A program made the position numbers and the translations under genes. A model generated the notes under the pieces. The model ran no database searches. It worked only from the letters and a program-made list of their open reading frames with translations, and was not told where the DNA came from. Positions 1 to 64,000 of a DNA stretch of 64,000 nt are shown here, piece after piece. Origin of the DNA: Liolophura sinensis (lineage: Eukaryota; Mollusca; Polyplacophora; Chitonida; Chitonidae); the NCBI RefSeq assembly GCF_032854445.1, contig NC_088300.1, positions 68,606,984 to 68,670,983 on the forward strand, given 5' to 3'. Positions within the stretch are counted from its first letter, which is position 1. Each line of letters begins with the position of its first letter.

Positions 1-1046
1 GCTTATCCACTGACCATTTTATCGTAGAATGTAATTCATTGCCTAAAGGTTATATAAAGGTGTGAATTATCGGTTATAACATTAACTTACTTCTGTTTTA
101 ATTTTCGTTCCAGAAAACCTGTAAAACAAAACAGTGAAAGGTAAACACAATGCACTCTAACGAAGAAACAGTATATACGTTTCCGGGGATTACACTGATT
201 AAATGCTGATATTACTACAATAACTGTCCTTATTGCAATCAAAAAGAATCAAACAATAACACACGTTGAATTATGGATATCAGTTATAACAACACAGGAA
301 GCAAACATTAAAGGGGGTTTTGACAATGTGGAACATAAAAAAACATCGAACATTTAAGTGAACATGTACAATGGTTGTTTAGTAAGTATTTGGCAATGAT
401 GAACACAGAACCTATATATACACAGTATGTACAGCATTGCAGGATATTGGCTGCAGCCAATTAAACCACTTTGTACATTGGTGGACACAGAAATAAAGTA
501 TTTGTGATGACAAGTGAATAACATTTGTCTATATCCGTATATTTAATAAAAAATAATGCATTTAACAATATATAGTAACATGGACATATAACCGGATCAT
601 AAAGCGTGATTTATGTACTAACAGGTTATTTTGGTCTGTTAAGAGCATCCTCCGTTATATCTGTATGTTTATGGTAGCATACCTGGTGAGTCCCTTTCCG
701 GAGTACACAGAATGATAATATATAGATGTCTCCTTAATCCCAATCCCATAATAGTGGTATCTGCACAAAAAAGAAGGATGATATATATAAATCAGAAAAT
801 AAGGAGGAAAACATTTGGTGACTAGTAATTACAGAATGGTTCAAAGTAGAAATAAGCAAATCAAAGTTGTTTTCTTCATTTTTTATATAAACTTTCATTT
901 TATCCAAATAAGCTGATTCTTACAGGAAGAGAAAGCTAAAAGATAAAGTAAGGTTCATCAAACAGGCAACTTAAAACTATGCATATGCTTTCATTTACTT
1001 TTTTTTTTAGATTTTTGTGAAGAGAGTTAAAGCCGTTTAAACCTTT
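1..1046. other. AT-rich DNA, nothing recognised
   Basis: No open frame, splice pair or repeat that I can support. Confidence 0.6.
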
Positions 1047-1240
1047 GAATTCTAAGGTGGGCTTTATGGACCATACTAGAGTATAGGAACTCTGACGTCA
1101 CAGGAAGTGTTTCCAACTTTAATCACGACGCAGAATGTTGTAATAGATCTTTTAACTCATAGGAACTATGAAAAAAAGGTGATGTGACGTCAGAATTCCA
1201 AAATACCGTCAGTATGCCCATAAACCCCACCACAGAATTC
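1047..1240. mobile_element. Inverted-repeat element (MITE-like), 194 bp
   Basis: The ends form long imperfect inverted repeats of about 55 bases. Both run inward from GAATTC through a GGTGGG/GGTGGGG and TTTATGG block to CTGACGTCAC. There is no coding capacity. A related half-element, with the same TTCTA..GGTGGG..TTATGGGCCATACTG block, lies at 20628-20665, so this is a dispersed family. Confidence 0.6.
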
Positions 1241-1249
1241 AAATATTTG

Positions 1250-2483
1250 AATGCCTTTTAACATTCTTAAGAAAAATTTTAAAAATTAAAAAGAAAGTAT
1301 TTTTACACATACTTTTCAGTTGTCTGTATAAGGAACCTTAATTGATACTTTCTATGGCTTTAATTATGGAAAGGTTTTGAATACTACATTAGGGCAACAG
1401 GCACAGGGTAAGATGTGGGTGAAGACGTAAAGCAATTAATTGTCAATATTTTTATTGTCATCTGTGATTTTTTTAACAAAAACATAAAACACTACCCTTG
1501 ATTAAGCAGGTCTAGAAAGCAGGAAATTGTAGCCTTGTATACATAACAGAAGAGACATCATTGACGACAATACTTACTTCGACTGCCCTCTTGTTCCCAA
1601 ACGACGCGTTGTTAACTTTGGAAATCTCTGGCGTATGATCTGGGTATTATAACAATGAATACTTAACTGTAGTATATTCGGTAGTGATAAGATGACAGTG
1701 CATGTCTGAAGGTAGTTTTCCGGCCATCAACCGAACACAGACATTTATTTATAAATAAAATAAGTTGGGTGTGGCAATTAATACCAATCCGATAAATACA
1801 TATGATATGACGTGAATTTCTGTTCAGAGTAAAGTATAAAAAGCTCAGATAGAACGTCCTTCCTTTTTAAGGAATGTAGATTCGTGAAATATGAGTATCA
1901 AACAGGCTCATATCAACTGTGTGACAGCCAAGGAAATATTGAGTATTTTGTGGAATTGCCGAGAAAAACCAATACATGCAACAAAGATTTTTTATTTATT
2001 TATACACGTGTGTTTCCGACATTATGGAAAACTGTATACTATATCTACCCTCCACGTGGTGACGATTTCCTGTTAATGTGGTTTACATTTCAAGGGATTG
2101 GGTAGCTAAGTGGAATAATGAAACTGGTCTTTAGGAATTTGACATTAGATATTGTTTTACCGGTTGACAAGCTGAATCGTCTGAAATTCGAATATACTTT
2201 GTTTACTGGAGAACAATCTTTTATTTTACAGTAATAAATAAAAATCATAACTTAACAGGTGCAAAAATAGTGAAAGAATTTCGTCATCTAGGGGATATTT
2301 ATCTAGAGTTCTATTATAGCAATGAATATTGTGATGTATATCTTTACCATACACATCATCATCTGTTGCATTTTCAGCGATGCTTATTCATTCTTTTTTC
2401 CTTTTTTTAACTTTTAAATGACAGGATGTAAAATAACGCATGAAGTAATTTCCTATACGACCGAGCATGGCCCGGTAGATGAG
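1250..2483. other. AT-rich DNA, nothing recognised
   Basis: Only short unsupported frames at 1884-2105; no family match and no splice context. Confidence 0.6.
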
Positions 2484-2718
2484 TTTATTTATTTATTTAT
2501 TTGATAGCGCCGTACTCAAGAATATTTCACTTATACGACGGCGGCCAGCATTGTGGTGGGTGGAAACCGGGCACAGCCCGGGGGAAACCCACGACCATCC
2601 GCAGGTTGCTGGCAGACCTTCCCACGTACGGCCGGAGAGGAAGCCAGCATGAGCTGGACTTGAACTCACAGCGACCGTATTGGGGAGAGACTCCTGGGTC
2701 ATTACGCTGCGCTAGCTC
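2484..2718 (-). mobile_element. SINE family A, nearly complete
   Basis: Minus-strand copy of the main SINE of this window. From the tRNA-like head: TGGCTCAG-type A box (lost here), B box GAGTTCAAGTCC, a conserved core (GGAAGGTCTGCCAGCAACC), the ATAATGCTGGCCGCCG block, and an (AAAT)n tail. The head is cut at GCGCTAGC and followed by a C13 run. Confidence 0.85.
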
Positions 2719-2742
2719 CCCCCCCCCCCCCAATGATTATAT

Positions 2743-2781
2743 AAAGCAATACCAGTCTCAAACACACTTGAGTTATACGGC
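2743..2781 (+). repeat. 39-bp dispersed repeat, copy 1
   Basis: Matches 5900-5938 at 38 of 39 bases (starts AAAGCAATACCAGTCTCAAA). The origin is unknown. Confidence 0.7.
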
Positions 2782-3329
2782 CCCTGTAGATGAGACTGAG
2801 TCAGACGAGTATTGACATTTTTATCCATTAGCAAACAATCGTGTGGGAAACATGCCTTTGGCGCTTAAACAGAGTAACACTATATTGATCAGTGTACAAA
2901 CGTGATAAACTTTTACATTTGGCCGCCGTAGTTTTGCAATACTTATTTTTGTTCCCCAATATTATCAAGTCAAAGTGTGATAGATTTTTACCACGATAAA
3001 GTACATGTTTAAGTTTTTAATTAGATCTACCCATATTTTAAAGGCGTAGACTTGAACAACGACACTTCAAATAACGCTGTGTAAACTAGTGTTCAAAAGT
3101 CAAAGCAAAGTGTCAAAGTACACGGTTTATTCTGATAACACAGGAAGGGGGGGGGGTGGTCAGGAAAGACTTATTGTTACTTGTTTAAAATACAGTCAAA
3201 AGAAGTGTTCGGCGAAACAGAGTTTGTCCAGCATGTGTATTATCTTTCGTAGATTTGCCATAAAGACAAGTCTATATCACACATTGTCATCGTGAAATGT
3301 ACAACATCAGTTTTCCTTCTCAGGGGGAA

Positions 3330-4450
3330 TGCATGGCTGTCTAAACTGGTTATCTCTATAGAATATATAACACCGGTTCACCTTGACAATGGATTACGTT
3401 TACATCCAACAAGTAAATTAGTATCATGGCACATTATGTCAGCCCTCATCCTCACGGTAAGTCTATCACCATGCAATATAACGTCGGTTCACCTTGACCA
3501 TGTATTATATCCTACAAGTAAATTAGTGTCATGGCACATAATGTCAGCCCTCATCCTCATGGTAAGTCTATCACCATGCAATATAACGTCGGTTCACCTT
3601 GACCATCTATTATATCCTACAAGTAAATTAGTATCATGGCACATAATGTTCAGTCCTCATCCTCACGGTAAGTCTATCACCATGGAATATAACGTCGGTT
3701 CACCTTGGACCATCTATTATATCCTACAAGTAAATTAGTATCATGGCACATAATGTCAGTCCTCATCCTTACGGTAAGTTCATCATCATGGAATATAACG
3801 TCGGTTCACCTTGACCATGTATTATATCCTACAAGTAAATTAGTATCATGGCACATAATGTTAGCCCTCATCCTTACGGTAAGTCCATCACCATGGAATA
3901 TAACGTCGGTTCACCTTGACCATGTATTATATCCTACAAGTAAATAGTATCATGGCACATAATGTTAGCCCTCATCCTTACGGTAAGTCCATCATCATGG
4001 AATATAACGTCGGTTCACCTTGACCATGTATTAAGTCACAAACATAAATTAGCATAATGACACATAATTCCAACCCTAATTCTCATGGCAAGTCTATCAA
4101 TATATAACGTCGGTTCACCTTGGCTATATTAGTCTATATCATTATGAAATATAGAACAGCAACTAAAGCCAACACGACATCCCCCCCCACCCTCCCCCAC
4201 CCAAGTCAATCCATCCATCCCAACTCGATAAAAGTCTGTAGTCGTCATAACGGAATATGTAACGTCGGTTCACCTTGGCAATGTAAGTCTTTCTCATAAA
4301 ATTATCCTCATGACATACATAACGCCTACCCTCCTTCTCAAGGTAAATCTATATGAGTTATCACCGTAGAATGTTTTACGCTGATGCACCTTGGCAATGT
4401 AAGTCATTTAAATTATCATCATGACAGTTATAACGTCTCCTTACCTTGCC
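3330..4450 (+). repeat. Tandem array, about 105-bp unit
   Basis: The word ACGTCGGTTCACC recurs at 3481, 3586, 3692, 3798, 3903 and 4007, then less regularly to about 4390. Units contain GTATCATGGCACATAATG and, in most copies, CACGGTAAGTC. Copies decay at the right edge. Confidence 0.92.
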
Positions 4451-6474
4451 AAATGTAGCCGCTCCAGCAGGGGTGAACTGATGTTTCTTACAAAAATCCA
4501 GGTAGTGTGTGTAGAGAACACACCTGGGTAAACACACCCCTTCTGCTCGCTCGTAATTATCCGATAACCTTCAGGCAAAATACAGAAAATAATCGCATCA
4601 ATTTATTTAAGCAATTTTACGACTAAGGCAGAATGCGCTTTGCACGTCTTTTGTTTGCTGCATGGAAAAGGCATCTTTTCTCAGGAGAGACAATTTAATT
4701 ATAGATTCAATAACAAATTCTCCTGAAACTCTAACGATTTAACAATGCGATTTAGCAGTTCTGTGGCAAAAAGCGTTTATTAAATATTCAGATCACGAGG
4801 TTTGACATAATGTTCTGTTAACATTATAATCTAAATGATGAACCATTTTCCCCCTAAAGTCTGGCCTTGGTTGCGCATAGTCTGTATCTCATTCCGATCT
4901 TTGAGGACAACCAGGTACTGAAGCTTTGCGACAGGTAGTCAAGCCAGCTTGGACCCGAGCCTTATTTGCACGGAGAAAAGATAGCTTATTGGCGCTTGTG
5001 CTGAATAATATATCTGTCTCTTACACGCTATCATGTCGAGAGATGTTCAACGAAGTTAAGTTATACTTCTACTCGCTTTGACAGAATGAGTGGGATACAA
5101 CGAATAAGGATCGTTTTTATTTTCAATTTCAACCTTCTATTTCCAGTGATTATGTAAACCTATCTCCAAGACGACATGATGTCTTATTTTTCAGATTAAT
5201 GTCTGGCGTCTTACCTCTTAACTTACGCCTTTTCAAACTCTCACCCAACCCTCATCCCCTTTATTAGAGTGTTATCTCTAGTAATGTAGTATAGTAATGC
5301 AATTAAGAGCGACGTGCATCATCCCTTTTCAGGGCTTGGAAAACGCCAAATTCACTCACTGGCTTATTGGCTTAACTATGCTAAACGTGTGCCTGGAAAC
5401 CAACTCTGATAGTTACTGAAAATTCATTCGTTTCATCGCAGATTTTTTTTGTTCTGTAGCGTATATACACCTTTGTAGCACTGAAGCTCATTTAATATTG
5501 TGGACTTCTCTGTGGAGTCTTAGCGTCGAAACCGGTATCTAGAAAGCGCGGGCTCTTTTCTGAGGGTTTTGGCGACTTCAGTAATTGCATTCTCGTGTCT
5601 TATCTATCAAGAGCGGCTCTGTATCCTTTGTTTTAACGCCGGATCGATCGTTAGGACGGATTATCCCGTCACGTTGGCACTCGTTCCCATGATAAGGTGA
5701 CAGCATTTGCTAAAGGTAACGTGCTTTCCACGGACTTTTGTGTACGAGCGTTCAATACCAAAGATTTCTGGTCAGACAGAAACCTTGGGAAATTTGGAGT
5801 GGAACATATGGCTGCAAGCTGCTCTATCTACGCTATTGCAGATATATTCCCTAGAAGTATCTTGTAAAGATTGTGAAATGGACTAAGTTCTAAGAGTGTA
5901 AAGCAATACCAGTCTCAAACACACTAGAGTTATACGGCTGCGAGTGTCTTGAAAGCTACATGCTACATGTATCAAACTAAATTTAAGCCATTTTAAACAA
6001 AATGATATGAAAGCCTTGAGAAACTAAGAACGGTACCAATCCTGTTCTGACTGCGATGTGTATAAAATATCTTCCCTTATTCTTAGATATACTGGCGAGC
6101 AAAAGATACTTTTCATATTAAATTCGATGATGTTTTCCTGCGCATCGTGTGGAATGACAATTTATGAATTCTTTATTTTTCTCAAAACTGTGAACATAGG
6201 GGACTCTTTTCTGGGAAATGAATTTTATTCGTTTGCTAAAACAAATGCGCAAGTACAAATGAACGTAAATGTGATACTTAACTGACCGAATTTTGCACGT
6301 GTATACAATTTCTTCTTTCTTGTCTCGAAGTATATTAGTAATTTTCTCCCAGCTACATATTCCATTTACATTTATAACAATAAAACGTATTTCTGATATT
6401 ATAATTAAATGAGCTGAAACAGTCCAGGGTTACGTTAGTGCTAGTATAAGATGGCCTGCTTAATATGTGATGGC
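4451..6474. other. Intergenic DNA, no gene recognised
   Basis: Mixed composition, somewhat less AT-rich at 4850-5800. It holds the 39-bp repeat at 5900. No convincing exon. Confidence 0.5.
5900..5938 (+). repeat. 39-bp dispersed repeat, copy 2
   Basis: Same sequence as 2743-2781 with one T/A difference; flanks differ. Confidence 0.7.
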
Positions 6475-6477
6475 CTT

Positions 6478-6650
6478 TTTTATTTATTTATTTGGGGTTT
6501 TATGCTACGCTCTAGAATATTTCACTTATGCGAAGTGACTACCATTATAGAGGAAGGAAACCACTCAGACACATGGGGAAATTCACGGCAATCCGGCGGA
6601 TCGCTGACAGACCTTGCTACATACAACCAGAGAGGAAGCCATCCACAGCA
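6478..6650 (-). mobile_element. SINE family A, diverged copy
   Basis: Tail, core and part of the promoter-side region are recognisable but with many substitutions; an old insertion. Confidence 0.65.
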
Positions 6651-6969
6651 TTGAGAGGCATCCCGATCAGCGTGCTGCTATAGAAGTTAAATCAGGTGTA
6701 AAGTTTAACATCAGCTTCTTATCACTGACATCACTTATCACAGCTGGAATTGAACTTGCAACCTTTACAACTGTGCGCGCGTAGAGCTTCTGTTCCGATT
6801 TACTCACCAGTTGAGTGTGGAGGCGACTTGTGATTGTTTCTGTGTATTCAGGTCGGCGGCTGCACCGTGACAGTCCTGTTCAATGTCCTCAGGGTCATGG
6901 TCTGTACCTTCAACCATTAGTAGAGCTGATTTAGTGATGCAGATTTTGAGAGTGACCATACTGGCATAT

Positions 6970-7715
6970 ACAGTAAGTTATCTAAAATTTCACTAAATTT
7001 TAACCAACTAATCGCCCTACGGTATATCACGGTGGTGAAAAAAAGGTGAAATATATTCTAATTAAAAGTAAATCACCTATAATTTCATGGAATTTTTAAC
7101 TAACTAATCGCCTGATACCAAGGTGGTGAAAAAAAACAGGTGAATGGTTATCTCATTAGCAGTAAAGCACTTATAATTTCAGGGAATTTTAAACTAACTA
7201 ATCGCCTGATACCAAGGTGGTGAAAAAAAACAGGTGAAAGGTTATCTCATCAGCAGTAAAGCACTTATAATTTCATGGAATTTTAAACTAACTAATCGCC
7301 TGATACCAAGGTGGTGAAAAAAACAGGTGAAAAGTTATCTCATTAGCAGTAAAGCACTTATAATTTCATGGAATTTTTAACTAACTAATCGCCTGATACC
7401 AAGGTGGTGAAAAAAACAGGTGAAAGGTTATCTCATTAGCAGTAAAGCACTTATAATTTCATGGAATTTTTAACTAACTAATCGCCTGATACCAAGGTGG
7501 TGAAAAAAACAGGTGAAAGGTTATCTCATTAGCAGTAAAGCACTTATAATTTCATGGAATTTTTAACTAACTAATCAACTTACGATATGCCAAGGTGGTC
7601 AAAAATCTGGTGAAAAAGTTATCTCATTAACAGTAAATCACCTATAATTTCCTGGACTAATCATACCACAGTATACCAAGATGCTGAACAATCAAGTCAG
7701 TACAATCTGACTAAC
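6970..7715 (+). repeat. Tandem array, about 93-bp unit
   Basis: About eight copies of a unit with TTTCATGGAATTTTTAACTA, ATCGCCTGATACCAAGG and GTGAAAAAAACAGGTGAAA. The middle five are very similar and the outer ones decayed. Confidence 0.92.
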
Positions 7716-7811
7716 AGTAAATCAGAAAATAACTTTGCACCATACTTCACCATCTGATCACCAATTCTGTATTGTACAATTCGTACAGCTGGGTCATTAG
7801 TCTGAGGAAAA

Positions 7812-7968
7812 TCCTGTATGACAGTGGTGATTTACTGTGTATTTAGAACAATCCTGTATGACATAGGCGATTTACTGTGTATACAGAATAATTCTGTACA
7901 ATATTGGTGATTTACTGTGTATACAGAACAATCCTGTATGATATAGGTGATTTACTGTGTATACAGGT
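7812..7968 (+). repeat. Tandem array, about 41-bp unit
   Basis: Four copies of a unit with TGGTGATTTACTGTGTATAC and AGAACAATCCTGTATGA. Confidence 0.88.
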
Positions 7969-7969
7969 C

Positions 7970-10599
7970 GGGACCACATAGTCAGCCACCATAATCAGTG
8001 ACAGACATGATGTCGTCATAACCGTCTCCCAAACTTCTACAGCAGTCATGCATTTGAGAATTGGATATAATATACACGGAAACTCACTTTGCACACAGAG
8101 CAATCAGATAGACGTGACTGAATTCCCCTGAATTCCCCTGTTATATATTGGGCCTATCTATCCCAGATCAACGTATGTCCATTGCACTCAAATCCTTATA
8201 CGAGTATATTCATCGTACAGAGCTATTATCATCTTTCTACACATTACCATGCATTGTTCAATGACTCAATTCAGATTTCTGCCTTTTTTGATGAATTTTG
8301 ACGCTTGACTTAATGTTACGCTTCGCAAAGGGTTAGGTGTATAGATATAAGCATGTAATGAAAACATATGACAGCAAAAAGCATGTAAGTTGAAATAAAG
8401 AGATTAGCTTGGCAGTGACATTATGTTTGGTGAACGCTTCTGTAATTGTTTCGCCAATGTTTTGTATCTAGAATTCAATGAAACAAAACTGAATATAACT
8501 TCCAATATTTTAATATTCAAGAAATTTTCATTATGTTGGATATAAAAAGCATATTAATATACACATTATCTATTTTAATTGACATTCAAGACAATTGAAA
8601 AGACTTTATTATATCAGTCATAAATATATAATGACATGAACATATAAAGTACAATGACACTTTGATGGGAATACATGGATGTATTCAAATGCAAAACTCC
8701 ATTTCAGCAAAATTTAGGAACTGTTTTACTTACGGCATGGTTGTTTCTGTATACTACTTTGTTCAATTTCTTTCATTCCTCTTTATGTTTGTAGATTCCA
8801 TTCAGTCAAAATTACTAAAATTCCCAATAATCTATACTGTTTTCGTTATTTTCTAAAGCTCAACAAAACTGTTGATATCTGCGGTATCTTTCAATAAGAG
8901 GAGCCGTCAAGACAAACATCGTCACAGAAGGTGATAAATCACTGGCACTAAATTCTGCAGATAAAACCCTAGATGAAGTTTAATAACAGTCCTGTCAAAC
9001 TTTATCAGTAAAGAGACACCACCGTCCACAGTTCATATCGGCTGGCCGCTCCGTCTGTTAGTTTTAAAACTGATCCATCCAGGAATAAATGACGGCCTCG
9101 AGCCACGAAACAAAACAACACAGATACGAAATATCCAAACAACTATAATATCGTGGACAGCGTCTACTCTGTAACTCACTCCAAAATCTAAACGCCTCAT
9201 TTATAAAGACAGCTTTACACATTCACGAGGAAATGTTTTGATGTTTGACAGATTTAGGGGTCTATGCATATGCCAAGTTTATCTCTATTTTATGAAGTAT
9301 TTGGATGCTAACACATTTAAAACGAAAGAAGGAATGATTTGTGGCCAATGACACCTCTGGATTAAAAGCAAAAAAAACCTTTTCATTTTATAGTCAATGA
9401 GTATGCAAAATATCTTATATTTTTTTCTTACAAATATGAAATTTATTACCCCTAAATACGCCTCTGATACCAGATATTTAGCAATATTTTGCCCGTTTAC
9501 GTCTAAAAAAATTTGGTAGCCAACTTGATTGAGTTTTCCATTATATCTTAATGTCATTGCATGGAAATTTATCCCAGCACACAAACTACGCATGCGCCAT
9601 TGATGCACTTGAGATTAAGAATTTCCTGCGAATTGTGTTTGAAGCACAATGCCGATATTGGTTGGTAGGCCTATACACTATAAATTTCGATACCGTTATT
9701 TTCCACGTAGTTAAAATATATCTGTTTTTGCTGTTTTGAATAGAAGTGAACATACACACACACGTGGATGTTACCTTGGAGACAAAATGCTATAAACATG
9801 TAACTTAACTTCCAGCAGTAACAGTTACAAAAAATCGTTGTCATGCTAGGTTGCAGATGAAAATGCAGAGTGCACGTGGTGACATGACATAGTACCATGC
9901 AAAAGTTTTTTTACTTTTACTTGTTCAATGTTACTAATTTATTACATAAATAATAAAGTAAATCATTGCACTTGTGTATAACTATTATGCCAGTCCACTG
10001 TAGTAGATTTGACAGAAGATCGATATCGGTGAGTTACCTCCCTTGTAAGTTATCAGTGAGTCAGAGGCGGCAAATCTCCGCTAAAGCCTTTGATGTTTTA
10101 ACCTTTAATCTGTGTTATGACATGGTTGGCCATTTGTAAGATAAACTAGCACATTGCACCTGTGGCCTACCTTAACCTGAACGTCAACCCTAGATTAGTA
10201 TTAGGCGTGGTTACTTCGTGACATTTGTGATCAATATGCCCTACTATCTGTGAGTTTAAAGGCTTATAGAAGTCTTGTTTACAGCCGATATACTTATCTG
10301 TTACCTATGGCCTTTTATGTTATATGTATACCATTTCCATGGCTGTTCAAACCAACCTCACAAGAGTTGCTTCCAGTTGAACCAATATATTAACTGACCA
10401 ATCACAGTGTGGCTTACGTCTTTAGAACCGGAAACAGAAAGTGCGTTTTGGGAAACACAGCCAGAAAGAAGTACCCAGAATAGGTTCTTCGTCGAGACGG
10501 TCACACTAATATTCCTAACCGTCATCTTATCTGCCCATATATAATTAGGACTCCCGAATGAAGTGCCACATTTCGTATGCTCGATGATTTGACATTTGA
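7970..10599. other. Intergenic DNA, no gene recognised
   Basis: A minus-strand frame at 9285-9608 (107 codons) has no recognisable motif and AT-rich codons; taken as chance. Confidence 0.5.
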
Positions 10600-10740
10600 T
10601 TTATCTATTTGATTATTTGATTATTTGATTGATTCTTGGATTACTCAAGAATATTTCTCTTATACAACGGCGGCCAGCATTGTGGTAGGAGGAAACTGGG
10701 CATAGCCTGGGGGAAACGCACAACCATTTGCAGGTTGATG
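10600..10740 (-). mobile_element. SINE family A, 5'-truncated
   Basis: Expanded ATTTG-type tail followed by the core as far as the AACCTGC block; the tRNA-like head is missing. Confidence 0.75.
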
Positions 10741-11449
10741 GGTTTCCTCATCGACATTTGTGTGTCGACAATATGATGGTGATATTTAAGATCCATTTTT
10801 ATTATTTCTAAGCAGTCCGACTCATAGGTACTTTACAATAACGAATATTATGCAGTCACTTTGATATTGTAACGTGATTGGTCGTCTTTTTGTATGTCGT
10901 TTTTATAAACCATTTAATCAATGGAACAACTATACTATCGATTACTTCTGATTTGTTCATTCACAAATTAAAAGGAAAAGTAATGGATTGAAATTATGCT
11001 AGCTTTTGATGGGAGAAGTGTAAATAAGCTCGATACACGTAAGGGCTATCGCCATTTGGTTGAAGTGTTTGATCGTCGGTATACACCTGGTACGCAGTTA
11101 CGTAATAGAACGAGGGGCTTTCTGTTACTGCTAACCAGGCGTATAACGACAGCCAAACACTCGATTTCTCGTCGCACGTAGTCCACTCCCAAACGGTCAA
11201 AAGGCAAAACAGGATATAGGTGACGAAACCAGTAACAGCGTGGTCCTCAGAGTATAAGATTACTTGCTTCTGATGGCGGTGCTTTCAACTGTCTCATTGT
11301 GTGCGATTTTGCTTGTTTTGAATTGCAATATCTCGGTTGTGCAGCATTCCAAAAATACAAAGGTATGCCAAAAAGCATTGTGACTTCTTGTGAGTTACTT
11401 TGTCGATGCATATACACATGTGGTATAGTGCTGTGTTTTTTTTCCCTTT

Positions 11450-12480
11450 ACAGTCAGTGATGTGCTACAGCGTAACACTAACCCTGTGTTTCTGTCCAGA
11501 GTGATGCAGCCTAATACTAATCCTGACTTCTTTACAGTCAGTGATGTGTTACAACCTAATACTGACCCTGATTTTCTTTACAGTCAGTCATGTGTTACAA
11601 CCTAATACTGACCTTGATTTTCTTTACAGTCAGTCATGTGTTACAACCTAATACTGACCCTGATTTTCTTTTACAGTCAGTCATGTGTTACAACCTAATA
11701 CTGACCCTGATTTTCTTTACAGTCAGTCATGTGTTACAACCTAATACTGTCCCTGATTTTCTTTACAGTCAGTCATGTGTTACAACCTAATACTGACCCT
11801 GATTTTCTTTACAGTCAGTCATGTGTTACAACCTAATACTGACCCTGATTTTCTTTACAGTCAGTCATGTGTTACAACCCCCTTACTGACCCTCATTTTC
11901 TTTACAGTCAGTCATGTGTTACAGCCTAATACTAACACTGTGTATCTTTACAGTCATATATCAAAACCTAACACTAATTCTGAGTTTCTTTACAGTCAGT
12001 CATGATACTGACTCTGTGTTTCTTTACAGTCAGTCATGATACTGACCCTGTGTTTTTTTACAGTCAGTCGTGTGTTACAGCCTAATACTGACCCTGTGTT
12101 TCCTTACATTCAGTGAGGCGCTACAACCTAACACTACCGCTGAGTTTCTTTGCAGTCAGTGATGTGATAAACATCTCTTCATAGTCAGTGATGTGCTACA
12201 ACCTAACACCACTCCTGAGTTGCTTTGCAGTCAGTGATGTGATAAAAATCTCTTCATAGTCAGTGATGTGCTACAACCTAATACCAAACCTGTCTTTCTT
12301 AATAATCAGTGATGTGTTACAAGCTAACACTACTCCCGAGTTTCTTTGCAGTCAGTGATGTGATAAAACCCACTACTAACCCTGTGTTTCTTTATAGCCA
12401 GTGCTGTGTTACAACGTAACACTAATCCGAAGGTTCTTTACAGTTAGTGATGTGTTACAATCTAACACTAATCCTGTGTC
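11450..12480 (+). repeat. Tandem array, about 47-bp unit
   Basis: About 20 copies of a unit with CAGTCATGTGTTACAACC, TAATACTGACCCTGA and TTTTCTTTACAGTCAG. The central copies (11580-11880) are nearly identical; the right third is degenerate and contains a longer higher-order form with GTGATAAA. Confidence 0.93.
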
Positions 12481-12484
12481 ACAA

Positions 12485-14257
12485 TGGTCACAATCTCTGC
12501 CGATTTCCAATTTAATATCGGGATATTATGGGTGGGGCAGACCAGAATGGCCAGAGTAAATGACGAAGTTTGCACGGGTGCCAGTGACATATGTCATATT
12601 GTTGGAAGGTTGTCTCCCGAGAAATGTTAGACTTACACGAGACAGCACCTCCGACAGCTTATCGCCACCATTGGAAGTGGGGGGATATAGAAAATTCCCT
12701 GTCTGAGGATAGCTTAGAACCAGCACTTTGTGTGACCTCCTTTACATTAGGTTTCTTTAAAACTAACAAAGTTGCAATAAAATTTTAACAATTACATGTG
12801 TAATTGCCTTATTATACAAATTTATCTCGAGCAGACATTTCTTAATTATTATCCGTTACATCCGTCAGTTAATGACAGCTTTAAAAATCTAAGCTGCATG
12901 CGGGCAAAGTTTATGACTCTTTCGTAACGATTTCATCAGAAAACCAATGAAAATTTTTTTGCTAAGCGAGTGTAAGATTGAGCACAACATGAAACAAAAT
13001 TTATTCTTACCACGCTCTTACAATCGTAATGAAGGGAATGTCTAAAATTGTAAATTGAAACTAGAAAATTGAAGATAAATAAATACTATTATACCATTTA
13101 TCACGGACTTACGAGTGACCATACAGTGTACAATCGTCGCTGATCGGCATGGTTTTTCTTGCTGTGCTGATGTCTTTTATAACTTAGATTCCCCTGATGA
13201 AAACATTGTGCACCTCTATATATTTTAAAGTATTCTACTGGATGTTTAAAAGGCAAATTTTGTGATGTCTTTCAACCGCGATATCGCAGTTATTACTGAA
13301 ACCCAATGGTCCAGTTATTTCCGCTTACCTCATCCCAACCCTGTTTTGCGTTTGAAACCAATGGTGTCGTAAGAATTCGTTATTTCTCGAGTTACGAAAC
13401 ACGTCAGCAAAATAATGGGCGGCCGATTAGGCCTGTTTTCTTCTCAGGCTATATTTTTTGTTGTCTTTTCTTCTAATGGCAAACAGTATACAGAAGATTT
13501 CCGTACAATACATTTGTACATGGACCGATCTAGGTCCAGTACCCACACTATGACACCCTTTCGGATAGGTATATACCTCTTGACCCGCATGTGGGCAAAG
13601 AGGAGTGCCCCGGGGCTCTTGACACCCGTCATCTTATACCCTTTAATCGGATCCTTTTCCTGTCTCGTACACACAGACCTCCAGACGTGGCGTATTTACC
13701 CACACAAGAACTTATGCATCAAATAACATCTCGCCCTAGACATCACGAAACCTGGGTGGTATTTGCAAATGAAATGAAGATCTATATATAAATGAATTGC
13801 CAATTATGAATTGTCTATTAGCCATTAATATTTACATTTTATATCATTTTTTTTTAATTTTTTTTTTAAGAATTTTTAAATATTTTATAATGTTACATTA
13901 TAAAAATATTTCTTATGAAAATCAATGATAAATAATTTTTAGAAAATAGCAATCTTACCTTAAAAGTATAAAATCTGGTCGAGCTTAATTCGACTTTTTG
14001 ATGTTTTTGTATCCATACTGCATACTATATTTATTTATAACTGTTTTGTTAATCTCATGAGGCGAACATATGGAATGCTAATGAGATGATGATAAATCAT
14101 GAAATTAAGCAGAGCTAATGCAGTCGAAATAAGCCCTGGAAACGTTCAAAATAGTGCCGTTAAGAAAAATGACCAAGTCGAAAGATAAGTATGAAATCTA
14201 ATGCTGTTTTGATTTGTGTTTGAAGAACACAATCAAAAAGACACGAAATTTCTTCTG
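12485..14257. other. Intergenic DNA with two GC-richer patches
   Basis: 12510-12730 and 13400-13740 are richer in GC than their surroundings and open in more than one frame, but no family, start context or splice pair is convincing. 13800-13930 is extremely AT-rich. Confidence 0.4.
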
Positions 14258-14352
14258 CTTTCCTCCCACCATAATGCTGGCCGCCGTCGTATTAGTGAAA
14301 TATTCTTGAGTGCGCCGTAAAACACCAATCAAACAGATAAATAAATAAATAC
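14258..14352 (+). mobile_element. SINE family A, 3' fragment
   Basis: Plus-strand core end (TTTCCTCCCACCATAATGC, then GCCGCCGTCGTATTAGTG) and AAAT tail. 5'-truncated. Confidence 0.75.
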
Positions 14353-15261
14353 TTTTAAAATCTGTTTCAGAAAAAAATAAATTTAAAAGAAAGAGTACTT
14401 TTAAAAGGTTCGTGCATAAATGTGAAAATGTTCTATGTTATCATCAGATTTATTCACTGATGTGTTTATGTGATTCGACTTGATATACAAAGCAATGGAC
14501 ATAATTTTCTCCTAATTTTAAAACACTTTATCCATTTATTGATGCATTGGGTTTTAACGCCACACTGATTAATTTCACAGTTATGTGCACAATAATGGCC
14601 AAGCAAATCAAATCGACGGACGGCGAAAGAAACTCATGCACGAGGTGCCGAACAAAAAAATAGCCCCTTATGGAATGGCTGATAAACCTCATGATAAAAA
14701 GCCGCAGCTACTTTAACTAACATTTTACCGGCATTGCGTCTACACTCGTTTACTTAGCTATCCATATTGTAATTCAATATTCATGAATTGAAAACAAAAG
14801 AGCAACTTTTAACGGATGTAATAACTATATATTTTACAGTAATAGCTTTATGGCTCAGGGACTGTGACTAAAAGTTGCTACATTGTTTGAATGGAAACAA
14901 CTTGTCAGAGAATTCAAATAATGGAAATAAAGGCCGAATTTCTTCAAACATAAACGGTCAACAATAAATTTAAAATTTTTGAATTAAACTGGCTCTGTTT
15001 AAATTCTTATGGATTCTTTGATTTATTGTCCATATTGGGTTAGAAATCTGGAAAACTCTTTCAAGAATTGTTCTAGTTCAGTCATAGCTTAATATTGTAG
15101 CAATCAGCTAATTTTCTTTCAATACAATTAACCATATATATAGGCCTACACCATTCAAAAACAAATTGGCTATGTTCTGTATAAATGACGTAATATTCTA
15201 TATATTTTATTACATCAACAGTTCATTTAAAATACTGAGACATCGGACGAGGTTAAGTGTA

Positions 15262-15317
15262 TAATGCTGCCAGCTTTCATATCAGTGAAATATTCTTGAC
15301 CAATCAAATAATTATAT
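15262..15317 (+). mobile_element. SINE family A, short 3' fragment
   Basis: Contains AATGCTGCCAGC, GTGAAATATTCTTGA and CCAATCAAATAAT with an internal deletion; it lies just past the donor of the 15.5-kb exon. Confidence 0.55.
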
Positions 15318-15334
15318 CATTAAATCCTACTTAC

Positions 15335-15569
15335 ATTGGGCTTCTGTGATGGAATCCTTTCCCTTAGCATCTTCCCCTCCGCGGGGATTTGTCACATTCT
15401 CCCGTTTCTCTGATTTACCGGGGTCCCGTGAGTCGGGGTTGCTCAGTCCTCGTGCTTCCGACCAGTAGCCCGGGGTCTGATGTGAGTTGCAGTAAGAAAA
15501 GCCCGTATGATGTCCCGCCGTATCGAACATTCCTTCTGCCAGCATGGGTGTTAAGGGCAGCATGTCCAT
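15335..15569 (-). CDS. Candidate first coding exon, unknown protein
   Basis: An open frame of 78 codons begins with ATG in a good context (GCGATGG), 27 bases or so after an in-frame TGA, and ends at a consensus donor, gtaagt, in phase 1. The peptide begins MDMLPLTPMLAEGMFDT and is polar and disordered, ending rich in Lys, Glu, Asp and Gly. GC and CpG content are much higher than around it. I do not recognise the family. The layout, a short hydrophilic first exon behind a CpG-rich promoter, resembles developmental transcription factors, but that is only a guess. No following exon was found downstream before the channel gene. Confidence 0.45.
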
Positions 15570-16420
15570 CGCTGGGGAGATGTGACCAACTGGATGGTAT
15601 CAGCAGAATCCATGAGAAAACACAGTGACGAGAAACATTACGTAATGACCAAACGTGTATCAAGGATAGAGAATTCACAAAGGGGAGGAAAAAAAAAAAA
15701 CGAATGTTTTTGCTCTACCGTGAAAAATTCAACAAATGAAAGTCAAATTTCGTAACTGAATAACGCTCTCGCATATACTGCTTTTAAAGCTTTCCCCGTC
15801 CAACCACGTGGGCTTGGGTATCTTCGACTGTCCCTAGCCGATATGACATCGTCAGTTAAAGTGGGTAAAATCTCTTTTAAGGTCGCCGATCGGGAGGGCG
15901 GTTGGGGCCCCGGGTTATAGGAAAAGACCGCTAAAAACAGTCGATCTCCGTGCGGCGGGAGATCGTGAATGGAAAAACCGATCACCTGAAACCAAGCCCA
16001 CTCTTAAGCAAACAGTTTCGCCATTTACGATAAGGCTGAGCCCCACCCCCCGTAATAGGCGACTAGCTGTGTTTTCCTAAGGTACAATACCGGCCTAATC
16101 TTTGACTGGGCCCTCAGGTGCACTAACACAAACACGGCCTCACACTTCACGCTGTTGACAGCTGGGCTAAGCCCACTCGCCTCTCACCCAATGCGATCAT
16201 CACACTTTGCTCATTTGGGGATTTTGTGCCGAACACCTAGAGGTATATACCTGTGTATACCTCGCCATAGGGGTAGACGGGTCTTTAACCGCCCGTAATC
16301 GCTGGGGCAATGAAAGCAATGAAAGATATCGACTTGAAACAGTACCTGGCTGAGAAAACACCCTCTCTTTCAATGATGATGTTTGCGGTTTTAATTGTGC
16401 GCTTAATTATGACCACACAA
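15570..16420 (-). promoter_or_regulatory. CpG-rich putative promoter and 5' UTR of the 15.5-kb exon
   Basis: This stretch is clearly GC- and CpG-richer than its surroundings. Reading toward the exon it has a palindromic E-box CACGTG (15805-15810), a TATA-like TTTAAAAG (about 15781-15788) and about 200 bases of possible 5' UTR. TAATTA-type motifs lie at 16390-16420. It could also be an enhancer or unrelated conserved non-coding DNA. Confidence 0.35.
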
Positions 16421-17995
16421 GCCAGTGTTTGAAATAGAAGTGGTTATGACGATTCAACCATGTGGATCTAATGCTGCGGTGAAGGCTCTCCTGTACAGTT
16501 AAAAAGGCCATATGGGAAAGCTTGGGCAAAAAAATCCATCTTCACTCAGTAAATTTAGTTCTCTGTATTCACCAATAATAGCTCAAATTATTGCCATACA
16601 GTAAACATCAGACTCACAGCTGTATAATTTAGTGTTAAAATGGCCCTAATATTTGGAAAAGTCATAATGCTATATCTGCTTAATAAATTATTAGAAATTA
16701 CCCATTTGGAACGGTAAAACGGTAACAGACGAGGCTAATATTTTGTGAAAGGTATAATTATTTGCATTGATTGGATTTGTACTGCTTGATTTTTATTTAC
16801 CAGAGCTCTCCGGTATATAGCTTCTTTAGAACACAGCTGTTTACTTACTTTGGTTTTTATCATCTTAAGTTTTCTTTCTCTCTGAATCTCTATAGTAAAG
16901 CTTACAAGTGTTACACTGAAAACGCAAGTTTTGTATAACCGCAATTACTTATATCAGGACGAGTTATTAAAGAAATAAGTAAGTAAATAAATCAATAATT
17001 ATACCGGAGAGATACATGTAGACTTGCCATTTCTCTATCGATATCTCTTAAGACAAAAAATATTTTAACCGCTTTTTTGTCACAAAAAAAAATTGAAAAC
17101 TGTAGTTACTACCCGTATATTGGTTATATATGAATATTAACTTTCGAATATGCCTGAGAAAACTATACTTACCTCATTACAGGGCCAAAAAAAAACAAAC
17201 AACAAAAACAGACCGAATTTTGTAATGAGAAAAGCACCAAATCAATCAATTACTCGAGATTCATCGTGTACATGTGTAGTGTGTGATTGTCAGATATATG
17301 CATTAGACAGATAGAGATAAATATTTATACATCGCTATAAGAACCAGTATACATATACAGTGTACATGTATTTAAGGTACGAACATGTGGGGTATGCCAA
17401 ACACTGATACACGTGTATATATATATGTCTGCATATATCTAATTCATTTACAAATTATCATGAGTATAATAAATCCACTTAAGAAAATGTTGACCAAAAC
17501 ACAATTTTTCAGTATGGGTTTGTATAAAAAGTAAAATGTACATGCATAGATGTCATAACATATAAACCTAGAATTTACTACATGTGTGTAGTCTACATGA
17601 CTTGCATGCAGGCTGTATATAACATGAAAGAATATAAGATGAAATTTTTACTGTTACAAATGCTCTTTGTTAATACTGTATATTTCCTTCATTGTAATGG
17701 GTGTGTGCTACTTTCACATGTACAAGACTATGTACATTCAATTTCGAAATGACGATGTCGTATGCTAAAATTCCATAAGCGAATATTATATTTGAGCAAA
17801 ATAGTTGTGAAAGTATAAATGCCTATTTTCTTATTTTAAACTACATGTCTTAAATTTTCATGAATTAATTATTTGATTTCTATCTATGTATTGTCTGTTG
17901 CTTAACGCCATATACACAGAGCGCACCTCTGCATGGCACAATAAGTTTATTAAGTAACACTTTCAGAAGTACATTCTATAGGCTTTCTAATGATT
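16421..17995. other. AT-rich DNA, nothing recognised
   Basis: No gene or clear repeat. Confidence 0.55.
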
Positions 17996-18213
17996 CGTTT
18001 GATTTATTGATTTATTTGATGGGTGTTTTACGCCGTACTCAAGAATATTTCACTTAATATGGCGGGAGGAAACCGGCACAGCCAGGGGGAAACCCATGAC
18101 CACCCGCAGGTTCCTGACAGACCTTCCCACGTACGGCCGGAGAGGAAGCCAGCATGAGCTGGACTTTAACTCACAACGACCGCATTGGTGAGAGGCTCCT
18201 GGATCATTACGCT
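17996..18213 (-). mobile_element. SINE family A, nearly complete
   Basis: Tail to the GTAATGATCCAGGAGCC block, with a 15-base deletion near ACTTA-TATGG. The head A box is lost. Confidence 0.82.
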
Positions 18214-18502
18214 GCTGATACCTTTGATGCCGACACAATGCTAAACATTAAGTGAAATATGGCAAAGATAGTTGATCTAGTCCAAGTAATGCATATGGCG
18301 TCATATTATAACGAGGAATTAAATACAGATGGCCGTCGGTATTAAGAGTTAATCTACTCAGGGCAGTGACATACTCAGGAGCATTGACAAACGCAACAAA
18401 ATCAGATACGTGTGATGATTTCAGCAGGAATATATCTAACACTGTGTATGTACAGACCTGTCACATTGTCAGTATCACATTAGACTTATGAGTGTCATTA
18501 TA

Positions 18503-18622
18503 CCAGCAACCAGCGGATGGTCGTGGGTTTTCCACATGGCTCTGTACGGTTTCCGCCGTAGGGGTGGTAGGGGTGTTGTATAAATGAAATATTCTTGACT
18601 ACGGCGTAAAACACCAATCAAA
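18503..18622 (+). mobile_element. SINE family A, diverged 3' part
   Basis: Plus-strand copy with the GGATGGTCGTGGGTTTTCC and GAAATATTCTTGACTACGG blocks and AATCAAAAAC tail. Confidence 0.65.
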
Positions 18623-18624
18623 AA

Positions 18625-19700
18625 CAAAACTATAAAAACTGAATTGCACTAGCAGGTACACTGTATATTTCCTTTTCTTAATGGTGTTAAAGAACGGTCG
18701 AATAGAAATAAACAACTCTTTTATCTTCATTTTCAATGTTGAGACCTCCCGCTGATATTTATCATTTAGGGTACTCATGTGTTCGTTAAAGAAGGTCTCG
18801 AAGGCGTATGTGACATCACCTAAAAAATTGTTTGCATTTTTTCCTTGCGGGTATGTCTGAACATTGAGATGGGAAATTGTTCACACTTGAGCGGCAATCC
18901 CGCTTATGTATTGTGAGATCAATTTAGCGTGTTCTATTTTCTCATGAAATGTCGTAAATTTCGGAACGGTTTCTGAAGAATTGAGATTTAGTAGTAATTC
19001 AGTTCATGCATTGTCCAGGTCTCAAAATACCACAGAACATCGGCACGTTGCTTAATTCCGTCGGAGGGCTTATATCCGGCAATAAGGATTCATATTCTTT
19101 TACTATTTCGTTAAACGTTTTAATCAGTAACACCGAGATGAATTCGATTTTAGCAATTTTCTTGTGATAGTTATTTGCATTAAAGTCTTCAATGTGAAAA
19201 AATCTAAGACGGCCATTTTAAAATACATGTTTGTGATGTCAGATTTTTGCAATATAATTTTTCTGCATTTGTCTTTCCACTTAAATCCTACTAAAAGAGC
19301 GGTATTTTACATGTTTGCAATGTACTATATCACACGCGGTGGAGGTTTTATATACAGACATGCATATACAGAGATGTTAAAGCTTATGAGGGTTCCTTGT
19401 TAATATATTTCACTTTAGTTAATTATACATATATCATGCCATTTTAAAACTATATATATTTATAAAATTGCCAAACAAACCCTGGTTAAAAACAACAGTG
19501 CCAAACATGTAGCTGGCTTTTGCACAAAAAGCCAAAACATTAACCGGTATTCCAATTGTTATTGAGCGAATTTGCAATAATATTAAAAATATGTATCCGA
19601 ACTAAAAATCTACCTTCGACCGTGGGTTGGATTTTTACAGATACAGCTGTATATATTTTTACAATAAATTAATAAATTACTGTTTCCGTCATATACATGT
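18625..19700. other. AT-rich DNA, nothing recognised
   Basis: The frame at 19164-19403 is AT-rich and without motifs. Confidence 0.5.
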
Positions 19701-19814
<114 letters not shown>

Positions 19815-19943
19815 TCGTATAGATCATGTGTATACTCCAAGGTAAACATGAACACATTCTGCTGTATGAAAAATATAGTTCAGGGAAAATGTGCATAGCC
19901 TAGGCGAAACCCCACCACTTCGACAGATTCCAGAAAAAGAATT

Positions 19944-20098
19944 GTATTTATTATTTATTTATTTGACTGCTGTTTTACGCCGTTCTCAAGAATATTTCAC
20001 TCATACGACGGCGGTCAGCATTATGGCGGGAGGAAACCGGGAACAGCCCGGGGAAATCCCACGACCATTCTGGTTGCTGGCAGACTTTCCCACGTACA
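19944..20098 (-). mobile_element. SINE family A, 5'-truncated
   Basis: Tail and core to the TTTCCCACGTAC block. A degenerate piece with similar core wording lies immediately before it at 19877-19930. Confidence 0.75.
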
Positions 20099-20627
20099 AA
20101 AGTAATGTAAAGCGACAGTGAAATCAGCAGAAGCTGAATGAGAGCATGACATTTCACAGGTTAAAAGTTTGTGATTCACATCGACGATAAACGGCTTAGA
20201 TGACCGAGCCAGCGAGAGCCCAGACTACGCCTATCAGTCAGTAAATTCTACGTCGACCAGGTACTGTAAACAGAACTGTATTTGCAGAAATATATTAACC
20301 TAGATGTAAATAAATTTTGTTACATATTAGGGTTCGAAATGTATAAAAAAAACTACAGATGTAATACAACATAATTATTATATCCTTCGCCGCCCAAAAT
20401 GTAGTAATGTTTCATCACCGCGGTTGCAATTGCTATCCAGAGTTTTATAATTGTTATACATTACTGGATTTTACTATAATACGGGTGCGGAAATACAATC
20501 CCGATCAAATGTATGAAACTAATAATCTCCATTATAGTTTGTTTAAAGGAAAGGCCGCTCAAAACCAAATTAAGCACAGCGAGAGATTACCAATAATTTT
20601 TTGGAATTCAATTCATTCATTTTTTTT

Positions 20628-20665
20628 TAATTCTACAAGGTGGGATTTATGGGCCATACTGCATG
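20628..20665. mobile_element. Half copy of the 194-bp inverted-repeat element
   Basis: Carries the AATTCTACAAGGTGGG and TTTATGGGCCATACTG blocks found at the end of the 1047-1240 element. The opposite end is not recognisable. Confidence 0.4.
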
Positions 20666-21218
20666 CCATGCTTCAGTAGCATTTGCTCTAAAATGACACT
20701 TCTGATAAGAAAAAGGATAAATAGTCCTAAAAGGTGGCTGAATCAATAAAAATCAAGCAAAATGTGTTACTTGAAAAATTTAGATTTATTTTAGATAAAG
20801 TACAGTACGCCCTCGACCGAGTGTAGGCAGAAATACGGGGGTTGGGAGCGAGTGGGAAGGGTAAGGGAAGGGTGTCTGGCTATCTCTTTGGGACCACATA
20901 GAGATTTCGGGTGGACGTTCGAAATTTCAATCTTCTTTACTCAGGATATTTGAAGCTGGATGCTCAGAATTTGACAGCTACCAGTTTAGAAAAATAAAAC
21001 CTTGTCAGAATCAGGGAACAGTTGTTAGAGAACCTCTGCTGAATGAGCAACTTAATTTACAGTTGGTGTAAACAAAACAGTGCAAATCACGCGGGCTTAA
21101 ATATACCTCTGGCCTTTTAACCCAAAAATCTGCAATAACAACAAGACACATTCCAGGACATATATGTACATTTTACAACCAACTTTTAAGTAGGTGAATT
21201 GTTAAAAAGTATACAAAG

Positions 21219-21274
21219 TGAAATATTTATTAAGTACGGCATAAAACACCAATCAAATAAATAAATAAATAAAA
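21219..21274 (+). mobile_element. SINE family A, tail fragment
   Basis: GTACGGCATAAAACACCAAT followed by four AAAT units. Confidence 0.6.
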
Positions 21275-21315
21275 TGCACACAGGGGCCGGAGAAACAGTT
21301 CCAATGGTGTGTGCT

Positions 21316-21341
21316 TGTGTGTGTGTGTGTGTGTGTGTGTG
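21316..21341. repeat. (GT)n microsatellite
   Basis: About 13 GT units followed by a G-rich run. Confidence 0.95.
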
Positions 21342-21845
21342 AGGGAGGGGGGGGGGTCATGATCCATAGGTTTGCCTAACAAACTTGGCTGTTTTTTCAA
21401 AATGTATTTGGTTGACAGGGCTGCCTAACCACCATAAACCACCCACCAGCTACCCCTCCTGGATTCCACGGTCCCAATAACACGGACACCTATCGTGGCT
21501 GTCGCGGATATATACTGTCATTTCTCATATTTCAAACATAGGTTCCGTCGGCAAACAGTGGTTAAGACTACTTTGAAAGAATAAGTCAAAGAATGACGAA
21601 CTGCATATGTTGTCCACAGCAGCACTACAAAGCTTCAGAAAAATCTGCTGAAAGGTAAATTCTCTGACAGTAACTATAAAGCACAGTTCTGCCAGTGGTT
21701 ACAGGAATCATACGAAGTCTGTATACGAAGATACCTCATAAAAAACCGACTAACAAATCGGGGCATATATAACGTTCTCCCGTTTTTAAACGAAATAACC
21801 GCCAGTAGAGAACATCCATCTCAATTTCATGGACTTTATCCAATG

Positions 21846-22260
21846 GCAGTCTGGTATAAATTGGTTAGGTATGTGATATCGCCTTCTATCGATGGTTGGA
21901 ATTTTTCTATTTCCACAGAAACGACATATATTGTAGCCATTTACGTTAGTATTTATTTATTTATTTATTTATTTGATTTGTGTTTTGCACTGTACTCAAG
22001 AATATTCTATTTACACCACGGCAGCCAGCATTGGGTGGGAGGAAACCGGAGAGAGCCAGGGAGACACCGACGACCGTCTGCAGGTTGCTGGTACACCTTT
22101 CCACGTACGGCATTCACATTAATATTCTGTCCATGCACCCTGACAATAGGATTGCTGGATTATCTCCCCTTGCCTTTGCTGAAGGTCCGCGATTTTGGAG
22201 GATTCCCCGACGACTTGAAGTGACAGAGAATTAATTGAGTTTCTGATGTAGCGGTTAGCA
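21846..22260 (+). repeat. Duplicated segment, copy 1 (with SINE)
   Basis: Shares AGTCTGGT, CGATGGTTGGAATTT, TTACGTTAGTA, GGATTGCTGGATTATCTCCC, GATTTTGGAGG and GTGACAGAGAATTAA in order with 24450-24680. Split by the SINE at 21950-22111. Confidence 0.75.
21950..22111 (-). mobile_element. SINE family A, 5'-truncated, inside a duplicated segment
   Basis: Six ATTT units, then core to the TTTCCACGTACGG block. The flanking DNA has a second copy at 24.44-24.67 kb that lacks this insertion. Confidence 0.75.
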
Positions 22261-22514
22261 GACCTGTCATTTGCAAAGTTTCCGAAGACTTCGTTGTATT
22301 ATGCTGAAAGCAGGATAAGCACGAAAATCTATAGTTAGTCCAATTGAGTTGGAATGCTTTTACGGCAACAACCTCAGGATTACGCCAATAGGATGAAGCA
22401 GAATGTCTGGAAATCTGCCCAGTAAATTTTTGAAAAATTTAAAAATATAGTCTTTGCTTAGCATCTATTCAATAGGACTGTCATATATTCGAGACTAATT
22501 GCCTATCATTGTGG

Positions 22515-22597
22515 GTCCCTGCATAATGCTGGCGGACGTCGTATAAGTGATATATTCTTGAGTACGTCGTAAAGCACCAATCAAATAAATAAATATC
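22515..22597 (+). mobile_element. SINE family A, 3' fragment
   Basis: CATAATGCTGGCGGACGTCG block, TTGAGTACGTCGTAAAGCAC and AAAT tail. Confidence 0.7.
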
Positions 22598-22823
22598 TAC
22601 ACCAGCTATACTTTGCCATACTTGCCATGCAATCCGTCAGCAATCAGTGAACCCTGAATATACAAAAACATCAGGTAAGTTCTACAGAAATACTCAGACT
22701 ATATGAAAATTTTGAAAATTATACAAATGTAACGAATACACTATCGCTGACAGCGATACAAATACAGCCATTTTTGTATGCTGTAACATTAGGGGAACAG
22801 ATTTGTTTCATTAACGACGGTCT

Positions 22824-22945
22824 AAGGTTTCCTGTTACTAAGGTCTCCTGTTACTAAAGACTCTTGTTACTAAGGTCTCCTGTTACTAAGGTCTCCTGTT
22901 ACTAAACTCTTGTTACTAAGGTATCCTGTTACTAAAGTCTCCAGT
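22824..22945 (+). repeat. Short tandem array, about 16-bp unit
   Basis: Units of CTCCTGTTACTAAGGT with CTCTTGTTACTAAA variants, about eight copies. Confidence 0.88.
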
Positions 22946-24449
22946 TCCGGAACCATTTTGCAGAATCAGCATGCACAACGTTACATGTTGAGACTTCCAA
23001 ATGTCTAATGATATGTATCTGACTTTGAGTGAACAATCAAATGTTCAGGTGTATCCACGGATTCCCTTCGACCATCAACTCACTCAAGTCGCTATGTTTA
23101 GAAACATGGCCGAAAACTTTATTTGACTAGGTTACCTCCTCTTGTTGTCTAGATGACGGGAGGTTTTAGCGAACTTCAAATGTTAGACACGGTATTCTAT
23201 TGTAATTATGCCACCTACCATGTAACTTCAGTTCTGCTGTAGCCTATAGGTCGTTGCGAATACTTTATAACACATTTTGGATAGACATATAATTGGCTGT
23301 CTATCCAAAATCCATTCTATCACATTGTTTAAATGTGCGATCCACGAGCGAACGTCGCATTGTGGGAATCCTTGGGCTGTCTCATTTGCATGTTACAAGT
23401 ATCTCGTAGAGTGGACAGCTTAAACCACTGACGCATTTCACCTAATAATTCTCTTAATTAACATTTTCCTGAAACTATAGGTCAAGGAGGTTTAATTAGG
23501 AATCAAATGCTACTCATTTATTTTATTAAGCTGAACCAAGTCAAAATTCTGAATTTCTTTCGGCGATAGTCTCTACGAGTAAGAGTACTATTTCTTTAAG
23601 AGTACTGTGTCTTCCAGTTTTTCTTTCGTATGTAGTCACAATGTTGGTTTTCACTAAACCAGTTGATTATAAACTTTAATGATCAAGGCATGACCGAAGG
23701 GTTCATGGAGTATATCCCCCTGTTTTGGTTGAACCAAACATGCTGTAAATCGCTGGTGAAACAGAAAAATATACCCTGTTTGCCGTCCGACATGAGGTCG
23801 AAAAAAACTGTAATGACTAACCTTCCTCCATCGATATACCCGGTAAGTAGTGTATCGACGACCTGTATACAAATATACACTGACCGTCGACTTCATGAAT
23901 TCAAATATCATTGTGTATGTTTACTGTGACAGTTGTCGGTGACCATGAGTTCCATGAGTGAAAGTCGCCACCACAACGTCATATATAGTCTATAATGATT
24001 CAACTGACTTTTAGGCTTCACGAAAGGTTGATCATCAAATCTGACGCTTCAAAGAAAGTAAAGACAGATAAAAAAAAATGCGTGTACTCGTAGTTTTAAA
24101 ATCCAGGTGCATTGTACATGTGCACCATGTGAGTTTTTATCCTAAATTCAAAAAATTATTATAGATATTTCTGGAAGCAGACCTCCACAAAATAGTACAC
24201 CACCAGGGCGAACCACCGAGTTTGCCGGAGCCACCTGACTTTAAAAAAGGACCTGAACCAGCAAGAACTGAATCTAAACCTGCTTGCGACACCATTGAAA
24301 TAAAATATATGATGGTTTGTTGCAGGCAGGAAGTCCATATTCAGAGATGAATACCATATATCAGAAATTTAGATCAAAAGCTTTTGCCATTGCTGTAAGA
24401 AAGCGGAAAGCACGATCACACTAATGCGCTGTATCCCTTGTCAGTCTGG
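22946..24449. other. Intergenic DNA, no certain gene
   Basis: An acceptor-like attattatag at 24164 opens a 61-codon frame with a Pro/Glu-rich peptide, but no donor or family supports it. Confidence 0.4.
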
Positions 24450-24680
24450 TGTAAGTTGGACAAAAAAATTTATCCCGTCTTCAGTCGATGGTTGGAATTT
24501 GTTCATTCCCACAGAAATGCCTTTCCAGTTACGTTAGTAAGTTTGGTGTCATTTCTGTGCACCTTGTCGTCAGGATTGCTGGATTATCTCCCTTTCCTCT
24601 GTTGCGAATCCGCGGTTTTGGAGGGATTCTCCAACAAGTGACAGAGAATTAACTCGGGTTTTTGATGTAGCGATTTTTTC
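24450..24680 (+). repeat. Duplicated segment, copy 2 (no SINE)
   Basis: Same ordered words as 21846-22260 and without the SINE; likely an older dispersed repeat rather than a gene. Confidence 0.75.
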
Positions 24681-25074
24681 TTTTCTGCCTTACCTGGCAA
24701 CTGTACAATTGGACCTCGTTTTGACAAAGCTAGTGGTGACTGGATAAGCATTCTCTGAAGTCGTTGGATAAGGCATCTGGGTTGGCCAATTAGGCATTTG
24801 AATATTTTACATATCTTCCAGTTTTTCTTTTGCATGTCCTTAAAATGTTGGTTTTCACTAAATAGAAGCAACTTTTAAAAATACAGACTACAAGAGTCAA
24901 GACACGATACAATAATGAATAATTATGGCATCAATGATAATAATTCAGCCATGTTGTTACGACTTGCAACGGTGTATTGTCGCTGAATAAATATAATATA
25001 ACGCCATGTCGACCGCCATCTTATTGCAACCGTATATAATGATACCAGTCAAATACATTGACTGTTTTTTTTTT

Positions 25075-25423
25075 TCAGTGCATGGTAGACTAACACTGTT
25101 TACGCTAATCGGGAGACGTGGGATCAAACCCGGGTCGGGTCCTAAAAATGGTACTTCCTGCTGCTTCGCTTAGCGCTCGGCACTATATGCATGGTTAGAG
25201 CAAGGAAAAAGGACTATATGCATGGTTAGAGCAAGGAAAAAGGCCCGTTGTCAGCATAATGTGACTAGGTGGAGGTGTCATAGCCTGGTGTCTTCGGTAC
25301 AGTCAGCATGGATTCGCTTTGCTACAAGAAGATACAGTATATACATGTACTCACATCAACTGATGACTCCTAATCGTCATATGACTGAAAAAGACTGAAA
25401 ACACATACATACATACATACATG
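25075..25423 (+). mobile_element. SINE family B, near full length
   Basis: A different tRNA-derived SINE. The head has a B box-like GGGATCAAACCCGGG; then a GTACTTCCTGCTGCTTCGCT core, CATAATGTGACTAGGTGG, a TCGTCATATGACTGAAAAA block and a (CATA)n tail. A 31-bp stretch (25182-25212) is tandemly repeated once inside it. The core resembles SINEs widespread in molluscs (V-SINE or Nin-DC type); I cannot confirm the family name. Confidence 0.7.
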
Positions 25424-25607
25424 TACACTGTTTACGCAGTTGATAAACTTCAAATAATCAAATAAATAAATAAATGAATCAATTCTGAAGCTACCGTTCT
25501 TTTTTCATAGAAATCTTATGTTGACAACAGTTGTTGATAAATGTGAGGGGTTCAAATTCCCTAGACATCAAGTTGTCTTGAATGTTACTGTAGTCAATTA
25601 ACCAGAA

Positions 25608-25726
25608 ACAAATAGTAGAGCCACTTGGGGGTAGAAGGCAATAGGTTCAAATCCAATGCAGACCTTTTCCCCGCCATTTGCATGGTATCTTATCCTCGTT
25701 AACGCGGAAAGTGTGATTACAAATGC

Positions 25727-25754
<28 letters not shown>
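25608..25754 (+). mobile_element. Possible tRNA-derived SINE with poly(A) tail
   Basis: A perfect-looking B box GGTTCAAATCC near 25643, followed after some 75 bases by an A28 tract. A second head-like sequence of opposite strand (rc GGCTTCAAACCCGGC) lies at 25808-25823. The A box is poor. Confidence 0.3.
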
Positions 25755-25759
<5 letters not shown>

Positions 25760-25919
25760 GGACCACACGCAGTAAGAGCGTGTGAATCTACAAAATCTCT
25801 GTCCAAGGCCGGGTTTGAAGCCGCTCCTCATGGAAGCAAGCACATTTAACCATTCGAAAACGGCTCGCTCCCCAGCTAATGTGTGAGCCATCTACTAAAG
25901 CATCTTTTCACTAAACAAC

Positions 25920-26235
25920 TGAACGACGGGAGCCAATGACGGCGCATAGAACAAACACCCAGAGTGAAGAACGACGGAAACCAAGAAGCACTGATGGATG
26001 GGTGGACACCAAAACTGAATAAGGAAGGACACATGGACGCATGGATGGAGAGACACCCAAACGGAAGGACGGACACCTAGACGCACGTTAGGACGAAAGC
26101 CAATACGGAAAAAACGACAGACCCCCAGGCGCATGAGTGGACGGAAACCCAACTGGAAGAATGAGGATCACCAAGAGGCACGGAAGAATGAATATTCAAC
26201 CGGATAACCAGGATAAGCAGACGCACGGATGGACG
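25920..26235. repeat. Degenerate minisatellite
   Basis: Loose repeats of GGACGGACACC and GACGCACGGATGG-like words with a period near 40 bases. The open frames across it come from the repeat. Confidence 0.4.
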
Positions 26236-26239
26236 GCAC

Positions 26240-28136
26240 CTACTTTAAGGAAATCAAGCACATTAATATCATGAACTATGTTCTGCGATATGACTACTGT
26301 ATGTGTACAGACAGAGTTTATGATATAATGTACATATGATTATCATAAACTGTTGTACTGTACATAAAATCATGTCACGTAAAGCTCCATATATACATGT
26401 CACCAAAGTGACGGCATTGTGGTAACACTGTGACGGCGTGTCACCTAAGTTCTAGTTTCGTGGGAAAGCTTTGCGTTGGTGTTATATGACAATGTCATGT
26501 TGTTGCTGTCACGTTGTTTCATGCTATCACGTATACATATGTACAACTTGCAGAGATAAACTGCATATAGCCTATGCACGCGCAAACTATAGAATAATTC
26601 TTAGCGCAAGCTATCAACACTCGGAGTGGGCGCGTTGTAATCGGAAATAATCGATTAAACCAATCAATACAGAATCGATGGAAAAGAGACCATACAAGAA
26701 AACCAGAACGGGTTTACTTTATAGTACAAGTTCGTGAAAGCATAATGTGGTATTGTTCAGGTATTGATCTGTGCACAGGATTTACAGCTGGAATAAGAAT
26801 AGAGAATACTTATGAACTATATATACAGCCCTTAATACGACTTCACATGTGGAACCGGGGGAATGCAGATTGGGTTTATATATAGCCCGCTAGATCGAAT
26901 CGATCTGACCAAGCTAATTCATGGATCTTACGGCAAATAGGTAAAACTTAGGCATGGATCATGCTGAGTTATTTTTGTCTTGTTTTAAGGAATCACAAAA
27001 TGAATCTTCTGACAAAATTTCAAGGAAATCGCGGAAACATTTGAAATTCTGTTATTGCACTTAAACTATGATGTCCGATGACAATTTTTAAAACTGACAC
27101 ACGGATTAGTCGGATGTTTGAACATGGTCTCCGTCTGCACAAAAAGAATGTGAACATAAATAATTGTCGAAATCGGACAAGAACTGAACACGTTATTTGA
27201 GGTAAACCGAAAGCGTAACAGACGTAGAAACGTACATGTTAGCCTACATGTATATATATATTGACGCAAACCTCCATCCCTCGACTGTCGCAAAAAAACG
27301 CGAAATACATGTAATAACAAACTGCCATATTGATTAAAATTCACCCTTGACTATTTGCAGGGGTACATTTCTTTCATTATTTATACAAGTGTTTATGTTT
27401 ATGATCATATCAATGCAAAGTCAATATATTTCCGATTAAATGTCTCTGGAACTTCGTCTTGTGCCAAACTCGAATCATCAATAATAATAATAATAATATT
27501 AATAATAATAATAATAAAAAGAAGAAGAACAACAATAATAATAAAGGACCAAACAACACTATAACAAATAATGCAAGGTCGCAGTTATGTGGTACAAAAG
27601 TGATTCTGTCCAGTGTATGTTTTGGCGCACACTTATATAATATACATATATGTAGAACCAAACAACACGATAACAATAAACAACAATGCAACGACGCAGT
27701 TATATGATACAAATTGGATGTTTACCAAGTCCACCATTTTGGACACAGTTACATAATAACATCATATTGTTTACAGGACGAAACGGAAACATTTAACCCC
27801 TTTTTAATTATAAGTACCAAAAACACAACCTGAAGCACTTATTTCAGGCTTAACAAACAAACAGGTGTGAGTTGAAAAAATCTGGTATTTAAATAAACAT
27901 GAAGGAACACCTATTACATCCTGAGCCCATTTTCACACATAAGCCACACAGGTACAATAATGCCACTTATAGGACAATGTTACGGTAATGGTGACGTACA
28001 AAATATAGTACAACAAATGTACGACAAAAAATGTCGTACACCGCTTTATGGAACTGGGCGCAGCGGTGTAAATTCTAACAAAAATGAATCGTAAATGTAG
28101 TTCATAAAATGTTATCGTGAATAACAACATATTTTC

Positions 28137-28137
<1 letters not shown>
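26240..28137. other. AT-rich DNA with simple repeats
   Basis: Apart from the trinucleotide tract at 27478, nothing recognised. Confidence 0.5.
27478..27545. repeat. (AAT)n/(AAG)n trinucleotide tract
   Basis: Interrupted AAT repeat with an AAG stretch. Confidence 0.9.

Positions 28138-28217
<80 letters not shown>
28138..28217. repeat. (TA)n microsatellite
   Basis: About 80 bases of pure TA. Confidence 0.97.
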
Positions 28218-28221
<4 letters not shown>

Positions 28222-29133
28222 CCAAAAGGGGCATTTAAAACAACAAATGGTGCCCTATAAAACATTTTCTCAGTATTGCGCGATTACATGTATATTCATT
28301 TCAAAAATATATGTACATCTGTACATGGTATTTCGTCTCAAATTTATGCCTTTTCACGTGATGTTGTCATCACTTGACGTCAGCGGGGATAAGCCCAAAC
28401 TCAGCCTTACTGGAACCATGGCTGCGCACTTCAGACAAATATAATGCGTGCTGCAATGTGCTGCGTCATTCCTACGAGGTCATCAATGGCCGGTTTCACG
28501 AATAGCACTTATTTAATTAAGTTCTTAACTACCATGACGAAGTGTACTGTATAGATATGAGCCATACTAGGCTAAACTTCAGGCCCCGGGGGTCGATACC
28601 ACAGCGCCAATTTTTCATTCATGTCAAAATTGAAAACTTCATCACAATGCTTATTTTTTGGCACTGGAAGTTGTAATGGAACCTTTGTCTTAAGATCACA
28701 TTTAAGAGGTAATTGATAAGACACAAAAATAAGCTTTAAAATCATATTTCAAATTCTGACATAGGTCAGTTTGGGTTTTGTGGGATCGGCAGCGGGTTTC
28801 ATGAAGTGCGAAGTAAGCCCTTAATTGCTATTACAGTGTAATGTTGGAGATATATGAAGCTATATAGGTAAGGGCGATATAACACTGAGCACGCTTCATG
28901 AACCTCACCCAAGTTTTTCATAAAACCGGATAAAATCGATGCTTACTGACAATGAAGATATGCCTTCCTGGGTTAAATCCTACAGTATTGATCAATCTTG
29001 AATAAATAAATTGATGAGATAAATAACTACCTCGAATTGAACTCAGCTCATAGCGTAAGGCCTGAATTGTCTATCCTTTATACGAGGAAATCAGCGACGA
29101 TTCTGTACCCCTTTAAACGGTTACAGAGTCGAT
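28218..29133. other. Intergenic DNA downstream of the channel gene
   Basis: 28797-28920 has short inverted ends (GTTTCATGAAGTGC against GCACGCTTCATGAACC), perhaps an old MITE. Nothing else recognised. Confidence 0.4.
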
Positions 29134-29139
29134 TTTATT
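29134..29139 (-). terminator. Candidate polyadenylation signal AATAAA for the channel gene
   Basis: AATAAA on the minus strand, about 360 bases past the stop codon. It is a plausible 3' end for the channel mRNA, but the hexamer is common in AT-rich DNA. Confidence 0.35.
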
Positions 29140-29495
29140 TGGCTAACAGTATTGATAGGATTTCCTGAGTTGAAATATACCATACTTGAATACATGTGCC
29201 ACACTGTAACTCTTTAAACTTTTCGAATGTTTACTCCACCATATTTTCTGTGTAGACAGGTAAACTTGGACTGAAAGTCCTGAAAATGGCCAGCACATTT
29301 GTCTCCAAAATAGAATTTAAAAGGAGCACAAGTTTCAAAGAAAACTGCTACTTGATGTGCAAAAATGTTGAAGAACTTCAGCTCAGCTTAGGCTTGACCT
29401 GGACTATATCTTACATTCTACGCAACAAGCGTCGATTCTGTATCACTTCAAGCTTTCAGGCACCGTGCTTTTGTGTTTCTTCTTTTTTCCACTCC

Positions 29496-32400
29496 TCACA
29501 AATCGGTTTGTTCCCCCGTGACCTTGCTCTGAAGTTCTCTTACTGACTGGTGCACGGTTTGGAGAGTGTCTGTAAGCTTTGCCTCCAGTGTTTCCAGGCG
29601 GCGCGACACGGCGGCAATTTGATGTGAGATGTCGTCCTCGTTAGTGTTGCCGTCAACGGTTATGTTGACCAGCGGTACCTCTACGTACCAGCGCTCATGC
29701 ACCAGCGCTTGGACATCGTCCGCATCCCCACTGTCGTCGGAATCCGGGGACACCCGTCCGGTGTCTACATCTTCGGGCTGCAGAATGTCTCCTTTCTTGA
29801 TTCGGATATGACTAAAGAGCGAAGACGACCAAGGCAGCATTGTTTCAATTTCCAGTCCGAGTCTTACGGAATCAACCCTCCAAGTGACAGTCTGGTTCAC
29901 TCTGATATTTTGATAAGAGTCATTCATCATGGCAATAAGCAGGTTAAGCAAGATAATTGTTGTGAGGATCACGTACAAAATGTGGAAGACTTTTAGCGGG
30001 ACACTGCTTCTGCCAACTGCGGCTAAACCTGCCTGTACCTCCCCTTCGAACAGCCAGTCCATTCCGATCATGGTGTTAAACGTGGTGAAGATTGTGTCCA
30101 GGGCGTTGGGATAGAGGCTTGCCACTCCATCGGACACCTGGAACAAAACATGGAAGGCGAAGGAAAATGCTAGCAAGATGAATACATAGACAAAGATGAA
30201 CCTGAATACGTCTCGGACAATCATAAGCTGGAGCATCTTCCAGAAATAGTGCACAGGTTTGAAACCTCGAGTGAAGGAAATGCTGAAGAGCCATCCCAAG
30301 AGGAGAGAAAGGGCGAGGATGTAGTCGTGGAACTGAAACTGCACGTGATACAATATCACCCAGATGATCACCAATATCGCGTAGCAGACCCCGGTCACGA
30401 TCGGGAAATAGCTACTGACCATCGTCTGGAACGCCACAAAACCTCTCTGTCCCTTGACCAATTGGGAACGTCGCGAAAAGTCACTTGTTAGCGTGTAGCG
30501 AAACAGCAAATAAAGCATGTACAGCAGAATAATTCCAGGTTCAATAGGAACCACCACGTACATGGCTATTTGGATGGCGTATAAGTCAGACGCATTTTCC
30601 CTCTGCTTCGACAAGAGAGTTATGGTTATGGCACTAAACGCTGCCATGTATATCAAGTGTAGTAACATTAACATGCTGTAAGTCCACGCACAAATGTCAC
30701 CGTAGATTTTCTCTATCTGTCTTAGAGTGGGAATATCAAAGGTCTGTCCTGCTTTATGGGGGTCCTCCATACTAACCAACCATTCCATACAGGACACCGA
30801 AGGACTAATTTTGCTTGAACCTCGGCCACTTGTAGCAGGATTGCTTGTCTGTGGCGTCAGATGTGTAATATCCATTCGTGCTTTTCCATTCTTAGAAGTA
30901 AAATTGACATCAGGCATCATAAGAATTTTGTTCAGTACATGTTTTGCGCCCAGTCTAGAAGCTAGAGTTAATACCGACAAACCGTCTTCGTTGGATATAG
31001 CGGCCGTCAGATGATGGACGGCTTTCCTCTTGATGTGCCGGTAGAGGTATTTGTCGTCGTCGGGATAGATAATCTCCTTACAGAGGCACCACCATCTTAC
31101 CAGCTCCTCAAACAAAACATCCATCACGTCTAAATATTGTTTGGCGTTTTCTGCATCCTTCGCTATGGCGACGGTGAGGAGATGAAACACCGTATTACCA
31201 TCCTTGTCCTGGGCTGATAGATCCGCTCCGAATCGTATCAGATTTTTCGTGGTCGACGCAAATCCCTGAAGAGCCGCTAAGTGAAGAACCGTCTCTCTGT
31301 TGTTGTTACGCTCATTGATGTCTGCGTCTCTCGTCATTGTTTCGAAGATATCTAACATTGTGTCCAACACCTCCGGATGATTGGGGCGCACAGCGGAATG
31401 TAAAGGGGTATTCCCATCGGAGTTTTTCTGTTTGAAACTCAAACCACGGAATTCCCACAGAACTTCACAACTAGCGTGAGCGGCTGCTTCATGTAGCGCG
31501 CTGTTTCCATTCGCATCTTGTTCATGAAGAGAGTCCCAAGCGTGAGTCTTGATCATATAATCCATCAACATTGCTACAGACGACGGTCGCGTATTCGCCG
31601 ACCTCGCCATGACGTGGAGAGCTGTATCGCCCCTGGAGTTTTTGATGTTCGCCTTGGCTTTACACTGCAACAAAACAGAAATACAGTCACAATGACCGTG
31701 CAAACAGGCAATATGGAGTGGAGTATCGCCAGTCTTGTTTTGACGATCAACTCCAACCTGTTGGTGAAAACTTTTAATCACCTCTTCGTGGTCTTTGATG
31801 GCGGCGTGATGGAGCATGGTGTTGCCAGCAGGGTCGCTTTCAGTTGGATCTAATCCCAGAGATATCAGAAACTGGACCTTTTCAGACGCGCCCAGGGAGG
31901 CTCCGATACACAGTGGAGGTTTTCTTGTAAGTCTGTTCGCCATTGACACCGGCGCGGACTTATCTGCTAAAAACCTGACCAGTGTGACGAGAGTGTCATT
32001 TCCCTCAGTGTTGATTGCGTAATGCCAGGCTCCGTGGCCTTCATGATTCTTATGCGTGACTTTGGCTCCTCTGTGCAACAACAATTCGACGATGTCAGCG
32101 TTGCTGAACTTGGCGGCCAATGTCAACGGAGTGTCACCGCGCTCGTCTTGTTTATCGATGCAAGCCTTGAAATCCAAGAGAACTCTTGCCACGGCAATGT
32201 GTCCTTCTCGAGCGGCCTGCATGAGGGGAGTTTCTCCGCCTCGGATCTCCATGTTGGCATCCGCTCCATTTTCCAAAAGAATCCTAACTATGTTAGCATA
32301 GCCCAAGGCCGATGCCAAAATAATTGGAGCAACCAAGCCGACTTTCCTTACTTGGTTAACGTTCGCTTTGCCCTCGTTAGCTAAAAGTTTCACTGCTTCA

Positions 32401-33191
32401 GGGTGGTTGTATCTGGTAGCCCAGTACAGTGCGGTGGATCCTTTATCATTTTCAATGTTTGCCATGGCTCCGTTAGCTATGAGAGTGCGGATCACATCCA
32501 CATGGCCCCACCGAGAAGCCCACAGTAACGCTGTGTCGTTTTTACTATTGAGATGATTCACTGATATACCATGTTTGAGGTACAGCTTCACAAGTTCCAC
32601 AAAACCTTGAAAGGCGGCAATGTGGAAGGGCGTAAATGTCCTAGGTCGTTGCCCTACGATCTCCATGGCTGTCTCGTGCAACATTAGACGTCCCTTGGCG
32701 TCTCGATCTGTCGCCTGCTCCAGCACCTGTTGAGCCACATCTACGTTATTTTTCAGTGTTAGTAAGTGTAGAATGTTCCGAGAGGCCACGCTGCCTTTGA
32801 CGACCACTTCAAACTCTTGTGTCTGTAAGGAGGGATGCCCATGGCGGATGAGATACCGCGCTGATGCCTTGGCGTCGTTCTCCACGGCATAGTGAAGAGC
32901 ATTCATTCTGTGGGACGTCAGCATAAAGTCCTCAGTGCCCGTTATTCTCTTGGATCGAAGCTCCCTGACAATCTGCTTGACCATTTCCACGTTGTCGGCT
33001 TTGATTTCCAGTAAAAGCCTATCCCGTATTTCGGCTCCAGCCTTCGATTCGGCTTGGACAGGCGTTTCTTCGATGGCTTCAAAGGCTGCGTTTTGGATGC
33101 CCGACAAAGACCCAGCAATATTGTTGGTAGTGGTGTCCGACGTAATAGCTGCTATTGCGAATTTCGTATTTTTCTTTTCTGCTTTCCGTTT
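29496..33191 (-). CDS. Exon 2 of ankyrin/TRPV-like channel, single long coding exon
   Basis: This 3.7-kb exon codes for residues 47-1277, from just before the ankyrin region to the TGA stop. The acceptor is strong: a T-rich tract then ctacag directly before AAACGG. No frameshift or internal stop occurs, and its higher GC than the surroundings fits a working coding exon. All ankyrin repeats, the channel domain and the C-terminal coiled coil sit in this one exon, so the gene is nearly intronless compared with its neighbour. Confidence 0.92.
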   Translation of the reverse strand, partial: KRKAEKKNTKFAIAAITSDTTTNNIAGSLSGIQNAAFEAIEETPVQAESKAGAEIRDRLLLEIKADNVEMVKQIVRELRSKRITGTEDFMLTSHRMNALHYAVENDAKASARYLIRHGHPSLQTQEFEVVVKGSVASRNILHLLTLKNNVDVAQQVLEQATDRDAKGRLMLHETAMEIVGQRPRTFTPFHIAAFQGFVELVKLYLKHGISVNHLNSKNDTALLWASRWGHVDVIRTLIANGAMANIENDKGSTALYWATRYNHPEAVKLLANEGKANVNQVRKVGLVAPIILASALGYANIVRILLENGADANMEIRGGETPLMQAAREGHIAVARVLLDFKACIDKQDERGDTPLTLAAKFSNADIVELLLHRGAKVTHKNHEGHGAWHYAINTEGNDTLVTLVRFLADKSAPVSMANRLTRKPPLCIGASLGASEKVQFLISLGLDPTESDPAGNTMLHHAAIKDHEEVIKSFHQQVGVDRQNKTGDTPLHIACLHGHCDCISVLLQCKAKANIKNSRGDTALHVMARSANTRPSSVAMLMDYMIKTHAWDSLHEQDANGNSALHEAAAHASCEVLWEFRGLSFKQKNSDGNTPLHSAVRPNHPEVLDTMLDIFETMTRDADINERNNNRETVLHLAALQGFASTTKNLIRFGADLSAQDKDGNTVFHLLTVAIAKDAENAKQYLDVMDVLFEELVRWWCLCKEIIYPDDDKYLYRHIKRKAVHHLTAAISNEDGLSVLTLASRLGAKHVLNKILMMPDVNFTSKNGKARMDITHLTPQTSNPATSGRGSSKISPSVSCMEWLVSMEDPHKAGQTFDIPTLRQIEKIYGDICAWTYSMLMLLHLIYMAAFSAITITLLSKQRENASDLYAIQIAMYVVVPIEPGIILLYMLYLLFRYTLTSDFSRRSQLVKGQRGFVAFQTMVSSYFPIVTGVCYAILVIIWVILYHVQFQFHDYILALSLLLGWLFSISFTRGFKPVHYFWKMLQLMIVRDVFRFIFVYVFILLAFSFAFHVLFQVSDGVASLYPNALDTIFTTFNTMIGMDWLFEGEVQAGLAAVGRSSVPLKVFHILYVILTTIILLNLLIAMMNDSYQNIRVNQTVTWRVDSVRLGLEIETMLPWSSSLFSHIRIKKGDILQPEDVDTGRVSPDSDDSGDADDVQALVHERWYVEVPLVNITVDGNTNEDDISHQIAAVSRRLETLEAKLTDTLQTVHQSVRELQSKVTGEQTDL

Positions 33192-33723
33192 CTGTAGAAA
33201 AAAAAAGAGATTTATTTTTAACAGATATTTTAATGAACATGTAAATTACTGGATCAGAATGAGCGTATTCGACTTTTGATTTTGATGTAAGTACAATAGA
33301 ACTATAACAACACGTAAAGTAACACACAGGGTCTCTCGTGTGTGTGTTAAATCAGGAAATTTACTTCTAACATTAAATTTTTTGGGTTTTTACTTATCTT
33401 ATTGTTATAAGAAATAAAAGGATAAGATGTTTTCTTTTAAATATTTTCCCATTCAGATAGCCTTTCAAATGTGACAGCAAACTGGACATAGGTACCTTTT
33501 CAGGGTTGCTTTTGTGTGCCTATTCCGGTGTGTTTATTTATTTATTTTTGTTTTTGTTTGTTTGTTTGTTTTTTCTTTTCCTTACCTCTCTGATTTCTCT
33601 CAGGACTACGTAGTCGCCATCCGTGGAGGTTTCCCCTGGCAGGGCCGGCGCGGTCCTCGGGGTCAGTCCACTTATGCGGCGCCTGAGCACTCTCCAACCT
33701 GAACGTGACCGGGGTCGGTCCAT
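29496..33723 (-). CDS. Ankyrin-rich TRPV-like cation channel, two coding exons
   Basis: Predicted plasma-membrane non-selective cation channel subunit of about 1277 residues. Residues 110-815 hold about 18 ankyrin repeats, many with the GDTPLHxAA-type core. Six hydrophobic segments follow at roughly 881-906, 920-945, 964-998, 1002-1022, 1041-1065 and 1113-1137, with a pore loop near 1079-1096 containing MIGMDW. The S4-S5 stretch with TRGF and the S6 stretch with YVILT and LLNLLIAMMN are typical of TRPV channels, as is the Trp of a TRP box soon after S6. Residues 1236-1271 form a heptad-like coiled coil, a usual tetramer contact. The coding join is 33723..33586 to 33191..29496, phase 0. The start at 33723 is the first ATG after an in-frame TGA two codons upstream, with G at +4. 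TRPV proteins usually have six ankyrin repeats, so the architecture is unusual. TRPA is the main alternative because of repeat number, but its pore region fits less well. Confidence 0.93.
33192..33585 (-). other. Intron of ankyrin/TRPV-like gene
   Basis: A 394-base GT-AG intron, gtaagg to ctacag, phase 0. It holds T-rich and (TTTG)n-like simple sequence near the donor side and no recognisable gene or element. Confidence 0.8.
33586..33723 (-). CDS. Exon 1 of ankyrin/TRPV-like channel
   Basis: This exon codes for 46 residues, rich in Arg and Ser and probably cytosolic and disordered, beginning MDRPRSRSGW. It ends in GAG before a good donor (gtaagg) in phase 0. An in-frame TGA lies two codons before the ATG, which limits the start. 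There is no signal peptide, as expected for a TRP channel with a cytosolic N-terminus. Confidence 0.8.
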
Positions 33724-33961
33724 GATTCAATTTGGTCTTACACAGTCGGTAAACTATAACGTAAAGTAAGACAGGCGTGTATCTTCAAAGTCACTATGGA
33801 TGAAAATAAAAGCGTTATAACACCATATTTCAGAAATCATTTTGATCAGCAGCTTTTCGAAAGCATTTTAACTTACATAAAGGTATAAACAGGTATATAC
33901 TGAAGAATGAAAACATTACTGACTCAAATCGTGATTGATTTTCAGACCTTCGAGTTAAAGG

Positions 33962-34070
33962 TAATTTATTTATTTTATTGCTATTTAACACCATAGTCAA
34001 TAATGTTTCACTTACACTTTGGCTGTCAGCATTTTGGACGGAAGATATCCCGGAGTGACCAGGGTAAACC
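33962..34070 (-). mobile_element. SINE, diverged copy
   Basis: ATTT-rich tail, TGTTTCACTTACAC and CAGCATTTTGGACGGAAG blocks; a strongly diverged relative of family A upstream of the channel gene. Confidence 0.45.
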
Positions 34071-35017
34071 ACGCGTTAAGACTGAGATAATATTATAAAT
34101 ATTACAGTCGTTAATAGAAGAGTTTTTTAAACTTTGTTGGCCAAAATTTGTAGACTCACCAGCAGGCGTTACCTTTACACTATCGGTTGTTTTCTCTCTT
34201 GGCTTGTTCCTAGATGTTACTGCATGTGTAACCCCCAAATCCGAATATACACCAGTGTACATAGTCCGAACTTATCCGGGTTACTAACAAACAACACGCA
34301 CACGTTTATTCGCTATAGACATACTGTCGTGATATGCAATGGTGTATATGGGTTGAACGGTGCATATAAACCTTATCATACTCAACCATGCTTGGTTAAT
34401 ACTACAAAAGATCTCCAAACCGGTTCGCCGTATATATTCATGTGAAAAGTAGTTTTGGATAGGTTTAAACCTGCCACCATGAGGCCAGCTCAATGAACCA
34501 GAACTGCTATACTATACACTATACTACAAACTTAAATCAGCGTAGGTTAATGTAAAGTCAGGAACAGAAATATCTCACCCCAAAAACGATTGAATGTCGT
34601 TTTTTCACCATGAATATATGAGTCGTGAATATACGAAATAATAATTTTATTCACAAAATTTATTCTTAACAGCCTTCTCTCACTGATAAAAGAGGATTTG
34701 GTACATAGAGATACTCCAGTGTCGAACATTGTGCGAATTTTTTACTCTCTTTATACATATCAAACGCGATAGTCGCGATTATCATGCACGCACGAATGGG
34801 CACTCGAGTCCAAAGAGAGGTATTTAATGTCAAAATAACGCTGACACCGATATGGGTATACATACAACAATAAGGGCATATATACATACGTAATGCACAT
34901 GAACATACATAAAATTCTTCTATATAATACCCACACGTATATAGCTGTGGTATTGCCGACGTGGCATCAACATTCATTGGAAGTCTTATTTTCCTCTTCA
35001 GTTTATCATTCGAAGTA
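34071..35017. other. Upstream of the channel gene, nothing recognised
   Basis: AT-rich; could include the channel promoter and untranslated exons. Confidence 0.4.
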
Positions 35018-35330
35018 CATGTATGTATGCTTGGGGTTTTAACGCCGTACTTAACAATTTTTCAGTCATATGACGACGAGGAGTCATTAGGTGTGTACAT
35101 ATTGTGCGTTTCTTGTGGCAGGGCGAGACACCAGGCGTAACACCCGACCCAGTCACACTGACACCGGGCCAACCAGTCGTGTTTCCTTGCTGTAACCTCT
35201 CAGTGATGAGCACCAAGCCTGGTAGCAGCAATTTTTGGTATGTCTTTTGTATGCCCCAACACAGGTTTGATCACTGGATCTCCCGACCTCGACGCGGACG
35301 CTCTAACCATTAAGCCAAAGAAACGGTCGT
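35018..35330 (-). mobile_element. SINE family B, minus strand
   Basis: From the right: tRNA-like head with TGGCTTAATGGTTAGAGCG (A box) and GATCAAACC (B box), core, the GTCATATGAC block and a CATACATACATG tail. Full-length in outline. Confidence 0.7.
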
Positions 35331-37963
35331 TTATCGTTCGATATGGTTTCGTAAAATGTAGACTTGTACTTGGTTCAAATATTTTCGCTACTGGCAACCT
35401 ATAAGTGTATTTATAATTGCCATGCAAAAAAGGTGTAAGCCCCAAAACAACTAGTTTCCATTCATTTAACATATAATAGCCAGCCCTTAAAGTCGAGATA
35501 CAAGCTAGGAGAAGACGTAATGTACTTTCACACTTTCACACACTTTTGACTGTTCGCTGCTTCAGCAGTGGCTCAGCTCAGGGTGTATACTACCTGTCAA
35601 AACATTACATTTTGTCATGAGTTAAATAAATTATTTTTGAGCACTTTCTTTATTTGTTTTCTGACGTGTGACTTACATCTACTGGTTGAAGAGTGATTAC
35701 CATCGAACGTTTTGCTGCGCAAACGGCCAAAGTATCACACCCCTCTTCACAGATTATGGCTGGAGGAATCCTCACACCTTGTCAAGCGCTTGAAAAACCT
35801 CTATACGATTCAGAGAAAGAGGAAACCATCGCATCTCGCCAAGTGCGTGACAAACCTGGATGAAGAGAACCACCGTGCATCGCAAAGTACGTGACAAACG
35901 CATCGAGGACGCATGCAGGTAAATTTGACCTGGAGTTATATTTTCTAGCGAGCTGTTTTCTTGTATTAACTTTTAGACGATTTCGGACAGCTTTGACCAT
36001 GTTCTCTAAGAGGAAAAAACATACAAGAAACAGAAGACAAAATACGTTTGCTGCATATCACATATTCAGAGTGAGAGGTCTTTATTACGTTATCAACGGG
36101 TATAGCACCAGCAAAATGTGGATGTCCTTCTCATAGGCTTATACACGTATAAATAAGTGTACAGGACAGACACACATAGCTAAGATTAATTGTTATCCTA
36201 ATCTATAGAAACAGTTGGACAGGTGCTTTATAACAGTTCTGGTAAAGGTGCCAGTAAATATTGTCGCTTTTGGGGGACTTAACGAAACATCGACACACAC
36301 GACATTTACTTTAAAGCTCATTACAACAACGGCTCTTCATCGCAGTGACAGGCGTAATCATTCATTCATTCATCAACGCCACTCCCTTTACCTGCAAGCT
36401 ACATAAAACCGATTTGTTGAGGCCGTTCTCTACTATCATCAAAATCCCGAAAGATTTTTAGTAAGGCTTTTTAAAAATCTTTTTAAAATGTACGGTCAAG
36501 GCTGATGAAATTGTGCTATACATTTGTCTCATCACTTGTGTTCACAAGTGCAATGCCCATAAAAAAATATCAATCAACGGTCGTCTTAAACTCTGCAAAA
36601 AGTCAAGAACAAATTTTTGAAATCGGGTTCCACTGCCTATCACGGCGTAACTTCACCAATCTCATTCTCGTTTTGATCACATGTTGAATTCTTCCACTTA
36701 CACAAACCATATGGATATATTTACGCAGGAAGTTCTACGACTGGAAAGTCTTACAAAAATGGCACATGACAACGCGTGTTCCCAATGGTTATATAGCTCC
36801 TTCCCCTACTCCAACCTAACACATAGGCCTACAATGACAAGCTAGAACATGGACAAAAATTACTTCAATTTGGAAAGCAAGCGCTTACATACCTACACAT
36901 ATGTACACTTATTGCGAGGACCAGCCCAAACGTCTCATTTACATTTCCAAAACAATTTTTTTTACAAACTATATAGGATATTCAAAATGTGCTGAAGTGC
37001 CACCAGCGCAAAATGTACAATTTGTGAACAATGGTTCGTCCTAGCCACGGTCCTTAACCAACATTTTGTGCTCTCCTGCATCAGATACATTCTCAAGAAA
37101 ATAGATTTCATAACGGTTACACCGTTGCGAATTCTTCCGATAAAGCGGCAAGTTAGGCAATAAAAACAGTAGAGTGCATACCGTTTCAGTATTAAGATCG
37201 GAAGAGAGAAGTGGTATAAAATTTAATCCAAAAGAAGTAGGGCGTCAAGTAGAATTATTGTACGATTCCAATTCCATATTGGCTGTATACAGAACCAGAA
37301 ACAAATTTTAACCAAAACTAAAAAGTTACACAAATACTGATACTTTCTTTCCAGCCGATTCTACAAGTATTCTCATAAAAAAAACAACAAAAAAGAAAAA
37401 ATAACAAAACAAAAAATAATAATAATAATTATAATTCTGCTCTACTGCGTCTGCTCTACTGCCTGAATTAGCCATACAATGTTGTAATTCACGATATTTT
37501 GGTCCATTATTTCTGCCAGTCTCTGATCCTTCGGCATGGTGGGGATCTTCAGGGTATCAGTTGACCTTCTGGCCTGTAAGGCCGCTTTACACAGAAATCA
37601 TAACATACACGTTTGTACCAGGATCATTGGATACTGGTACATAGTATACCATGCCTTGGCACAATAAAGATAATAACATGCCAATGTGTTCGTCTGAGAC
37701 TTCAACAGGCTCGCTGCCTGTCAAGCCAAGGGCATTATGTACCAAAAAAAATGCATTTGTATAGGTCTCCGTCTTTCATATGCAATAACTATATTTATGC
37801 ATGAGACTGAAGAAATAAATAAATACAAACTACAAGACAATTTTTCCTTACGATGAGAGTGGGGAGTGTGGACATTACATCCAGGTTGAAATAAAACTTC
37901 CAAACCTGCAGTAAACATCATATATATTGTGGACACTATTCATAGGTGTATCTACTTGACAGT
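35331..37963. other. Intergenic DNA between the two genes
   Basis: No gene recognised. Frames at 35712-36136 carry no known motif. A/T-rich tract at 37375-37432. Confidence 0.5.
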
Positions 37964-39959
37964 TTTATTAAACTGTACAAATGAGTCAAAAAGCACGCTA
38001 ATCAGTAAGGTTAAGTTATAAATTTGAATGCCTGAATGTCTAAATTCAATCTCCTACATTGTCAAAAACTTACACCGTTTGGCCATCTCCAGGGCTTGGC
38101 ACCGTCTGCCAACATTTAAGTTAATAATGGACTAACTATTAGTTTGAGTGGTCCTTAAATGTGTGTATCAAGCCAAGATACATATAATACTGGGAAAGTA
38201 CGAGGAGCATCTCTGATTACCTGACTAGAACCATTCCTCTGTGCAAACAATAACGATCCTTGATTCAAATATAAAAGTTTCCAACTTCATTTACTTTTAT
38301 AATGTTTTGATTTTGAACTGTGACAAGCAGCTCTTGAAGTGGTTTTGCTTGTCCTTCGGTTGGTTAGTCAATCGGTCGATAACATATTTGACGCTGCATA
38401 TTCAACTTTATAGCCATTCGCTTTACAGTTGGTTTGAGTGCAAGTCGCCATTCATGTTTTTGAATGATGTGGCAAATATTCAGAATTTGACTTTGTCTTC
38501 TTTTACACTGATCAATCAGGCTGTTAGGGCGGGCTTCGGGTTATTTTCTTACAGTGTTTCAGTGGGGTGATAACCTGCTTAGACATAGCCTGCTGAAAAT
38601 ACAGCTTATAAGGTACCATGTGCACAGTTAGTGTGTCTCTGCATGCATACTTCAGTACATGGAACACCATCCATGGATTGCTAAGTTAGCTAATCAAGAT
38701 CACAGAAACTTAGGTAATACAGCTTTAGGACACTCTACCATAATGCCTTAAGTCAGCATTCTACAGGGCAATCTACATGAATAATCACCTAAGCTGTCAG
38801 GTGTCTATCAAACAATGAGCCAATAATCTTGGCATGTTCGGCCTTCCAAATAATAGCTGTCAAGAGATTGTGGGAGGGTGGTGCGGCCAAAGTTAAACAA
38901 GGAAATGGACGATTAGTGACATGTTGTGGTTTGCTTGGCAAAGTCTCATTATTTAAAAGGAAACATGGGAACTCATTCCAACTACATGTACAGTTCTCAA
39001 CCATTTTTTTTTTTTTTTTTTGGCTTTAATGTGACAGAGGAATCAATACAACCTGAATTTTGGACAGAAATGGATTTCCGTCTTGTGCAATATGTGATGG
39101 ATGATATCTGTACTTGCGTCAGTGACAATTTTATGTGGCCTGGGCCTTTCTACGTTTAATAATGGTCTAAAAATGTACTACATCATACAGTATGTAAATA
39201 AAGGCAGAATATTTTTTTTTTTCTTTTTTAAATTGGGTCATTTCTATAAATGGAGTCCATTAATACAGACAAGATCTAACTCAACTCTGCTGGAGCTAAT
39301 CTGATTGTGTCAGCAAATTATAGTATACCACACAAGTTTCCCTTAACCTGGTTCAACAATAAGTTCTATGTGAACAATATAAAAACACAAACACACACAC
39401 GCTGCATTGCACATTGAAAATCAGAATTCGTTATGACTTATCTCAGAGAAGTTTAGAGATAATCACTTTCATACTTAGAACTCTTGTTTGTCTACACTGG
39501 AAATTTACCGTTAATGACCTCTGAATAAGATGCATACATCCCTATACAAGCTATACGACGAAGCAGTGACTTAGGCAGGTAAACACAAAAAAACCTTCAT
39601 AAATACTAACATGATACTCTACTGGTTAAAATAGCACTATTTGACAATGTTACACCAGATATGTCTCCATAATGATTATCGCTTTGTGTCATCAGAATTC
39701 TAAATAAAAGTCCATTATTTAGCGCATTCATATATATATATATATATATGTAAATATATTTCATCCTATGATTATATACATCTGACATTTTACAGCACAC
39801 ATGATCAAGCGCCTTGAAAATCTGTTGATTAGATAATGCACAGATAATATACATGTGTAGTTTCAAGTTTTTCTTCTGCATGGCTATCACGTACGGCAAC
39901 ATATTGCTTGGCTCTACATTCAACATTTGTTAGGTGCTAGGTTAAATCACATGCTACTG
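37964..39959 (-). other. Probable 3' UTR of the ORP10/11 gene with candidate poly(A) signal
   Basis: About 2 kb after the stop codon without another recognisable gene. A minus-strand AATAAA at 37964-37969 is a possible polyadenylation signal. A short TA microsatellite lies at 39730-39749 and T or A runs at 39005-39021 and 40042-40058. Extent is a guess. Confidence 0.3.
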
Positions 39960-40034
39960 TCATAATGTACCCTTAGTTTGTCTTGGCTTTAGCATGTTGT
40001 TGTACACCCAGGTATCACCTTCCTTATGGAAAAA
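39960..40034 (-). CDS. OSBPL11-like: ORP10/11 terminal exon u
   Basis: Residues 739-762 and stop: [19 protein letters not shown] and a short tail. The GDxWVY block is the conserved ORP C-terminus. Acceptor ttgcag after a long T tract; stop TGA. Confidence 0.94.
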   Translation of the reverse strand, partial: FFHKEGDTWVYNNMLKPRQTKGTL

Positions 40035-43000
40035 CTGCAATGAAAAAAAAAAAAAAAACCAGATCAATAAAACAACAAAATCATTAGAGTTTTCTGAACA
40101 GCATTACCAGAAAGTTTACACTTTGTGACTTAAAAAACACTAATTTTATTTTGTGTTTATGGCTTTCTTTTGTGACACTAAAATCAAAAGAAAAAAAAAA
40201 CCTGCCTTCAACATTGCACAACACTTAGCCTGCATAAAACACAACAATTTAAAGTGATGTGGCCTTAGGTTGGATTCACTTTTAACTTCACCTTCACAAC
40301 AGTCCCGCGTTAATACTATACTACTTGTTGCATCTTGTCAATATTACTACATAATATTAGCACAAAAACATCATTCATCCCTATAACCAATCTTCTGAAA
40401 AGGGTTAAAAACTTTTTAAATTAGAATTTGATTGTGGCAATGAACCCACCATTTCCAGAGTTCATGGAAGTAAAGGAAATCTAGATGGAGATACTGACAG
40501 ACAAACACAAAATCATAGTAATTACATACCTTCAGGCATCAACACGGGCAATGGAAAAAGAAACTTTCATCAACCCATAAGACACGTAGCCTGAATCTGC
40601 TTTTGTGTGCGTGTGGTAAACACACAAATAAGCGTGGTAAGAGTGTAGAAACAGAATTCCAAACTTACTTTTGTAGGGAATTCTGTGTTAGTCTCTCTTC
40701 TGTGTCTCTCTCCTTCTCGCTGACGGGCTTCAAGCTGTGAAAAAAGACACCAGTTAGAATTCCGCAACACAAACAACAGCATCAGCTAACAAAAACCTGT
40801 AATACTTATGTGAGTGATGTTTTATGCCATACTCAAGAAATAACTCAAGGATATTTCCCCGACACAACAGCAACCAGCATTATGGATGGATTTATCTATT
40901 TATTTATTTGATTGCTGTTTAATGCCGTACTCAAGAATATTTCACTTACACCACAGCAGCCAGCATTATGGTGGGAGGAAACTGGGCAGAGCCCAGGGGA
41001 AACCCACGACCATCTGCAGGTTGCTGACTGGCCTTCCCACTTACGACCGGAGAGGAAGCCAGCATAAGCTGGCCTTGAACTCACAGTGAGCATTATGGAT
41101 GGAGGAATTCCATATATAAACAACAAAATTTATACATAAAGGAATTGCTGGAAAATTGGGAAAGCAAATCATCTAGGATTCACTGCATGAAAAAAAATAA
41201 AATAAAAACTGAAACTGGAAAGTCAATGTTTAAATGAATAATCTACAATTTTTCGCTGCATTCGGAGACCAATTTCACCAGCGCTCGTTATTATTAGCTC
41301 TAATCGTCGTTACAGACGGTAGCTGCATGCACACTGCAACTTCCCATATACACACGCATAAACCAATAGGAATGTAATCTCTGTTCAAAATGCTCCTAAC
41401 TTTGGAAAAAAATGTCGGTATGTGAAATACATTCTGAAAGAAGGCAGTGACTTTCACTAAATGTGGTGATATTCATCACATACAACATATATTCTTACAA
41501 ATTTCTTGTGCTCTGTTGCAGTGTTGACATCTCCGACAGCCAAAGCGTTGGTCACATGCTGCCACAGTCGGCGGGATTCATACTCTCCCTGCTTGTCCAG
41601 TGGTCGTACTCTCTTTTTGTACACTTTCAAATCCACTACATCAATAACTTGAGATTCTTCCTGAAACGACAAATGTGAGGAAACAATTCTACATACATAT
41701 GTTCACAAAGTACAAAAAATCTATAAGAAGGGGTAAAAATTGCAACAACAGTTTTCTTCCGTGATGTTGCTATAACTAAAATACAGTTACATGTTGCCAT
41801 GTAACTATATTTTGGAGACAAAAGTATGTTGGTGGGATTGGCCAATTTCAGGGCTTCACCAAAGATATAATTTTATCAGTCTACAAAGAATAAAAATGCA
41901 AAAATGTTGAAGAGTTACAGTAGGTGTTTTATGAGCACACATACACGGATTACTGTCACGTAATAAAGGAGTTAACAGATTGGACTGCTTTTATTACTGG
42001 TGGGAAGGAGTTTTAAAAGTTCTGCATTACACCACTGTTGAAACACTTGGCAGGTTCTTCAGGCCTGTATGAACACCCCATCAACCTGTTGGAAATGCCA
42101 TTATTGTATCATGTCATACATTATTCAAATTAGGGTATAAACTGTGTTTACATTTCTCGAAAATACCAAAGTGTAAAAGAGAATGAATAAAGTTAGATGT
42201 AACACTAAAGGTTCTTCACGACAAGCCTTGATAATCACTAAAAACACACCAATAGTGTGCATGTAAATCTGGCTGGGATGCATTAGAAGATTTTGGGCAC
42301 AAAAACAGACAAATCCATTTTAATTTAATTTTAAATTAAATTTAGTATTTACCTCCTGTTCTTAGAAATGCAGGCATACGAAGGCAGATGTAAAAGAGTT
42401 ACCTATCACAAATTTGGGATAAATACAAATTTATCGTAAAAGTCAAACATGCGAGTTAAATTTGTTTAATGTCTTGGCATGAATAGAGTTTTATCTGCTT
42501 TGGCACCTGAATTCTTCCTCCTAAAATCTTCAAAATTCTCATTTTTTTTTTTGAATAGTATTATCTGCTGTAGAATAAACTCACATCAGTGTAGCAGAAC
42601 TCAAACGACTTATTCCACTCTCCCTGAACCCTGCAGGTGATAGTCCCAGACAGGTTATCCTTCACCTCTGCACTCACTCGGTGAAGCTTTCCTCCATAAA
42701 ATGGCTACAAGAGAAACCATTCACACTCATACTACATTATAACCATAAATCCGTCTCTAACTAGTGATTTCTGGGAATTTCCACAATAATGTATCTTTGT
42801 TTTCAAAATTAAATCATAACAACGTACAGTTTGAAAGCAAACAGCAGATTGTGAAACATAAAATGAATGTTTTAAACAGTAACAGCTAAATCTCAAAAGT
42901 ATCTAAAAACAATGTCCACTTATGAATTCCAAACAATCTGTAACAAAGTCATATTTTGCAGTAAGAAGTACACAGTCTAAGCAGTAACACCTGCAATATT

Positions 43001-46000
43001 AAGTTAACCTTAACATGTAATGTTCATGTTACAATTAATGCATGATCAGACAGTTTAATCATCAAGTCTGAACTGTCAAAACTGTTTGACTGTCAGCATA
43101 AAGACTATTAGTACACATGTTATATTTATTTATTTACTTATTTTCTTGGTGTTTTACATGTACTCAAGAATATGTCACTTATACGATCATGGCCAGCATT
43201 ATGGTGGGAGGAAACCAGGCAGAGACCACCAAGAAACCCTATACATGTTATGATACATGCACATTTCTACTTGGCCAGATATCACACATATCAGGCATAA
43301 GACAAAATACTCTGGTTTTCATTGGACAGCAACGGTCACATGGCATACTTTTATATCTCCCTATAGCATACGTGTCTGCTGACTAGGTTATCGCCCTACA
43401 CTCTGTTGTGACAACCATGGTGACATGACTGAAGTGATTTGCTTATACATCAGTCTTTTGAGCTGAATTGATGGGTCTTTTGCAGGATGAATTCATTACA
43501 TGATTTGTCAGTGACAGGTAAGAAAAATATATATGGTGACAATAACCCTCATATTGTGCTTTTCTCACACTCCGCCCAATATGAGACTTACTGGCACCAT
43601 ATATTTCATATACTTCCTTGTTGGAAGAGTTATCTACCTTGGTATGGAATGTGACAGCAGCAGAAAGGTTGGTCTTCTGACAGCTGATGTGTATCTTGTC
43701 TCCAAGCTCCACCCAGGGGACGGTGAGAATGGAACGTGCGTACACACTAGGCAGTCCAAACACATACTCCTCATCATGCTCAAGTAACCTTAAACTAACT
43801 GCAACAAGCAAATGTTCATAAATGAGTTTATGTGAAAAGGAGTTTTAACTTGCAAACTGCACAGAAATGTTTTAGTACGCATGTAAGAAGCTGTTCAGAT
43901 GTTTTAACAAATAAAAGGCTTAACCAATTCATGAATGAATGAATGAATGACTACTGCAAACGTCAATAGGCAATAATTTGGCCATATCATTACAATACCC
44001 AGTGTAAACTTAACCAATATGAAGATTGGCAATATTAAGTAATTCCTTGCAGCTTTGATGAAAACAAGCCTTAAAAGTTCACATCTGGTGTGAGGTAAAC
44101 AGACATATCATATCTGAAAACCCTATCTAAATAATATAACTTCTTTCTTATTTACATTGTCTTTACAAATGGACTAATAGACATAATCCCTTCCACATCC
44201 ATGAAATATGCCAGTTGGATAAAAAGGTTTTCTCGCACTACCAAAAGATTTCCTTGAATTTGCACAAATCTGCCTTGGAAATACATGAAGCTTCTTATTT
44301 ATTTATTTATCTGAATTGTGTTTTACGCCATACTCAAGAATATTTCACTTATACGACCGCGGCCAGCATTACAGTGTGATGTAAACTCCCAAAAAATCCA
44401 CGACCTACCATAGTCTGCTGCCAGACCTTCGCACTAATGACCATACTGGAAACGAGCAAGAGCTGGACATGAACCGCATTGCTTTGAGGTTCCAAGGTCA
44501 TAGCGCCACCCTGGAATGTTAACCATCTTGGTCACAAGGACCCCTATGGATTCTAAGAGCTTCGTCGTTAATTGAGCTCTAACGAGTTACTACAATTCCA
44601 CTGTTGTTTTTCTGTGTTTCAATTTAATCTTGGCCTGTAAAACTTCACCTTGATTTATTTATTTATTTGATTGGCGTTTTACGCCATACTCAAGAGTATA
44701 TCACTTATAAGACGGCGGCCAGCATTATGGTGGGAGGAAACCGGGCACAGCCTGGGGGAAACCCACGAGCATCCGCAGGTTGCTGGCAGACCTTCCCACT
44801 TACGGCCGGAGAGGAAGCCAGCATAAGCTGGACTTGAACTCACAGCAACCGCATTGGTGAGAGGTTTCTGGGTCATTACGCTGTTCTGGCATGGTAACCG
44901 ACTGAGCCACGGAGGCCCCCAAAATTCACTTTGACATGCATAGAAAACCTTAAAATGATATTTTTTTGACCCACATTTAGGGGGATGAGTACATCAGAAC
45001 CATGGAAGATATGAGATTTTGAAAACTTTAGGTGCGATTACAGCACAGTATTTTGAATGCTCTGCCCAACTTACTTTTGCCCACCATGACCAGTCCTATA
45101 GACATGCCCATGAATTTGGACTTTGTGTATATGGAGGCATTCATACACATCTGTTTCTCCGGACACTCGAAATAAAATGCTGAAACTGAAACAAGAAAAT
45201 CATGTTACAGATCTACACAGTACAAGCTATTTATTGATTGATTTATTCACTTATTGATTTATTTGTTGTTTAATGCACTATTGACAAACTTTTCAGTTAT
45301 ACAACGGTTGTCAGTTGGATGGGTGAAGGAGACAACAGTGCCCGGGGTAAACCACCGACCACTGGTATGTGACTGATAAACTTTCTCAGGTGCGATGTAC
45401 AGATATGCACATCATATTGGTGGAAGACAAGTGATCTTGAAGCAATATTAGACAGTGCAAACATCCACTGAAGTGTCACTGCATCCTGTAAGCAGGGGCA
45501 CCAATGCAATTTAATATTTCTATAAATATGAAATATCTGGATTTCCTTCACTGATAAAAGTGATATTTTACTTCGTTAAATATCACATTCATTAGAGCAT
45601 TTTGATATTTCACACCCAGACATCATAACAGAAATTTCACTTTTTTTAACGTCTGAATCTGAGCAGTATGATGTTATATAATACAAGTTTAGTCATGTTT
45701 AGTATTGTTACATGCAACAAGACATGATGTCATACAAGACGTCACACTATATCATACAAGACATCACACTATATCATACAAGATGTCACACTATATCATA
45801 CAAGACGTCACACTATATCATACAAGACGTCACATTATGTCATACAGGACGTCACACTATGTCATACAAGACATCACACTATGTCATATAAGATGTCACA
45901 CTATTTACATGCCTGTGAAGCCCTGAAGTTAAAACATTCAATATATAAATGTTAAAATACACAAAATCATAATACTATCAAAAGTATATATAATAAACAG

Positions 46001-49000
46001 AAAATTACAGGGTGAAAATAAAAAATATTATAAATAATAATAAAAATATTGCTCTGGCAAGAGATGGAAGTGTTAACCTATGAGATGCGAAGCCTTTCAC
46101 TGTCCACTATCCTCTATTCATCAAAGCTATCATCAAAACCCAAAAGCATATCTACATACATGTACAGCTGTATGGTGTCAATTGTTTATGATGCTACATG
46201 TCAAATTTTCATGACATAAAATGATTCTATTCCATTGACCTTGTATTCAAAGACCTGATGGATTTAAGACTTCCATAAACCGCCAAGTCAATTAGCACAA
46301 GTCAGAAAAAACATTAGGGTTTGCAACTGTGACAGCTAAAGCTTATGTGTACCTTATGAAGACCTTCATCCATGCAACTACAACTGTACACTATATCAAG
46401 GCCCATTTTTATTAAAATGTCTTCAGATTTAAGTCCTTTCAAACTGCAACAATTAAGATATTTTGCTCTCGAAAGTTTGAAATTTGTACATTGATTCTTT
46501 ACTGCAAGACAATGTACTAAATCGCGATTTTGAGTTTTTTTTCCCTGTTCTGAGTTTGAGTTTTTAAGCACTTGCAACTAATAACTTAAGTCTTAAGATG
46601 CTTGATAAATATGAGCCCTGAGCTGAACAAACAAGACAGTCATCTCACTGGGTGGATGATGGGAGACTTGCTCCGCACAGTACGTCAGCTGTACAGGCCC
46701 ACTGCTGGAGCTGGCTGACACCCGAGATGTCTCCGTCTCTGTCTGCTTATGCCTATCTGCAGCTTTCTCCCTGCTGGGCGCCTTATCCCCCATCCCATGC
46801 AGCTTATCATCAGGTTTGGACACAGGCTCTGGTTTGCCTGTGGTCGCCTGTGTAATTTCCTGCACGGGCTCACAGTCCTGAATCTCCTTCGGGGACAGCC
46901 GCCAAGAACAGTGGAAGGTTTCCCCAATGATTGGGTTGTAAGGCTTCTTAGCCACGGATCCCTGCAAATGGAGTTGTAATCTTAGCATCACTATGGCACA
47001 GTGTAACCAAACATCTACAATTTATCCCTGACAACTACATCTATAACACACGCAATTGTGAGCTGCAGCTTGCAGTACTGTAAGTCACTCATTCTGTCAG
47101 TCTTTTAACACTACCTTTTAACATGGGCCATTCAGCGTAACAACATGGGGTCAGAGTGCAAGATCCATTTTTCACTACAACCCATTCCCCATTGGTGTTA
47201 AACACAGTCCTGAAGAAATTTTCATTTATTTCATAAACCAAACCAAGCTAAATGACGTAGACATCACAAAACCACCAAGATCTAATTTGCCGTGAGACTT
47301 CTATGGCCATACAACAAGTGTTTCCTTGTAAAACTTTCATCTACTGTTGCCTGTTTTGGGGCAAACTGATAAAATAAAACATGAATAAGAGTTTAAAAAT
47401 GTACCTGTCTGCCAGCATGGAAAGATGTAAGGTACCACTGAAGGACAGCTAGCATACGACTCTCGGCGCTTGGTAAATCTGGTATTCTAAATAAACAAGA
47501 TAAAAATCATTTTATGGACAGTCCAGAGTATGCTGCAGGATTATCTTGCAATGTAGCTTACCACTTTAATAATCTTCACCAAATTGAATGAATGCCACTT
47601 TTAAAATTTCAAAGTCATTCATACCTACCAGGTATGTAAATTTGAATCCCACAAGGCATAAAACGTTAGGATTGGTGTTTGAGTGTAACAGATGTGGGCC
47701 ACTCGTTACTCTTCTTCAATTTTCTTCAGTACTGCTGTCCATACTTCTTTTTTTGCAAGTGCTTGGAATGAACTACCACACTTTGGCAAGTTATACTGCT
47801 GACCTTTTCACCATTAGGCATACACGTCAGTACTGCTGTCCATACTTCTTTTTTTGCAAGTGCTTGGAATGAACTACCACACTTTGGCAAGTTATACTGC
47901 TGACCTTTTCACCATTAGGCATACATGTACATGTATATTATATTGGGATAAAGCAAGTAGTCTCCAGAAAACTTCATATAACACTGCACGAACAAGCACT
48001 GACCACCGCTTATTGCCACCCAGGCCTCAGGCTGTCTTTCAAGAAAATATACATGTGCAAGACTCTGAAGGAAACAAAACCTTGGTTCGATTCCACAAAT
48101 CCATTTCTGACGTTCTGTCAAAATCTAAAAATATTCTCATAAAGCCTTACAAGTTTGGGTATTAGCAGTTGAAATTTTGAGATGGTCCAGGAATTTTTTT
48201 CTGAATTCCTAAATAGGCTCCAAATCATTTTCAAACTTTAAAATTTGGACTTAAAGTCAGAAATGGCTTTGTGGGATCGGTTCCCGGTGCTGGACGACAC
48301 TAACCTAAGAAAGATGTCTGGGTGAGCCATGCAATCAGCAAACAGCTCTAGCAGCGACCGGCGCTCCAAAATAAACGTCGGCAGAACCACCTGAAAGATG
48401 CAGTAGTAACACTGAAGACTTGTGGTACATGTGTATATGTTCAACATTATGCACACCTTAAACCCCCGCATACAATTTAAATACTGTCACATGAATCTGA
48501 GTATGACTAAAAAAACAAAAAAAACTAACACACACACAAACCCACAAACAGTCTATTTCAAAGGGGGGCTGTTCCTCAAAGGGGTCGTAACGTTATGTCG
48601 GTCACAAATACCAAGGCGCCCTATGCCATCAGTATGCGACGTCATGGTGATTAGGCCAGAGTAACGTTACGACCCCTTTGAGAAACAGCCCCCAGTTGAA
48701 CAGTAAGAGAATTGGCTTTATCCTGTGTATGTAGATTTGACTATGGATTTGATGGAATGAAGGAATGATTACAAGATATCAGCAATATTTACTACATTGT
48801 AGTAAGAGTATGTTGATCCAGCAATCACCACCTGAGTCAGACAAAAATCCATATGTACATATTCATGTGATTTTAGGTTCAAGTAGTCCTCAATGCATTG
48901 TAGAAGCACAAAATAGTCCGAATCTGAATTATTAAGCGAAAATACCATAATTCTTCAACCTTTTCACATTTGAAAGAGAAACTTACAGGGCCATCTATGC

Positions 49001-52000
49001 ACCCTTTAAATTTTGAATACAAAACTGGTTGACACTGGCTGGGTTTGCCAATTTAAGGGCTTCACAAAAAGCACAGTTTTAGCAGTGTACACAGAATAAT
49101 GCACTCACATCATACTTGAATAAACCATTTGTGAACGTGCAAAAAGGTTGAAGAACTACAGTAACATGACATGTTTTTATTTATTTGATTGGTGTGTTAC
49201 TCCTTACTCACAAATATTTCACTTCTACACCGGCCAGCATTATGGTGGGGAGAAACCAGATGGGAGCCACCGCATTGGTGAGAGACTCCAAATTCTCTGC
49301 ACAGCAATGGCATGCTAGCCACTTAGCCACGTAGGCACCCTTATAACCTAATAAAACTCTATGTGTACCTTTGTCAAATCCATGCCAAGCTTCAGCTGAG
49401 ATAAGAGGTGTAAAATGATACTCTTGTGTTCTTCTACTCCCTCCAGGTCACTGTCTTTGTACTCCTCACTGTCTTCGACCTCTTCATCATGGTTCAGTTG
49501 CTCTGCAATGAGACCATCACCACAGTATGACACTACAATAGTAACATAAGATCACAACCACAATATGAGACCGCAGCAGCAATAAGAGACCACTAATGTA
49601 AAATGAAACTGTACCAAGAGTATCAAACGACAACATGAGATAATGACTGCAATATGAGTTCACAACTACAAAATGAGGTCACAACTACAAAATGAGCTCA
49701 CAACTACATCAAGAGCTCACAGTTACAATATGAGATCACAAGTAAAACATGAGCTCACAACTACAACATGAAACCAAACAGAGATGAGACCTGGAGGGTT
49801 TTGATGTGTGTCTGGTTATGTTAACAGCTGGCAGAATTGAGACTACCCAAATTTGCTACCAGAGAACTAATTACTGTGAGAGTAAGGGAGATAACTGAGT
49901 GAGGTTCTTACCGGGAGGATTTGGATCTGCCACTGGGTAGGTAATAGAGCTGGCAGAACTGAGACTACGCACCAGTGAGGCTGGATCACTGACAACTGCT
50001 TCTGCTGGAGCCACAGCAGACTCTCTGTAACACAGATAAATGGAGAAGATGAAGGACATGAGATGTAGAACCAACGACAGAAGGACAGGATTTATAAACC
50101 TACAGTACAACAATACAGGGCATAACGTACAGATTGCTGTTTATAACACAAACGTGCTTGGATGGTTTGTGTGAGTGGTGTATCTGTGTGGTTCTCAAAG
50201 CTATTCAGGGTAAACATGTTTGTTTACACGGGGTTTATAGCGCAGACTTGAAGCCACCAGACATGAAGCCCTACCCAATCAAAATACAACACCTGTCAGA
50301 ACTGGCCCATTTTTTAAAATTACCCAAAATGACCATAAATTTCATCCATGACTGACTTGCCCATTTTCCCTGATTCTGAGAGTTCTATTCATTTTGGAAA
50401 GGTGTTTTGAGGTCTGCTCGGAACACGGGATGACATTCTCCTGGAAAATCGTTCAGCACTAAAAATAATATTTTGTGACATTTATTTGAATCTAAAAATA
50501 TGAAATTTTAGGGCATTTACCATAAGCCAAGTTTCAAGCCAGAGAAGTACAACAATCACTGACTGGAAGGTGTCAGGCAAGCCTTGCCTTGAGATTGTAC
50601 CAGCTGACAACTTTACCATACAGTAAATCCTTTACAGTAGAATTTGACACAATGGTGACCAATTCCCACCTAAGCAAGTCAGTTCCAAGCTGTATAAAAA
50701 CGCATCATTCTCAGCTGTTACACTACAGTGCTTTTCAACTACCTCTGCTTCACAGGTACAACTAACTGTGATCTATTCAAACATAAATTAAATAGTTAGA
50801 GAGAACACAGATTGGACTAATTTGTTTTAGGCAGTTCATGCTTCCCATCAAACCTGGGAACAAATATTTTGTTACTTCCAATAATATGACAAATCTGCTA
50901 ACAAACAGTCTCCGTCTCGTTTTAAACAGAGGAGGCCAGGATAGGGTGTAAGCAGGATTCAGGTCCAAACAGCTATGACAATAATAGATACATGTGAAAT
51001 CATCTTACACCACTGGATGAACTTCAGCAGGTCCTTGAGGTCGAGTGTTCGTCAGATTTACCCCAGACTCAAAAGCTGTCTGAAAAAGTGAAACAGGAAA
51101 TCAGAGTATGTAGCATTGGTTGGACATCTCTAATAATTAAGTTAAACATATGTTTTCCATGACATGTGGTAAGAGTTTTAAGCTTTCAATTTCATCCAAT
51201 TGTTCTATATATGTCCCACTGTCTAAAATTCTTCCCTGTATCAAGACATTCTTAACTACATGCAAACTTGGCTTTAGTAGAAATGGAAGTTGTCTGGTAA
51301 CAACAAAGGCAAACTCTTACTTACTTAGTAACACCAACTACATTTACAACCAAATATATAGGGGTATTTTTCTGACGAAAGCAGTCACTCAACACACTGA
51401 AGAGTGACAGTTTCATGAATAGAAATGACGGAAAAGTGTGTATCAAGTAAGGCCATATACGGTAAATGACATAAAGTTTCGCCTTGGGACTTGGACAGTG
51501 TATCCCAGGATTCATTGCATTGATTGTGGTTGTTACTGACTGGATGCCACGGGAGAGGATCAGAGGTGGTCAGGGGATTATACTGACAGTTCAAGAACGT
51601 AATGAGCTAGCTCCCGCTTTACTGAGCAGTCAGTTTATGCACCTACCACCAAAGGTTCATGTTTTCCTCAGTTTTAATCATAATGATTCATGGGAATTTG
51701 AAAAGAGATCAAGCGTGACTACCCAGTACCTTTACGCATGAGGAGTGTCGACTCAAATATCCCTTTTTAAACTGCAGGGCTATCAGTACGCAAAGTTGTA
51801 GCAGAATATTGCACGCCGCAATTGTACAGTTGCAAACTAGGCCTACCAGCAGACGAGATGATCTGAAGATGTTAAACTGCGATTAAAGTGACACTTAGAC
51901 ATGTGAGTTTGCGCCGCTGCAGCTAATAACATTTCTTGTTTATTCTGGTGTAAATTAAAAAACTGTCAACTTCCATCCATGTTTCATAAACATGAATGCT

Positions 52001-55000
52001 TAACTTACTGAATATTTATCTGAGCCTCCTCAGATGAAATGTCAGTCATAAAGACTGGTATTATTTACATGCAGATACAAGCCACTAACAATCACAGGAC
52101 TCGAAATTTCCCTGTGTTTACCCATCCATCACAGGACTCGAAATTTCCCTGTGTTTACCCATCCATCACAGGATTCTTGCTGGCGAAGGGCAAAACAATA
52201 ATCTTATCAGCAGCTGACTACGTGTAAATCACATCTGGGCAAAACTGTACACAGGAAATCGTAAAATATGCATATGATATAAACGTCCCGACTGTAAAAA
52301 AAAAGACTGATATATGAAATTGGAATTACATGGACACAGGAAGCTGATGACACGTATTTCTCAGTGAAAATCATTAGCTGACATACATTTGTATACATAT
52401 TCAATGCATAATGAGGACTTTTAGCAGACAACTGTTCACCAGATAACGGTGTGAGGTGACTTCCACGCAGGCTTAACCCGATTAATCAGTTCATCTGCAG
52501 CGTACATCGTGCATGTATATTCCTTGTTTGGTGTGGTCATGTTTTCAGACAGTGTCTGGAATATAAAGGTTTGTAATAGACATCACATATCTTGATACTT
52601 TCTTCGATTTCATTCTCGGGTATATTTAGAGATGCACGTGTGGGTCTCGAGTCGGGAGACCTGCACACCTCGCTGTCAGTGACTTGACCCCATGTGGCGC
52701 GTTCTCTTCTCTCGCCAACTCAGATCATGCAAAAGTAAACAACAGTAACTCGCGTGCGAAGCTTTAGGTCATGTGCCGTAAGTCTGAACACACAGTGAAT
52801 GTAGGCAGAATTATAACTTTAACCATAAATACTTTTACAGGTGTTGTCAGTTTGGCTCATAATGATTTATTTATTTATTTATTTGATTGGTGTTTTACGC
52901 TGTACTCAAGAATATTTCACTTATACGACGGCAGCCAGCATTATGGTGGGAGAAAACTGGGCAGAGCCCAGGGGAAACCCACGACCATCCGCAGGTTGCT
53001 GCCACACCTTCCCACGTACAGCCGGAGAGGAAGCCAGCATGAGCTGGACTTGAACTCACAGTGACCGCATTGGTGAGAGACTGTTGGGTCATTACGCTGC
53101 GCTAGCGCACTAACCAACTGAGCCCCGGAGGCCCTGGCTTATAATGAACTACATTCATAATAATTATGTAATCAATACCATGCCAATATTAATAAGTCAA
53201 ACTGGAACAGCTGGGGTGTCACAAAACAAAACCATTAATTTGTAGCTGCTCGGTGCATGCGATGCAATGGCACTTTTATACGACATGGCCAACTGTATTG
53301 ATGAAGATTTGTCTTGGCAATACAATTATCAAGTGGCATTCAATTCTACTAGTATGTTAAATTATTCACAGGAACAGCACTTGTCCATTTAATCAAGACT
53401 AACCCGCCGCTTCTGTAGGATGGAGAGACACTGGGAAAGGCACTGCAATGTAACCACGGAGGTGGCCTTCATTAGTAACAAGTCCTGCAAGAAAAGACAA
53501 AACATGTCCAGATGGTAAAAGCATACTACACTGATCCAGATGAGATTAAGGGTTCAACACCGCTGTAGTGGTGGGTGCTTGCTGTGTAACCCGACCCCGA
53601 TGAACCTTACGTTGTACCTAGTCAAATCCGCAGATTCGATGGGGTGTGTAAAAAAAGGGTTTAGTGATATAGAAGGCATTATTCTGTGTTTACTCATAAA
53701 ATTACACTTTTTGTGAAGCCCTGAAATTGGCTAATCAAACCATTGTAATTTTGTCTCCAAACTCAAATTCAAAATGTGCTTAAATTGCACTGAAAGTTGA
53801 TCTTTCATATGCGCAAAGTTGAGGAATTACAGTATATACAGATCATAAACACTTGGGGAAGTAAATGTCCCTGTGCCTGATGTTGTTTGAAAGGTCCTCT
53901 CTATTTCATTTTTATGTGTATATCTACACATGGCTCGGAACTAATTCAGAATTACTTATTCAATAACAATGTAAAAGGGACAAAAAGATCCTTCACTTAT
54001 ATAGAACAACATTTCACACAAAGACGATGATTTACATATGGTTCTCTGATCATACTGTTGAGGCATTTACCAAAGAGTTGTTTACAGATGGACAAAGAGG
54101 AACAGTCAATTCACAATTTTAACCTAAAACAAGAGTAATGTAATTCTTCAATCTTATTTATTTGCAAGGTGTTTATTCAAGCCTATTCTGAAGGCATTAT
54201 TCTATGTAAACTGCTAAGATTATACTTTCTGTCAAACCCTCAAATAGACCAACCCAATCAATGTAATTTTTATCTTCAGAATCAAATTATCAATGTGCAT
54301 AAATTGCACCAAAATTGCCACTTCATATGCGAAAGGTGGTGGAATTAGTGTAATGCGACAGGGTGTTGTGTCTTATTTACCTTATCTAGTGGATTCAGAA
54401 TAGGGCTGGATGATGGCAGTTCCTGCAACAGATCATAAAACAGTACAGCTAAAGATACCTGTACATGCCTGCAGGGGTCTCGAACAGCTAGCCACATCCA
54501 ACAGATCATCGCAATTCATTTATTTATTCGATTGCTGAACATTACTACATTTCTATGTCAAAAGGTCAAGCTGGAAATGAAGAATTCAAAGCGATTATAT
54601 TCAAATGATATTTCTCCATGATATAGCTGAAAAGTTCCAATGTGGAGTAAAACCTAATCATTCATTCATTCACCAAAACACGGAACTCAGAATTAAAACT
54701 GCTACAATGTAAGCTTTATTTCCTAACCCCCAGCCTTACCTTTAAGAAAAAAAAAACAAAACATACACTTTACAGTGCTCATTCCACTGAGAAACTGGTT
54801 TAATTTCCCAGAATCTGGTCGTCAATGTACCACTCAAGCAATCCATCTTAACCATCTCCTTTGATCAAAAGCCATAATTAAGCAAGCTAATACTTCCGAA
54901 CTCTATATGCTGTCATTAGATACATGAATACGAATACACATGAAAACGTAAACGAATGAAAACGTAAACGAATGACGCTACCTCAATCTTTTCAGACAAA

Positions 55001-58000
55001 CTGCTTGCATAGTCCTCGGCCTCATGGATGTGTTCTCGTGAGTCTGTGAAGAGATCTGGACTGACCACACCCACATGTGCAGCAGGGGGTTTGTGGTGAG
55101 ATCTGAAACACAAGTACGGCTTGTGTAGATATAGGAAAACATCTGAGATTTAACACAAGGACAGCTTGTGTAGATGTAGGAAAACATCTGAGATTTAAAC
55201 ACCAGTATAGCTTGTGTAGATATAGGAAAACATCTGAGATTTAAGCACAAGTACAGCTTGTGTAGATGTAGAAAAACACCTGACATTTAAACACAAGTAC
55301 AGCTTGTGTAGATATAGGAAAACATTTGAGATTTAAACACAAGGACAGTTTGTGTATATATAGGAAAACATCTGAGACTTAAACACAAGTAATGCTTAGG
55401 TACATGTAGGCAAACATCTGAGATTTAAACACAAGTACAGCTTATGTACCTGTAGGAAAATATCTGACATATAAACACAAGTACAGCTTGTGTGTTTATG
55501 TAATAAAACATTTCAGATTTAAACACAAGTACAGCTTATGTACATGTAAGGAGACATCTCAGGTTTAAGCAAAATTACTGCTTGTGTATATGCAAGGAAA
55601 CACCTCAGATTTAAACACGACACATGTATGGTTTATCGACAAGTAAGAAAACAGCACAGATTTAAAAGTACAAATGATTTACAGCTTCCTGTCACCTGGC
55701 ATCCAATTCTTCAGGCTTTTCGCATATGAAAGAGTAACTTTCAGTGCAATTTGTGCACGTTTGCTTTGATTTTGTAGACAAAACTACATTGGCCAATTTC
55801 AAGAATTAAAGAAAAATATAATTTTATCAGTATCCATGGAATGATACCTTCAGAATATGCTTGAATCAACACTTTGCAAATATGCAAAAAAGTTGAAGAC
55901 TTAAAGTAGCATATTTTAGAAAGCACATATATAGTTGTATACCATGTTAAATGCAAGCTTCCAGAGCAACATCCTATTTCCTTATAGGAACAGAGACAGG
56001 TGCTACATGTATTTATTGGATTGGCATTTTAACAGCATACTCAAGAACTGTTCCGTTTTATAATGGTGCTGGTTTTCTATGGCCAAGTTCAATCTCCAGT
56101 GAACATCATGATTATTGCCACCAAGGTCCTTAGATGAATTTTAAAAATTATTGTCCAAGAATGGGAATGACCCCACTTTTCCTATCACCTAGCGATATGA
56201 ATTGGAAGCACATTAGCTGCACTGCAACAAACTTGTTCCCTTGTATAACACAAAGTACACAGAGCTCCTCTGTATCTACGTTAGACATGCACATATACAC
56301 ACCTCTGCACATGTGTGGCACCAGACATGTGTAAATTATCCTGTGAGCTGGTGTGCTTCTTCCTGGCTAAGGAGTCCCCTGTGACAGGTGCGGCCACACC
56401 CCAGTTTTCTCTGTTGACAGGTAGAGCACCCTGAAAAAAATTACGCAAATCACACCGATCAGCAATAATTGTGTATAAATAAGAAGTGCAGATTACACAC
56501 TACCTGGTTAGACTAGTCAGAAAACACAGGGTTTCTCACACCTTTTGAAACAGAATTAACTCTCTCTTATACATCATCAGACACATGCAAATATGTATTG
56601 AAAACAAACATTTCAAGTACCTCAGTGGTACTGTTTTCTGATTACCCACCTAGGCTACTGTGTACAGGCAGCAGTGATATTTGAGAGTTCAGCAATGTTA
56701 ATAATAACCGGATATGTTTCTGGCCTACCATGTCTACTATTGTTTGGTCAAGTCAAAATTTCCAACATAAATTAAATTCTGATCTCCTCATGCATGTTGA
56801 CAAAGAAGACATAATGCATCTAAGTACCACATTATTCAAAAAACAAAATTTACTCTACTGTGATTTAATGGAACGACAAACAACAGAAGTAATATAAGGT
56901 AAGAAGTATAGCAATCTCAAATTAAAGCCAAATTATCCAAAGAGCTGGGCCGGATACAGTTTTTTAATTAGGGCGCCCTTTTCCCAGACTCATTTGGGCT
57001 AAAATATTTTCAGACACTAAGAAACCTTAACTTATTGTCTTCTAAGCCAAATGCCAGAGTCAATATTACTTATAAATCTTTGTACAGTCAGTTTACATTA
57101 ATATATGAACAAAGTTCTAAAAACATTTACGTGAACTTTCTCAGGAAATATTCTCCATAAGTTGGGCTTTTTTAAGGTATGCTGTAATTTGGATGCATGT
57201 GAAGGGTATCAAAGTATTCTTATATTTGGCCCTGACAGGTGGAAGAATTAACGGACCTGTGCCATGGTGGCTGTATGATGCTGAGCTGTGGCTCTCAGAC
57301 GATCCACCCAGTGTTGTCTCTGCTTGGCATCCACGGCTACAAGAGAGGAGAAAAAAACACACAAAGAGATTTAACAAAAAGGGAAGTAACAAAATTTAGC
57401 CTTTCATTTCTCAACTTAGGTTACACAAAGCCATATACATGTCAAGAATGTAAGTGAATGAACACAATCATTTCAACATTTAGTCCTGATGAGAAATGAT
57501 TTGGGATAAAAAAAGAAAAACAAAAAAGAAAAAAATTACCTCACACAATTCTTAAAATTAACAAAATTAATTTTACAACATATTCAGCAGGCCAAAACAG
57601 ACGTGTGATAATCAGACGAAAAAATATATTCGAAAAAGACACAGCCATACACAGATATTATTCTCTAATTAGATAGTGACAAGATCTTGCCATAAAATAA
57701 ACATAAATTATTATAGCCACAAATATGACTCTTTATCATATGCATAAAGATGGCAGAGCCATGACTTTGTATGCAATTAAACAGAGTTGTGTATTGTTAC
57801 CATGGTAACAGACTTTGTGGGCAGTGGTCTTTGATATGCAAATCACAAACTGTATTTGACAATCCGTGTACTGTGGGTGGCGAATGCAATCCTCTGAAAG
57901 GCTGAGCAAATATTGAGCTATACTGTACAAAACTTCCTTGAAGGTGAAGTTTGAGCACCAACTCAATGGAGTGATCTTTGATATGCAAATTGCTACCCAC

Positions 58001-60383
58001 AATATGCTATCTTGCATTTACAGGAGAACAGAGTTAGTCCACACAATGAAATGAAAAATGATAACAAATCTGGTAAAAGCACCAGAGGAATTTATGTTTT
58101 TTTTTTTATATTTAAAAATGTGTTACCTGTTATTTGCTCTGTGGAAACATGTAAATCTAACTCGCAGGAGAACTATCGGACGAGTAATTACAAACAAAAT
58201 CACATGTCCATGGAAACAAGCAATTAGCGCAATATGAGTACATGTATGAACACCTCTAGCTCACCTCTCAATCTGTAGATCTCACTGTTTGCAGCATTCA
58301 CTGTGAAGGTCTGGGAATCTTCATCAGATGGACAGATCACTGCTCCCTGAAACAAAAACAACATTCCTCACACATACAAGTAAACATATACAGTACATAC
58401 AAGTGCAGACGTCTCCACAATGTGTCTCAACTTGCAACACAACAAAGGCACTCATGCACAACTTCCAAAACCACCCTAAAACGAAGTATATGACAGATGA
58501 AAGACCATAAAAAACTGTCCAGGAAAACTTTTTTTTACAATTTTTCTAACAGAAATTGAAATTGTGTTAAAACACCAAATTCTACTGTGGTCGGTTGTGA
58601 CCCAGAAGGTATCCATTATGTCACATCCATACTTTTTGCCTGAAATAATTTGTTTCAAGGTCAAATCGGCGAATGCATTCATAGGTCTGTAAGTATGTAC
58701 ATCTTGAATGATGGAATGTAGCAGTCTAATGTGTGTTAAGTCGCAAAAATGTCACTGGTGGCACTGCGGTCAGAAAAGGCTACCCAAGCATAACATAATC
58801 CAATGCATTTTACTACGTTAAACAAATTGTAAAAATAATAAATCCAGGCATTTTTCTGGACAGTTTCCAGTGGTCTTTCATCAGATACATACTTGATATT
58901 TGTGTTTTCTTTGCCTTTAAAAAATCCTACAAGAAATCCTGGGTAGTTCCTACTCATGCCATGTATTCATTCACATCAACACCTTGAGCCCACGAGAAGT
59001 ACTTCATTTTTGTTTCAACAGGGAAAAATAATACGCCTCAAACAGTACTGTAAGGGAATTCCGTGTCAGTAACACACAGTTGGTTGTTTCACAGTAAAAT
59101 GCATCTGTTTTATTGTTTAATAACAGAAATTACGAAATTTTACAGAATTAACATGTGACAAACTGTATATAAGTTCAGAGTTCACCTGAACAGCTGCATC
59201 AGTAATGTATATCATGTTTGTACGCTAATGTATGGATTGGATGCATGTGTGATGGACAGATGACCAAACACCCACTGGTCCTGAAGTCCCACTGTCTGCT
59301 ATTCTTAAGAACTTAGGATGAGAACACGCACAACACTCTGATACATGCCATGTGCAAAACGTGTCCAGTCTACTTTATTTATTTGTTCGATTGGTGTTTT
59401 ACAGCATACTCAAGAATATTTCACTTATACACAGGTGGCCAGCACTATGGTGGAAGGAAACCGGGCAAAGCCTGAGAGAAAGTCACAACTATCTGAAAGC
59501 TGCTGGCTGACATTCCCATGTATGGTCAGAGAGGAAGCCAGCAGAGAGTCAACTTACCGCCAGGTGCACTGAAGCTCTTGCTCTTTGTTTCTTGTGTTCT
59601 TCTTTCTGCAGTGAAAAAAGTAGGTTCTTACCATATCTCATATTATACATAACTTTATTAACACGTTATATTCCATATTTATGGAAATAAAATATTTAGA
59701 TATTTACACCATAATAGCAAATAAGAGTGAACTATTAGCTTTGTTAACAGCATAGGGGCCAGCTGCAAGGTTTATGTTCCATAAGACATCTCCTGATGAA
59801 AAGCTGCAGCTGAGCCAGTAGACATCGATTTTATTTATTTATTTGATTGAATATATCAAGAATATTTCACTTATATAACGGTGGCCAGCATTATGGTGAA
59901 TGGAAACCGGGCAGAGCCCAGGGGAATCCCACGACCATCCGCAGGTTGCTGCCACACCTTCCCATGTACAGCCGGAGGAAGCCAGCATGAGCTGGACTTG
60001 AACTCACAATGACTGCATTGGTGAGAGGCTTCATAACATGTACAGGGGCTGCTTGCTCTGTTTTTATAGTGGTACTGAATACTATTTTGGTCAACATTTC
60101 TGATGGGTTGTAGAACTTCTTCAAAAACCATTGATACTTCTCATGACTAACCATTTGAATCTACAGTGACATATATTTCTTATGATACCAAAATGAAATC
60201 TTTTAATCTATATAAATTTATCAGCACAAAATTACCTGTACATGTATAATATTTTTTGCCTTAATATTAAGACCAACCTCAAAGTACTCGAGCATGCCGG
60301 ACTCAGGATCAAGCACAAACCAGCGGTACTGCCACCCCTTCATCACATTGGTGTATTTGTACAGCTGACCCTCCAGGGGCTTC
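39960..60383 (-). CDS. OSBPL11-like: Oxysterol-binding protein-related protein, ORP10/ORP11 type (partial at 5' end)
   Basis: Lipid-transfer protein expected at membrane contact sites, where vertebrate ORP10 and ORP11 move phosphatidylserine and PI4P between ER and Golgi or endosomes. Twenty-one exons join in phase without a stop into 762 residues; human ORP11 is close to this length. Residues 2-100 form a PH domain ([16 protein letters not shown], then [12 protein letters not shown]). Residues 360-755 form the OSBP-related domain, with [16 protein letters not shown], the family signature [30 protein letters not shown]-type residues across a splice site, GEWNKSFEF, and the C-terminal GDTWVYNN. 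The stop is TGA at 39960-39962. The first exon, with the start codon, was not identified upstream of 60383. Introns hold most of the transposable elements of this half of the window. ORP10 and ORP11 are co-orthologues in vertebrates, so one symbol cannot be fixed. Confidence 0.95.
40669..40734 (-). CDS. OSBPL11-like: ORP10/11 exon t: charged C-terminal helix
   Basis: A 66-base exon, residues 717-738, [15 protein letters not shown] and following. This is the highly charged helix that closes ORPs. Acceptor ttcacag, donor gtaagt, phase 0 on both sides. Confidence 0.93.
40811..40890 (-). mobile_element. Older SINE fragment, interrupted
   Basis: GTTTTATGCCATACTCAAG and CAACCAGCATTATGG are the tail side of a family A copy. 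It is broken by the younger SINE at 40891-41089 and resumes at 41104. Confidence 0.6.
40891..41089 (-). mobile_element. SINE family A nested in an older SINE, with 14-bp target duplication
   Basis: 5'-truncated copy from ATTT tail to the TTGAACTCACAGTGA block. It is flanked by identical GCATTATGGATGGA at 40877-40890 and 41090-41103. Confidence 0.85.
41499..41660 (-). CDS. OSBPL11-like: ORP10/11 exon s: lipid-transfer domain C-terminal part
   Basis: Residues 663-716, with [19 protein letters not shown] and an A/G-rich helix ending ATEHKKF, matching the ESRxLW and ATEHK blocks. Acceptor tttcag, donor gtaaga, phase 0 on both sides. Confidence 0.95.
41806..41924. mobile_element. Inverted-repeat element family M1, partial copy
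   Basis: Shares GCCAATTTCAGGGCTTCAC, TATAATTTTATCAGT and the end TGTTGAAGAGTTACAGTA with the M1 family. One end is lost. Confidence 0.55.
42585..42704 (-). CDS. OSBPL11-like: ORP10/11 exon r: lipid-transfer domain
   Basis: Residues 623-662, [17 protein letters not shown] and [13 protein letters not shown], the conserved PFYGGK and GEWN blocks. Acceptor ttgtag, donor gtgagt, phase 0 on both sides. Confidence 0.95.
43116..43240 (-). mobile_element. SINE family A, 5'-truncated
   Basis: ATTT tail, GTACTCAAGAATATGTCAC and GGTGGGAGGAAACCAGG blocks in an ORP10/11 intron. Confidence 0.7.
43638..43798 (-). CDS. OSBPL11-like: ORP10/11 exon q: lipid-transfer beta-barrel
   Basis: Residues 569-622, with [31 protein letters not shown] and TFHTK. 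LLEHxEEY is diagnostic for the ORP10/ORP11 branch rather than ORP9. Acceptor ttgcag, donor gtagat, phase 1 in and 0 out. Confidence 0.96.
44295..44510 (-). mobile_element. SINE family A, diverged
   Basis: Tail, TTTTACGCCATACTCAAG, CCGCGGCCAGCATTACAG and later core pieces, degenerate toward the head. Confidence 0.65.
44654..44920 (-). mobile_element. SINE family A, full length with target duplication
   Basis: A 267-bp copy with the complete head: GGGGGCCTCCGTGGCTCAG start, A box TGGCTCAGTCGG and B box GAGTTCAAGTCC (44830-44841 region), core and AAAT tail. Flanks AAACTTCACCTTGA (44640-44653) and AAAATTCACTTTGA (44921-44934) match at 12 of 14 bases. Confidence 0.9.
45075..45185 (-). CDS. OSBPL11-like: ORP10/11 exon p: lipid-transfer beta-barrel
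   Basis: Residues 533-568, [20 protein letters not shown] then [16 protein letters not shown]. Acceptor tttcag, donor gtaagt. A second tttcag six bases further in would also keep frame but loses the Ile-Ser that follows HHPP in the family, so the outer site is preferred. Confidence 0.94.
45238..45420 (-). mobile_element. SINE-like element, diverged
   Basis: ATTT-rich tail, TTTAATGCACTATTGACAAA, CAGTTATACAACGG and CCCGGGGTAAACCACCGACC words. Related to the SINEs here but not clearly family A. Confidence 0.45.
45700..45912 (+). repeat. Tandem array, 22-bp unit
   Basis: About nine copies of a unit with ATCATACAAGACGTCACACT in an ORP10/11 intron. Several copies carry GACGTCAC and others GACATCAC or GATGTCAC. 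Confidence 0.92.
46649..46961 (-). CDS. OSBPL11-like: ORP10/11 exon o: PI4P-binding core and EQVSHHPP signature
   Basis: The largest exon, residues 428-532. It starts [20 protein letters not shown], whose lysine and Asn-Pro residues bind lipid headgroup in ORPs, and ends with [11 protein letters not shown], whose His pair contacts PI4P. Between them lies a long polar insert of about 60 residues rich in Glu, Lys, Thr and Ser, more extended than the globular core needs. Acceptor tttgcag, donor gtgaga, phase 1 out. Confidence 0.96.
47405..47486 (-). CDS. OSBPL11-like: ORP10/11 exon n: lipid-transfer domain
   Basis: Residues 401-427, with [18 protein letters not shown], the family WYLTSFHxGR helix. 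Acceptor tatttag, donor gtacat, phase 2 in and 0 out. Confidence 0.95.
47727..47928 (+). repeat. 101-bp tandem duplication
   Basis: Two adjacent copies beginning CAGTACTGCTGTCC and ending TTAGGCATACA, almost identical, in an intron. Confidence 0.93.
48305..48390 (-). CDS. OSBPL11-like: ORP10/11 exon m: lipid-transfer domain
   Basis: Residues 372-400, [20 protein letters not shown] and then MAHPDIFLR, near-identical in character to ORP10/11. Acceptor tttcag, donor gttagt, phase 0 in and 2 out. Confidence 0.95.
48564..48693. mobile_element. 130-bp MITE-like element with 32-bp inverted ends
   Basis: Left end 48564-48595 and right end 48662-48693 match at 31 of 32 bases as inverted repeats, from GGGGGCTGTT inward to CGTAACGTTA. 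A 66-base spacer lies between. No coding capacity and no obvious target duplication. Confidence 0.8.
48943..49163. mobile_element. Inverted-repeat element M1, complete
   Basis: Ends TACCATAATTCTTCAACCTT and the reverse complement of TACTGTAGTTCTTCAACCTT. Length 221 bp, with the GGGCTTCACAAAAAG internal block and no coding capacity. TA at both ends would fit a Tc1/mariner-type MITE. Confidence 0.75.
49173..49340 (-). mobile_element. SINE family A, internally deleted
   Basis: Tail and both ends are present, including the head CCTACGTGGCTAAGTGGCTA, but the middle from the core to the B box region is deleted. Confidence 0.7.
49369..49532 (-). CDS. OSBPL11-like: ORP10/11 exon l: acidic linker and start of lipid-transfer domain
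   Basis: Residues 317-371. It carries an acidic tract followed by EYKDSDL, then [18 protein letters not shown], the lid-region helix of the OSBP-related domain. Donor gtacac. Two acceptors are possible in the same phase: ttgtag at 49533 (used here) or ttgcag giving a start at 49502, which would drop ten residues. Confidence 0.9.
49556..49775 (+). repeat. Short tandem array, about 20-bp unit
   Basis: Units of ATGAGCTCACAACTACAA with variants, directly upstream of ORP10/11 exon l on the gene strand. Confidence 0.85.
49912..50024 (-). CDS. OSBPL11-like: ORP10/11 exon k: Ser/Ala-rich linker
   Basis: Residues 279-316, including [20 protein letters not shown] and [16 protein letters not shown]. 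Acceptor tttacag-like (tgttacag), donor gtaaga, phase 2 in and 1 out. Disordered linker rich in possible phosphorylation sites. Confidence 0.82.
51009..51079 (-). CDS. OSBPL11-like: ORP10/11 exon j: linker
   Basis: Residues 256-278, [20 protein letters not shown] and following. Acceptor ttttcag, donor gtaaga, phase 0 in and 2 out; the phase fits the next exon exactly. Low-complexity linker without a known motif. Confidence 0.78.
52091..52173 (+). repeat. 37-bp tandem duplication
   Basis: Two perfect units starting ATCACAGGACTCGAAATT and the first nine bases of a third. Confidence 0.93.
52478..52555 (-). CDS. OSBPL11-like: ORP10/11 exon i: linker (weaker donor)
   Basis: A 78-base in-phase exon, residues 230-255, [15 protein letters not shown] and following. 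The acceptor attccag is fair; the donor gttaag is non-consensus at +3. Skipping it would also keep the frame, so it may be alternative. Confidence 0.65.
52866..53134 (-). mobile_element. SINE family A, full length with target duplication
   Basis: A 269-bp copy, the best preserved one. Head CCTCCGGGGCTCAGTTGG, A and B boxes, core and AAAT tail are all present. Flanks TGGCTCATAATGA (52853-52865) and TGGCTTATAATGA (53135-53147) match at 12 of 13 bases. Confidence 0.92.
53404..53484 (-). CDS. OSBPL11-like: ORP10/11 exon h: coiled helix
   Basis: Residues 203-229, with [19 protein letters not shown], a helix conserved in ORP10/ORP11 where the proteins pair with ORP9. Acceptor ttgcag, donor gttagt, phase 0 on both sides. 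Confidence 0.9.
53665..53834. mobile_element. Inverted-repeat element M1, reverse orientation, one end lost
   Basis: Internal blocks GGCATTATTCTGTG, TTTTTGTGAAGCCCTGAAAT and the end GTTGAGGAATTACAGTA. Confidence 0.65.
54136..54353. mobile_element. Inverted-repeat element M1, reverse orientation
   Basis: Begins TAATGTAATTCTTCAATCTT; internal GAAGGCATTATTCTATG and TTCATATGCGAAAGG; ends GGTGGAATTAGTGTA. Confidence 0.65.
54381..54422 (-). CDS. OSBPL11-like: ORP10/11 exon g: microexon-like linker
   Basis: A 42-base exon, residues 189-202, [14 protein letters not shown]. Acceptor ttgcag, donor gtaaat, phase 0 on both sides. It matches the short stretch preceding the DLLxLKATS helix in ORP11. Confidence 0.82.
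54982..55102 (-). CDS. OSBPL11-like: ORP10/11 exon f: linker
   Basis: Residues 148-188, [20 protein letters not shown] and then a helical, acidic stretch ending SSLSEKIE. Acceptor tttcag, donor gtagcg, phase 2 in and 0 out. It is flanked upstream by a 47-bp minisatellite. Confidence 0.82.
55111..55660 (+). repeat. Tandem array, about 47-bp unit
   Basis: Ten or more units with CAAGTACAGCTTGTGTAGAT and GGAAAACATCTGAGATTTAA. It lies in the intron just upstream of ORP10/11 exon f. Confidence 0.92.
55701..55908. mobile_element. Inverted-repeat element M1
   Basis: Begins CCAATTCTTCAGGCTTTTCG, contains ATTGGCCAATTTCAAG and CCTTCAGAATATGCTTGAA, ends AAAGTTGAAGACTTAAAGTA. Confidence 0.7.
56005..56075 (-). 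mobile_element. SINE family A, degenerate tail fragment
   Basis: TTTATTGGATTGGCATTTTA and CATACTCAAGAACTG words only. Confidence 0.4.
56303..56430 (-). CDS. OSBPL11-like: ORP10/11 exon e: linker
   Basis: Residues 106-147, a polar linker after the PH domain ([10 protein letters not shown] start, [12 protein letters not shown] inside). Acceptor tttcag behind an A-rich tract, donor gtgtgt, phases 0 then 2. Family similarity is low here, as usual for ORP linkers; frame and phase support it. Confidence 0.8.
57257..57336 (-). CDS. OSBPL11-like: ORP10/11 exon d: PH C-terminal helix
   Basis: Residues 79-105, containing [19 protein letters not shown], the C-terminal PH helix. Acceptor ttgtag, donor gtccgt (non-consensus after GT), phases 1 then 0. 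Confidence 0.92.
58265..58346 (-). CDS. OSBPL11-like: ORP10/11 exon c: PH domain
   Basis: Residues 52-78, [20 protein letters not shown] and following, the central PH strands conserved in ORP10 and ORP11. Acceptor tttcag, donor gtgagc, phase 1. Confidence 0.93.
59371..59549 (-). mobile_element. SINE family A abutting a splice donor
   Basis: Tail and core to the AGAGAGGAAGCCAGCA block. Its promoter-side end lies within ten bases of the donor of ORP10/11 exon b. Confidence 0.75.
59558..59605 (-). CDS. OSBPL11-like: ORP10/11 exon b: PH domain linker
   Basis: A 48-base exon, residues 36-51, basic ([11 protein letters not shown]) then SVHLA, corresponding to the variable PH loop. The acceptor is ctgcag and the donor gtaagt. 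The intron side of the donor runs almost directly into a SINE (59371-59549). Confidence 0.85.
59829..60035 (-). mobile_element. SINE family A, nearly complete
   Basis: ATTT tail, core, B box TTCAAGTCC and GTGAGAGGCTTCAT end; A box lost. Confidence 0.82.
60278..60383 (-). CDS. OSBPL11-like: ORP10/11 exon a: start of PH domain
   Basis: Codes for protein residues 1-35 (numbered from the first full codon), including [19 protein letters not shown], the first strands of the PH domain. The acceptor is tcatag and the donor gttggt. It begins with one base of a codon shared with an unseen upstream exon, so the gene continues 5'. Confidence 0.88.
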
Positions 60384-60969
60384 CTATGAACACACAGAAT
60401 TCATATTAACTGTCATTATTAGAACAAGCTTAATACAGTGACATAATTCACACTTCTAGCTATAGCTATATTGCTCACCTGTCTAGACAAGACCTATATA
60501 GTATATTTGGTCAGTATTACGATTAGTTTTCTGAAGGTCATATCCAGAGTTAAATCAAACTGAAATCACTGTCTTTCACATAAAGGTTACTATGCAAAAA
60601 TAAACTTTCAGAAGCATATGAAGACATTAAGATATTACTTTTGATGTCAACATTTACGTTTTCTGATAAGAAATTATAATGAAACTTCACAAAAAAGGCC
60701 TCACTTGCCAAATACGGTGGATGTCAATCAATAAGAATCAACGCTAATGTCTCACTTGAAAGATGCTAAAGTTTAGGTGAAGTACAGCATTTTATTTAAA
60801 ATGGGTAATTAAGTTTGAAACTTTACTCTTGAATCACTGAATTACTAAATACAGTAATAATACACAATTCACAGCTTCATACTGTGATGACAAATAACTC
60901 CCATCAAAAAACAAGGAAAAAGACTGACATTAAGCTGTTTCAGAATCATACTGTTATCATGTTATGTGA

Positions 60970-61705
60970 TTTCCCTTTTAGATATTACGTTATTATGTAA
61001 GACAACTAAGATACACAGAATTCACAAATGACACTGTTATTTCCCTTTTAGATAGACTAGGATATACACAGAATACACAAATGACACAGTGAGATATCAG
61101 TGTTATTTCCCTTTGAGATAGACTAGGATGTACACGGAATACACAAATGACACTGTTATTTCCCTTTTAGATAGACTAGGATATACACAGAATACACATA
61201 TGACACAGTGAGATATCAGTGTTATTTCCCTTTGAGATAGACTAGGATATACACGGAATACACAAATGACACTGTTATTTCCCTTTTAGATAGACTAGGA
61301 TATACACAGAATACACAAATGACACAGTGAGATATCAGTGTTATTTCCCTTTGAGATAGACTAGGATATACACGGAATACACAAATGACACTGTTATTTC
61401 CCTTTTAGATAGACTAGGATATACACAGAAAACACAAATGACACAGTGAGATATCAGTGTTATTTCCCTTTGAGATAGACTAGGATGTACACGGAATACA
61501 CAAATGACACTGTTATTTCCCTTTTAGATAGACTAGGATATACACAGAATACACAAATGACACAGTGAGATATCAGTGTTATTTCCCTTTGAGATAGACT
61601 AGGATGTACACGGGATACACAAATGACACTTATTTCCCTTTTAGATAGACTAGGATATACGCAAAATACACAATGACTGAGATATGAGACATAAATGACA
61701 CTTAT
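60970..61705 (+). repeat. Satellite, about 118-bp dimeric unit
   Basis: Two alternating subunits share TTATTTCCCTTT, GATAGACTAGGAT and ACACAAATGACAC. One subunit adds CACAGTGAGATATCAGTG and reads TTTGAGATAG instead of TTTTAGATAG. About five dimers are close to identical. Confidence 0.93.
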
Positions 61706-61883
61706 TTCACAGGAGATGAGTTTGTACTCAGCTTACACGGCATGTCCTTTAACACATCTTCAGAGGTTCATTTTGAGTTTTGAGCAGATTTGTGAATAAT
61801 ACTTCACCACTGTCTTAGAAAACTTAAAACCTGCGTGATTTGTTCATGTATCTAGATTCATACTAGCCAGGCTCTTGATAAAA

Positions 61884-62084
61884 TACCCTAATTCCTCAAC
61901 CTTTTCGCATATGAAAGAGCAATTTTCAGTGCAAGATTTTGGAGGCAAAACTACATTGGTTAGTCTGGCCAGTTTCAGGGCTTCACAAAAAGTATAATTT
62001 TATCAATCAACATAGAGTAATGCCTTCAGAATATGCTTAAATACACGTCTTGCAACCATGAGAAAAGGTTGAAGAATTACAGTA
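61884..62084. mobile_element. Inverted-repeat element M1, complete
   Basis: A 201-bp copy. Ends TACCCTAATTCCTCAACCTT and reverse complement of TACTGTAATTCTTCAACCTT. Best reference copy for the family. Confidence 0.78.
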
Positions 62085-62145
62085 TATGAGAAAAACGTGT
62101 GTACATCTAACTACATGTATAGTCTACCTAGATTTTGTTTCAGGA

Positions 62146-62222
62146 GTGAGAAAGCAAGGGAGAGTGAGAAAGCAGAGGAGAGTGAGAAAGCAGAGGAGAG
62201 TGAGAAAGCACGGGAGAGTGAC
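62146..62222 (+). repeat. 18-bp tandem repeat
   Basis: Four units of GAGTGAGAAAGCAGAGGA with small changes; the open frame over it is a repeat product. Confidence 0.9.
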
Positions 62223-64000
62223 AGCATGCCTCAAACTCACTGGGCTGCATTAGGCCAATCACATTTGATTCCTCGTTTCCTATTACTATCCACATATCAT
62301 TTTTTATTGTTCATCAACATCATAGTGATAAAAATGAGGGGAAAACAGTCTGTTTGGAGACACCATAGAATTGTTTCCATACATCATAATACATATTTAC
62401 TTTTACCAACCTCTTTATGATAAAACATTTATAATGGCTGGTTCCAGCATAGGATGTCATTTATAACGATGCACAATTCATACAACATGATGTAGCTTCC
62501 TCATCATCCACATTAATATATCTGCAGATTTTGACATCAATACAATGGAATCAAGAATATCTTTGAAATTATACTGACAACTTTCACCTGTGCTGTTAAA
62601 AAGGTCAGACAAGTATACATATAGCTAGTATAACTAAATCCTGATGAAAGCACTTTAAAATATTTCTGCACAGACCACAGTAATATAACCTAAACTTTCA
62701 ATCAAAAAGTGCTTTTTTTTAGGAAAACAAAAAACATCATATGAAGTACCATACTAGTTTTGGAGCTGAAATTTAAAATGTCAGTACAGTGGAATAACAT
62801 TCAACCCTCCACACAAACCTCAAAACACCTTCCTAACATCAACAGAACTCCCAAAATTAGTAGAAAAAATTTAGGTCATACAACGTAAGTTAGAAATGAA
62901 AAGAAGAGCAGAAATTAAACTCTAAGTATGTACAATGTGCAAAGTGAGATGCCACAAATGCAGTTTTCAAATTCACATAACTCTTTATATTGACAGGTGT
63001 CAGATTCCGATCTTCACATATTTGTACATATGGAATATGACACCAACAAGAGTTCAGGTGTACCTAGTAAATGGCCAGTTATGTATATTCCCATCTGCTG
63101 GTATGTAGTAGACACATACTGTACACAGGCTATTCAGAGAAACAAACATGCTATTCTTGAGACCGATAACGTGCCCACAAATTAGAGGGGCTCTGAAAAC
63201 CTCCATATTAGAGAGAGAAATCCCCCACACTATAGATGTGAAATATCCAGCATTTAAGCACACTTAAACAATTAAGGATTGACTGTAATATTTTTTAGGT
63301 TTTTTGACGTATAAACTATAAAATCACGTGCAAAGTGTATGAATCTGCTCTCTCCTAAAGACCGGCCTACTTGTATAAAAAAGAGTGTACTGAAACTCAT
63401 TAGATCGATAAACATGTAAAATACAAGCATGTATGTACCCTAGTTGAGTGGGTCACAAAGCCGTCTTTATTCAATGTTCATGTTTATTGTACCAATAGCA
63501 GTAGTTAGTTTGTTTTTTAAATGAGAAATGTTATCATGGCAGCATGTGACAAAATCGCTATACCATGTCACTTTCCTTATATGGACAACCACATACATGC
63601 ATGTATGTACCCTTGTTCAGTGTGTCAAGAAATGGCTTTTGATTGTATTCAATGTTCGTGTTCCTTGTACAAATAGCAGTGTTCAGTTTTCAGCAACATG
63701 TGTTCACAATAGATGCACAGAGAATGCTAGAACAACATACTATACATACATCACCTACATATACGTATATCAGTATACATTTATAGTATATGCTAAACTT
63801 AGACTTGGTAAATCTGAAAACTTATCTCTCAGCAAATAATTAAATAAAGAGGGAGACCTAGCAAAGTCCACTGGGAGTATGGTGTGTCTAGCCACATGAT
63901 ATAGAACCAGCATCGTCAACCAGGTTAGAGGTGATGACTACAGCGTTATACAGTGTGCCACAGAGGACTAGCAAAGCCACACACACATGTACATTCACAC
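62223..64000. other. Intron or 5' flank of the ORP10/11 gene
   Basis: No upstream coding exon of the gene could be found here on the minus strand; only the duplication at 63.4-63.7 kb. Confidence 0.4.
63428..63690 (+). repeat. Diverged direct duplication of about 85 bp
   Basis: 63428-63510 and 63599-63690 share GCATGTATGTACCC, GTCACAA/GTCAAGAA and TATTCAATGTTC..TGT.C..ATAGCAGT words, separated by about 90 bases. Confidence 0.6.

Follow-up and report, generated by a model that had tools for sequence, protein, structure and literature searches.

A TRPV-like channel half behind a 19-repeat ankyrin arm, encoded by a two-exon gene of the chiton Liolophura sinensis

An intron-poor gene on the minus strand

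In the 64,000-nucleotide stretch of Liolophura sinensis DNA that we analysed (the window), a minus-strand gene of two exons occupies positions 29496-33723, and its spliced product is a protein of 1277 residues, here called the window protein. These limits are identical to those given by an earlier, sequence-only reading of the same DNA. The parts of the gene are:

33586..33723, minus strand: exon 1, 46 codons counted from its ATG, with a GT donor in phase 0
33192..33585, minus strand: GT-AG intron with a T-rich acceptor tract
29496..33191, minus strand: exon 2, 1231 codons plus a TGA stop (29498-29496)
29134..29139, minus strand: AATAAA, a candidate polyadenylation signal, 356 bases beyond the stop

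The ATG at 33723 is preceded by an in-frame TGA, and exon 1 ends in GAG/GTAAGG, which is spliced, in phase 0, to the acceptor that precedes 33191. Exon 2 lies within a minus-strand stop-to-stop frame of 1249 codons (29496-33245); for an open run of 1231 codons, log10 P is -32.7 at the background stop frequency of 0.0594. The GC content of its three codon positions is 0.530/0.374/0.548, for which a TRPN exon of the same genome, at 0.517/0.365/0.539, served as the yardstick; the background GC of the window is 0.368 overall (positions 1001-20000). Exon 2 carries both the ankyrin half and the channel half of the protein, and the open frame, the codon-position GC and the clean splice sites span both, in agreement with the earlier view that the two halves share one uninterrupted exon and do not result from an assembly join. 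This is an intact, real, intron-poor animal gene.

A Pfam scan of 123 other frames in the window gave two matches to oxysterol-binding protein and one to a family of unknown function (0.00096). The oxysterol-binding protein exons (43446-43844 and 46596-47021, minus strand; the first scored 28.5 bits, below the cut-off of 28.9) lie on the same strand as the channel gene. Over the window, no Rfam family reached threshold and ARAGORN found no tRNA, including at about 35000-35320, a stretch that resembles a tRNA-derived short repeat.

The ankyrin arm and the channel half

The number of ankyrin repeats serves to mark the families of TRP channels and is linked to how they gate: the repeats act as a tether in NOMPC and as a sensor in TRPA1, and form a compact skirt in TRPV. 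Counted by register, the window protein has 19 such repeats, at residues 100-817, and Pfam marks 11 Ank_2 stretches in it. The long, TRPA-sized arm of the sequence-only reading thus stands, with its count of about 18 corrected to 19. We also tested each repeat separately against a profile made from 15 Ankyrin-1/2 repeats alone: 13 of the 19 were individually significant (no more than 5 of 500 shuffles as good), whereas of 19 control segments taken from the same protein (about residues 861-1220, mutually overlapping) 0 passed. AR2, AR10, AR11, AR15, AR18 and AR19 were not significant singly and are counted because of their spacing. The arm can be divided as follows:

31632..33032, minus strand: AR1-AR13, residues 100-566, on the N-terminal side of the part that could correspond to the six-repeat domain of TRPV
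30879..31631, minus strand: AR14-AR19, residues 567-817, aligned to TRPV6 and to a TRPV-like gene on contig C3 of the same genome (described below)

The layout of AR17-AR19 is that of AR4-AR6 in TRPV: GNTV.H, a long insert, then GL.VLTLA. Local alignments put the ankyrin domain of the C3 gene best at residues 638-821 and the TRPV6 AR4-5 core alone at residues 679-718; the whole TRPV6 ankyrin domain had its best alignment outside AR14-19, at residues 429-555. A one-to-one mapping of the last repeats onto the TRPV ankyrin domain is a suggestion.

The channel half and the tail contain the following features:

29925..30695, minus strand: six-helix channel domain, pre-S1 to S6, residues 879-1135, from hydropathy, Pfam Ion_trans and matches to TRPV entries in the PDB
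30261..30272, minus strand: TRGF at the end of S4, residue 1020
30198..30251, minus strand: S4-S5 linker as long as in TRPV (18 residues, counted from the Gly column up to F), with His at the Gly column
30054..30068, minus strand: pore motif IGMDW (IGLGD in TRPV3)
29874..29885, minus strand: TRP box TWRV, which includes the conserved Trp (residue 1150)
29499..29642, minus strand: coiled-coil-like C-terminal heptads, about residues 1230-1277

Ion_trans scored 24.6 bits against the whole protein, just below the cut-off of 25, and 29.1 bits, above the cut-off, at the same place in a six-frame search of the genome. The NCBIfam model TIGR00870 (trp) matched the channel half with an E value of 1.1e-27, its 96 bits being far under the curated cut-off of 498.75.

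The TRPV-type marks picked out by the sequence-only reading (TRGF at 1020, LLNLLIAMMN in S6 and the Trp at 1150) are all present, and they differ in how well they discriminate. RGF at the end of S4 was found in 6 of 10 TRPV rows of our alignment and in 0 of 5 TRPA, TRPN and TRPC rows (the sixth row is cut there). The TRP-box Trp sets the window protein apart from TRPA only, because TRPN and TRPC share it. An S4-S5 linker of 18 residues is common to the window protein, all 10 TRPV rows and one unplaced row from contig C1, whereas the linker has 17 residues in all 6 TRPA, TRPN and TRPC rows (3 of 3 for TRPA); three alignment methods gave the same outcome, and the independent TRPV rows number fewer than ten because two are near-identical copies. 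This difference in length is a character that emerged from the present analysis. The Gly of this linker is quoted as 98% conserved in PMC9242649; at this column the window protein has His and both C3 genes have Ser.

In its sequence, the C-terminal tail resembles a coiled coil: in a simple heptad count, as distinct from a coiled-coil program, the a/d occupancy of the tail was matched by 0 of 500 tail shuffles. Structure prediction, which had been proposed as a check, was of no help, the AlphaFold2 model of 1200 residues computed without an alignment being too poor for use (mean pLDDT 38.1).

Relatives and placement

With the whole protein as query, solved-structure matches were led by ankyrins (2e-83), and NOMPC (4.7e-67) and TRPA1 (1.9e-33) both ranked above TRPV6 (5.3e-25), because the ankyrin half drives these scores. 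For the channel half, the best 60 of 173 solved-structure matches were all TRPVs, with E values, among the matches listed, from 1.7e-21 (TRPV3) to 4.8e-13 (TRPV4). Bit scores in a 16-row panel, where the fragments are of unequal length, were 80 for TRPV3, 61 for TRPV5, 59 for TRPV6, 54 for TRPV1, 50 for the Inactive-like gene of this genome, 46 for Nan, 37 for Iav, 30 for each of the C3 pair and for TRPC5, 27 for this genome's Nan-like gene, 26 for TRPA1 and for NOMPC, 25 for its TRPN, and 16 and 8 for its TRPA rows. The structure matches and panel scores together make TRPV the nearest family in sequence, and the contrast of TRPV3 with TRPA1 and NOMPC, along with the TRPV-length linker, bears out the proposal of a TRPV-like pore; the Nan-like gene, itself a TRPV, scored no better than TRPA1. 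A search for relatives of the channel half in viral contigs gave 5 pattern matches, 0 of them confirmed, and a padloc scan of it returned 0 families.

The channel half is present in full once in the genome (609 Mb in 632 contigs); behind it, at E values of 0.0046 and 0.0088, come two of the genome's own TRPV-like genes (7 of 7 candidates scored). The ankyrin half has 19 other matches, at 24-39% identity. Besides an Inactive-like gene (1.7e-52 to the PDB Inactive entry) and a Nan-like gene, which groups with Nanchung at 96/93 in the 17-row tree panel, we found a TRPN at C7:4762566 (1.2e-143 to NOMPC), at least three TRPA places, and several TRPC-like places assigned by model position. The channel parts of the Inactive-like and Nan-like genes are each spread over at least four exons. 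The C3 pair (L010 and L011, G000:C3) consists of two single-exon TRPV-like frames of 676 residues that are 94.8% alike and lie on opposite strands, some 175 kb from each other. Both have Ser at the Gly column of the linker, and their pore reads GLDD; we label them TRPV because the best 60 of their 327 solved-structure matches are all TRPVs.

Several other TRP loci showed features of their own. The Inactive-like gene has two candidate S4-S5 exons, possibly alternative (L043, 8651-8884 and about 9731-9874). On contig C1 lies a TRP-like gene pair (L047 and L048, G000:C1:46664407 and 46691718, minus strand) with the S6 sequence LNLLIAQLSDTYQNIQ; in L047 the S4-S5 linker is 18 residues long, and this copy falls in no TRP family by tree, with an end branch of 3.05. 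On contig C7, behind the exon that encodes the pore and S6 of a TRPA gene (L056, 1701-2389), the S6 peptide gave 16 tblastn matches, reading VPILLMNLLVS or near variants, at 41-base steps with one step absent from the listing; this tandem array looks expanded from the TRPA exon, and L055 has repeated S5 pieces too.

Trees were built on S3-S6 fragments rather than on S1-S6 and drawn with TRPN and TRPC as the outgroup, in panels of 14 rows (repeated with a longer TRPA1 row), 17 rows, and 18 and 15 rows. The TRPN and TRPC rows split off together at 100/99 in both 14-row panels, 100/98 in the 17-row panel, and 97/99 and 99/99 in the 18- and 15-row panels, and the window protein fell outside this group. 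The three TRPA rows likewise formed a clade without it, at 100/100 in the 17-row panel and at 100/99 and 100/100 in the 18- and 15-row panels. Within these panels, then, the window protein is not inside TRPA or TRPN, and a firm grouping of its S1-S6 region inside TRPA, named earlier as the outcome that would count against a TRPV-type channel, did not appear in the S3-S6 trees.

Where the window protein does belong is less sharply drawn. Its end branch is long (1.69 to 2.17 overall; 1.86 in the 17-row panel, 1.91 and 2.17 in the 18- and 15-row panels), and no placement of it was starred. The ten TRPV rows formed one group in 2% of 200 bootstrap trees of the 17-row panel, the window protein being left uncounted, and a "TRPV clade" is weak in these panels because these rows are not recovered together. 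Holding the window protein with TRPA, TRPV or TRPN/C gave p-AU values of 0.423, 0.385 and 0.416, and holding it with the four vertebrate TRPVs gave 0.279: none of these positions was rejected. Held with the odd C1 pair, it was 7.46 log units worse (p-AU 0.115), so that a closer kinship with that pair is neither supported nor rejected. When the C3 and C1 pairs were left out, the best tree joined it to TRPA with a support of 13/0. Of the earlier proposal, a TRPV-like pore with a TRPA-sized arm in one exon stands; TRPV proper or an ancestral hybrid does not follow from p-AU values of 0.385-0.423.

A long arm on a probable TRPV-related channel

The window protein resembles TRPV (TRPV3, TRPV1, TRPV5/6; Inactive, Nanchung) in linker length, TRGF, the NLLIAMM of S6, the TRP-box Trp and the arrangement of the last ankyrin repeats. 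It differs in having 19 repeats rather than six, His in place of the linker Gly, GMDW where TRPV has G.GD in the pore, a coiled-coil-like C-terminal tail, and a gene of only two exons. Because the feature of about six repeats fails and the linker Gly is His, we describe it as TRPV-related and unplaced rather than as TRPV proper. With TRPN/NOMPC it shares a long ankyrin arm, a possible tether; it has fewer repeats and a longer linker, and lies outside the TRPN and TRPC group.

We lean, with somewhat better than even confidence, towards a TRPV-related cation channel subunit whose long ankyrin arm acts as a tether or sensor. Four subunits would surround one pore, with the C-terminal coiled coil aiding assembly. 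AR17-19 would pack beneath the membrane in the manner of AR4-6 of TRPV, and the extra repeats, about 13 of which lie towards the N-terminus, would form a curved arm that reaches out into the cytoplasm. Binding of a ligand, or a pull on the arm, might then act through the linker and the TRP helix on the S6 gate, whose opening would admit Na+ and Ca2+. By analogy, our first guess is that the arm may be a tether or scaffold like that of NOMPC in kind, at 19 repeats against about 29, and our second that it may be a chemical or thermal sensor like that of TRPA1. The channel might thus serve the animal as an uncommon kind of sensor for touch or for chemicals.

The reading that we would set next, as plausible if tentative, is that this is a known class, with public-database orthologues named TRPV5/6-like, gamma-TRPV or ankyrin protein. 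It is quite possible that orthologues sit unnoticed in databases, and a gamma-TRPV clade confined to molluscs (PMC13402157) and new lophotrochozoan TRPV clades, TRPVC/D (PMC9664204), are described, in passages that state no repeat numbers. The repeat counts in this literature point the other way: published figures are 2-6 for TRPC and TRPV, 14 for TRPA and 29 for TRPN, with 28 for scallop TRPN (PMC8539334), and 14-17 for TRPA (PMC8749608). Titles and abstract openings, among the papers listed, yielded no TRPV with many more than six repeats, and the available portions of PMC9664204, PMC9242649, PMC13402157, PMC8539334, PMC8004665, PMC11526382, PMC13143021, PMC8749608 and PMC6150509 give no TRPV count above six. 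The four scallop TRPVs tabulated in PMC8539334, moreover, are 650-1023 residues long. The TRPVL fingerprint is not matched: by its published consensus description, the one form in which we compared it, TRPVL has NFIA and an Ala in the TRP box (PMC9242649), whereas the window protein has NLIA and Trp. TRPVL is given as a sister to TRPV found in annelids and cnidarians only (PMC8749608).

A lineage-specific TRPV retrocopy that became fused behind a long ankyrin array, or grew one, with its deep position reflecting fast evolution, is possible but on the unlikely side. Such an origin would fit an exon 2 that is intronless over 3.7 kb in a genome where the Inactive-like and Nan-like channel parts are divided among several exons, the second intron-poor TRPV-like pair on C3, the single-exon scallop TRPV in a table of PMC8539334, and the long branch; it sits poorly with a genome that holds no close parent copy, and with the low identity of the other matches to the ankyrin half.

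A highly derived TRPA would have inherited its arm and coiled coil, and its TRPV-like pore would be convergent or a state retained from the TRPV/TRPA ancestor. TRPA1 does have a long ankyrin arm and a C-terminal coiled coil, and the window protein shows the 14 or more repeats that mark TRPA (19 by register, 13 significant), a number in or above the quoted range (14, PMC8539334; 14-17, PMC8749608), together with a coiled-coil-like tail, the unsupported sister position in one tree and a p-AU of 0.423. It has neither the Trp-less TRP box nor the short linker of TRPA, however: its linker is one residue longer than in all three TRPA rows, its TRP box has Trp where TRPA1 has Arg (PMC9242649), its scores to TRPA1 and to the TRPA rows of its own genome are low (26, 16 and 8 bits), and it lies outside a TRPA clade at 100/100. 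We consider this origin improbable. Slightly more doubtful still is a separate TRP class near the TRPV/TRPA split, in which the long arm was kept or regained and the six-repeat domain of TRPV is a shortened ancestral arm. Finally, an assembly join or a pseudogene is very unlikely, since the frame is open and the splice sites clean across both halves, and codon-position GC speaks against it as well.

If the preferred reading of a TRPV-related subunit is true, a natural protein in which a TRPV-type pore is combined with 19 repeats and a coiled-coil-like tail would uncouple the arm from the pore, and would let one ask whether the stimulus is set by the arm or by the pore. It would also bear on the order in which long and short ankyrin arms arose.
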